Shown in pieces: positions 1-36,078 of a DNA stretch of 36,078 bases. The notes under the pieces are model-generated. The model ran no database searches. It saw only the letters and a program-made list of their open reading frames with translations, and had not been told where the DNA came from. Origin of the DNA: Cyanobium sp. CZS48M. Its GTDB lineage: Bacteria; Cyanobacteriota; Cyanobacteriia; PCC-6307; Cyanobiaceae. Position numbers and translations under genes: made by a program. Position 1 is the stretch's first letter. Each line of letters opens with the position of its first letter. The DNA lies in NCBI GenBank assembly GCA_030373145.1, contig JAUCZK010000025.1, forward strand, positions 1 through 36,078. The letters run 5' to 3'.

Positions 1-49
1 GCTGCTGGGCGGGGTAGATCCCTACCGCGCAGCGGTTCACCACGGCCAT
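1..49 (-). CDS. Partial hypothetical gene, N-terminus only
   Basis: An ATG at 49 on the minus strand opens a frame that runs off the left edge of the window and reads MAVVNRCAVGIYPAQQ. The VNRCA-x-x-x-x-P pattern resembles the start of a small bacterial family of unknown function, but 16 residues are too few to assign it. No clear ribosome binding site is visible. The call rests only on the plausible N-terminus and could be wrong. Confidence 0.3.
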   Translation of the reverse strand, partial: MAVVNRCAVGIYPAQQ

Positions 50-197
50 GGCCCATCCGGCGGTATTCCCCAGACGCTAGGCAGGGCTTCCTGAGCGCGA
101 GATGGCGCTGCCAGGGAAGCCAGAGGCCTTCTCGGCCGGAAGGAAGAGATGGCCAAGAGGATGGGAGCCTCTCAATGAAGCCTACGGAGGCATATCG

Positions 198-518
198 ATG
201 AAGGTGATCGTCGATCTCTGCGTTGTTCCGATCGGAGTCGGCGTCCACCTGGCGCCCTACATCGCTGCCTGCGAACGGGTGCTGCAGGACGCCGGCCTCA
301 AGATCCAGCTGCACCCCAACGGCACCGCGATCGAGGGTGAGTGGGGACCGGTGTTTGCTGGGATTGAGGCCTGTCATCAGGCGGTGCATGACATGGGCGC
401 TCCCCGCACATACACCACCGTGAAGGTCAACACCCGCACCGATCGGGACCAGACGCTGGAGGACAAGGTGGCCAGCGTTGAGGCGTTGCTTCAACAACCG
501 CAGGAACGGGGCCAATGA
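198..518 (+). CDS. Thiamine-binding-type protein, MTH1187/YkoF-like (DUF77)
   Basis: The 106-residue protein is a single domain of the MTH1187 family (PF01910), whose members are small ferredoxin-fold cytosolic proteins; some bind thiamine or its precursors. Family features visible are the N-terminal strand VIVDLCVVPIGVGVHLAPYI, the HPNGTAIEGEW turn, and the C-terminal TTVKVNTRTDR strand followed by a helix. The length is normal for the family. The start was set at 198 rather than the longer frame at 102 because GGAGG lies at 186-190 and family similarity begins here. Its stop overlaps the first base of a 125-bp repeat. No thiamine pathway gene is nearby, so the ligand is not established. Confidence 0.88.
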   Translation: MKVIVDLCVVPIGVGVHLAPYIAACERVLQDAGLKIQLHPNGTAIEGEWGPVFAGIEACHQAVHDMGAPRTYTTVKVNTRTDRDQTLEDKVASVEALLQQPQERGQ

Positions 519-642
519 GAAGGGCGCCCCGAGTCGAGCGCCCTTGGGCCGGTTGCAGGGAACTGGTTGGAACCGCCCTGGTCGAGGCCTCTGATTCAGT
601 AATAGATCCGCCGGCCCGCCTTGTCAGTACGGCAAGCCGATC
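518..642. repeat. 125-bp perfect direct repeat, copy 1
   Basis: This segment is identical base for base to 5546-5670. It begins at the stop codon of the DUF77 gene and starts with a hairpin (520-545). The flanks diverge immediately on both sides. The two copies bracket about 5 kb carrying metallothionein, patatin, HDAC-fold and SRAP genes. Perfect identity over non-coding DNA suggests either recent duplication or a genome-wide interspersed element. A minus-strand frame reads through both copies but ends differently in each, so I do not regard it as coding. Confidence 0.95.
520..545 (+). terminator. Hairpin in repeat copy 1, possible terminator
   Basis: AAGGGCGC and GCGCCCTT form a perfect 8-bp stem around a 10-nt loop, directly after the DUF77 stop codon. 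No T-run follows, so intrinsic termination is uncertain. Confidence 0.45.
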
Positions 643-698
643 CATCGCAGCGCCGCCGGCTCCAGAGTGGGTTCAGCTGCCCTGAGCAAGGAGAGGCC

Positions 699-881
699 AT
701 GACCACGACCCTGGAGAGACCAACCGCGTTGAAATGCGCCTGCCCTGGGTGCAACTGCACGGTGAAACCGGAGACGCCCTTCCGCAGTGGCGCTTCACTG
801 TTCTGCAGCGACGCCTGCGCCACGGGGCACCCCAACGGTGAACCCTGCCACGTCGGCTGTGGCTGCGAATGCCATGGCTGA
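699..881 (+). CDS. smtA: Bacterial metallothionein (SmtA/BmtA type)
   Basis: This 60-residue protein sequesters zinc, cadmium and related metals in the cytosol. It has 10 cysteines and 3 histidines in the SmtA layout: CACPGCNC at 13-20, FCSDACATGH at 35-44 (the zinc-finger-like segment), and the C-terminal PCHVGCGCECHG at 49-60. SmtA of Synechococcus PCC 7942 has nine cysteines, so there is one extra here, within the CGCEC run. The start at 699 follows AAGGAGAGG at 688-696. An upstream in-frame ATG at 621 adds 26 non-conserved residues. No SmtB/ArsR regulator is adjacent, unlike the classic smtAB locus. Confidence 0.93.
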   Translation: MTTTLERPTALKCACPGCNCTVKPETPFRSGASLFCSDACATGHPNGEPCHVGCGCECHG

Positions 882-1084
882 GGCTGCTCCGCCTCCTGGA
901 GGACCGACTCCCGTCGAGCTGCCGGCCAGCGTTCACCAGCTCTGCAACTGCGGCCGCAGCCGCCATGGCCAGCGGCACCAACCCGGTCACGGGCCGGGCC
1001 GCCCGCAACACCCCCGGCTGTGCCTGAGCTTCCTTTTGTCCTGGTGATCCTTGCTGCTGCGCCATCAGCTTCGATGCCCACAGC

Positions 1085-1351
1085 ATGGAGCGCCTCAGGA
1101 AACTGGGCCGCCAGCTGCCCGAGCCCCTGCCCGCGACCCATCCCGGCGTCGGCGCCGCACCCAGGGCCAGCGAGAAGCGCCACAAGATGGAAACGGAGAC
1201 CGATCCGGAGGCTCTGTTCCACGAGCTGATGCAGGTCAGTCCCGACGGCACGGTGCCGCCGCATCTGATCGATCGTCTTCGCCAGGTGGAGCAGCAGCAG
1301 CTCTACACCGAGTTCCAGGCCCTCCTGCTGGCGGGAGACGGGGTCGATTGA
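1085..1351 (+). CDS. Conserved small cyanobacterial hypothetical protein
   Basis: This 88-residue protein has no domain I can name. The segments MERLRKLGRQLPEPLP and SPDGTVPPHLIDRLRQVEQQ look like a conserved picocyanobacterial protein, with a basic N-terminus and an acidic helical C-terminus. No Shine-Dalgarno is visible before the ATG. The frame is open back to 1028 and the residues just before it (FDAHS) fit the rest, so the true start may lie upstream at a non-ATG codon. It ends 12 nt before the patatin-like gene and is probably co-transcribed with it. Confidence 0.6.
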   Translation: MERLRKLGRQLPEPLPATHPGVGAAPRASEKRHKMETETDPEALFHELMQVSPDGTVPPHLIDRLRQVEQQQLYTEFQALLLAGDGVD

Positions 1352-1363
1352 TCTGCGGCAGAG

Positions 1364-3604
1364 GTGCGGCGGATCGATGCCAGGCTGAGGCCAACCGGTT
1401 TCGGTGCCATGACCCTCGAGTCACCCGCCATGCTGGCCCTGTCGATCTCGGGCGGCGGACACCGCGCTGCCGGCTTCGGGCTCGGCACGATTGCCCTGCT
1501 GCAGGAGCTGGGGCTCATGGAGCGGGTGGCGGTGCTCTCCACAGTGTCGGGCGGTTCGCTGGTGGGGGGCTTCTACCTCTGCGCCAAGGCCGGGTTCCTG
1601 CACGATGCCGAAAACCCGCAGCGGGCCATGGAGGCTTGGCGAGACGATGGTTTCCGGCACAGGTTCCTCCTACCCTTACTCGCCTTCCTCCATGACGGGG
1701 GCCTGGGGGACCGTCTGGTGGCTGACCTGCTGCCGATCCCGCTGGGCCCAGACAAGAAGCTGATTCGCAGCGCCGCCGAGGAGGTGCAGGCCTTGCTGCA
1801 AAAGCATCACTGTCCTGACACGCTGGGCCACGAGGCAATTCGCGCCCTGCTGGCGAGCGACGGCTGCGCGCCTGATCAAGTTTACTTCAATGCGGCCGAT
1901 CTCACCTCGCTGGATCTGTTCCGCTTCGGGGTGATGCGGAGGCCTGTTGCCAAGCATGGCGACGTGCCAGACCACGAACCTGCCTACGTGGTGAATCGCT
2001 TTCGCATTCCGATCACCGCCAAGGTGGAGGATCCAGCCCAAGTCGTGGCCGCCGGCCTGCGGATCGCCGATTGCGTGGCGGCCTCCTTCTGCTTTCCCGG
2101 AGCCTTCGAGCCGATCATCTTCCCCGACGACTTCCTGCGCCTACCAAAGGGAGATGAGGAGTTGCGGTCAGTGACCACGCGCCTGTGTGGCGGTGCCGAG
2201 GCGGTGGCGCTGATGGACGGGGGCCTGTACGACAACCTCGGTTTGGCCAGCGTGGAGATCACGGTCCAGTCGCTGCGGCTGGAGGAGGCGATCAGCCTGA
2301 AGATCGCGCCCCATCTGAGTGAGGCCGAGCGGGCCCGCACACCCCATCCCAAGCGAGGCCGGATCTACGTTCTGGCCACCGATGTGGACAACATCCAGCC
2401 GGCGAACAAGGCGCTGGATCCAGCCGGCCAGAACCCACCGCAGGAAACCGCGAACGTGGACGAGGCCCGCCGCCGCGACAGCGGTGGCCTGCTCGGGGCC
2501 CGCCGCTGGATCTGGGCTTTACTCAGCGGTGTGGGCGGCGCCCTGCTGCCGCTGCTGACGCTGTTGGCCCTGCCGCCGGCCGTGGTGGCCTTGATCGTGC
2601 GCCATCTGCCCGTGCTGCGGCCACCACTGCTGGGCTGGATCCGACGCAGCCCGGGCCTGGCGCTGCCGCTGCACCAGCTGGGTCTAGTGCCGAATCCCGC
2701 CGGAAGCCAAGGCGCCGCTGGCGTGAGCGTGCCGCTGCTGGCGGGCGCCGCCCTGCTCTGGACCCGGCGCCGCACGGCGCAGGTGCTGCCGGCCTTCAAC
2801 GGCTACCTCAAGCGCACCCGCAACCTCACCTATCAGTACCTGAGCTACAAGTACCGGAATTTCGCTGGCGGTGAAGCCAACACCTTCCTGCTGCGCAACC
2901 TGATCTTCGAGCTGGCACCCGGGCCGGACTCGGACCCGGATCACCGGCTCGACGAGCTCACCCACCCGCTGCAGGACTTCGATGCCTGCAGGGCGGAGAC
3001 CCATCACGAAGCCAACGACTGGATCCGCAAGAAGCTCGAACCCATCGCCTGGCTGCTGGCGCTCCCCTGGCCTGAGGATCCCGAGGAAGCTCTGCAACTC
3101 CCCGATCGGTTCAACAGCCCGGCGAACCAGGAGCGGCTGCGTCAGCTGCGGGCCGATCTTGCGCTTGATGAAGCAGTGCGGACCTGGCAGCGGATCCAGG
3201 CGGTGCTGGCTCGGCCGGAAGAACCGCTCAGGCAGGCTGATGAGGCCCTGACCTGCCTGTCGCACGTGGCCCGGAGCGTCCACAGCGAGCTGCCGGCCAC
3301 GTCGGGTCTGCCCCTGATCGGTGATCCGCTGCTGTCGCAGATCTGCGAGATGGCCACGAACCTCCCCACCACCCTCTGGCTGGAGGAGTTCCGTCATTAC
3401 GTGCCCAACACCTTCCTGCCCGATGGGCGGATCCAGCACCCAGGCGGCTGGTACGTGGACGAGGGTCTGGTTGGCTCCGGGCTGGTACGAGCCAATCTGT
3501 ACAAAGGCGTGGCGGTGGACGTGGCCGTTGCGGCTGGCTTTCTGAACACCTGCTTCAATCTGCTGGAGTTCAGCGCGAGTCGATTGCCCCTTGTCGAGAA
3601 GTGA
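1364..3604 (+). CDS. Patatin-like phospholipase with membrane segments
   Basis: A predicted acyl hydrolase of the patatin/PNPLA fold. The oxyanion-hole loop GGGHRAAG is at 30-37, the nucleophile serine is S62 in TVSGGS, and the catalytic aspartate is D285 in LMDGGLYDNLG, so the Ser-Asp dyad is complete. Residues about 385-420 (WALLSGVGGALLPLLTLLALP) and another hydrophobic stretch near 450 suggest membrane association between the catalytic domain and a C-terminal region of unknown function. At 746 residues it is much longer than a minimal patatin domain. The GTG start at 1364 is 12 nt after the previous gene; ATG at 1409 is an alternative, and neither has a good ribosome binding site. The substrate is unknown. 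Confidence 0.85.
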   Translation: MRRIDARLRPTGFGAMTLESPAMLALSISGGGHRAAGFGLGTIALLQELGLMERVAVLSTVSGGSLVGGFYLCAKAGFLHDAENPQRAMEAWRDDGFRHRFLLPLLAFLHDGGLGDRLVADLLPIPLGPDKKLIRSAAEEVQALLQKHHCPDTLGHEAIRALLASDGCAPDQVYFNAADLTSLDLFRFGVMRRPVAKHGDVPDHEPAYVVNRFRIPITAKVEDPAQVVAAGLRIADCVAASFCFPGAFEPIIFPDDFLRLPKGDEELRSVTTRLCGGAEAVALMDGGLYDNLGLASVEITVQSLRLEEAISLKIAPHLSEAERARTPHPKRGRIYVLATDVDNIQPANKALDPAGQNPPQETANVDEARRRDSGGLLGARRWIWALLSGVGGALLPLLTLLALPPAVVALIVRHLPVLRPPLLGWIRRSPGLALPLHQLGLVPNPAGSQGAAGVSVPLLAGAALLWTRRRTAQVLPAFNGYLKRTRNLTYQYLSYKYRNFAGGEANTFLLRNLIFELAPGPDSDPDHRLDELTHPLQDFDACRAETHHEANDWIRKKLEPIAWLLALPWPEDPEEALQLPDRFNSPANQERLRQLRADLALDEAVRTWQRIQAVLARPEEPLRQADEALTCLSHVARSVHSELPATSGLPLIGDPLLSQICEMATNLPTTLWLEEFRHYVPNTFLPDGRIQHPGGWYVDEGLVGSGLVRANLYKGVAVDVAVAAGFLNTCFNLLEFSASRLPLVEK

Positions 3605-3810
3605 TGAAGAGCTGTGCCAGCCACGGCACATCTGAATCCGAGCTTAGGGTCAAAACTTCCAAGCCAGAGGAGAAATCCGCTTCGAAAGCAGGAGAGCAGG
3701 GAGAAGATGCCGATGTGGCTCAGCAACCATGGCGATCCAACGTCAGGGAGGTTGGTCCATGGGATGTTGCGTCATGGGTTGAGCGTGGTGTTGTTGCTGA
3801 TTAGCCGCTG

Positions 3811-4725
3811 ATGCCTCCCGCACTGGTGTATCACCCGGCTTACTCCGTGGCACTTCCGAGTAGTCATCGCTTTCCGATGGCGAAGTTTCGGCTGCTGCAT
3901 GAGTATCTGCTTCGCCACGATCTGGCATCTTCCGAACAGCTGCATCAACCCATGCCGATCTCCCGCCGGGAGCTCGAGCTGGTTCACAGCAGGCCGTATC
4001 ACGAAGTGTTCTCACGCGATCGACTCAACGCGGCCGAGCAGCGGCGGATCGGCCTGCCCGCCACCCAGCCCCTGGTGCGTCGCAGCTGGCTGGCCGTAGG
4101 GGGCACCCTGCTCACGGCGCGACTGGCTCTGCAGCAGGGACTGGCCTGCCATCTGGCCGGCGGTACCCACCACGCCTTCCCGGATTACGGAAGTGGATTC
4201 TGCATTTTCAATGATGTCGCCGTGGCCGCACGGGTTCTGCTGGCCGAGGGAGCGGTGCGACAGCTGATGGTGATTGACCTGGACGTGCACCAGGGGGATG
4301 GCACCGCTGCCATCTTTGCTGGTGATCCGCGCGTTTTCACGCTGTCGGCCCATGCGGCCAGTAACTTTCCCCTGCATAAGCAGACCAGTGACCATGATCT
4401 GCCCTTTGCCGATGGCCTGGACGATGACGCCTATCTTGCAGCCGTAGGGCGAGAGATCCCTGAACGGTTGGAGCAGGTTCAGCCTGATCTGGTGATCTAC
4501 AACGCTGGCGTCGATCCCCACCGTGACGACCGCCTGGGCCGGCTTTCCCTCAGTGACACCGGTCTGCTCCTGCGCGACCGGATGGTGCTGGAGCTTTGCC
4601 TCAGGCGGCGCATACCTGTGGCCACGGTGATCGGCGGCGGCTACGACGCCTTGGAGGCTCTGGTCGCGCGCCATGGCCTGGTGTTCCGCGCGGCGGCAGA
4701 GACAGCTCTGCAGCTAGGGCTCTAG
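3811..4725 (+). CDS. Histone-deacetylase-fold amidohydrolase
   Basis: A 304-residue zinc-dependent deacetylase-family protein. Bacterial members remove acetyl groups from small molecules such as polyamines, or from proteins. The whole fold is present: the charge-relay histidines H120-H121 in GGTHHAF, zinc ligands D158 and H160 in DLDVHQGDG, the third ligand D235 in NAGVDPHRDDRLG, and the C-terminal GGGYD with Y278. The short N-terminus (YHPAYSVALPSSHRFPMAKF) resembles the compact HDAC11-like class. It lies between the patatin-like and SRAP genes with about 200 nt before it and no visible operon signal. The natural substrate cannot be read from the sequence. Confidence 0.9.
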   Translation: MPPALVYHPAYSVALPSSHRFPMAKFRLLHEYLLRHDLASSEQLHQPMPISRRELELVHSRPYHEVFSRDRLNAAEQRRIGLPATQPLVRRSWLAVGGTLLTARLALQQGLACHLAGGTHHAFPDYGSGFCIFNDVAVAARVLLAEGAVRQLMVIDLDVHQGDGTAAIFAGDPRVFTLSAHAASNFPLHKQTSDHDLPFADGLDDDAYLAAVGREIPERLEQVQPDLVIYNAGVDPHRDDRLGRLSLSDTGLLLRDRMVLELCLRRRIPVATVIGGGYDALEALVARHGLVFRAAAETALQLGL

Positions 4726-4825
4726 ATCAGCTGCAGGGCGATGGCGCTCTGCATCGCTGTCGTACTGCCGGCAGTCAGGTCACGCAGATTGGAAGCAGTC
4801 CCGACTGGATCCGCAGGCATCGCTG

Positions 4826-5482
4826 ATGTGTGGCCGATACTCGCTCACCAGCACGATCGATCAGCTGCTCCCCCGGCTGAAGGGTCCGCTGCCGGAGGGT
4901 TTCCTCGAGCAGTACCAGCCCCGGCAGCAAGTGCGACCCGGCGAACCGCTGCTGATGCAGCGGCAGCAGCAGGGCCTGCCTGAGGTGGGCTACGCGCAGT
5001 GGGGCCTCGTGCCGAGCTGGCTGAAGGACACCCATGGCAAAAGCCGCCCGATCAATGCACGCAGCGAGACGGTGAGCCAGAAGCCGTTCTTTCGTGGGCC
5101 CTGGCGTCATCACCGCTGCCTGCTGCCGGCCGATGGCTTCTACGAATGGCGACCGTCACCAGAAGGGGAAGGCCATGGCCCCAAAGGGAAGAAGCAGCCC
5201 TACTGGATCCGCCGCCAGGACGGTGCCCCCTTTTGGCTGGGCGGTCTGTGGGACCACTGGATCGCTCCCGATGGCAGCGAACTCCAGACCTGCTGCATCC
5301 TCACCACCACACCCAACGCCCTGCTGCGTCCGATCCACGACCGCATGCCGGTGGTGATCATGGATGGATGGGAAGAGGCCTGGTTGCTACCGGAAGAAGC
5401 AGCCGAGCTGCGGGGGCTGAAGGCGCTGATGGCCCCATGGGATCCCGCCGGCTGGGAGGCGATTCCTGTCGACTGGTTGTGA
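4826..5482 (+). CDS. SRAP-family protein (YedK/HMCES-like)
   Basis: SRAP proteins form a covalent thiazolidine link through Cys2 to abasic sites in single-stranded DNA, protecting stalled forks. The 218 residues match the family length. The catalytic elements are all present: Cys2 after Met removal (MCGRYS), N77 and R79 in INARSE, E107 in GFYEW, and H171 in HDRMP. The MCGRY start fixes the initiation codon, since Cys2 must become the N-terminus. It is followed 63 nt later by copy 2 of the 125-bp repeat. Confidence 0.93.
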   Translation: MCGRYSLTSTIDQLLPRLKGPLPEGFLEQYQPRQQVRPGEPLLMQRQQQGLPEVGYAQWGLVPSWLKDTHGKSRPINARSETVSQKPFFRGPWRHHRCLLPADGFYEWRPSPEGEGHGPKGKKQPYWIRRQDGAPFWLGGLWDHWIAPDGSELQTCCILTTTPNALLRPIHDRMPVVIMDGWEEAWLLPEEAAELRGLKALMAPWDPAGWEAIPVDWL

Positions 5483-5545
5483 TCCGCCCGCTCGGCCTGC
5501 TCATCAATTGCGGGCGTGGCCGTCGGCTTGGCCCATCAGCCATGA

Positions 5546-5670
5546 AGAAGGGCGCCCCGAGTCGAGCGCCCTTGGGCCGGTTGCAGGGAACTGGTTGGAA
5601 CCGCCCTGGTCGAGGCCTCTGATTCAGTAATAGATCCGCCGGCCCGCCTTGTCAGTACGGCAAGCCGATC
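5546..5670. repeat. 125-bp perfect direct repeat, copy 2
   Basis: Identical to 518-642 with no mismatch and in the same orientation. Here it lies downstream of the SRAP gene and upstream (in map order) of the DUF167 stop. It again starts with the AAGGGCGC/GCGCCCTT hairpin, so both copies sit just after the 3' end of a plus-strand gene, as a mobile terminator-like element would. Confidence 0.95.
5548..5573 (+). terminator. Hairpin in repeat copy 2, possible terminator
   Basis: Same 8-bp stem and 10-nt loop as in copy 1, located 66 nt after the SRAP stop codon and without a T-run. Confidence 0.4.
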
Positions 5671-5708
5671 ACAGCCGCAGGGCATGAGCTCCAGAGACTC
5701 TCTGCTCA

Positions 5709-5993
5709 TCACTGGCGGCCGCTCACCCTCAGAAGGGCACACCGCACCTCCTCCACCGAGAACCCTTCCACCGCGATCCATTTGCGCCGGCTGCTCTGGC
5801 CACGCACCAGTGCCACCCTGCTGGCAGCGATGCCAAGTCGCTCGGCGACGAACCTCTGCAACGCCTCATTGGCAGCACCCTCAACCGGCGGAGCCGTCAG
5901 GCGGATCACCACCGCGTCATCCCTAAGCCCCACCACCTCGTTGCGACGGCTGCGCGGCTGGATCCACAGGGCAATGATCTCGCTGACAGTCAT
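5709..5993 (-). CDS. DUF167 family protein (YggU-like)
   Basis: A 94-residue single-domain protein of the UPF0235/DUF167 family, which has an alpha/beta fold and no settled function. Typical segments are IQPRSRRNEVVG near the N-terminus, the conserved AVVIRLTAPPVEGAANEAL core at about 27-45, and VRGQSSRRKWIAVEG near the C-terminus. Length and order are normal. The ATG at 5993 is the only reasonable start. It is transcribed on the same strand as the HLIP gene, 142 nt downstream of it. Confidence 0.88.
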   Translation of the reverse strand: MTVSEIIALWIQPRSRRNEVVGLRDDAVVIRLTAPPVEGAANEALQRFVAERLGIAASRVALVRGQSSRRKWIAVEGFSVEEVRCALLRVSGRQ

Positions 5994-6135
5994 TCATCCC
6001 ATCCCGCTGCCTGCTGTGGATTCCATCGACATGCCGCAGCGTTGAGGGCATGAGGGTGATCGGGAGCGGTTGCTGCTGCCGCTCCCTCTGGTGTGGTGGC
6101 CGCCAGCATTGACGGATCGCAGAGAACGACCGGCC

Positions 6136-6348
6136 TCAACGCTGGGAGAGAAGAGCGAGATCGGCGATCTGCTTGAGGATGCCATCTCCGCTGAACGCCT
6201 CCACGATCAGACCGATCGTGAACCCCAGCATCGCGATGCGTCCGTTGAGACGCTCCGCACGCCTGAGCTCATCGTCTCGGATCTGCTTGGCGGCCGTGTT
6301 CTGGAACCAGGCATCGTTGGCTTGAGTGGCTCGCGTCATGGGAATCAT
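6136..6348 (-). CDS. hli: High-light-inducible protein (HLIP/SCP)
   Basis: A one-helix thylakoid protein of the LHC superfamily that binds chlorophyll and carotenoid and protects photosystems under stress. The diagnostic motif ERLNGRIAMLGFTIGLIVEA is at about 32-51, with the Glu, Asn and Arg ligand residues intact. The 70-residue length is typical. The start may be Met1 (6348) or Met4 (6339); neither has a good ribosome binding site. Upstream, the octamer CATTACGA on the plus strand occurs twice 18 bp apart (near 6346 and 6364), a possible regulator site. The consensus HLR1 promoter element was not recognised. Confidence 0.92.
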   Translation of the reverse strand: MIPMTRATQANDAWFQNTAAKQIRDDELRRAERLNGRIAMLGFTIGLIVEAFSGDGILKQIADLALLSQR

Positions 6349-6460
6349 TACGAGTACAACGAAACATTACGAATGTCGCCAGCTGCTTGACGTAAGGAGC
6401 GATACCTAGTCCTGATCTGAGCACAAACCCTGGCCACGGGCAGGTGGGTCGGTCTGCCCG

Positions 6461-6667
6461 TCAGGGGTCACCTCCGGTCCTGCTTTCGATGCGTTCCTCC
6501 ACCGCCTCCCACACCACCCGGTAGGCCAGGCTCTGGGCGTCGCTGATGGCCACAGCAGCAGGATGCGTCCAGGCCACCTGACAGGCCAACGCCTCGAAAT
6601 CCTTCGGGACCACCGTCAGACCAAGAAGCTCCAACGCCGTCGCCACATCTGGTGGATCGGGAACCAT
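6461..6667 (-). CDS. Small hypothetical protein, intact paralogue
   Basis: A 68-residue protein starting MVPDPPDVATALELLGL. AGGAG followed by 7 nt precedes the ATG at 6667 and decides the start over the longer frame at 6754. The sequence LLGLTVVPKDFEALACQVAWTHPA then DAQSLAYRVVWEAVEERIES aligns with the broken neighbour upstream (LGLNTKPRSRQDLARLVARCHPAS then VQTAAYRRVREELES), so the two are tandem paralogues. I recognise no domain. The alpha-helical pattern and compact length suggest a small soluble protein. Confidence 0.55.
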   Translation of the reverse strand: MVPDPPDVATALELLGLTVVPKDFEALACQVAWTHPAAVAISDAQSLAYRVVWEAVEERIESRTGGDP

Positions 6668-6947
6668 CGACCGTCTCCTCATAGGTCCGCTCAGCAGGTC
6701 CGCCGCTGCTGATCCTTGCGGCGATGGTCGTTCCCCAGGCCGCCACTGGGACATCAGCCGCGCCGCCGCTCTCCAGTTCTTCCCTCACCCGCCGGTAGGC
6801 CGCGGTCTGCACGGCGCTTCATGGCTGGGAGGCAGGGTGGCAGCGTGCCACAAGCCGCGCCAGGTCCTGCCGGCTTCTGGGTTTGGTGTTCAGGCCCAGG
6901 GCAGCCAGGGCTGCCCGGTGTTCCGTTGACGATCCCATGGCTGTCAT
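6468..6947 (-). pseudogene. Tandem paralogue with an in-frame stop
   Basis: From ATG 6947 the frame reads MTAMGSSTEHRAALAALGL and continues through LARLVARCHPASQP to a TGA at 6821-6819. It then continues in the same frame as SAVQTAAYRRVREELESGG. Both halves align to the neighbouring intact gene at 6667-6461, which shows that a single nonsense codon splits an otherwise continuous coding sequence. The 3' limit is unclear because the frame overlaps the start of the neighbour in another register. It is either a recent pseudogene or two short products. Confidence 0.5.
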
Positions 6948-7035
6948 TGATAAGCGTGGAGAAGCGGATGGTCGCGACTGCCGCCACCTCTGCAAGAGGG
7001 GACGCGGTTGGCGGTGGGGATGTTCATGGAAGCCC

Positions 7036-7053
7036 ACCCACTGTCAAGTGGGT
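7036..7053 (-). terminator. Hairpin after the small membrane ORF
   Basis: ACCCACT and AGTGGGT form a perfect 7-bp stem around a 4-nt loop, 7 nt beyond the stop codon of the minus-strand small ORF. A T-run is missing, so its terminator role is only likely from position. Confidence 0.35.
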
Positions 7054-7059
7054 CAACGA

Positions 7060-7215
7060 TCAGCGGCACTCCTTCTCCTGACGGGACACTTCAGATGACC
7101 AGGGGCCGCAGTTGACCCAACGCACCATCCCCACCTCCACGTCGGTGAACAGCACAAGACCGCCGAGGCAGAGAAGCGCGACTGCCGTGCCTGAGAGGAG
7201 GTTGCCAACTGTCAT
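7060..7215 (-). CDS. Small single-pass membrane protein, hypothetical
   Basis: A 51-residue ORF reading MTVGNLLSGTAVALLCLGGL at its start. Residues 5-23 form one hydrophobic helix, followed by a short polar tail with VRWVNCGPW and a charged C-terminus (SRQEKECR). The composition is unlike a random frame and a hairpin follows the stop. The Shine-Dalgarno is weak. I do not recognise the family. A small photosynthetic-membrane or regulatory protein is possible, but this is inference. Confidence 0.42.
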   Translation of the reverse strand: MTVGNLLSGTAVALLCLGGLVLFTDVEVGMVRWVNCGPWSSEVSRQEKECR

Positions 7216-7441
7216 GTGACCAGCGTTCAGGTCGAACCATTGTGCTGCTGCCGCGCTCCATCGCCTGAGCTCCCCCCGCCGAGGCAGCAGGAGAGCGCCT
7301 TCCCCATGTCATGGGGCCAGGACGGCGACTCACGACACAGTTTGGTGTATCTAGCTACAGACAAATCAGCGCAGTCCTTCTGCCGATGAGGCTTATGGTT
7401 AAGTTGCGGATCAGTATTTCCGCTTCTCCCAGTCCCGCCCA

Positions 7442-7621
7442 ATGTCCAAAGCCCCCAACGACCCTGCCCGCGAACAAGCCCTTCGGGACTCTCTGCTCGT
7501 CCGTTTTGCCTCCGCTGCCGCAGCTGGCAACATCGACATGAAAAAGGCCCTCAACCGCGAAGCCACTTACTTGGGCATTCAGCTCAACAAGATCGACGGC
7601 TCGACGCCTGGCATCCAATGA
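7442..7621 (+). CDS. Small soluble hypothetical protein, 59 aa
   Basis: The ORF reads MSKAPNDPAREQALRDSLLV at the start, then RFASAAAAGNIDMKKALNRE and ATYLGIQLNKIDG. It has balanced charge and an amphipathic helical pattern, and looks like a real protein rather than a shadow frame. The region ahead (about 7340-7440) is AT-richer than its surroundings, as expected for a promoter, though no consensus boxes or Shine-Dalgarno can be assigned. The family is not recognised. It is flanked only by short uncertain genes. Confidence 0.5.
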   Translation: MSKAPNDPAREQALRDSLLVRFASAAAAGNIDMKKALNREATYLGIQLNKIDGSTPGIQ

Positions 7622-7688
7622 AGCTGGAGCAGGCAAGCACATGCCTCAGCAGAGCTGCACTTCACGAATTCCAGTAATCCTCAAGGCT

Positions 7689-7720
7689 GTTGTGTCGCAA
7701 TGAAGTTGTGTCGCAATGAA
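7689..7720. repeat. Tandem duplication of a 16-bp unit
   Basis: GTTGTGTCGCAATGAA occurs twice in perfect head-to-tail succession between the 59-residue ORF and the GNAT gene. It looks like a replication-slippage duplication in intergenic DNA; no function is evident. Confidence 0.9.
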
Positions 7721-7756
7721 TCTGAGGGATTTAAGTCAGACGCAACGTCACCACTC

Positions 7757-8323
7757 TCATGTGGCAGGTCCCTCCACCAGCCTCTGAACCATCACATAGG
7801 CATCCATGTAGCCCAGTTGCTTGTGGCGAAAGGCCCCCGGCAGGGTGCCGATGATCTGAAAGCCGTTCTGCCGCCAGCAGCGGATGCCGGCCGTGTTGGT
7901 GCTCACCACCAGGTTGAACTGCATGGCCCGAAACCCAAGCCGCCGGGCCTCCTGGAGCGAGTGCTGGCAGAGGCGGCTGCCGATCCCCTGGCGGCGGCAG
8001 TGCTCGGCCACCACATAGCCGGCATTGGCCACATGGGCGCCGAGGGTGAGGGAGTTGGGCCTGATGTAGTAGGTACCCACCACGGCACCTGTGGCAGCGA
8101 TGGCCACCATCACCGCCTGGCTCTGCTCCACCCACAGGGCCCAGGCCTCCGGCTCGGAGATGGCTGGGTCGTGGGGGAAGGTTTCGCCAGCGCGGAACAC
8201 TGGCTCCAGCAGGGCCCACACCGCAGCCCAGTCGGCCGCCTCATAGGCGCGGATCTGCAGCGGCGTGGTGGGCGCGGTCAGCGGCGAGGGGGATCGGGGG
8301 GATGGTGATCCTCTTCCCCCCAT
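7757..8323 (-). CDS. GNAT family N-acetyltransferase
   Basis: A 188-residue acetyl-CoA-dependent N-acetyltransferase. The GNAT fold begins at about residue 22 (LQIRAYEAADWAAV). The acetyl-CoA pyrophosphate loop RRQGIGSR is at 110-117, preceded by strand YVVAEH, and motif B follows (FNLVVSTNTAGIRCWRQNGF). The first 20 residues are Pro/Ser-rich and probably disordered or not translated, but no later start codon fits well. It begins 25 nt after the HupE stop codon, so it could be co-transcribed from the riboswitch-controlled promoter. The substrate is unknown. Confidence 0.87.
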   Translation of the reverse strand: MGGRGSPSPRSPSPLTAPTTPLQIRAYEAADWAAVWALLEPVFRAGETFPHDPAISEPEAWALWVEQSQAVMVAIAATGAVVGTYYIRPNSLTLGAHVANAGYVVAEHCRRQGIGSRLCQHSLQEARRLGFRAMQFNLVVSTNTAGIRCWRQNGFQIIGTLPGAFRHKQLGYMDAYVMVQRLVEGPAT

Positions 8324-8348
8324 CGGGCAAAGAATCTCCGCTTCCGGC

Positions 8349-8954
8349 TCAGCGCATCAGTAACCCGATTGGCCCCAGGGCTGCCACGCCGCCGCAGAGA
8401 GCCAGCAGCACGCACACGCCACGGGTCCAGGCCAAGGGCAGACGCCGCAGCGCCAGGAAGCTGCCGCCGCTCACCAGCACTGAGCCACTGAAGGCCCCCA
8501 GCCACCAGAGCAGGGCGGAGCCGTCGGCCGGAGCTTCCAGGCCGTGGAGCATGGCGTGAACAGCCACCGCTGCGGTCACCAGGGCGGCGCAGGCACCCAG
8601 CTGGGGGCTCTGCTGCGAGTGGAGGCATCGCAGCACCAGCACCGCCACGGCGCTGATCGCCAGGGCTGCGAGAAATTCTTGGGCCGGCAACGTGCCGCCC
8701 ATCGCCCCGAACATGCCGCCGCCAACGGCACCAGCCAGGGCCCAGAGCAGCAGTTGGGCGGAGATGCAGGAGGCAGCTGCCCCCACACCGATCAGCAGCA
8801 ACAGGTGATCGGTGCCGCTGATGGGGTGCAGGAAGCCCGCCGCGATGCCGCCGTGGGCGATGCCATGGGCCTGAGCGGGTTGATCGAGCAGCAGCGCCAG
8901 GGCTGCCGCACCGCCGAACAGGGCCAGGGTTCTGGCCGAGAAGGTCTGGGTCAT
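8349..8954 (-). CDS. hupE: HupE/UreJ-type permease, probable cobalt importer
   Basis: A 201-residue membrane protein of the HupE/UreJ family of nickel or cobalt permeases. A signal-like first helix ends in AQAHG, followed by HGIAHGGIAAGFLHPISGTDH with the conserved metal-site His and Asp residues, then about six hydrophobic helices. The start at 8954 (MTQTFSARTLALFGG) was chosen because the longer frame from 9077 runs through a cobalamin riboswitch. That leader implies control by vitamin B12 and therefore cobalt as the likely substrate, as is known for riboswitch-linked HupE genes. Substrate assignment is inference. Confidence 0.88.
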   Translation of the reverse strand: MTQTFSARTLALFGGAAALALLLDQPAQAHGIAHGGIAAGFLHPISGTDHLLLLIGVGAAASCISAQLLLWALAGAVGGGMFGAMGGTLPAQEFLAALAISAVAVLVLRCLHSQQSPQLGACAALVTAAVAVHAMLHGLEAPADGSALLWWLGAFSGSVLVSGGSFLALRRLPLAWTRGVCVLLALCGGVAALGPIGLLMR

Positions 8955-8995
8955 CGAGAGGTCCGGTCCGCGCCGGGGATGAAGGGGTTGTGCAC

Positions 8996-9124
8996 GGCGA
9001 GCGTTCTGACTGAGGGGGCCATGGCCCCCATCACAGCTGCGGGACAGCGCCGGATTCGGCTCAGGACGAACCTGCACCCCACCGGACTTTCCTCGTTGCC
9101 TCCAGGGAGTGACCCGCTGGAACC
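8996..9124 (-). promoter_or_regulatory. Cobalamin (B12) riboswitch
   Basis: On the minus strand the leader of the HupE gene shows the cobalamin riboswitch core in order: GGTTCC at the 5' side, GAGGAAAGTCCGGTG, a variable stem, GAATCCGGCGCTGTCCCGC with AGCTGTGATG (the B12 box region), a perfect variable hairpin GGGGCC/GGCCCC, and the closing AGTCAGAACGCTCGCC. The spacing fits the RF00174 architecture. About 41 nt of GC-rich sequence separate it from the HupE start and could form the expression platform. When B12 is bound such elements reduce expression. A covariance-model search would settle the exact limits. Confidence 0.88.
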
Positions 9125-9161
9125 GTTGCCTCCATTGTGTGGCGCCGTGACCGCGTGGGCA

Positions 9162-9713
9162 TTACTGGGGGTGGCGGACCAGCCAGCCCAGCATCAGCAG
9201 GGATGCAGCGGTGATCCAGCTGCCACCCACCCTCAGGCCGATGGCCAGCCAACGGCGATGCGGAAGGGCCAGGGCCAGGGAAAGCAGGGTGCTCAGCGCC
9301 GCAATGGCCACGGTCTCCCCCAGCAGGGCTACCAGAGCACCCGCATGGCCGGCCAGTGCCGAGCCCGCCACCAAGGCGAACAGCGAGGTCAGAACGGCAG
9401 CCAGAGTCAACAGCACCACAGGCCGCAGCCGCACCTCCAGGGCCACGAGCAACCCAAGCCCAGCCACCAAGGCGGTGCACAACAGCGCCAGCAGCAGTTC
9501 CGAAGGCAGGGTCAGACCGATCAGGCCCCCCAGCAGCCAGGCCAGTGGCAGCAGCAAGGGCAGGCGATCACCGCAGGGTCTGCCGGCCTGCACGCTCAGC
9601 AACACAAGAGCGATCACCAGCAGCAGATCCGTGGGCTCCAGGAACAGCCGGGCCATCCCATCCCCCCAGGGGCCCAGGCCGGTGGGCGCCAGATGGGCCA
9701 GCGGCAGAGTCAT
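9162..9713 (-). CDS. Polytopic membrane protein in the HupE operon
   Basis: A 183-residue hydrophobic protein with about five to six predicted helices (for example LLLVIALVLLSVQAG, LLPLAWLLGGLIGLTLP, LLALLCTALVAGLGLLVAL). The ATG at 9713 overlaps the TGA of the upstream HupE gene as ATGA, so the two are translationally coupled and probably form one transport unit. A longer frame from 9758 would overlap further and lacks similarity. The helix pattern is reminiscent of HupE-like permeases but the N-terminal HPxSGxDH motif is absent, so I do not assign a family. The riboswitch lies 3' of this gene and controls the next one. Confidence 0.75.
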   Translation of the reverse strand: MTLPLAHLAPTGLGPWGDGMARLFLEPTDLLLVIALVLLSVQAGRPCGDRLPLLLPLAWLLGGLIGLTLPSELLLALLCTALVAGLGLLVALEVRLRPVVLLTLAAVLTSLFALVAGSALAGHAGALVALLGETVAIAALSTLLSLALALPHRRWLAIGLRVGGSWITAASLLMLGWLVRHPQ

Positions 9714-10309
9714 GTCAGGGCCTGCTCCAGAAACCACAGCCCCACCAACGCCACGCAACCGCCGGCCCCCTGCACGAAGCGTCGTCCTCCAGGCCAGCGA
9801 CGCGTCTCGCCCAGCAGGATCCCAACCAGGTGCAGCAGGCCAGTCGCCAGTACAAAGGCCAGGCTGTAGAGGAGGGCGTTGCTGCCGTCGGGCAGTTCAG
9901 CGCCGTGGGCATGGCCGTGAAACACCGCAAAGGAGGCCACGATCAGCGCCGCCAGAGCGAGCGGTGGCCTGAGTTCGAACAGCACCATCAGGCCCATCAC
10001 CAGACCTGAGACGGCGATGCCGATCTCCACCCCAGGAATCGGAACGCCGAGGAGGGCGAGGAGACCACCGAAGGCCATCACCATCGGGAACGCCAACGGC
10101 AGCACCCACAGGGCCGGCGGGCCGAGCACCGCACCCCAGAGGCCCACGGCCACCATCGCCACCACGTGATCGAGGCCCGAGATGGGGTGAAGCAAGCCGG
10201 CAACGAAACCACCACCGGGGTGTGCATCGGCATGGGCCCAGGCAGACGTCGGCACCAGGGCCAGGGCGACACTGGCCAGCAAGGCCCATCGCCAGTGGAT
10301 TCGCTTCAT
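9710..10309 (-). CDS. hupE: HupE/UreJ-type nickel/cobalt permease
   Basis: A 199-residue family member with a cleavable-looking N-terminus (MKRIHWRWALLASVALALVP then AWAHADAH) and the signature HPGGGFVAGLLHPISGLDHV containing conserved His and Asp residues, followed by five to six helices and a second FHGHAHG histidine cluster. The start at 10309 fits the signal peptide better than the longer frame. It shares an operon with two DUF3721 genes upstream and a membrane protein downstream, divergent from a MerR regulator. Unlike the other HupE it has no riboswitch directly ahead, so nickel, or another MerR-sensed metal, is plausible. The metal is not proven. Confidence 0.88.
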   Translation of the reverse strand: MKRIHWRWALLASVALALVPTSAWAHADAHPGGGFVAGLLHPISGLDHVVAMVAVGLWGAVLGPPALWVLPLAFPMVMAFGGLLALLGVPIPGVEIGIAVSGLVMGLMVLFELRPPLALAALIVASFAVFHGHAHGAELPDGSNALLYSLAFVLATGLLHLVGILLGETRRWPGGRRFVQGAGGCVALVGLWFLEQALT

Positions 10310-10366
10310 CAGCCGCAGGCCGTTGCGTTGCATCCTGAATCTGCTGCCCGGCTCCAAGGAATGCCC

Positions 10367-10792
10367 CTATGGAGGGTGCTCGGAGCAGGGCATCCAGAGG
10401 GAGCCCATGGCATGGGCGCCGCTGCAGCCCAGCTGCCGGGCCCGATCCAGAGCCTGCTGGCGGGTTGGGTAGGCCATCAGGTTCGGCGGCGTCTGGCCGG
10501 CGGAACTGTGATGGTGCTGATGCAGGGCACTGGGAGGAGCCCCCAGACGCCGCGGGCCCATGCCCTCGACACCGGCCCACCAGACCCCCATCACGTTCAC
10601 TCCCGCCACCAGCACGCCCATTCCCACGACGCAGGCGTTGAGCACACCCATCCCCACCACGCCAATGCTGATGACCCCCATCGGCACCACGCCGATGCTC
10701 ACCACCCCCATCGGCACGATGCCGATCGAGATGATGCCCAGGGGCGCCACACCGAAGGCGATCCGCTTGGGCTTGTCGCCACATTGCGCCAT
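10367..10792 (-). CDS. DUF3721 protein with decapeptide repeats
   Basis: A 141-residue protein with two parts. Residues 14-78 consist of about six imperfect 10-residue repeats of the form PMGVVSIGVV (first copies PLGIISIGIV, PMGVVSIGVV, PMGVISIGVV, later decaying to GMGVLNACVV and VMGVWWAGVE), a hydrophobic Gly-periodic pattern suggesting a beta-helix or membrane-embedded repeat. After a His-rich linker (HQHHHSS) the C-terminus carries DUF3721: AYPTRQQALDRARQLGCSGAHAMG then WMPCSEH, with conserved Cys and His. It lies between a second DUF3721 gene and HupE in a MerR-divergent operon, which suggests a metal-related role at the membrane. Function is unknown. Confidence 0.8.
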   Translation of the reverse strand: MAQCGDKPKRIAFGVAPLGIISIGIVPMGVVSIGVVPMGVISIGVVGMGVLNACVVGMGVLVAGVNVMGVWWAGVEGMGPRRLGAPPSALHQHHHSSAGQTPPNLMAYPTRQQALDRARQLGCSGAHAMGSLWMPCSEHPP

Positions 10793-10806
10793 GGGAGTGC
10801 TCGGCC

Positions 10807-11061
10807 TCAGTGGGAGGGCCCGGCGGAGCCCTGGCCGTTACCGTGCTGGGCACAGGGCATCCACTGGTTCCCCATCTTGTGAGCACCTCTGCAGTTGAAG
10901 TGCTGCTTGGCGGCTTTCTCCGCTTCTGCCTGGGTTGAGTAGAGGGCTGGCACGCCACCGGAACCGGCTGCTGGAGCGGCCAGGCCAGCGGCTGAGAGCA
11001 GGAGGTTGGCGCCCATCGCGGCTGCCGCCCGGGCTGCCCATGGACTGGAAAGGCTCGACAT
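10807..11061 (-). CDS. Exported DUF3721 protein
   Basis: An 84-residue protein with an N-terminal export signal (hydrophobic ANLLLSAAGLAAPAAG) followed by one DUF3721 domain: LYSTQAEAEKAAKQHFNCRG, AHKMGNQWMPCAQH. The domain has two conserved Cys and two His that could bind a metal, an inference from composition. The ATG at 11061 was chosen because the longer frame from 11271 runs back through the MerR promoter region. It is the first gene of the minus-strand operon, about 130 nt from the dyad next to merR, and is followed 14 nt later by the repeat-bearing DUF3721 gene. Confidence 0.8.
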   Translation of the reverse strand: MSSLSSPWAARAAAAMGANLLLSAAGLAAPAAGSGGVPALYSTQAEAEKAAKQHFNCRGAHKMGNQWMPCAQHGNGQGSAGPSH

Positions 11062-11188
11062 GGAACAGGGAGGGGCGGAGCGAGCGCAGGGATCCCTGCT
11101 GAACACCAAGCCTACCAAAAGCCTCCAGCAGAGCACTCTTGGTGGAGAGCAGTGGCCAGGGCGCCTCTCCGCCTGCCGATGCCTAAAC

Positions 11189-11206
11189 TTGCAAGGCTTC
11201 ATGCAA
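11189..11206. promoter_or_regulatory. Candidate MerR operator (TTGCA-N8-TGCAA)
   Basis: A perfect inverted repeat with 5-bp arms and an 8-bp centre lies in the divergent region between the DUF3721/HupE operon and the MerR gene. It also includes the palindrome CTTGCAAG at its left end. MerR-family proteins bind dyads between the -35 and -10 boxes of such promoters. Clear -35/-10 hexamers are not recognisable on either strand, so the call is tentative. Confidence 0.4.
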
Positions 11207-11221
11207 TGGAGGGTTTTCGAC

Positions 11222-11632
11222 GTGGCCCGCCAGGGATCACTGTCATCGTCGCCTGCTCTCAGCCTGCGCATCGGCGAAGTGGCCAGGCGTACAGGCCTCC
11301 CGGTGAAAACGATCCGCTACTACTGCGACGAGGGACTGCTCCAGCCCAAGGCTCGCTCCGCAGCTGGATACAGGTTGTTTGATCAGGAGAATCTCGCTGA
11401 GCTGACGATTATTCGGGCGCTGCGAGCGATGGATGTGTCGATTCCCGAGTTGGCGAAGATTCTGGAGGTCCGGCGAGCTGGTGTCTGCAACTGCTCTGTC
11501 CTGAAAGACAGCATTGCGGGCAGGATGGAATCAATAGACCTGCGCGTCTCAGAACTCGTTGCTATGAAGAATGAGCTGGCTCGCTTGCTGGACAGCTGGC
11601 AAGACTGCGGTGGCTTCAAGGCTGATCGGTGA
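11222..11632 (+). CDS. MerR-family metal-responsive regulator
   Basis: A 136-residue transcription factor. The winged HTH begins SLRIGEVARRTGLPVKTIRYYCDEG (14-38), followed by the wing AAGYRLFD and a long dimerisation helix. The C-terminal metal loop contains C89 and C91 (AGVCNCSVLK) and C129 (DSWQDCGG), a cysteine pattern of the heavy-metal MerR group. The GTG at 11222 is chosen because GGAGG at 11208-11212 is optimally spaced; ATG 11201 would lie inside the dyad. It is divergent from DUF3721-HupE genes and likely activates them. The metal sensed cannot be named from sequence. Confidence 0.9.
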   Translation: MARQGSLSSSPALSLRIGEVARRTGLPVKTIRYYCDEGLLQPKARSAAGYRLFDQENLAELTIIRALRAMDVSIPELAKILEVRRAGVCNCSVLKDSIAGRMESIDLRVSELVAMKNELARLLDSWQDCGGFKADR

Positions 11633-11637
11633 TCGCC

Positions 11638-11805
11638 ATGGACTTCCGTTTCCGCCGCAGTGCCCGACTGGACCCCCTGTGCTTCAACTTTGGCAAGAGC
11701 GGCCTCAGCTCGATTTCCTTGGGCGGACGTCGGGCATCGTTCAACATCCCAGTAGGCCATTCCGGCGGCACCCGCGCCATGGTGGGGCTGCCCGGCACGG
11801 GGTGA
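11638..11805 (+). CDS. DUF4236 protein, probably frameshifted at its 3' end
   Basis: A 55-residue ORF opening with MDFRFRRSARLDPLCFNFGK and then SGLSSISLGGR, ending in MVGLPGTG. This matches DUF4236, whose members start with M-x-F-R-F-x-R-R and end the domain with GLPGTGLSY or GLPGTGLSW. Here a TGA follows directly after GLPGTG, but one frame over the sequence continues as GVSWSVEHSPEGNQ, as the family expects. A one-base loss in the GGGG run near 11800-11803 would explain this. It starts 5 nt after the MerR stop. Function is unknown. Confidence 0.65.
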   Translation: MDFRFRRSARLDPLCFNFGKSGLSSISLGGRRASFNIPVGHSGGTRAMVGLPGTG

Positions 11806-12157
11806 GCTGGAGTGTCGAACACAGCCCTGAGGGGAATCAACCGGCACCGGCGAGTCTCCTCACTGGCCCGGCAGAGGGACTGTCCGACAGCCGCCGCTTC
11901 CGGCCAGGCCCGCTCGAGGCCTTCAAGCAAGGGTGCCTGGGGTGCTGCCTGAGCAGCTGTTCGCGCCCAGGCTCCCAAGGCCAGCTGCTCTGGGAGCTGA
12001 ACCTGAGTTTTTATTACCCTACGGTCATAGCGGCAAGCTGGTGCAGTTTTCCCTTCGCCCCTTTCCCTGCCTCCATCCCGGCCTGCTCTGCGACTCCCCC
12101 GCCTGCTCCGGCATCGCGTCCGTTCGCCTTCGCACGCTTCTGTCATTCCCACCACCG
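11806..12157 (+). other. Intergenic leader before cydA with DUF4236 remnant
   Basis: The first part (to about 11930) continues the DUF4236 frame in another register (WSVEHSPEGNQPAPASLLTG). The remainder is C-rich and non-coding. An AT-rich patch at 12008-12030 includes CCTACGGTCATA, which weakly resembles the 21-bp element described at 22776 (13 of 21 positions), and may mark the cydAB promoter. Confidence 0.4.
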
Positions 12158-13561
12158 ATGCTTGCCACCTTCGATGTCGTGACCCTGTCACGACTGCAGT
12201 TCGCCCTGACGGCGATTTTCCACATGCTCTGGCCCGTGCTCTCCACCGGCCTGGCCATCTTTCTGGTGGTGCTCGAAGCCATCTGGCTGCGCACCAGCAA
12301 TCCCCTCTACTACCGCCAGGCCCGTTTCTGGGCGAAGCTCTACGTGCTCAATTTCGGCATCGGTGTGGCCTCAGGGCTGCCGATGGAGTTCCAGTTCGGC
12401 ACCAACTGGGCACCGCTATCGGAGTTCGCTGGCGATTTCTTCGGCTCGGTGCTCGGTTTCGAGGGTGCGATGGCCTTCATGCTCGAGGCCGGCTTCCTCG
12501 GGATCATGTTGTTCGGCTGGCAGAAGGTGCCACCAGTGATCCACTTCCTCTCCACCGTGATGGTGGCCTTTGGCGCCAACCTCTCGGTGTTCTGGATCCT
12601 CAGCGCCAACTCCTGGCTGCAGACTCCCGCCGGCGGCACCTTCTCGGATGGTCACTTCCATGTACAGAACTATTTCGCGGCCATCAACAACCCCTTCATG
12701 GTCAAGAGTGTGGTCCACATGGCCCTGGCCACTGTTGAAACCTCGATGCTGGTGGTGGCGGCGATCAGCGCCTGGTCCTTGCTGCGCCACAAGGCGCCGG
12801 AGTTCTTCCTGTTCTCCTTCAAGCTGGCGTTGGTGATCCTGCTGGCGGTGGCGCCGCTGCAGATCCTGGCGGGCCACGAAAGCGCTGTGCAGGTGGCCGA
12901 GCACCAGCCCACCAAATTGGCAGCCATCGAGGCCCTCTGGGACGACCAGGCCGCCGGCACCTCCCCCGCCTGGACCGTGCTGGCCGCTCCCGATGAGGCT
13001 AGCGGCAGCAACCGCTGGAGCCTGCAGGTTCCGCGGGCCTTCAGCTGGATCCTGGAGACGCGGCCACGGCTCAGCCAGACCGTGCGTGGCCTCAACAGCT
13101 GGTCCGCTGATCAGAGGCCCCACATGGTTGGCCTGCTCTTCTATGCCTTCCGGGTGATGGTGGCAATCGGCCTGGCGGCGGCGGCCCTGATGGCGCTCAG
13201 CCTGCTGCTCTGGTGGCGCGGTGGCCTCAGCGCCGAGAGCTTTGCCCGCTGGCCCTGGTTCAGCTGGGCCTGGATCCTTTCAGCACCGGCCGGCTACCTG
13301 GCGATCGAATCGGGCTGGGTGGTGCGCTGCGTGGGCCGCCAGCCCTGGACGGTGTATGGCCAGCTGCGGACCGCCGATGCCGCCTCGGTGCTGCCGGTGG
13401 GAGAGGTGATCACCAGCCTGAGCATCTTCGCTGTTCTTTACACCGTCCTGCTGATCTTCGCGCTCTATTTCGGCTCGCGGATCATCGCCAAGGGGCCGAA
13501 TCTCAGCCTCGAGCCGCCTAACGGCGCTTCCGCCCATCCCGTCTCTACCCCGAGCACCTGA
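12158..13561 (+). CDS. cydA: Cytochrome bd-type quinol oxidase subunit I
   Basis: The 467-residue catalytic subunit of cytochrome bd/cyanide-insensitive oxidase, which reduces oxygen with quinol in the thylakoid or plasma membrane. The N-terminal LSRLQFALTAIFHMLWPVLS carries the conserved heme-ligand histidine (H22), followed by GxPMEFQFGTNW, EAGFLGIMLFGW and VHMALATVETS. At 467 residues it lacks the long Q-loop of E. coli CydA, as in the CIO group. The start at 12158 (MLATFDVVTLSRLQF) fits the family; the longer frame from 11933 does not. It is followed 2 nt later by cydB. Confidence 0.95.
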   Translation: MLATFDVVTLSRLQFALTAIFHMLWPVLSTGLAIFLVVLEAIWLRTSNPLYYRQARFWAKLYVLNFGIGVASGLPMEFQFGTNWAPLSEFAGDFFGSVLGFEGAMAFMLEAGFLGIMLFGWQKVPPVIHFLSTVMVAFGANLSVFWILSANSWLQTPAGGTFSDGHFHVQNYFAAINNPFMVKSVVHMALATVETSMLVVAAISAWSLLRHKAPEFFLFSFKLALVILLAVAPLQILAGHESAVQVAEHQPTKLAAIEALWDDQAAGTSPAWTVLAAPDEASGSNRWSLQVPRAFSWILETRPRLSQTVRGLNSWSADQRPHMVGLLFYAFRVMVAIGLAAAALMALSLLLWWRGGLSAESFARWPWFSWAWILSAPAGYLAIESGWVVRCVGRQPWTVYGQLRTADAASVLPVGEVITSLSIFAVLYTVLLIFALYFGSRIIAKGPNLSLEPPNGASAHPVSTPST

Positions 13562-13563
13562 GT

Positions 13564-14565
13564 ATGGAGTTCCTTGAGCTGTTCATGCCCACGGTCTGGT
13601 TCGTGATCCTGGCGCTGTTCCTCCTTCTCTACGTGATTCTCGATGGCTTCGATCTGGGGGTTGGCATCCTCTCGCTCAGCTCCCCGGGAGAAGAGCAGCG
13701 CACGATCCTGATGACCAGCCTCGGCAATGTGTGGGATGCCAACGAAACATGGCTGGTGCTGATGGGCGGCGCACTGTTCGGGGCTTTCCCGCTGGCCTAC
13801 GGCACCATCCTCAAGGCGCTCTACGGACCCATCTACCTGATGATCCTGGGGCTGATTCTGCGGGCGGTGGCCTTCGAGTTCCGCGAAAACGCCGTCAACA
13901 AACGCCCCTGGAACCTGATGTTCGGGATCGGCAGTGTGGTGGCCGCCGCCTCCCAAGGCATCTGCTTGGGCACGGTGCTTTCCGGCATCCCCACCGATGC
14001 TGCCGGCCACTTCACAGGCTCCGTCTGGATCTGGGTGAACCCCAGCAGCCTACTGGTGGCCCTCACGCTCATCCAGGGCTACGTGTTGATCGGCTCCACC
14101 TACCTGATCATCAAAACCAGCGGTGAGCTGCAGCGGCTGCATGTGCGCACCGCTCGCCTGGCGGCAGCCACCACCCTTGGCGGGGCCCTGCTGATCACGT
14201 TCACAGCGCCTTTCGCGTCGGACGTGCTACGGCAGCGCCTGTTCGATCCCGCGTTTCTGCCCTTCTTCGTGGTGTTGCCATTGTTGGGCATCGCCCTGAT
14301 CGTTCAGCTCTTCCGCAGCCTGGCGCTGCAGCAGGAAGTATGGCCGTTTGTGTACACCGTGCTGCTGTTCATCCTCAGCTTTGCGGGGCTGGGTGTGATG
14401 GTGTTTCCGGCGGTGATCCCGCCGTCAGTCACGATCTTTCAGGCCTCGTCGTCGGTGAGTTCGATGGTGTTCATGCTCACCTTCATCGGCGTACTGATTC
14501 CGATCATGCTCTTTTACAACATCTACAACTACATCGCCTTCCGCGGCAAGGTGTCCGTCGAATAG
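13564..14565 (+). CDS. cydB: Cytochrome bd-type quinol oxidase subunit II
   Basis: The 333-residue structural partner of CydA. Family landmarks are LLLYVILDGFDLGVGILS near the N-terminus, the conserved GNVWDANETWLVLMGGALFG at about 54-73, and LRAVAFEFR. Eight to nine helices are apparent, and the C-terminus reaches the usual position. It starts 2 nt after cydA, so the two form one operon. A bd oxidase helps respire or remove oxygen at low levels and is less sensitive to sulfide than heme-copper oxidases, which fits the sulfide genes in the same window. Confidence 0.95.
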   Translation: MEFLELFMPTVWFVILALFLLLYVILDGFDLGVGILSLSSPGEEQRTILMTSLGNVWDANETWLVLMGGALFGAFPLAYGTILKALYGPIYLMILGLILRAVAFEFRENAVNKRPWNLMFGIGSVVAAASQGICLGTVLSGIPTDAAGHFTGSVWIWVNPSSLLVALTLIQGYVLIGSTYLIIKTSGELQRLHVRTARLAAATTLGGALLITFTAPFASDVLRQRLFDPAFLPFFVVLPLLGIALIVQLFRSLALQQEVWPFVYTVLLFILSFAGLGVMVFPAVIPPSVTIFQASSSVSSMVFMLTFIGVLIPIMLFYNIYNYIAFRGKVSVE

Positions 14566-14678
14566 CGGACCTCCCGCTCATCACACCGATGCCACCCCCA
14601 GCCGCTATGATCCTCACCTGTCCAAATCCATCCCCTTCATCTCATCAAGGGCTGTCAGACTTGGCGAGGAAATGCCAG

Positions 14679-14807
14679 ATGAAACGCAAGTGCCATGCCC
14701 CTGAGCACAACTTGGCTGCCGAGCCTGACTCTCTGCCTGCACAGAAGGCTGCCTTAGCAGCCTTCTGTGCAAGCCCTATCTGTGATAAGCGACCAGTCTG
14801 CGAGTAA
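14679..14807 (+). CDS. Small Cys-containing ORF, 42 aa, uncertain
   Basis: GAGGA at 14666-14670 stands 8 nt before an ATG that opens MKRKCHAPEHNLAAEPDSLP and ends with CASPICDKRPVCE. It has four cysteines and a basic N-terminus. A perfect 14-bp-arm inverted repeat lies inside the coding stretch, which argues either for an RNA structure or against coding. The family is not recognised. Confidence 0.33.
   Translation: MKRKCHAPEHNLAAEPDSLPAQKAALAAFCASPICDKRPVCE
14739..14770. repeat. Perfect 32-bp inverted repeat (strong hairpin)
   Basis: GCACAGAAGGCTGC and GCAGCCTTCTGTGC are exact reverse complements separated by CTTA, giving a 14-bp stem with a tetraloop. It lies between cydB (plus) and cysK (minus), so it may terminate transcription from one or both sides, though no T-run follows on either strand. 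It is also near the left edge of the lower-GC block. Confidence 0.85.
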
Positions 14808-14940
14808 TGCTGGACAACATTCAATTGCCACTATTAAAAACTTGCAGGGTTCATTACTAACGGTTGGTCAGTGAGGGTCAACATGGGGATATTCTTGTTC
14901 ATGCTGATATGGTTGCTCATGAGAGTCTAGGCCTAACGTA

Positions 14941-15930
14941 TTATACGACCAGGCTGCCGGAGGCACTGAGAGAGTCGCCCAGCGATCCAGAATGTTGGAT
15001 TGCATTCCACATGAGGGTGCTCAGGTAACGCTCTCCTCCACTCGGCTGAATAACAACAATGCGTTGGCCTTGATACTCCGGCCTCTGTCCTATCTGTACC
15101 CCGGCATAGACTGCCGCTCCAGTTGAAATACCACTCAGAATGCCTTCATCTTGAGCAAGTTGTCGTCCGACTTCATAGGCTTGAGCCTCGGTAACCGTAA
15201 TGATCTCATCGATCAAGTCAACCCTCAAGACATCAGGAATAAAGCCTGCCCCAATGCCCTGAAGATCATGCAGCCCTGCGGGTTGGCCACTGAGTACAGC
15301 ACTATGAGACGGTTCAACAGCTACGATCTTTAAATGAGGATTCTGCTGCTTGAGGTACTGGCCAGCTCCCGTTAGAGTGCCGCCAGTTCCGACACCGACG
15401 ACGAAAACTCCCAAAGAGCCATCCGTGTCCTCCCAGATTTCTGGCCCAGTGGTTTCGTAGTGAATTTTGGGGTTGGCAGGGTTGCTGAATTGATGTGGTG
15501 AAAAAGCATTTGTCAACGTACTCAGAAGATAATTAGCATGAGAGATTGCCCCTGCCATATCAGCTTCAGCAGCGGTTAAAATAACCTCAGCCCCATAGGC
15601 GCGCACAATCTGCTGCCGCTCTCTGCTCATATTTTCGGGCATTGTCAAAATTAAGCGATATCCTCTTGCCGCACAGACCATTGCTAGCCCAATTCCGGTA
15701 TTCCCAGATGTTGCTTCAACGATGGTGGAGATCCCTGGTTGAATCAACCCCGCTTTTTCCGCCTCAAGAATCATGCTTGCCGCGATTCGATCTTTTACCG
15801 ACTGGGCAGGATTAAGGCCCTCAAGCTTTAATACGATGTCTGCGGCACAGCCCCACCGCTGCGGCAGCCGTTGGAGCTGGACCAGAGGCGTGTGGCCAAT
15901 TACTTCAAGCACACTGGGATAGATCTTCAT
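14941..15930 (-). CDS. cysK: Cysteine synthase (O-acetylserine sulfhydrylase)
   Basis: A PLP enzyme that makes cysteine from O-acetylserine and sulfide. The 329 residues cover the whole family: VIGHTPLVQLQRL, the PLP lysine K46 in NPAQSVKDRIA (usual NPAGSVKDR), the substrate loop EATSGNTGIGLA, GVGTGGTLTGAG and the C-terminal PLP-phosphate/serine region GERYLST. Codon use is less GC-rich than in neighbours such as cydB. It begins 18 nt after the stop of the CNB-AAA-polyferredoxin gene, with AGGAA ahead of the ATG, so the two are one operon. It could act as a sulfide-assimilating isoform alongside the SQR cluster. Confidence 0.94.
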   Translation of the reverse strand: MKIYPSVLEVIGHTPLVQLQRLPQRWGCAADIVLKLEGLNPAQSVKDRIAASMILEAEKAGLIQPGISTIVEATSGNTGIGLAMVCAARGYRLILTMPENMSRERQQIVRAYGAEVILTAAEADMAGAISHANYLLSTLTNAFSPHQFSNPANPKIHYETTGPEIWEDTDGSLGVFVVGVGTGGTLTGAGQYLKQQNPHLKIVAVEPSHSAVLSGQPAGLHDLQGIGAGFIPDVLRVDLIDEIITVTEAQAYEVGRQLAQDEGILSGISTGAAVYAGVQIGQRPEYQGQRIVVIQPSGGERYLSTLMWNAIQHSGSLGDSLSASGSLVV

Positions 15931-15948
15931 GGGATTCCTAAAGGGTGG

Positions 15949-18615
15949 TTAAACAAAGAGCCAAAAGCCACCAATCGTCAGTACAACCATTAATCCAAGA
16001 TGAGGCAAGTTGCTCAGCAGCGTCCGTTGGGTGATTCGGAGCAGCGGATAGATACTGAACACCAGTGCCGCTAGCAACGTTACGCCCTGCATGAAGGCTG
16101 CTACATCAGCGCTCCAGGTGAGAATGGGAAGGCCAACTCCGCTGAAACCCAGGGTGCGAGCCAGAACTGGCAGGATCTTCCCTGCTTCGGTCATCGCAGC
16201 GGGCACATAATGAGCCAGATTAAGAGCCAGTGTAAACGGAAGGTATGCATAGATGGCCGTGAGGTAGGGAGGTTGTCCCGGGTCAAGCTGTCGAGCTAGC
16301 GAATGGGTCAGATAGGTCGCCAGTGCCGGAAGACTCAGCAAAGCCAGAGCAATCGCAGCGCTGCTCCAAAAGTGGTGGGCATCGACTGGGACAGAGGGAT
16401 ATCCAATTACAGCCAGGATTCTTTGGCTGTGATGCATCAGTACGCCGCCCAAAAGCAGCAATAGCAGGGCCACTTCAGCCCAGAATCCCTGGTGGTTCTC
16501 TAGCAGATCTGAAGTGGGAAAACGAAGATTAAATTGCACCGAACGATGGGGACAGGCTTTCAAGCAGGTCATGCACAAAACACAGTCACGATTATCTTGA
16601 AGTTGTGCAGGGTGTGAATAAAGCGGACAACCCCCTGTCGCCTGTCCTTCACTTGAAAGAGCGTCTGCAAATTCTACTGTGGTGGCATCACTGCCCTTGA
16701 AGCACCCAAAGGTGCTGCATTGGCTGCCACACACCTGCTGAGATGAGCGCAACTCAAGCATACCGAGCTTGGCAAACATGCCATTCATGCCGCCGATGGG
16801 GCAAAGATAACGGCACCACAGACGTCGTTCATAGATCAGACTACAAATCACAGCACCCGCTGTGATTGCCAACAGCAGCCAGGCTGAGAGATAGGCACTA
16901 TTGGGTAAGTCCCAAAGCTTTTCCCATAGATAAATCACCACAAAACCGCAGAATAGTGCCCACGCCCCCCAGCGATTGAGCCATTGAGTTGGCCACGGCA
17001 GCTGCTGGCGAGGGAATAACCACAGCGAGGCACGCCGCAACCATTCCGCAGTAATCATGAAAGGACAGACGGCACACCATAGGCGGCCAATGAATATAAA
17101 AAGCAGCAAGTAACCAGGCCACCACCAGGCCCAGAAGAAATTCAATGTCACACTGCTATCTCGTGTTTGCGGTCCCAGGAATCCAGCCAAGGTTACCGGC
17201 AAAAATAGCGCCATCATCACAATCCACAGACCTTCGGGGTACCAGCGGCTCAGCAACAGACTTCGCAGCCAGGGAATCTGAGTCAACAGATCGACCCGGA
17301 AGGCATTTTTTGCCGACTGTACCGACCAAAGAGCCTGCTCTGGAATCAGAATCTGCTCGATAGGGGTCATGGTTACCGCACGGTTGATAATCGCCGCTAG
17401 CTCCGTGAGATTGCCGGGGTAGGCATAGCTGATAAGGCGGCGCAGATCTGACTGAGCGAGGGTCATCAGTGGACGATTCTGAGCATAGCAAAACTGGATG
17501 AGAAAGTGGTTGGCAAAGGCTGGAATATCGGGTCGTCGCTGCGAGAGGCTAAACAGTTTTATTTCCATACCATTAACCCCTGATAGCATCAACTTCTCTG
17601 GAGACGCGTAGATGATTCGCACCCACGACTGAACAATCTTGGGGATTTCGTTCGGCACAGCATTGAGCTGAATATGCCTGGTATTGCAATAGTTGGCTAC
17701 ACGAGTCTGATCTTCCTCGCTGAGAGCCTGAAAATTGCATAGCAGCAACGTTCCGCGTTCCATCAGTTCAATCAGCCCGGCTTTATGGCCATCACGGCCA
17801 AACAAAAGGTCAGTGTTGACAATGCCATTTGCTGATTGAGGTAGATGCGCACAGTCCAGCTCCGCAAATGGTTCGTCTACCAGGCCAGAGCGACTATGAA
17901 TCAGCCCGGCCACGAACGTTTTGCCGGAGCCTTTCGGCCCTTGAAGGCCGACAGGCTGGAGCGTCGCGGCAGCCTGATCAATTTTGTCGTTCAACTTCTG
18001 GCTAAATTTGCTGCTGCCCAGGATGGACTCACCAGCGGGGACTGCGCAGATGTAATCCCGCAACCCCTGAATACGTTGTTGCTCCCAGGCGATACGGGTG
18101 CTGAAGGTATTGAGGTCCTGGGCCAGCAAGGTGTTGAATAGGTGCTCCATCTCAGCGTACTGATGCAAGAGCTGTCGTAACTGATGCTGGGGCAAGAACC
18201 AGATCTCGCTGGCTGTGAGCGCGATTGCCTGGGTCTGGTGCTGGACGCTGCCTGTTTTGGCCAGGAGTGATACGTAGCCAAAAAGCTCACCTGCGCTGCG
18301 CTGGCGAATGAGTGATTGACCGATAGGTGAAAGTCGATAAATTCCAACGGCCCCCCACTTCAGCAGATACAGCCCTAGGGATGATTGACCTTCACTGTAG
18401 ATCAGCGTCCCTGCTTCAGCCTTTAGCAGGTACAGCGAGCGAGCCAACTCTTCCCGGACTAAGTCGGGTAGACGCCCCCACAGACGATGGAATTGCAGCC
18501 ATTTCGAACACTCTTCAATGAGATCCAGGTCCTGGACGGGTAATCCCACAAGGCCCATTCCCAAGGGGGGATGATCGAGGTCGGTGAGGTTTGGAGAGGA
18601 AGAGAGGTCAACCAT
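15949..18615 (-). CDS. CNB domain-AAA-membrane polyferredoxin fusion
   Basis: An 888-residue fusion. Residues about 36-170 form a Crp-like cyclic-nucleotide-binding domain (GTLIYSEGQSSLGLYLLKWG, RSAGELFGYVSLL). Residues about 198-430 resemble the AAA domain of sigma-54 activators: Walker A GPKGSGKT at 226-233, but Walker B is GTLLLCNF without the acidic pair and the GAFTGA loop is missing. From about 460 a NapH/NosR-like membrane polyferredoxin follows: LWCAVCPF (512-519), LWCRYLCPIGG (599-609), a CxxxCxxxxC cluster (629-638) and a 4Fe-4S motif C678-C681-C684-C688, then more helices. No HTH is present. It probably couples a cytosolic signal to membrane electron transfer, not to transcription. 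Composition is less GC-rich than its neighbours. Confidence 0.85.
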   Translation of the reverse strand: MVDLSSSPNLTDLDHPPLGMGLVGLPVQDLDLIEECSKWLQFHRLWGRLPDLVREELARSLYLLKAEAGTLIYSEGQSSLGLYLLKWGAVGIYRLSPIGQSLIRQRSAGELFGYVSLLAKTGSVQHQTQAIALTASEIWFLPQHQLRQLLHQYAEMEHLFNTLLAQDLNTFSTRIAWEQQRIQGLRDYICAVPAGESILGSSKFSQKLNDKIDQAAATLQPVGLQGPKGSGKTFVAGLIHSRSGLVDEPFAELDCAHLPQSANGIVNTDLLFGRDGHKAGLIELMERGTLLLCNFQALSEEDQTRVANYCNTRHIQLNAVPNEIPKIVQSWVRIIYASPEKLMLSGVNGMEIKLFSLSQRRPDIPAFANHFLIQFCYAQNRPLMTLAQSDLRRLISYAYPGNLTELAAIINRAVTMTPIEQILIPEQALWSVQSAKNAFRVDLLTQIPWLRSLLLSRWYPEGLWIVMMALFLPVTLAGFLGPQTRDSSVTLNFFWAWWWPGYLLLFIFIGRLWCAVCPFMITAEWLRRASLWLFPRQQLPWPTQWLNRWGAWALFCGFVVIYLWEKLWDLPNSAYLSAWLLLAITAGAVICSLIYERRLWCRYLCPIGGMNGMFAKLGMLELRSSQQVCGSQCSTFGCFKGSDATTVEFADALSSEGQATGGCPLYSHPAQLQDNRDCVLCMTCLKACPHRSVQFNLRFPTSDLLENHQGFWAEVALLLLLLGGVLMHHSQRILAVIGYPSVPVDAHHFWSSAAIALALLSLPALATYLTHSLARQLDPGQPPYLTAIYAYLPFTLALNLAHYVPAAMTEAGKILPVLARTLGFSGVGLPILTWSADVAAFMQGVTLLAALVFSIYPLLRITQRTLLSNLPHLGLMVVLTIGGFWLFV

Positions 18616-19056
18616 GCTCTCATTCTAATGGCTTTCAGTCTCAACAATAAACTGTTGTTGTAAAGTCGGTCATTTGTTCATGACTTGACTCGTCTTTAAT
18701 CAAACCAGGCCCCAACTGTTCTTTCACAGCCTCGGGATGCCGGTATGTCTCATCTGGACATGCCAATGCTCATGGATTTATCCTATGCGTCCTGTCGATG
18801 GGAAAGAGTCGCGAACAGCGCAGCAGATCGTCTATCTCCTGGGATCCAATTCGAGCGGTCGCAGCCGTACCTGGAGCTCTGCCCGCTGCTTCCCCAGCTT
18901 GGGAGGAAGCGCTTCGGCAGTGGCGCCATGGGGCAGCCCAAGACCCAGCAGCAGGGCCACCAGGTCACGCCAGCGGCGACTGAAAAGGTGTGGGCCATCG
19001 GCTCGTGGATCGATCGTGCCATCACCAGCGCCACCTCCACGCCCCTAGTCACCCCT
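18616..19056. other. Intergenic region between fusion gene and ZIP operon
   Basis: The left half (18616-18800) is AT-rich, holds CAACA-N7-GTTG-type and TTGTTCATGA-containing short palindromes, and is probably the promoter region of the 888-residue gene on the minus strand. The right half is GC-rich and contains the short remnant at 18832-18960. The composition shift near 18830 looks like the right border of the lower-GC block. Confidence 0.5.
18832..18960 (-). pseudogene. Possible truncated exported protein downstream of ZIP
   Basis: A GC-rich open frame reads RRWRDLVALLLGLGLPHGAT, then AEALPPKLGKQRAELQVRLR and PLELDPRR to a TAG. It looks like the N-terminus of an exported protein (basic residues, hydrophobic core, AxA site) that stops abruptly where composition changes. 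A GTG at 18960 is the only conventional start; an ATG may have been lost. It would be the third gene of the ZIP operon, cut off by insertion of the neighbouring block. This is inference from position and composition; the fragment is short. Confidence 0.3.
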
Positions 19057-19827
19057 TCAGCGGGCAAGAGCCATCATCAACAGAAGCCCCGCGCTGAACC
19101 AGCCGAAGCCCAGGCCGGCGTCACGCAGGCTGCGGGCAGCCTTGATCTCCGGCACCAGATCAGACGCGGCGATGTAGAGGAAATTGCCGCAGGCGAACAG
19201 CACCAGGCCAGCCACGGACAAGGACTGGGAGATCAGCCAGGCGAGCACCGCTCCAAGCGGAAAGGTGAGGGCCGAGATGAGATTCCAGCGCAGAGCCAAT
19301 CGGGCGCTCCAGCCGCTGTGTACCAGGATTGCGAAATCGCCCAGCTCCTGGGGCACCTCATGGGCTACAGCGGCCACATACGCCGCCACCCCGGCCGCAG
19401 GGTTCATCAGAAAGGTGCTGGCGATGCCCAGTCCACCGATGAAGTTGTGCAGGGCATCCCCCAGCAGGATCAGGATGGCGACGGGTTGCCGCGACCGGCC
19501 AGCAGCGTGGGGAGACATGCCGCTCTGACCCGTGTTGCGGTGGGAGTGGTGCCATTGCAGAAACTGCTCCAGAGCCAGAAAGGTCATGAAGCCGCCGGCG
19601 ATGTAAAGGCTGCCGCGGCGGGGGGGCATCGCCTCCATGCCCTCCGGCAACATGTGAAACAGCGCCCCGCCCAGCAGCGAACCCGCCGCCAGTGACACCA
19701 GGGGCAGCAGCATTTGCTGCAGCCGCCTGGGGGGAAGCAGGAGGGTGAGGGCGCCCACCATGGCCACCAGGCTCATCAGCAGCCCACCCACCAGGATCCA
19801 GGCCAGGCTGCTCAGATCCGCCACCAC
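19057..19827 (-). CDS. ZIP-family divalent metal transporter
   Basis: A 256-residue transporter for zinc, iron or manganese in the inner membrane. The paired metal-site motifs are present: GDALHNFIGGLGIA in helix 4 and VAHEVPQELGDFAILVHSG in helix 5. A loop with HHSHRNTGQSGMSPHAAG between helices 3 and 4 is the usual His-bearing variable region. Eight helices are apparent. The GTG at 19827 (VVADLSSLAWILVGG) overlaps the end of the upstream four-helix gene by 16 nt, indicating coupling; the longer frame from 19986 lies mostly inside that gene. Metal specificity is not determinable. Confidence 0.92.
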   Translation of the reverse strand: MVADLSSLAWILVGGLLMSLVAMVGALTLLLPPRRLQQMLLPLVSLAAGSLLGGALFHMLPEGMEAMPPRRGSLYIAGGFMTFLALEQFLQWHHSHRNTGQSGMSPHAAGRSRQPVAILILLGDALHNFIGGLGIASTFLMNPAAGVAAYVAAVAHEVPQELGDFAILVHSGWSARLALRWNLISALTFPLGAVLAWLISQSLSVAGLVLFACGNFLYIAASDLVPEIKAARSLRDAGLGFGWFSAGLLLMMALAR

Positions 19828-20249
19828 GCCCAGGCCTGCTGGTTGATCAGCAGACCGATCAGGGCGAGAACAGACATCAGAACCACCTGATCGGTCCGGG
19901 AATCGGGGATGCGGATGTCGGCCACCAGGTGGATCAGATTGGTGAGCGTATAGACAACGCTGAACCAGAACTGGACGGCGCGCCATGGCGGGCTGGCACT
20001 CCAGCCGGCCGGATCTGCAATGGCGTGAATCGCCACCAGCAGAGCTCCCACCGGCAGCAGGAAATAGAACAGCATCGCCAGAAACAGGCGCGGCACCCGC
20101 CCTGGTGCCACCTGGCTCTTGATCTCCACGGACAGACCGTGGAACAGGGGCATCAGCCCCAGCTCCACGTGGAACAGCATCACCAGCAGCCAGGCGGCCC
20201 AGAGACCGGACAGTCGCACGGCATAGCCGAAAGAGGCGGCTTCAGCCAT
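19812..20249 (-). CDS. Four-helix membrane protein upstream of ZIP
   Basis: A 145-residue hydrophobic protein with four predicted helices (LWAAWLLVMLFHVELGLMPL, LAMLFYFLLPVGALLVAIHA, FWFSVVYTLTNLIHLVADI, VVLMSVLALIGLLINQQAW). Histidines in FHVELGLMPLFHGLSVE and LIHLVADIRIPDSR lie near helix ends and could bind metal or heme. I do not recognise the family. It is cotranscribed with and overlaps the ZIP gene, so it is probably an accessory of the transporter. The start at 20249 overlaps the stop region of a short upstream ORF. Confidence 0.7.
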   Translation of the reverse strand: MAEAASFGYAVRLSGLWAAWLLVMLFHVELGLMPLFHGLSVEIKSQVAPGRVPRLFLAMLFYFLLPVGALLVAIHAIADPAGWSASPPWRAVQFWFSVVYTLTNLIHLVADIRIPDSRTDQVVLMSVLALIGLLINQQAWAWWRI

Positions 20250-20319
20250 CGATCCCAATCCCCATCGCGGGGGTGGGGCAGGTGGTGTTGCGGGAGAGTC
20301 TGCAGCACACATCCAGCAT
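20242..20319 (-). CDS. Possible leader peptide, 25 aa
   Basis: A strong Shine-Dalgarno (AAGGAGG) lies 8 nt before an ATG that opens MLDVCCRLSRNTTCPTPAMG and stops at 20242, so its last codons overlap the start codon of the four-helix gene. Such a short cysteine-containing ORF ending across the next start suggests a leader peptide coupling translation to the ZIP operon. A longer form could begin at 20358 but has no ribosome binding site. Confidence 0.38.
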   Translation of the reverse strand: MLDVCCRLSRNTTCPTPAMGIGIDG

Positions 20320-20462
20320 CCTCATGACCTCCTTGGCAACAGGGAAAGATAATTGCATTGTGAAGGGTTTCTGGTGTTGCGGTTGATCGGCAGATCCACC
20401 CGTCAGAGTCGGAATGGGCGGGAGCGTCCATGGCGCTCCGATCGACGGCATCGATCCAGCGT

Positions 20463-20909
20463 TCAGCCAAGCGAGCTGAGCTCGATGCGCTTGCCCACCG
20501 ACTCCGGCAGGTTGCGCGAGATGGGGCAGAGCTTCATGCGCTCCTGCATGTAGGCGATGGCGTCGGCATCGGCGAGGCCCCGTTCCTGTTCGGAAGCACT
20601 GGCATCGAGGCGGATGCGGAAGTCACCCTCCACGCCGGCCACGATCCAGTCGCTGCTGGTGGTGATGAGGAAGTCGGCCTCCACCTGTTGCAGCGGGATG
20701 GCCTTCTCCCTGGCATTGGCAACGAGATAGAAGTGCTGGCAGAGCAGCAGTGAGATCAGATAGAGGCGGAAGCCCGGCATGGTGAGGCTGAGTTGCTGGG
20801 GTTCCCAGGCGCCGGAATCGGTGAGGAACTCCACCACCAGGCCCTCGGTGGCCCGATCAGGAGCAAGGTGGCTGCTGTGCAGCCTGAACTGAAACGTGCG
20901 TTCGGCCAT
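20463..20909 (-). CDS. OsmC-family peroxiredoxin-like protein
   Basis: A 148-residue OsmC/Ohr-fold protein. The two conserved redox cysteines are C57 in SLLLCQHFYLVANARE, inside the central helix, and C128 in MKLCPISRNLP. The strand-rich N-terminus and the EADFLITTSSDWIVAGVEGDF region fit the fold. Family members reduce organic peroxides or act on persulfides and thiols. The start at 20909 was chosen since the longer frame overlaps the rhodanese gene. It is the last gene of the persulfide dioxygenase-rhodanese operon, so a role in handling reactive sulfur species is a reasonable inference. Confidence 0.82.
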   Translation of the reverse strand: MAERTFQFRLHSSHLAPDRATEGLVVEFLTDSGAWEPQQLSLTMPGFRLYLISLLLCQHFYLVANAREKAIPLQQVEADFLITTSSDWIVAGVEGDFRIRLDASASEQERGLADADAIAYMQERMKLCPISRNLPESVGKRIELSSLG

Positions 20910-20958
20910 GGTGCCTGGAACGGGGTGACGGTGAAGGGACGGGATCATTGGTCCTGAA

Positions 20959-21489
20959 TTACATCGCCACCCGGTTCCAGGGCATGGCGGCCAGCAGACG
21001 CGCCATGCCGCAGAAGCCGCTGATACCGGCGAAGGTGAGCCCAGCGCCCACGAATCCACTCAGCCAGATCCAGCCCGGGGCTACCGTCTGGCTCAGGATC
21101 ACCCCCAGCAGCACCAGGCTGCCGGCCGCGATCTGCACCTGGCGCATCAGCGGCAACGGTGCCCCCTTGAGCTTGCGTACGGAAAAACCAGCCTGCTGCC
21201 AAGCGGGCACGCCACCCATCAGGTCGGCAACCGGGTGGGGATGGCCCTGCTGGAGAAGTTGGCTTAATGCCTTGGCGCTGCGGTTGCCGCTCTGGCAGAC
21301 CAGCACGAGCGGTCCGCTAGGGAGACCGGCCTGGGTGATGCGCGAGAGGGGAACGTTGAGGCTGCCGGTGATGTGGCCGGAGGCGAATTCCATCGGTTCG
21401 CGCACATCAATCACCGTGACGTCGCGGGCAGCCAACTGGTCGGCCAGATCGTGGGCACTGATACGGGTGTGGGTAGCGGTGGTGGTCAT
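20959..21489 (-). CDS. Rhodanese domain fused to DUF2892 membrane anchor
   Basis: Residues 8-105 form a single rhodanese domain with the active-site loop CQSGNRS (C65), which carries a persulfide in sulfur transfer. Residues about 112-170 are a two-helix DUF2892 segment (IAAGSLVLLGVILSQ, FVGAGLTFAGISGFCGMARLL) that fixes the domain to the membrane. This architecture is common next to sulfide-oxidation genes. It lies 38 nt downstream of the persulfide dioxygenase gene and 49 nt upstream of the OsmC-like gene. The rhodanese domain would face the cytosol if the N-terminus stays inside. Confidence 0.9.
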   Translation of the reverse strand: MTTTATHTRISAHDLADQLAARDVTVIDVREPMEFASGHITGSLNVPLSRITQAGLPSGPLVLVCQSGNRSAKALSQLLQQGHPHPVADLMGGVPAWQQAGFSVRKLKGAPLPLMRQVQIAAGSLVLLGVILSQTVAPGWIWLSGFVGAGLTFAGISGFCGMARLLAAMPWNRVAM

Positions 21490-21527
21490 GAATCTCAGCG
21501 GGAGGGGTTAGAAGGGCTTGGAAGGAC

Positions 21528-22649
21528 TCAGGCCTGGACGGCACCGTCGAGCGGGTACCCCTCCGCCGCCCAGCGGTTCAGCCCGCCGCGGAGGTTGGCG
21601 ACCTGCTGGCGGCCGGCCTTGAGCAGCTGCTGGGTGGCCAGCGCCGAGCGGCTGCCTGAATGGCAGACCACCACCAGTGGGCAATCGACGGGGATCTCCG
21701 TGGAGCGGCTCTCGAGCTCCGGCAGCGGAATCAGCAGGCTGCCGGCCACCCGGCCGTCCGGTCCGTTGAATTCCTCGGAGGAGCGCACGTCGAGCACGGT
21801 GACATCGTTTTGATGGGCAGCCACCCAAGCCGGCGTGAGTTCGGGCAGGCCGGCATAGCTGCGAGCCAGGGGCGCCCAGACAGGAGCGATGGACGATTCG
21901 CGGGGCTTGCCGGAGCGCATGTTGCCGGGAAGGGCCTCGGCAATCTTGTGGGGATGGGGGAGTTTCATGTTCTCCATATGCCCCACGAAATCCCGCTCGG
22001 TGGCGTTGCCGCCCAGCCTGGCGTTGAAGGCCTTCTCTTCGGCCACGGACGTGACGGCGCGGCCGGTGTAATCGTGGCCTGGGTAGAGCAGGCAGCTGTC
22101 GGGCAGGGAGAGGATCTGCTCGGTGATCGAGTTCCACAGGGTGTGGGCATTGCCCTGCTGGAAGTCGCAGCGGCCGCAGCCCCGCACCAGCAGAGCATCG
22201 CCGCTGAAGGCCATCGACTGGTCGTCGAGCACGAAGGTGAGGCACCCCTCGGTGTGGCCTGGGGTGGCGCGCACCTCCACGGAGCGGCCCCCGAAGGCCA
22301 CCCGATCCCCATGGGCCAGGGGCTGGGTGACGTTCTCGGCGCGGGCGGCGACGGCCAGGCCGATGGCACAGCCGGTGGCCTCGTGCATCAGCCAGCTGCC
22401 CGTCACGTGGTCGGCATGGGCGTGGGTGTCGATCGAGGCCACCAAATCAATGCCCAGCTCGCGGATCAGGGACAGGTCGCGGCCGTGCTGCTCGAAGACC
22501 GTGTCGATGATCACCCCCTTGCGGGTGGGCACATCGGCCAGCAGGTAGGTGAAGGTGCCGGTGTCGGCATCGAACAACTGCCGGAACAGCAGGGGGGCGC
22601 CACCGGCGGCGGCGGCCAGGGAGAGGGCAGGTGCGGGAGCGACGGCCAT
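21528..22649 (-). CDS. Persulfide dioxygenase (ETHE1-like)-rhodanese fusion
   Basis: A 373-residue bifunctional enzyme. The N-terminal metallo-beta-lactamase domain has the ETHE1 iron site: THAHADH (H76, H78, D80, H81), PGHTEG (H132), FSGDALL (D151) and PGHDY (H192), plus RGCGRCDFQQGNA typical of persulfide dioxygenases, which oxidise glutathione persulfide to sulfite. Residues about 270-370 form a rhodanese domain with C329 in CHSGSRS that can move sulfur between persulfide, sulfite and thiosulfate. The ATG at 22649 is used; the longer frame runs into the divergent arsR region. It is the first gene of the operon continuing with rhodanese-DUF2892 and OsmC. Confidence 0.93.
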   Translation of the reverse strand: MAVAPAPALSLAAAAGGAPLLFRQLFDADTGTFTYLLADVPTRKGVIIDTVFEQHGRDLSLIRELGIDLVASIDTHAHADHVTGSWLMHEATGCAIGLAVAARAENVTQPLAHGDRVAFGGRSVEVRATPGHTEGCLTFVLDDQSMAFSGDALLVRGCGRCDFQQGNAHTLWNSITEQILSLPDSCLLYPGHDYTGRAVTSVAEEKAFNARLGGNATERDFVGHMENMKLPHPHKIAEALPGNMRSGKPRESSIAPVWAPLARSYAGLPELTPAWVAAHQNDVTVLDVRSSEEFNGPDGRVAGSLLIPLPELESRSTEIPVDCPLVVVCHSGSRSALATQQLLKAGRQQVANLRGGLNRWAAEGYPLDGAVQA

Positions 22650-22775
22650 GGATGATCGATCACCAACTGCTATGAGCTTAACCGCATAAAGCGCTGCAAG
22701 GCAATTTCCACCCAGGCCGGCCGTGGCTCGTCGCAGGGGTGGAGCCGGCGGGGGCCATCGATGCCTGCTTACGTG

Positions 22776-22796
22776 CATAATGTCTCTAGCGTCATA
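22776..22796. promoter_or_regulatory. Candidate ArsR operator, copy 1
   Basis: A 21-bp element beginning CATAATGTCTCT and ending GCGTCATA in the divergent region between the persulfide dioxygenase operon and arsR. It recurs, inverted, at 29244-29264 with 18 of 21 identities, in front of psbA and a DUF3122-like gene. Its position 11 bp before the arsR start fits an autoregulatory operator. The CATAAT hexamer could also serve as a -10 box for arsR. Confidence 0.6.
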
Positions 22797-22806
22797 CAGC
22801 ATTGCC

Positions 22807-23154
22807 ATGGCCGCGCCCGCCGTCGGGTCCCTGCCGAGCCCACAGCTCCTCGATGAACTCAGCGCCTTCTTCCGTCTCCTGAGCGAGCCGGCCCGCCTGC
22901 AATTGCTCTGTCAGCTCAAGCACGGCGGTGCCATGGATGTGGCCTCCCTGATCGAAGCCACGGGCTTCAGCCAGTCCCACATCAGTCGCCAGCTCGGCCA
23001 GCTGCAGCGGGCGGGTCTGGTGAGCTGTGAGCGGGAGGGGACGCGGCTGATCTACGCCGTGGCCGATCCCCTGGTGGATGACCTCTGCAACCTGGTGCAG
23101 CGGCGCCTCAAACAACGGTTGGAGCAGCAACTCAGCCAACTGCAGGCGGTGTGA
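22807..23154 (+). CDS. ArsR-family regulator, probable persulfide sensor
   Basis: A 115-residue winged-helix repressor. Residues 14-36 (LLDELSAFFRLLSEPARLQLLCQL) and the recognition region VASLIEATGFSQSHISRQLGQLQRAGLVSCEREGTRLIYAV are typical ArsR. It has C35 in helix 2, C74 in the wing and C94 in the C-terminal helix. BigR/SqrR persulfide sensors use one Cys in helix 2 and one in the last helix, and C35 and C94 are candidates, though the spacing is not identical. The ATG at 22807 fits the family. It is divergent from persulfide dioxygenase and convergent, with directly adjoining stops, with sqr. Confidence 0.88.
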   Translation: MAAPAVGSLPSPQLLDELSAFFRLLSEPARLQLLCQLKHGGAMDVASLIEATGFSQSHISRQLGQLQRAGLVSCEREGTRLIYAVADPLVDDLCNLVQRRLKQRLEQQLSQLQAV

Positions 23155-24450
23155 TCACGGCTGCTTGAACGCCAGCCCCAGCGCGCGCACCAGCGGCGCG
23201 AACGGCTTGATGAAGCGGCTTTCATGCAGCCTGCCCTTCAGCACCCGGTGCCAGTAGACCCAGGGGAACACCCGTGTTTCCACCAGAAACATGCTCCAGC
23301 GCTCCTTGGTGGGATCCACCAGGAAGGAGCTGACCGGCTGAAGGTTGTAGTCGAACTCCGCCATCACCACGCTGTGGAAGCTGGTGATCAGTGGACAGGC
23401 GGTGTAGCCGTCGTAGTGGGACAGCAGCGGTTGTCCATCCAACTTCGCCAGCAGGTTGGCCACCAGCACCGGCGCCTGGCCACGGATCGCGGCCAGGCTT
23501 TTGGAGGTGGGCAGAGAACTCACATCCCCGAGGGCGAACACATCGGCGAAACGCTTGTGCTGGCAGGTGAGCTTGTTCACCTCCACCCAGCCGCCCTGAC
23601 CCTCAATCGCCAGGGGGCTGCGGGCCACCACGTCCGGCGCCGCCATCGGTGGCACCACATGCAGGAGGTCGAAGGGAATCTCCTCAAGGGAGGGTTCACG
23701 GCCTTCCGCCCTGACCTCAAACACCGCCACCTGCTCCTCGGGGCGCACCTCGATCAGGTTGTGGAGCAGCCGAGTTTCGATGCCCCGGCGCGCCGCGACG
23801 CGCTCGACCGTGGCGTTGTAGGCCTTGACCGGATACAACTGCGTGAGGGCCGTGCAGAAGATCACCCGGGTGTTCACGCCCACGCCGCTGGTGGCCTGGA
23901 AGATGTCGTCGGCCAGGTACATCACCTTCTGGGGCGCGCCGCCGCATTTGATCGGGGTGGCGGGGTGGGTGAACAGGGCGGTTCCCCCCTGAAAGCCGCG
24001 GATCGCGCTCCAGGTGGCGGCGATGTGGGCGCGGGAATAGTTGCTGACGATGCCGTGGCTGCCGAGCGCCTCCGGCAGGCCCTTGATCTGGCTCCAGTTG
24101 AGCTGGAGCCCCATGGCCACCACCAGCACGTCGTAGCTGAGGATGTCCCCGCTGGCGGTGATCACCCGTTGGGCCTCCGGCTCGAAGCTGGCGGCGCTGT
24201 CCTGGATCCAGACGGCGCCCGCGGGGATCACGGCGGCCTCCATTTGGTGGGTCTGCTCGTAGGGGAGCAGACCGGCGCCGGCCAGGATCCAGCCGGACTG
24301 GTACTCGTGAACGCCGGAGGGCTCCAGGATCGCCACATCGAGGCCTGGGCGTGCCCGCAGGAGCTGACTAGCCACAATGATGCCGCCAGTACCACCACCG
24401 ACGATCAGGACATGATGGTGGCGGTGGCCCACGGAGCCGTATTCGGCCAT
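23155..24450 (-). CDS. sqr: Sulfide:quinone oxidoreductase (type II-like)
   Basis: A 431-residue FAD flavoprotein that oxidises sulfide to persulfide/polysulfide and passes electrons to quinone in the membrane. The FAD site VLIVGGGTGGIIVAS is at 14-28. The catalytic cysteines correspond to C169 (TPIKCGGAPQK) and C352 (GYTACPLITSFHS), and the second FAD motif is FADVFALGDVSSLPTSKSLAA (301-321). Two catalytic cysteines and the C-terminal membrane-binding region (FPWVYWHRVLKGRL) fit the type II, SQOR-like group. AGAGGTGA precedes the ATG. Its persulfide product would be the substrate of the dioxygenase-rhodanese operon nearby. Confidence 0.93.
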   Translation of the reverse strand: MAEYGSVGHRHHHVLIVGGGTGGIIVASQLLRARPGLDVAILEPSGVHEYQSGWILAGAGLLPYEQTHQMEAAVIPAGAVWIQDSAASFEPEAQRVITASGDILSYDVLVVAMGLQLNWSQIKGLPEALGSHGIVSNYSRAHIAATWSAIRGFQGGTALFTHPATPIKCGGAPQKVMYLADDIFQATSGVGVNTRVIFCTALTQLYPVKAYNATVERVAARRGIETRLLHNLIEVRPEEQVAVFEVRAEGREPSLEEIPFDLLHVVPPMAAPDVVARSPLAIEGQGGWVEVNKLTCQHKRFADVFALGDVSSLPTSKSLAAIRGQAPVLVANLLAKLDGQPLLSHYDGYTACPLITSFHSVVMAEFDYNLQPVSSFLVDPTKERWSMFLVETRVFPWVYWHRVLKGRLHESRFIKPFAPLVRALGLAFKQP

Positions 24451-24574
24451 CGATCACCTCTGAGCCTCCCTCTGTCTAGCCAGGCCCTGGTGAAACGGTG
24501 ACAGCCCATACATAAATACATGCTTGCAGACGCATAGGAGGATAGAATCTGCTGGTGTGATCAAGGTGCGGCCG

Positions 24575-25501
24575 ATGGCGCCATGGCAACAGCCTTCAGC
24601 CCAGGGCGACCCAGCGCCTCCAGTACGGCTCCAGAAGCATGGCGGCATCTTCTCGTCGGTGAATCCAGCCGACTGGATGAGACATTGGCGCTATCCCAAT
24701 CACCTGATGCTGGCCGTGCCATGGCCGGTCTTCTTTGCGTTGATCGCAGTGGGATACCTGCTTCTCCACCTGGTGTTCACCGGCCTTTACTGGCTGGATC
24801 CCCATGGGATCTCGGGCGTGGCAGGCCCTGCAACCAGTTTCATGGAAGCGTTCTTCTTCAGTGTGCATACCTTGGGGTCGATCGGCTATGGAGCGCTCTA
24901 TCCCAGCAGTCTCTTGACGAATCTGATTGTCACCCTCGAATCATTGTTGGGGTTGATTTTAATTGCCCTGATCACAGGATCAACCTTCAGCCGCTTCTCC
25001 AGGTCCACAGCTCGGATCCTGTTCTCTGATATGGCCACGGTACAATCCTACAACGGACTGCCCACCTTGATGTTTCGCGTGGCCAATGAACGGCGAAAGA
25101 CCATTCTCGATGCCAGGATTCGGGCCTATCTCGCCATCGATGAGCGCACTTCGGAAGGTCACCGGATGCGACGTCTGCACCCGATGTCGTTGAACCGCGA
25201 CTGCTCGCCCCTGTTTCTGCTCACCTGGACAGTGATGCATTCGATCGATCAGCACAGCCCCTTGCATGGACGTACCCCCCAGGAGCTGAACGCAAGCCAA
25301 GCCGACATCGTGGTTTCGTTCAGTGGCATTGACGAAACCCTGGATCGGCCGATCCATGCCCATCACAACTACCCGGTTTCCCAGGTGTTGTTCGATCAGC
25401 GCTTCGTGGACATGATGCAGGAGGAGGATGGCGAGGACCAAAGCTTTGACTTCGCCAATTTCAACCGTACTCAGCGCTGCATCCCTTCCAAACTGGCGTG
25501 A
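24575..25501 (+). CDS. Inward-rectifier-type potassium channel (KirBac-like)
   Basis: A 308-residue channel protein with two transmembrane helices (about 49-72 and 114-136), a pore helix and the selectivity filter TLGSIGYG at 99-106, followed by a cytosolic beta-rich IRK domain (MATVQSYNGLPTLMFRVANE onward) and an acidic tail. This is the KirBac layout at normal length. Frames begin as far upstream as TTG 24524. AGGAGG at 24536-24541 is 15 nt from GTG 24557, while AAGGTG stands 6 nt before ATG 24575, which I prefer. It is divergent from sqr. A link to sulfide physiology is not evident beyond position. Confidence 0.88.
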   Translation: MAPWQQPSAQGDPAPPVRLQKHGGIFSSVNPADWMRHWRYPNHLMLAVPWPVFFALIAVGYLLLHLVFTGLYWLDPHGISGVAGPATSFMEAFFFSVHTLGSIGYGALYPSSLLTNLIVTLESLLGLILIALITGSTFSRFSRSTARILFSDMATVQSYNGLPTLMFRVANERRKTILDARIRAYLAIDERTSEGHRMRRLHPMSLNRDCSPLFLLTWTVMHSIDQHSPLHGRTPQELNASQADIVVSFSGIDETLDRPIHAHHNYPVSQVLFDQRFVDMMQEEDGEDQSFDFANFNRTQRCIPSKLA

Positions 25502-25619
25502 TCTCAATGCAATAAATAGCTCTTGCCCTGTCGACGTGGCTGGGCTTCGTTTTGCAAAGAAAGACTGCCATGATTTGTTCATGGTCCTAGCCTTGTAAAG
25601 TCAGCAGCTGCAGTCAATC

Positions 25620-26126
25620 ATGAGGCTCCCCTTCCGCATCTCTGCTTTTTTGCGGAGATCACTATTTCTGGTCCTGCCATCGCTGTTGGTCCTTCTGCTG
25701 GGAGCCTTTCCAGTCCAGGCGGCGGACAGTTGGTCGCTCAAGGATGGTGCGGGCCATCGACTCAATGCAATGGTCTTCGAGCAACCATTTCCGGAGTATC
25801 CCTCAGGCTTGCGAATCCGCCTGAATGCTCTTGATGCAAAGACAAAACTTGATCACCACCAGCAACTCTTATTGAGCGACTCGATGGGCCAGGAATGGAG
25901 CTTGCCCAATCTCAGCGAGGAAATTGTCAAGAAGGGCGGCACTCCCATCCCGCCTCGATCGGCCCAGTTCGATCTCGATGCCTTGATGCCACGACCCAGT
26001 GAAGCGCTTCCACTCCACTTCACAGTGGCATCAACCGAGGGTGCGCTGGACTTTGATCTGACCCCTGAGCAGACAATGGAGCTCCACGCCATGGGATCGG
26101 TGCAACAGCGCAGCGATCAGGCCTGA
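25620..26126 (+). CDS. Secreted DUF3122-like protein, paralogue 1
   Basis: A 168-residue protein with a signal peptide (basic start, LVLPSLLVLLLGAFPVQAA) and one domain that matches the paralogue at 29262: WSLKDGAGH, MVFEQPFPEYPSG, RIRLNALD, DHHQQLLLSDSMGQEWSLPN then SEEIV, SAQFDLDALMPRPSEALPLH. The pattern SLxDxxGHxW...LxLFxQ...LPNxSEE fits the cyanobacterial DUF3122 family, whose function is unknown. It presumably acts in the lumen or periplasm. Its stop overlaps the end of the exported rhodanese by 10 nt in convergent orientation. Confidence 0.72.
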   Translation: MRLPFRISAFLRRSLFLVLPSLLVLLLGAFPVQAADSWSLKDGAGHRLNAMVFEQPFPEYPSGLRIRLNALDAKTKLDHHQQLLLSDSMGQEWSLPNLSEEIVKKGGTPIPPRSAQFDLDALMPRPSEALPLHFTVASTEGALDFDLTPEQTMELHAMGSVQQRSDQA

Positions 26127-26752
26127 GCCCTGACAGAGGGCGCTGATCGGGACACGGGCTCACCGGCTGCTACCCAGCCGGCAAAGCTCGGAGGAAAGCC
26201 CCTGACGTGATCAAATCCCTGCAAATGGAGTGCCATCACCCCCATCGCTGATCGGTAGCCCGTCGAGCAGTACAACACCACGTCCTGACCGGATGGAATA
26301 ACGTCCAGACGCAGCTCGAGATCTTTGAGAGGAATGTTGATGGCCCCAGGAATATGCCATTCCTGATATTCAGTTGGATTACGGACATCGATCAGCAAGG
26401 GCTGTTGACTTGCGATCAGGCGTTTCAATGCTGAAACAGTGCCAACGGTGTAATAGTCTCCCGGCATCGAAACAAAGTACTCATCAACGGCTGTCTCCAC
26501 CGTGGACGCGGGCCCCGTGGAAGCAGGCACTGTGGAAGCAGCCACTGCGATTGGTTGAGCCCCCACGCCAAGCAGGACGCAGGCCATGAGGGTGAGGGCA
26601 AGAAGCGCCGATGCACTCGTAGCCCAGAGCTCCTTCAGGCAGAAATGATGCTCGTGAAGCCGTTCCACGGTTCCTATTTCTCGTCTGCTTCTTTGTCCCT
26701 GAAGGGTTTCAGTACGCCAGTAGGGGCTCTTTTGCTGGTGTGACCCTGTCAT
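26117..26752 (-). CDS. Exported/membrane-anchored rhodanese
   Basis: A 211-residue protein with a hydrophobic segment at about 44-70 (SALLALTLMACVLLGVG) and an extracytoplasmic rhodanese domain at about 98-200. The active loop is CSTGYRSAM with C162, and LLIDVRNPTEYQEWHIPGAINIPL is typical. The ATG overlaps the TGA of the heme protein gene as ATGA, showing translational coupling. The 40 residues before the membrane segment are unusual, and a later start (for example near residue 29) is possible. In the lumen or periplasm it could transfer or trap sulfane sulfur near photosystem II. Confidence 0.87.
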   Translation of the reverse strand: MTGSHQQKSPYWRTETLQGQRSRREIGTVERLHEHHFCLKELWATSASALLALTLMACVLLGVGAQPIAVAASTVPASTGPASTVETAVDEYFVSMPGDYYTVGTVSALKRLIASQQPLLIDVRNPTEYQEWHIPGAINIPLKDLELRLDVIPSGQDVVLYCSTGYRSAMGVMALHLQGFDHVRGFPPSFAGWVAAGEPVSRSAPSVRAQA

Positions 26753-27393
26753 TCCATGGCCTGGCTGATGGCTGCTTTCACTTCCGGCAGCATCACCGCA
26801 TACATGCCCCGCAGGTCACCGACCTTGAAGTCGAAGGCCTTGTCGTTGGGGTAGTTCTCCTTCACAAAGGCCGGTCGGCTGGCCCTGGTGCCGTGGCAAG
26901 CCAGGCAGCTGGGCTCCACGTTGATGCGCCGGTAGTAGTGGAGGCCGGCGCCCTGCTCAGCCGTGGCAGGTTCCCAGAGCCCATTGATCTCAGGGTGTCT
27001 GTTGAACAGATCGATCACCTGACTCTCCTGAGCGTTGGCGGGGGCATGGTCGGGGTTGCGGTACTTGCTGGCCACCTGGCGCACCTGCCAGCCGTTTTCC
27101 TTGCCGATGGCGATGGCCCGCATGCCTACGGGCTTGCACACCTCCTTCATCGTTTCGATGGTGGGCTCTTCGGTGCGGCCCTCGAGGGTGGAGGCCAGGG
27201 AGATGCGCATCTGATCGAGCTGCTCCATCGCCACCACGGCCTTGGCGAGGGCCGCTGAATCGACCGGTGGCGAGGCCTCTGCCGCCAGGGCGGTACCCGG
27301 CCGGGCCGACAACAGCCCAACGCCTACCAGCATCAGCAGCAGGGTGGAGCAGGCCAGCCGTGCCAGCCGCTGGAGAGGAATGGTGAACGTCAT
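26749..27393 (-). CDS. DUF3365 (Tll0287-like) c-type heme protein
   Basis: A 214-residue exported protein. The N-terminal helix (LACSTLLLMLVGVGLLSA) is a signal peptide or anchor. The PAS-like DUF3365 domain follows, with NGWQVRQVASKYRNPDHAPA, a YYRRINVEPS strand and the c-heme attachment motif CLACH at 163-167, then AFDFKVGDLRGMYAVMLP. Tll0287 is a structurally known cyanobacterial member with unusual heme ligation and a proposed redox-sensing role. The ATG at 27393 is chosen over TTG 27408 because the latter overlaps the previous gene. It sits 4 nt after DUF4079 and overlaps the rhodanese gene. Confidence 0.88.
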   Translation of the reverse strand: MTFTIPLQRLARLACSTLLLMLVGVGLLSARPGTALAAEASPPVDSAALAKAVVAMEQLDQMRISLASTLEGRTEEPTIETMKEVCKPVGMRAIAIGKENGWQVRQVASKYRNPDHAPANAQESQVIDLFNRHPEINGLWEPATAEQGAGLHYYRRINVEPSCLACHGTRASRPAFVKENYPNDKAFDFKVGDLRGMYAVMLPEVKAAISQAME

Positions 27394-27397
27394 CGGA

Positions 27398-27868
27398 TCA
27401 GGTGCCAAGGGACGTTGGTGATGCCGCTGAACTCAGCAGCTTCTGGACGATGGCGATGCCGCTGATGGCCTGCCAGCCGAACAGCAGCAGCACCCCCCCA
27501 TTGATGGCCACGTGCAGGCCCCGGGCCCAGTCCTTGCCCTTCTGGAGGGAAGGGCCCAGGGAGGCCGTCGCGATCACGAGCACGGCAACGGCCAGACCAA
27601 CAAACAGATGCGGACCGAGGATCAGCTTGCCGTTCTTGAGGAAAGTGGCCGTAAACCCACCGACGGCGCCCAGCAGGGTGAGGCCCAGGATCACCGCACC
27701 GAGTTGGGCGTGCCGCTGGCCGTAGTGCAGGGGAACCATCGCCTTGCGTTCCTCAGCGCTCACCTTGCGGATCAAACTGGCCTTGTAGCCGAGGTAGCCC
27801 GAGTAGAGCATCAGGCCGAGCAGTACCCACATGAGCACCGGGTGGACGAAATTCAGGGCGAAGGGCAT
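27398..27868 (-). CDS. DUF4079 membrane protein, b561-like
   Basis: A 156-residue protein with four helices (FVHPVLMWVLLGLMLYSGYLG, GAVILGLTLLGAVGGF, HLFVGLAVAVLVIATAS, INGGVLLLFGWQAISG). Histidines H9, H53, H87 and H119 lie at helix ends in a cytochrome-b561-like arrangement, so it probably binds b-heme. It is known mainly in cyanobacteria and plastids as DUF4079. It is the first of three overlapping genes with the c-heme and rhodanese proteins and lies 179 nt downstream of psbA on the same strand, so a membrane redox chain from b-heme to c-heme is a plausible inference. Confidence 0.85.
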   Translation of the reverse strand: MPFALNFVHPVLMWVLLGLMLYSGYLGYKASLIRKVSAEERKAMVPLHYGQRHAQLGAVILGLTLLGAVGGFTATFLKNGKLILGPHLFVGLAVAVLVIATASLGPSLQKGKDWARGLHVAINGGVLLLFGWQAISGIAIVQKLLSSAASPTSLGT

Positions 27869-27965
27869 GGTGCCGGGGCAAGGGAAGAGGTCCGCGACGG
27901 CGGTATCAACTGAAGTCTGGACAGGAGGCCCACGGCTGATCCGCAGGGATCCTGGAGATCGACAA

Positions 27966-27987
27966 GGGCCTGGATCACTCCAGGCCC
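27966..27987 (-). terminator. Hairpin between psbA and DUF4079
   Basis: GGGCCTGGA and TCCAGGCCC are exact reverse complements around a 4-nt loop (9-bp stem), 60 nt after the psbA stop. On the minus strand TTGTC follows, a poor T-run, so it may only attenuate read-through into the DUF4079-heme-rhodanese genes. No separate promoter for DUF4079 is visible. Confidence 0.6.
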
Positions 27988-28047
27988 CGGTTCGATGTTC
28001 AGATCGTTGAGCGAAGAGGGATCGACTGGGCGGGGGTCAAAGTCCCG

Positions 28048-29127
28048 CTAACCGATCGACTGCGCGCTGAGCGCCACGGGGGTGCTGGCGGTAGTGGCCA
28101 GATCGAGGGGGAAGTTGTGCACGTTGCGCTCGTGCATCGCCTCGATGCCCAGACCACCGCGGTTGAGCACATCGGCCCAGGTGTTCACCACCCGGCCCTG
28201 GTGATCCACGATCGAGTGGTTGAAGTTGAGGCCGTTGAGGTTGAACGAGAAGCTGGCCACCGCCAGGGCCGCGAACCAGATGCCCACCACCGGCCAGGCG
28301 GCCAGGACAAAGTGCAGGCTGCGGCTGATGTTGAACGAGGCGCACTGGAAGATCAGACGGCCGAAGTAGCCGTGGGCGGCCACGATGTTGTAGGTCTCCT
28401 CTTCCTGGCCGAATTTGTAACCGCGGTTCTGGCTCTCGGTTTCGGTGGTCTCCCGCACCAGTGAACTGGTGACGAGCGACCCGTGCATGGCGGCGAACAG
28501 GGCACCACCGAAGACGCCGGCCACCCCGAGCATGTGAAAGGGGTGCATCAGCACGTTGTGCTCGGCCTGGAGCACCAGCATGAAGTTGAAGGTGCCGGAG
28601 ATGCCGAGCGGCATGCCGTCGGAGAAGGAGCCCTGGCCGATCGAATAGATCAGCAGAACGGCGGTGGCGGCGGCCACCGGCGCGGAGTAGGCGACGGCGA
28701 TCCAGGGGCGCATCCCCAGGCGGTAGCTGAGTTCCCACTCGCGGCCCATCCAGCAGAAGATCCCGATCAGGACGTGGAAAATGATCAGCTGGTAGGGGCC
28801 GCCGTTGTAGAGCCACTCATCGAGGCTGGAGGCGGCCCAGATCGGGTAGAAGTGCAGGCCGATGGCGTTGCTGGAGGGAACAACCGCGGCGGTGATGATG
28901 TTGTTGCCGTAGAGGAGACCACCGGAGACCGGCTCGCGGATGCCGTCGATGTCGACGGGGGGAGCGCCGATGAAGGCGATCAGGAAGCAGCAGGTGGCGG
29001 CGAGCAGGGTGGGGATCATCAGCACGCCGAACCAGCCCACGTAGAGGCGGTTCTCGGTGCTGGTGACCCAGTCCTTGAAGGACTCCCAGGGCTGGCCGCG
29101 CCTGCGGCTGAGGGAAGTTGTCGACAT
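28048..29127 (-). CDS. psbA: Photosystem II D1 protein, low-oxygen D1' form
   Basis: A 359-residue D1 in register with standard numbering. All Mn4CaO5 ligands are present: D170, E189, H332, E333, H337, D342, A344, as are TyrZ (Y161), H190, H198, H215, H272 and S264. It has A80, L158 and A286, the trio (G80A, F158L, T286A) known to define D1' forms induced under microaerobic conditions. It also has E130, and unusual changes at P162S, F186L, C144A, Y262C, N267I, E98A and Y235R. The C-terminal extension after A344 is intact for processing. The neighbours are heme proteins, rhodanese and sulfide genes, rather than photosystem genes. Confidence 0.97.
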
Positions 29128-29243
29128 AGTGAGGAATGAGGACAGGATTTGGGAGAGCAGTGGGGCGCGCGGATGGGCCTGCCGCAGTGGATGGTCAACC
29201 GAGTACCGACCTTTCTCGATAACACACTAGCGTTGAAAGCCAC

Positions 29244-29264
29244 TATGCCGCGAGAGACGTTATG
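29244..29264. promoter_or_regulatory. Candidate ArsR operator, copy 2
   Basis: Read on the minus strand this begins CATAACGTCTCT and ends GCGGCATA, differing from copy 1 (22776-22796) at only three of 21 positions. It lies between psbA (minus, start 29127) and a DUF3122-like gene (plus). It overlaps the annotated ATG of the latter, which suggests that gene may actually start at GTG 29283. A regulator bound here could control both directions. Confidence 0.6.
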
Positions 29265-29801
29265 AGCATTCCTGCTCAAAGGGTGAGCTCGGGTTGCCGA
29301 GCCGGTGGGCGCCGGTTGTTTCGTCCCTTCTGGAGACCAGTGGTCGCGGCCGTTCTGCTTGCCCTGGCCCTGATGGTGCTGCCGCTCCAGGCACAGGCAG
29401 CAGCCGATCAGCAGCGATGGAGCCTCAACGATTCCTCGGGCCATCTCTGGGGCCTGACCCTGTTCGAGCAGCCCGATCCCGCCTACCCAGCCGGCTGGCG
29501 CCTGCGCCTGACCGCCCGCTCACCCGGGCAGACGGTGGATCACCAACGGCCGCTACTCCTGAGCGATGGCCTCGGCGGAGCCTGGCTGCTGCCGAACCGC
29601 AGTGAGGAACTTGTGCGTTTTGGAGTGGAGGAAATCCCCGGGGCCTCGGCCCAGTTCGACGCCGACGCCATGGAGCCAAGGCCCAGTGAGGTGCTTCCGT
29701 TGCAGCTGGAGGCGCCGACCGACATCCGGGAGGGCACCGCCTTGGTCATGCTGCAACCCGAAATAGTGCAGGCGCTCCATGAGCTGCCACCGAACCTGTG
29801 A
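29262..29801 (+). CDS. Secreted DUF3122-like protein, paralogue 2
   Basis: A 179-residue protein with a signal peptide (RRLFRPFWRPVVAAVLLALA ending QAQAAA) and a domain parallel to the 25620 gene: WSLNDSSGHLWGLTLFEQPD, RLRLTARSPG, DHQRPLLLSDGLGGAWLLPN then RSEELV, SAQFDADAMEPRPSEVLPLQ. It is divergent from psbA and shares the 21-bp element with it. The ATG at 29262 has no good ribosome binding site and overlaps the element; GTG 29283 is an in-frame alternative that keeps the signal peptide. A lumenal role connected with photosystem II under the same conditions is inferred. Confidence 0.72.
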   Translation: MSIPAQRVSSGCRAGGRRLFRPFWRPVVAAVLLALALMVLPLQAQAAADQQRWSLNDSSGHLWGLTLFEQPDPAYPAGWRLRLTARSPGQTVDHQRPLLLSDGLGGAWLLPNRSEELVRFGVEEIPGASAQFDADAMEPRPSEVLPLQLEAPTDIREGTALVMLQPEIVQALHELPPNL

Positions 29802-29982
29802 CATGACTGCGCGTAGGACTTTCGCTTCGTTGGTGGCCCTGCAGCCTGTGGTCCACGCGTCTCAACACTCCTTCGTTGTCAAACCATCAGATCAGGGAAC
29901 CCGGAATGGGAGCGGGACGAGGTGCGGCAATGCCTCCATGCCCCTGAACAAATGCTGTGATTGAGCGAGGCAAGCTGGAGCC

Positions 29983-30622
29983 ATGAGCTCCTCAAAACCG
30001 GCCCCCATCGCCGATCCGAGCCGCTGGGACCAGCGCTACCGAGAGGGCGGCGACGGCTGGGAACTGGGCCAGCCCGCCCCACCGCTGGCCCAGTTCCTGA
30101 GAAGCCATTCGCTCGCGCCCCAGCCTTCGGGCAGGGTGCTGGTGCCTGGCTGCGGGCGCGGCCATGAGGCCGCCCTGCTCGAAGACCTGGGCTTCTCCGC
30201 CATCGGCCTGGATTTCAGTGGCGAGGCTTTGCGCGAGGCCCGCAGGCTCCATGGCGAGGCACGGGCCACCCTGCAGTGGCTGCGGGCCGACCTGTTCGAC
30301 CGGCAGCCTCAGCGGGATCGTGGAGCACACCTGCTTCTGCGCCATCGATCCCGTCCTGCGGGAGGACTACATCGCCACCGCATGCCGCCTGCTGGCACCC
30401 GGAGGCTGGCTGCTGGGGCTGTTCTGGTGCCACCGTCAGCAAGGCGGCCCTCCCTGGGGCAGCGACCCGGAGGTGGTGAAAGCGCAGCTGCGCCAGGCCG
30501 GCCTGGTGGCGGAAATCTGGAGGCCGGCCAACGGTTCAGTGGACAAGCGCAGCGACGAATGGCTGGGCCTGTGGCGCCAGCCAGGACAACCCCCTTCATC
30601 TGAAGAGAACACATCATGCTGA
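29983..30622 (+). pseudogene. TPMT-like thiol methyltransferase, frameshifted
   Basis: The first frame, from ATG 29983, gives a normal TPMT-superfamily N-terminus: PSRWDQRYREGGDGWELGQP, the SAM-binding loop VLVPGCGRGHEA and IGLDFSGEALREAR, up to RADLFD ending at 30300. One base further, a second frame begins (GSLSGIVEHTCFCAIDPVLR) and continues through ACRLLAPGGWLLGLFW to a TGA at 30622. Together they make one methyltransferase. A +1 insertion (or loss of several bases, since the joint is shorter than in homologues) at about 30301 splits it. Such enzymes methylate thiols, sulfide or halides. It may be a true pseudogene or a sequencing error. Confidence 0.8.
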
Positions 30623-31152
30623 GCCAACTCAACGATCGAATGCAGAAGTGGGGCTTCTCCTGGGAGGGGCTGCGGGACAACCGCCATGGCGAGTGGTGGG
30701 TGCTGGCGCAGGTGATCCTGATCGCCGCTCACTGGCTGCCACCAACGCCTGCCCCCTCGGAACTGGGTATTCACTGGCCCCTGGCGCTGCGGCTGATCGG
30801 CGGGCTCACCGTCCTGATCGCCCTGGTCATCGGCGGCCAGGGAGCCCTGAACCTGGGGGACAGTCTGAGTCCGCTGCCCGAACCGATACCCGGAGCCCCC
30901 CTGGTCACCGAGGGCGCTTACGCCCGTTGTCGCCATCCCCTCTACCAGTCGCTGCTGCTCTGTTCCCTGGGGGTGACACTGGCCCTCGGCAGCCTGCTTC
31001 ACCTGGGCCTGTTGCTGGCGCTGGCGACAGTGCTTAGCCTCAAGGCACGACGAGAAGAGCAGCGTCTGTGCTCAATGCACAGCGCCTATGCCGATTACAT
31101 GACATCCACCCCGGCGATCGTTCCCTTTTTGCCGGGTCTCGACTGGCGGTAG
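30616..31152 (+). CDS. ICMT-like membrane methyltransferase
   Basis: A 178-residue membrane protein of the isoprenylcysteine carboxyl methyltransferase/PEMT-like family. After two helices (LAQVILIAAHWLPP, LRLIGGLTVLIALVIGGQGA) come the SAM-site residues YARCRHPLYQSLLLCSLGV, another helix, and the C-terminal KARREEQRLCSMHSAYADYM motif with the conserved Glu and Tyr residues. The ATG overlaps the last 7 nt of the TPMT-like gene, so the two are translationally coupled. The substrate is unknown; many bacterial members act on lipids or small molecules. Confidence 0.85.
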   Translation: MLSQLNDRMQKWGFSWEGLRDNRHGEWWVLAQVILIAAHWLPPTPAPSELGIHWPLALRLIGGLTVLIALVIGGQGALNLGDSLSPLPEPIPGAPLVTEGAYARCRHPLYQSLLLCSLGVTLALGSLLHLGLLLALATVLSLKARREEQRLCSMHSAYADYMTSTPAIVPFLPGLDWR

Positions 31153-31267
31153 CCTCGGCTTTCTTTGTTGGACGTTGAGCAGGGAATCTCTATGTCATCT
31201 GTTTGCATACTTGACTTGTGATTGGCTTCTATGGCTAGCGTGTAGATGAAGTATTCTCCTTAGACAT

Positions 31268-31735
31268 ATGGATTCCGCCACGGTCACGAGTTCCATCGCA
31301 AAACTTCTAAAGGCACGATTTGCCTTGCTCGGCATGATGACTCTTGTCAGTACAGGAACCTTCTCTGCCGTTTTGGCTGCGCCTGTCATTCCTAACCTGA
31401 TAGGCACATGGACTGTTGAAGGGAAGGGGGCCGTACTCTGCAAAGTCGAAGCGTCGAGATGCAAGACACACCATCATGGTGAATTCGGCGATCTGAATGC
31501 AGTTGCTCAGATTACCAAGCAACAGGGACGGACTTTCCATGGAGTCTTCAAGTCCAAGTACGCAACTGAAAAGTTTGTCGGTACGCTCGGCCATGACAAT
31601 GCCACCGTATACATTGTCGATGAGGATGGCTTTACGGATGGCAAGATCATCAGTCCCAGCCTGATTCAGGTTGTTTATCGACACACCTCCGATCTCGATT
31701 CCGTCGTCGACGCTGGTACCTGGAGGCGCCGCTGA
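31268..31735 (+). CDS. Secreted hypothetical protein, lower GC
   Basis: A 155-residue protein with a signal peptide (FALLGMMTLVSTGTFSAVLA) and a beta-rich mature part: IGTWTVEGKGAVLCKVEASR, FHGVFKSKY, KFVGTLGHDNATVYIVDEDG, and GTWRRR at the C-terminus. The repeated GTW...G pattern suggests a small beta-barrel or lipocalin-like fold, an inference. Two cysteines (VLCKVEASRC) could pair. I do not recognise the family. Codon use is clearly more AT-rich than that of the neighbours at 30616 and 33425, as in the DUF89 gene, suggesting transfer. A TTGACT near 31212 may belong to its promoter. Confidence 0.65.
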   Translation: MDSATVTSSIAKLLKARFALLGMMTLVSTGTFSAVLAAPVIPNLIGTWTVEGKGAVLCKVEASRCKTHHHGEFGDLNAVAQITKQQGRTFHGVFKSKYATEKFVGTLGHDNATVYIVDEDGFTDGKIISPSLIQVVYRHTSDLDSVVDAGTWRRR

Positions 31736-32150
31736 GTGGGCTTGATCCAAGCAGCCGCTTGGGGCCGTAGCAGCGGGAGCGGCCCCAACGAGACCATCCC
31801 TGCTCCAGTGATGAGCTTCTGCCGGCGTCCCGTGAATTCGGCGACTGAGTTGCTCCTTCTCGCAAGCCCGGCGATCCCCACCAACAGGGCGTCGTTGGCA
31901 ATGGGAACCATGATGCAGAGTCCCGGCCCATCTGGCCGGTTGAAGACTCCCATTCAGCCTGGACCGATTTCCAGGAGCGACGTCACCAGCTACATGGGAA
32001 TCAAGCCCTCCCAAATGACCTGGCAGGGAATCACGGCTGAACGCAGGCTGAGATTGACGACAGAAGGCCTGACCGCATTGGTCATTCACTGTCTATGAAC
32101 TCACAATCATTCCTTGTCGATAGCCAAACTTAAAAGCGATTTGACTCCCT
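31736..32150. other. 415-bp gap without a convincing gene
   Basis: Frames cross this stretch on both strands (for example a 120-residue plus frame from 31736 and a minus frame reading FNRPDGPGLCIMVPIANDAL), but neither has a start signal or a recognisable domain. The minus frame has a protein-like look and could be a decayed gene. The last 50 bp are AT-rich and probably hold the DUF89 promoter. Confidence 0.4.
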
Positions 32151-33005
32151 TTGAAAACCTCATTAGATTGTATTCCCTGCCTCTTGCGCCAATCTCTAGA
32201 TGCCGCCAGGTTGGTATCATCAAATCCATCGGTTCATGAGCATATTATCAAGGACGCGCTCAGCTGGACTGGAGGGATGGACTTGAATCAATCACCGCCT
32301 GCAATGGCGCAACGAATCCACCGACGGTTGCGCGAGATAACGGGAGTAGTTGACCCATACCGTGAGACTAAAGACTGGCAGAATCGCATTGTGATGGAAT
32401 TAATCCCGGAGCTCCGAGCCGAAGTCGAGTCAGCCAGCGATCCACTCTTAATGGCAGCTCGTCTGGCGATTGCTGGAAATGTTATTGACATGGGCAGCTA
32501 CGGAAGTCTCACAGAGGCGGATGTGCGACAGGAGTTGAAGCAAGCCCTAGCAGCACCGTTTTTCGGAGAAGAGACCAGGTTTTGTGATGCAGTCGCCGAA
32601 GCAAAGTCAATTCTGTATCTAGCTGACAATGCTGGCGAAATCGCCATTGATCGCCTGCTTATTGATCAACTCCTGCCAAGGAGTATTACCTTTGTTGTCC
32701 GCGGCTCGCCTGTCCTTAATGATGCCACGCTTATCGATGCAAAAATGGTGGGATTAGATCAGATTGTAGAAATTGTCGACAATGGCTCAGATGCTCCGGG
32801 TACAATATTGTCGGACTGTAATCAGGCGCTTCGTGATCGATTTGCAACTGCAGATCTAATTATTGCCAAGGGGCAGGGAAACTTTGAGACTCTCAGCAAT
32901 GAGCCGGGCAATATCTTTTTCTTGTTCAAGGTTAAATGTCTCGTGATTGCTGATCTAGTTAACCAGCCAATAGGCACGCAAATGTTGGTGCACTCAAAGC
33001 TTTAG
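32151..33005 (+). CDS. DUF89/ARMT1-like damage-control phosphatase
   Basis: A 284-residue metal-dependent phosphatase of the DUF89 family (subfamily I), proposed to hydrolyse damaged phosphometabolites. It shows the N-terminal DCIPCLLRQ cysteine pair (C7, C10), GNVIDMG at 109-115, the metal-binding DNAGEIAIDRLL at 159-170, and KGQGNFETL at 240-248. The TTG start at 32151 gives MKTSLDCIPCLLRQ, as in homologues. Length is normal. Like the preceding secreted protein it is AT-richer than the rest of the window, consistent with acquisition from another lineage. Confidence 0.9.
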   Translation: MKTSLDCIPCLLRQSLDAARLVSSNPSVHEHIIKDALSWTGGMDLNQSPPAMAQRIHRRLREITGVVDPYRETKDWQNRIVMELIPELRAEVESASDPLLMAARLAIAGNVIDMGSYGSLTEADVRQELKQALAAPFFGEETRFCDAVAEAKSILYLADNAGEIAIDRLLIDQLLPRSITFVVRGSPVLNDATLIDAKMVGLDQIVEIVDNGSDAPGTILSDCNQALRDRFATADLIIAKGQGNFETLSNEPGNIFFLFKVKCLVIADLVNQPIGTQMLVHSKL

Positions 33006-33424
33006 GTAGGCGATGGGGCAGGGCTGACTGAACGTCTGATCATGCTCTCTACGGTTCGCATGCCCATGTCCAGCCGAGTAGCCGGTTGATGGCGGAGAAT
33101 ATGACCAACATCGGGCCCGCGTGTTCAGGGCTTACTTGTGCGCCCACTGCCATGACCAGAAGGAGGCCATCAGCAAGAATGTCGCCGTCAGGCTCCGCTC
33201 AATAAGCAGCTGGGGATTCAGCAGCCATCCAAGCTGGCAGGTCAAGAGCGTTGTTGATTCAGGCGTCAAGCCTCTGGTTATTTTTTCCGATCTGAGTGGC
33301 CAAAAGGCTCCTCGCGATTTCTGAACCGTCGCTTGCCCTGATTTCCCTGGACCCGGTCAGGCCAGCCATACCCCTGCAAGTCCGAGCCCCCCGCCGTATC
33401 TTCCAGCTCCACTGGCGCCTCTTC
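33006..33424. other. 419-bp gap before mntH
   Basis: No gene can be supported. A minus-strand open stretch around 33270-33130 ends SLTATFLLMASFWSWQWAHK and could encode a tiny membrane peptide, but it lacks a convincing start. TTATTTTTTCC at about 33278 is the only T-rich tract and may relate to transcription ends. The mntH frame is open from 33296, ahead of its chosen start. Confidence 0.4.
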
Positions 33425-34735
33425 ATGCCTGATGCACCTCTCGGCACAGCCGCTCGCAACGACGCGCAGGCCGTTGAGGTACCTGCCGGCCTTGGAACGC
33501 TGCGCACCTTTCTGCGAGTGCTCGGCCCTGGCTACCTGGTGGCGGTGGGCTACATGGATCCGGGCAATTGGGCCACCGATCTGTCGGCTGGCTCCCAGTT
33601 CGGCTACCGCCTGCTGTGGGTGATCGGGCTCTCCAGCCTGATGGCGATGGTGCTCCAGTCGCTTTGCTGCCGGTTGGGCCTCGCGACGCGACTGGATCTG
33701 GCCCAGGCCTGCAGCCAGTTGCTGCCTCGATTCTGGCGTATTCCCCTATGGCTGCTTGCTGAGGTGGGGATCATTGCCTGCGACCTGGCCGAGCTGGTAG
33801 GCAGTGCCATCGCCCTTCAGCTCCTCTTTGGGCTGCCGTTGCTCTGGGGGGTGGGTCTGACGACCGCCGACACCCTATTGCTGCTGGCGCTGCAGCGCTT
33901 CGGGATCCGACACCTCGAGGCCTTGGTGATCGCCCTTGTCGCACTTGTGGGCGGCTGCTTCGCGGTGGAGATGGTTCTGCTCCAACCCAGTTGGAGCCAG
34001 GTGGGCCAGGGCTTCATTCCCCAGGCCGCCAGCCTCAGGGACGGTCAGCAGCTCTTTCTGGCTGCCGGGATTCTCGGGGCCACGGTGATGCCCCACAACC
34101 TCTATCTGCATTCCTCGCTGGTGCAATCCCGCCACTGGGTCGGCGAGGAGGGGGCGCAGCGTAGGGCTCTGGCTCACAGCACCTGGGACACCCTCATCGC
34201 CCTCAGCCTGGCGTTTCTGATCAATGTCTCGATTCTGATACTGGCCGCTGGCAGCTTCTACGGACGGCTGCCACAGCCGGTAACGGACCTAAGCGAGGCC
34301 TACCGGCTGCTGACGCCGATGCTGGGAACCTCCCTGGCCAGTGTGCTGTTCGGTGTGGCCCTTCTGGCGGCGGGGCAGAGCTCGACCCTCACGGGCACCA
34401 TGGCCGGTCAGATCGTGATGGAGGGTTTTTTGCAGATCCGGTTGCCGGGTTGGAAGCGGCGGTTACTTACCCGCGGACTCGCCCTTATGCCGGCAATGAC
34501 CACGGTGGTCCTCTTCGGGGAACGGGCCACCACCAACCTTCTGGTGCTGAGCCAGGTGGTGCTGTCGCTGCAGCTGCCCTTCGCGGTGATCCCACTGGTG
34601 TGGTTCTGCGGGCGGCGAGGACTGATGGGTGAGCTGAGGGCACCGTTTTGGCTGCAGGCCATGGGCTGGCTCTGCGCCAGCGTCATCGTCCTGATCAACC
34701 TGTCGCTGCTGAGTGCTGTCGTGCGGGGCGCCTGA
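33425..34735 (+). CDS. mntH: NRAMP-family Mn2+ transporter
   Basis: A 436-residue proton-coupled divalent metal importer with 11 helices. The metal-site motifs are DPGN in MDPGNWATDLSAGSQFGY (45-48, helix 1) and MPHN in VMPHNLYLHSS (222-225, helix 6), and the conserved GQSSTLTGTMAGQIVMEGFL follows in helix 10. The ATG at 33425 (MPDAPLGTAARND) is chosen; frames from 33296 add unsupported residues. Manganese is the likely substrate, relevant for photosystem II assembly. Its 3' end overlaps the opposite-strand frame of a small ORF. Confidence 0.94.
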   Translation: MPDAPLGTAARNDAQAVEVPAGLGTLRTFLRVLGPGYLVAVGYMDPGNWATDLSAGSQFGYRLLWVIGLSSLMAMVLQSLCCRLGLATRLDLAQACSQLLPRFWRIPLWLLAEVGIIACDLAELVGSAIALQLLFGLPLLWGVGLTTADTLLLLALQRFGIRHLEALVIALVALVGGCFAVEMVLLQPSWSQVGQGFIPQAASLRDGQQLFLAAGILGATVMPHNLYLHSSLVQSRHWVGEEGAQRRALAHSTWDTLIALSLAFLINVSILILAAGSFYGRLPQPVTDLSEAYRLLTPMLGTSLASVLFGVALLAAGQSSTLTGTMAGQIVMEGFLQIRLPGWKRRLLTRGLALMPAMTTVVLFGERATTNLLVLSQVVLSLQLPFAVIPLVWFCGRRGLMGELRAPFWLQAMGWLCASVIVLINLSLLSAVVRGA

Positions 34736-34906
34736 GCCCTGGACAGCCTGCTTGAACCAGTCAACGAAGGTTCCAGCCATGGAGCGGAGGCTTTTTACGG
34801 CGCGCTCTGTCACCCGAGAGAATCCTTGGTCGTGGCCTCTGATTCGTATCTGGAGCCGATTGGCCATGGTGTTCAAACGGCCAACCTCACTCCTGGTCCA
34901 CCCCAT
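34463..34906 (-). CDS. Small ORF coupled to DUF1651, C-terminus uncertain
   Basis: Its ATG (34906) overlaps the DUF1651 stop as TGATG. It begins MGWTRSEVGRLNTMANRLQI, then RIRGHDQGFSRVTERAVKSL and RSMAGTFVDWFKQAVQG, a basic, helix-rich segment that looks like real protein. From about residue 57 it runs antisense into the last 270 nt of mntH and becomes His/Gln-rich, like an antisense shadow. The true end is probably near 34736, lost by a frameshift, or the overlap is real. The family is not recognised. Confidence 0.4.
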   Translation of the reverse strand: MGWTRSEVGRLNTMANRLQIRIRGHDQGFSRVTERAVKSLRSMAGTFVDWFKQAVQGSGAPHDSTQQRQVDQDDDAGAEPAHGLQPKRCPQLTHQSSPPAEPHQWDHREGQLQRQHHLAQHQKVGGGPFPEEDHRGHCRHKGESAGK

Positions 34907-35160
34907 CACCATTGGGGCTGACAGGGTCTCCAGCCCTCCTGGCGCTTGGCGGCCCACAGCTTGAGGGCCTCAGCCCGGCTCAGCTCCCGGCGTGATTTCA
35001 GCAAGGGGATCTCCTGATCGGGAAGCAACTCGCCGGTGGTGATCTCCAATCGCTGGTAGGTGCGCTCCCAACGGGATGGGCGAAAGCGCAGCACCTGGCG
35101 CCCGTCACTCAGCCAACCCTCCTTTGGGGTCAGGGGGACTCGAGGTGATGGCCGGCTCAT
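34906..35160 (-). CDS. DUF1651 family protein
   Basis: An 84-residue protein of the picocyanobacterial DUF1651 family: EGWLSDGRQVLRFRPSRWER, then PLLKSRRELSRAEALKLWAA and the aromatic C-terminus EGWRPCQPQW. The function is unknown. ATG 35160 overlaps the stop of the SLOG gene as ATGA, which sets the start. The longer frame from 35436 lies antisense-free inside the SLOG gene and is a shadow. Confidence 0.82.
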   Translation of the reverse strand: MSRPSPRVPLTPKEGWLSDGRQVLRFRPSRWERTYQRLEITTGELLPDQEIPLLKSRRELSRAEALKLWAAKRQEGWRPCQPQW

Positions 35161-35669
35161 GCCTCCGTGAGTCGGGCCTCGATCAACCGGCAGCACTCCT
35201 GTACGTCGCTCGCACACTCCACCCCCTTGCCAAGCGAGCAGAAGAAGTCCCGCCACAGCGCCGGCACCGCCAGCAGGATCAGCGGCCTGCCGCCGTTGAG
35301 CGCATGGGCGGCTTCTGAGGCAGTGCCTGGGCCACCGCCCCCGCAGACCACCACCACATCGGCGCTGAGCACGTTGATCACGTTGCGGGCCTTGCCCATG
35401 CCGGTGAACAGGGCCAGATCCAGTTCCGCGGTGCATTGCCGCTCGTCACCGTTCCCGACATCCGGCAGCACCCCCACCACCAGGTGCCCCTCCACCCGCG
35501 CCGCACCGTGGCTGGCTGCTGCCATCACCCCCGCCGGGCGGCCACCGGTGAGCAGCACCCAACCCCTGGCGCTGATGCACTCTCCCAGCGCCTCGGCCAG
35601 GGCCACAGCCTCAGCGGAGGCGCCCTCTCCGGCACCCATCACGCCCACCACCGTTCGCCGGCTGCTCAC
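35157..35669 (-). CDS. SLOG-superfamily nucleotide-binding protein (TIGR00725-like)
   Basis: A 170-residue Rossmann-like protein related to LOG/lysine decarboxylase-like proteins. TVVGVMGAGEGAS is at 6-18, GWVLLTGGRPAGVMAAASHG at 36-55, MGKARNVINVLSADVVVVCG at 91-110, and the nucleotide loop GGGGPGTASE at 110-119. TIGR00725 proteins have no firm biochemical role. The GTG at 35669 overlaps the upstream stop as GTGA, so it is preferred over GTG 35684. It lies in a four-gene overlapping operon. Confidence 0.85.
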   Translation of the reverse strand: MSSRRTVVGVMGAGEGASAEAVALAEALGECISARGWVLLTGGRPAGVMAAASHGAARVEGHLVVGVLPDVGNGDERQCTAELDLALFTGMGKARNVINVLSADVVVVCGGGGPGTASEAAHALNGGRPLILLAVPALWRDFFCSLGKGVECASDVQECCRLIEARLTEA

Positions 35670-35995
35670 GCCACCTCCGGGCACCAGCCCCGCTGGCGCG
35701 TCATGTCATCGGTCCAACCCTGACAGCGGCGGGTGAGCTGCTCCCCCTGGGCGAGCAGGCCCTGGTGCAGCTGACAGGTGAGCAGGGGGATGCAGTTCAC
35801 CCCCGCGTGGTGCCGGAACCAGTGACAGCTCATGCAGACCTTGCGGCTGCGGCTGGGGCGCAGCACAGCCTCATCGAGGTAGGGCCACGCCTCGACAGTC
35901 GCTTCTTCCCCGGTGGGGTCCGTGTCCCGACGGGAACCACGAAAGCGAGCAGGGGGAGCAGACACGAGACCACCAGGCGAGAAGTACACCCGCAC
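35666..35995 (-). CDS. Conserved Cys-rich cyanobacterial hypothetical protein
   Basis: A protein of up to 109 residues whose conserved part is RKVCMSCHWFRHHAGVNCIP, then LLTCQLHQGLLAQGEQLTRR and CQGWTDDMTRQRGWCPEVA. The CxxC and further cysteines suggest a metal (zinc or iron-sulfur) site. I recognise it only as a conserved picocyanobacterial protein. The N-terminal 45 residues from GTG 35995 (MRVYFSPGGLVSAPPARFRG) look less protein-like, so the true start may be further in. It is the first gene of the overlapping minus-strand operon. Confidence 0.65.
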   Translation of the reverse strand: MRVYFSPGGLVSAPPARFRGSRRDTDPTGEEATVEAWPYLDEAVLRPSRSRKVCMSCHWFRHHAGVNCIPLLTCQLHQGLLAQGEQLTRRCQGWTDDMTRQRGWCPEVA

Positions 35996-36078
35996 TAGCA
36001 GGAGCGCTTTCGAGTTGGCCAGTGCGGGCGCGACGTCCTGCGCCAGTGGCGGCTGGAGGGCGGCTCGGCACCGCGGCC

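Follow-up and report, generated by a model that had tools for sequence, protein, structure and literature searches.

What could a protein built around the AAA domain of a sigma-54 activator do in a cyanobacterium? The question is raised by a gene in a 36,078-nucleotide contig of Cyanobium sp. CZS48M (JAUCZK010000025.1), referred to here as the window. The gene occupies positions 15949 to 18615 on the minus strand, where it is read from 18615 to 15949, starts with ATG, and encodes 888 residues; frame 1 of the plus strand is full of stops over the same interval. An initial reading of the sequence alone described the product as a fusion of a cyclic-nucleotide-type sensor (CNB), an AAA domain, and a NapH/NosR-like iron-sulfur membrane module, and this description was borne out by the Pfam scan, by sequence matches, and, for the CNB and AAA parts, by the predicted fold. 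Together with NCBIfam, these analyses placed the CNB at residues 65-153, the sigma-54-activator-type AAA domain at residues 196-433, and the NapH/NosR-like module with its C-terminal helical extension at residues 441-888. The Pfam matches were to cNMP_binding (PF00027; residues 65-153, 55 bits vs a cut-off of 27.5), Sigma54_activ_2 (199-312, 52.5 vs 25), Sigma54_activat (198-342, 44 vs 20.2), AAA_lid_14 (359-422, 45.5 vs 27), and Fer4_5 (best stretch 578-617, 28.9 vs 22). The same reading named an assembly error as a possible refutation, and such an artefact was ruled out by the presence of full-length homologues across many genomes. Sites resembling promoters and terminators were about as frequent around the gene as in shuffled sequence (5 vs a mean of 2.9, SD 1.6, and 3 vs 3.5, respectively), and no tRNA was found in the window. 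Literature searches, with subscription papers mostly outside their reach, recognised no published paper on this fusion, and the words 'sigma' and 'cyclic nucleotide' are absent from the texts of PMC5061849 and PMC8002359.

Family spread and clades

Related loci, taken as the best 80 of 549 relatives, were found to form three clades: A, the window type; B, which is widespread; and C, which occurs in picocyanobacteria and lacks the CNB. A single branch separated each clade from the others (SH-aLRT 100, 95, and 100, respectively) in a tree that took every third clade-B locus (17 of 51) and omitted loci that were broken, short, or partial (L043, L050, L053, L055, L056, L139, and L148). The neighbour set was compiled without L143, L145, and L147, which duplicate L048, L054, and L058, and its rows remain partly non-independent, with L048/L144 and L044/L045 being near-copies and G201 and G300 belonging to one genus. 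The genome of the window carries both a clade-A and a clade-C copy, while clade B was detected in 76 of 386 genomes; these clade lists were sorted by hand from the two best candidates scored per genome, such that presences are lower bounds. The fusion family is common in cyanobacteria and not the curiosity of one genome.

The CNB part is predicted to resemble the fold of PKA RII-beta (1cx4; Z 18.9, rmsd 2.1, 146 aligned residues) and had dN/dS values of 0.134 and 0.036 in two pairs. No conserved Arg was found in the aligned phosphate-binding cassette of the clade-A rows and nine clade-B rows; we take this Arg to be the signature of cAMP/cGMP binders. As the CNB is absent from the clade-C rows, from two clade-A rows (L057 and L058), and from two clade-B rows (L013 and L016), the family core does not depend on it.

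The AAA head and sigma-54

The claimed kinship of the AAA part with sigma-54 activators was upheld by the sequence families and by the predicted fold, which resembles NtrC1 (1ny5_A; Z 24.0, rmsd 2.3, 229 aligned residues). Both lines of evidence show the AAA core and lid to be common to the fusion and to the bEBPs NtrC1, ZraR, DmpR/CapR, and NifA. The fusion differs from these proteins in that (i) it lacks the GAFTGA loop, the catalytic Walker B Glu, and the HTH; (ii) it resides in a host in which no sigma-54 was found; and (iii) a membrane iron-sulfur module has been added. The GAFTGA loop was present in 0 of 70 aligned homologues, its region being shortened, and no HTH family was reported in the fusion by Pfam at E ≤ 1, the membrane module standing C-terminally instead. 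The Walker B Asp-Glu pair is Cys-Asn in the window protein, and Glu occupied the second position in 0 of 25 clade-A rows. The sequence-only claim that all three features are missing thus holds for the window protein, although the first Walker B position is Asp in 12 and Glu in 2 of the 25 clade-A rows.

The further description of this domain as dead proved too strong. The window protein has a complete Walker A (GPKGSGKT, fitting GxxGxGK[ST]), and 24 of 25 clade-A rows retain its GKT; the corresponding clade-B sequence ends in KD in 45 of 45 rows. Purifying selection also acts on the AAA part (two pairs gave dN/dS values of 0.21 and 0.17). Judged from this motif and this constraint, the clade-A AAA domain may still bind nucleotide.

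Sigma-54 itself was expected to be missing from cyanobacteria, and the searches agree: no sigma-54 gene was found in the window's own genome, and none that was convincing was found among 194 Cyanobacteriia genomes, which yielded four partial matches covering 33-41 of 160 positions (one of them, a 94-residue frame matching 38 positions, scored just over the cut-off). Some public records nonetheless name relatives of the fusion as sigma-54-dependent transcription activators. Four plasmid records gave matches; a partial match among them carries the name 'sigma 54-interacting transcriptional regulator', and a full match is called 'nitrogen assimilation regulatory protein', in keeping with the membership of the AAA part in the sigma-54-activator family. 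Against the loss of GAFTGA from every aligned row, the missing HTH, and the short partial sigma-54 matches, we consider the chance that these names describe the function to be close to nil. Given that GAFTGA, the Walker B Glu, and an HTH are all missing and that the searches yielded no convincing sigma-54, the fusion protein is very unlikely to activate sigma-54, and this function was rejected.

The membrane iron-sulfur module

The part of the gene encoding residues 441-888 (15952 to 17295, minus strand) is predicted to specify about nine membrane helices and carries the cysteine motifs C514-X2-C517-P, C601-X3-C605-P, C629-X3-C633-X4-C638, C663-P, and C678-X2-C681-X2-C684-X3-C688-P. The 12 module cysteines are invariant, and the full pattern was found in 70 of 70 homologues, including a first CP motif of the form CX2CP in all 70 rows and a second of the form CX3CP. 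By sequence, two putative 4Fe-4S cysteine sets are seen, both invariant, one being classical (CX2CX2CX3CP) and the other altered (CX3CX4C...CP). Selection constrains this half of the protein strongly (two pairs gave dN/dS values of 0.067 and 0.068). Constraint of this strength fits a sensor and an electron carrier alike.

The NapH/MauN quinol dehydrogenase ferredoxin subunit (TIGR02163) has membrane helices and CP motifs followed by 4Fe-4S cysteine sets, as does the fusion; over residues 505-696 the NCBIfam model scored 34.2 bits, far short of the 213.05 it requires, and the fusion differs in its CX2CP first motif, its altered 4Fe-4S set, its extra C-terminal helices, and its large N-terminal head. 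A membrane module with two CP motifs is also common to NosR, NirI, and PceC (RdhC), with NosR likewise carrying 4Fe-4S sets (PMC5928378). In contrast to the covalent FMN domain of NosR and PceC, no FMN-binding family was reported in the fusion by Pfam at E ≤ 1. A stand-alone 4Fe-4S protein of 452 residues on plasmid pDFI1 of Deinococcus ficus is 31% identical to fusion residues 444-704 and has Fer4_5, but unlike the fusion has no reported AAA or CNB domain. Compared with solved structures, the membrane half gave 0 matches at E ≤ 0.001 in one search and a best Z of 5.7 in another, its cluster loop was modelled at pLDDT < 50, and a PDB profile search returned weak ferredoxin-like matches only (best E 0.022).

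AAA domains often handle client proteins, and NosR-like proteins, like CcoG, are regarded as maturation or assembly factors. The fusion could by analogy be such a factor, in which a client is bound by the AAA head and electrons for the handling of a membrane-enzyme cofactor come from the iron-sulfur half; NosR is believed to contribute to NosZ activation (PMC5928378). We regard this role as distinctly unlikely, since without a Walker B Glu the head has no obvious motor and no single client gene is always nearby.

Pairing with cysK

A cysteine synthase A gene, cysK (14941 to 15930, minus strand), lies 18 bp downstream of the fusion on the same strand; its TIGR01139 score of 423.7 bits exceeds the cut-off of 350.95. 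The two genes are probably co-transcribed in clade A. The sequence-only reading proposed a pairing with cysK, to be checked by asking whether the genes are always adjacent. The pairing recurs in clade A, where cysK was found downstream of the fusion in 20 of 35 testable loci, but it is not universal, being missing from the other 15 (a broken cysK at L055 was counted as absent) and from all 51 clade-B loci; four of the 39 clade-A loci (L034, L046, L050, and L053) were untestable for the downstream gene. Within clade A, cysK pairing occurs on several separate branches, with six as the fewest changes of state.

A neighbouring cysteine synthase would also suit a redox sensor, as opposed to a metabolic electron carrier, in which the clusters read the quinone pool or cellular thiols and the CNB-AAA head signals to a partner such as a regulator or the adjoining enzyme. 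The regulatory type of the head, the intact clade-A Walker A, and the frequency of cysK next door speak for this account, as does the history of related proteins that were once proposed as transcriptional regulators through NosR/NirI homology (PMC5928378). The fusion has no DNA-binding domain, however, and no partner was identified, and we view a sensor role as possible but doubtful.

A sulfide and low-oxygen setting

Genes associated with sulfide and low oxygen surround the pair, a context that the initial reading did not notice. On the plus strand are cydAB, for subunits I and II of a cytochrome bd quinol oxidase (11933 to 14565, by Pfam). On the minus strand are genes for a rhodanese with a YgaP-like transmembrane domain (20959 to 21489), a persulfide dioxygenase-rhodanese fusion (21528 to 22808; closest solved relative BpPRF, 5ve3, E 5.1 × 10−120), a sulfide:quinone oxidoreductase (SQR; 23155 to 24450; closest solved relative mitochondrial SQOR, 6oi5, E 3.9 × 10−101), a rhodanese-domain protein (26117 to 26752), a Tll0287-like (DUF3365) protein (26749 to 27408), a DUF4079 membrane protein (27398 to 27868), and a low-oxygen-type D1 (psbA; 28048 to 29127). 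This D1 has A80, L158, and A286, which we take to be the marker residues of its type, and keeps D170, E189, H332, E333, H337, D342, and A344 as in normal D1.

When other loci were examined, at least one of SQR, persulfide dioxygenase, rhodanese, cyd, psbA, Tll0287, or PetC was found nearby in 22 of 41 clade-A loci but in none of the 51 clade-B or 7 clade-C loci, a contrast between A and B that is tilted because the markers were chosen among genes of the window and recurrent neighbours of clade A. The remaining 19 clade-A loci had no marker gene in the stretch, some stretches being short; the flanking markers vary between loci, and cydA was found in 5 of 41 other clade-A loci. Clustered on their own, clade-B neighbours gave no comparable set, the largest cluster occurring in 17 of 51 loci scattered over many offsets and the others each in a few loci, and the neighbours of the seven clade-C loci included no recurrent set of note. 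As clades B and C share the core without sulfide or low-oxygen neighbours, the core function of the family cannot be sulfide-specific. The sulfur link drawn earlier from cysK survives in a broader form: cysK recurs, yet the link lies not in cysK alone but in a wider sulfide/low-oxygen gene set.

Similar gene kinds occur elsewhere. In Pseudanabaena galeata and Aulosira laxa, annotated plasmids hold the fusion and cysK together with PetC and psbA, and that of P. galeata also carries a rhodanese, DUF3365, and an SQR. The neighbours in several clade-A loci match in kind the psbA1-DUF2892-petC-rhodanese group of Acaryochloris (AM1_0448-0451) and a similar Synechocystis group (slr1181-slr1185; slr1181, slr1184, and slr1185), both described as induced under microoxic conditions in the part of PMC5295598 available. 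That part differs from our loci in mentioning no fusion protein or cysK with these groups, and 'cyclic nucleotide', 'sigma-54', 'cysK', and 'cysteine synthase' are absent from the text of PMC5295598.

Across genomes, an SQR of either type was detected in 10 of 11 clade-A genomes compared with 30 of 73 genomes that have clade B only (Fisher P = 0.0025) and 56 of the 375 genomes lacking clade A (P = 1 × 10−7); at most four candidates per genome were scored, and these presences are thus lower bounds. Taken singly, each SQR type gave a weak contrast (first type, 6 of 11 clade-A vs 20 of 73 clade-B-only genomes, P = 0.087; second type, 6 of 11 vs 15 of 73, P = 0.025). The best relatives of both query proteins were solved SQRs. 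In the window's own genome the first type was not found, the SQR at 23155 to 24450 being of the other type.

Such neighbourhoods could also arise if the protein had a general cyanobacterial function and clade A merely hitch-hiked on mobile sulfide/low-oxygen islands. Clade B is widespread without such neighbours, some clade-A copies are on plasmids, and the fusion and cysK form a low-GC patch in the window (52-54%). This explanation is nevertheless unlikely in our view, as it sits poorly with cysK pairing on separate clade-A branches, with flanking markers that differ by locus, and with an SQR co-occurrence that is genome-wide.

A proposed membrane redox device

Overall, the fusion probably acts as a redox device in sulfide-exposed photosynthesis, not as a gene activator. 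In its specific form, to which we assign an even chance, it would be a membrane redox device with a non-hydrolysing head, clade A serving conditions of sulfide and low oxygen in which the quinone pool is over-reduced. The C-terminal half would link the plastoquinone pool, by electron exchange, to iron-sulfur clusters presumed to lie on the cytoplasmic side. The CNB-AAA half would be a regulatory or docking head that probably binds but does not hydrolyse nucleotide and has no action on sigma-54. Clade A, as a specialised paralogue often beside cysK, may work with SQR, persulfide dioxygenase, rhodaneses, cytochrome bd, and alternative D1 proteins, and may come into use when sulfide and low oxygen over-reduce the quinone pool. 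As electron transfer from plastoquinol to low-potential clusters would be uphill, this reading does not fix the direction of flow. A bolder version, which we put forward only tentatively and rate as rather improbable, would make clade A a dedicated switch for sulfide-driven photosynthesis, in which a pseudo-ATPase head derived from an activator responds to nucleotide or another ligand and gates the quinone-linked iron-sulfur module, the gene travelling with cysK in islands that bring SQR and photosystem II variants.

These findings concern a common cyanobacterial family in which at least one matched record bears the name of a sigma-54 regulator, although no convincing sigma-54 was found in the organisms concerned. 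Clade A is a marker of gene sets for using sulfide and for photosynthesis at low oxygen, and because it is one gene that could be deleted, it offers a way into the question of how cyanobacteria handle electrons once sulfide takes the place of water. Should the head indeed control the flow of electrons, the ATPase of a transcription activator would have been re-used to control bioenergetics.

Domain architecture and motif conservation of the fusion protein

The fusion is encoded on the minus strand of the window (18615 to 15949) as a single protein of 888 residues. Pfam analysis located a CNB domain at residues 65-153, the core and lid of a sigma-54-activator AAA domain at residues 198-422, and Fer4_5, a 4Fe-4S domain of membrane type, while residues 505-696 aligned to the NapH family of NCBIfam at a score well under the cut-off. 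The relationship of the AAA part to sigma-54 activators, proposed in the sequence-only reading, was borne out by Pfam, by sequence matches to ZraR, CapR, FlrC, and NtrC1, and by the predicted fold. In an AlphaFold model of the whole fusion (70 rows, mean pLDDT 81, pTM 0.57), the AAA superposed on NtrC1 (1ny5_A; Z 24.0, rmsd 2.3, 229 aligned), and PKA RII-beta (1cx4; Z 18.9, rmsd 2.1, 146 aligned) was the match for the CNB. The membrane half modelled alone (448 residues, pLDDT 78) could not be usefully matched to any solved fold, and its cluster loop was poorly modelled. Helix prediction suggested that the membrane half crosses the membrane about nine times, placing the cluster loop and both CP motifs on the same side as the N-terminal head, loop charge count being weakly informative for this topology.

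Motifs were surveyed in 70 homologues, comprising 25 of clade A (the window type, window included) and 45 of the widespread clade B. As anticipated from the sequence, the GAFTGA loop was found in none of the 70. The lack of an acidic Walker B, noted in the same reading, held for the window (Cys-Asn); in clade A the second position was Glu in 0/25, and the first was Asp in 12/25 and Glu in 2/25; the clade-B pair was Asn-Asn in 44/45. Walker A was intact in the window and GKT retained in 24/25 clade-A rows, and the clade-B site read GEPGLxKD or a near variant in 45/45. The conserved cassette Arg, which we take to be the signature of cAMP-binding CNB domains, was absent from the CNB in the aligned rows inspected. 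The membrane half has a cysteine pattern (C514-X2-C517-P, C601-X3-C605-P, C629-X3-C633-X4-C638, C663-P, and C678-X2-C681-X2-C684-X3-C688-P) that was complete in 70/70 rows. For two close pairs, dN/dS was 0.067 and 0.068 in the membrane half, 0.134 and 0.036 in the CNB, and 0.21 and 0.17 in the AAA; judged by these ratios, the AAA is the faster-evolving part, yet one that selection maintains.

Distribution of the family

Protein searches at E ≤ 0.001 gave matches in 30/60 relatives and 160/386 phylum genomes, weak hits to other proteins included. Hand-sorting of the 386 genomes assigned copies to clade A in 11 (window-type, identity ≥ 54%), clade B in 76, and clade C in 22, for 105 genomes in total, these counts being lower bounds with two candidates scored per genome. 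Each clade fell on one branch side of a 57-row tree (SH-aLRT 100, 95, and 100 for A, B, and C), which was unrooted and carried a long-branch warning. Clade C, found in the window's own family, is without the CNB, as are L057 and L058 of clade A and L013 and L016 of clade B; thus, the AAA and membrane module are the common core of the family. Separately, a membrane-module relative from Deinococcus that stands alone (L160:4962-6320) has a 4 bp overlap with a 308-aa gene lacking a Pfam match.

The window's genome carries a clade-C copy (L149; G000:C11:42129-44171) besides its clade-A copy and was the only one of nine genus genomes searched to hold clade A. The closest relatives of the window copy were from Synechococcus SynAce01, Phormidesmis, and Leptolyngbya, and the GC of the fusion and cysK patch was 52-54% when most of the window is 60-69%. 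Together, these observations suggest that the fusion-cysK pair arrived horizontally. Elsewhere in the window, GC also falls to 57% near 25-27 kb and to 52% at 31-33 kb; the latter patch (31001-33000) holds unknown ORFs and an ARMT1-like gene, and such genes also neighbor the fusion in L038 and are found on the Pseudanabaena galeata plasmid pPg_03. The clade-A copies L005/L139, L055, and L056 were split at differing positions into two frames that overlap or adjoin, by either sequencing error or decay.

Sulfide and low-oxygen gene neighborhood

The fusion lies in a sulfide/low-oxygen neighborhood that the sequence-only reading overlooked. On the minus strand are genes for an SQR (sulfide:quinone oxidoreductase; 23155-24450; mitochondrial SQOR 6oi5, E 3.9e-101) and a persulfide dioxygenase (PDO)-rhodanese (21528-22808; BpPRF 5ve3, E 5.1e-120), with two additional rhodanese genes and cydAB also near the fusion. 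The psbA, DUF4079, Tll0287-like, and rhodanese genes run in one direction. The encoded D1 has A80, L158, and A286, presumably marks of low-oxygen D1, with metal-ligand positions unaltered. Other features were an inward-rectifier-type potassium channel gene adjoining the SQR gene (24524-25501, plus strand), with similar channel genes in 2/29 clade-A and 1/51 clade-B loci; three successive HupE/UreJ-like membrane genes (8349-10357, minus strand; 182.7, 47.9, and 22.2 bits, the last just under the cut-off of 23); and a fragmentary second Tll0287-like copy elsewhere in the genome (G000:C22:28854-29172), one piece with an internal stop.

The gene downstream of the fusion, on the same strand after an 18 bp gap, encodes cysteine synthase A. 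The proposed pairing with cysK was recurrent but not constant: of 39 clade-A loci, 35 were testable (4 not); in 20, cysK followed the fusion on the same strand at a distance of no more than 2 kb (gap ≤ 50 bp or overlap in 11), and in 15 it did not. At L032, cysK was about 7 kb upstream. The downstream state required at least 6 changes on the tree, and cysK was found in 15 of a subset of 29 clade-A loci versus 0/51 of clade B. The genome has two more cysK-like genes (48% and 39% identity) plus three weaker matches.

One or more of SQR, PDO, rhodanese, cyd, psbA, Tll0287, and the Rieske protein PetC was present in 22/41 clade-A loci (29, 10 further, and two plasmids; window left out), 0/51 of clade B, and 0/7 of clade C, a contrast between A and B that is tilted because the markers were drawn from the window itself and from recurrent neighbors of clade-A genes. 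Mean total flank was similar (14.8 kb for 29 clade-A and 15.5 kb for 51 clade-B loci), and free clustering of clade-B neighbors revealed no comparable marker set. The psbA genes near clade-A L138 and L159 encode the same D1 kind as the window, and that of L141 is similar with Ile at 158. Near L037, L038, L040, and L158, the D1 metal ligands are lost ('rogue' or 'sentinel' D1) at positions 170, 189, 333, and 342, and at 332 in three of the four. The altered psbA of L158 is on a plasmid that also carries an SQR. On plasmid pPg_03, about 16 kb holds DsrE, the fusion, cysK, an IS4 transposase, rhodanese, DUF3365, DUF4079, DUF2892, PetC, psbA, a NifB/NifX-like protein, SQR (annotated FAD-dependent oxidoreductase; 3hyv, E 3.6e-103), and ArsR. 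In Aulosira laxa, petC, the fusion, cysteine synthase, and psbA are found on a plasmid typed as conjugative. Upstream of one clade-A fusion (L144:12462-19627, minus strand) are same-strand HdrC-, HdrB-, HdrA-, HdrC-, and HdrB-like genes and an SQR of mitochondrial SQOR type (E 1.5e-119), an Hdr-like set that we take to resemble the sulfur-oxidizing sHdr order, with all NCBIfam Hdr scores below cut-off; the HdrB-like genes and SQR are common to the close relative L048.

In published work, microoxia raises the Acaryochloris psbA1-DUF2892-petC-rhodanese genes, of which Synechocystis has a similar group (PMC5295598); polysulfide raises pdo, rhod, tauE, and cysK2 in Synechococcus 7002 (PMC12466478); and in the model sulfide user Geitlerinema there are D1 forms that serve a microaerobic and a non-oxygen-evolving state (PMC5061849).

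Genome-wide SQR co-occurrence and proposed function

SQR of either of two types was detected in 10/11 clade-A versus 30/73 clade-B-only genomes (p 0.0025; p 0.010 after removing the window's own genome and one of two congeneric genomes) and in 56/375 genomes without clade A. For the single types, the proportions were 6/11 versus 20/73 (p 0.087) and 6/11 versus 15/73 (p 0.025). Solved SQRs were the best relatives of both query proteins (mitochondrial SQOR; 3hyv, E 7.8e-107), 3hyv being presumably of the Aquifex/Acidithiobacillus type.

Beyond gene content, we infer every step of the following working. In the clade-A setting, sulfide electrons would enter plastoquinone via SQR while special D1 forms reduce water oxidation, and the quinol would be dealt with by cytochrome bd and alternative Rieske proteins. 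The fusion may swap electrons between the plastoquinone pool and cytoplasmic acceptors, its head responsive to a nucleotide or other ligand; the strongest rival holds that the fusion is a pure sensor. In the electron-exchange reading, cysK, which is probably co-transcribed with the fusion, would take away sulfide as cysteine. Most safely stated, an ancestral cyanobacterium probably held a fusion of a sigma-54-activator-type AAA and a NapH/NosR-like module, whose core would have spread phylum-wide in the form of clades B and C, while clade A may have become bound to sulfide and low oxygen.
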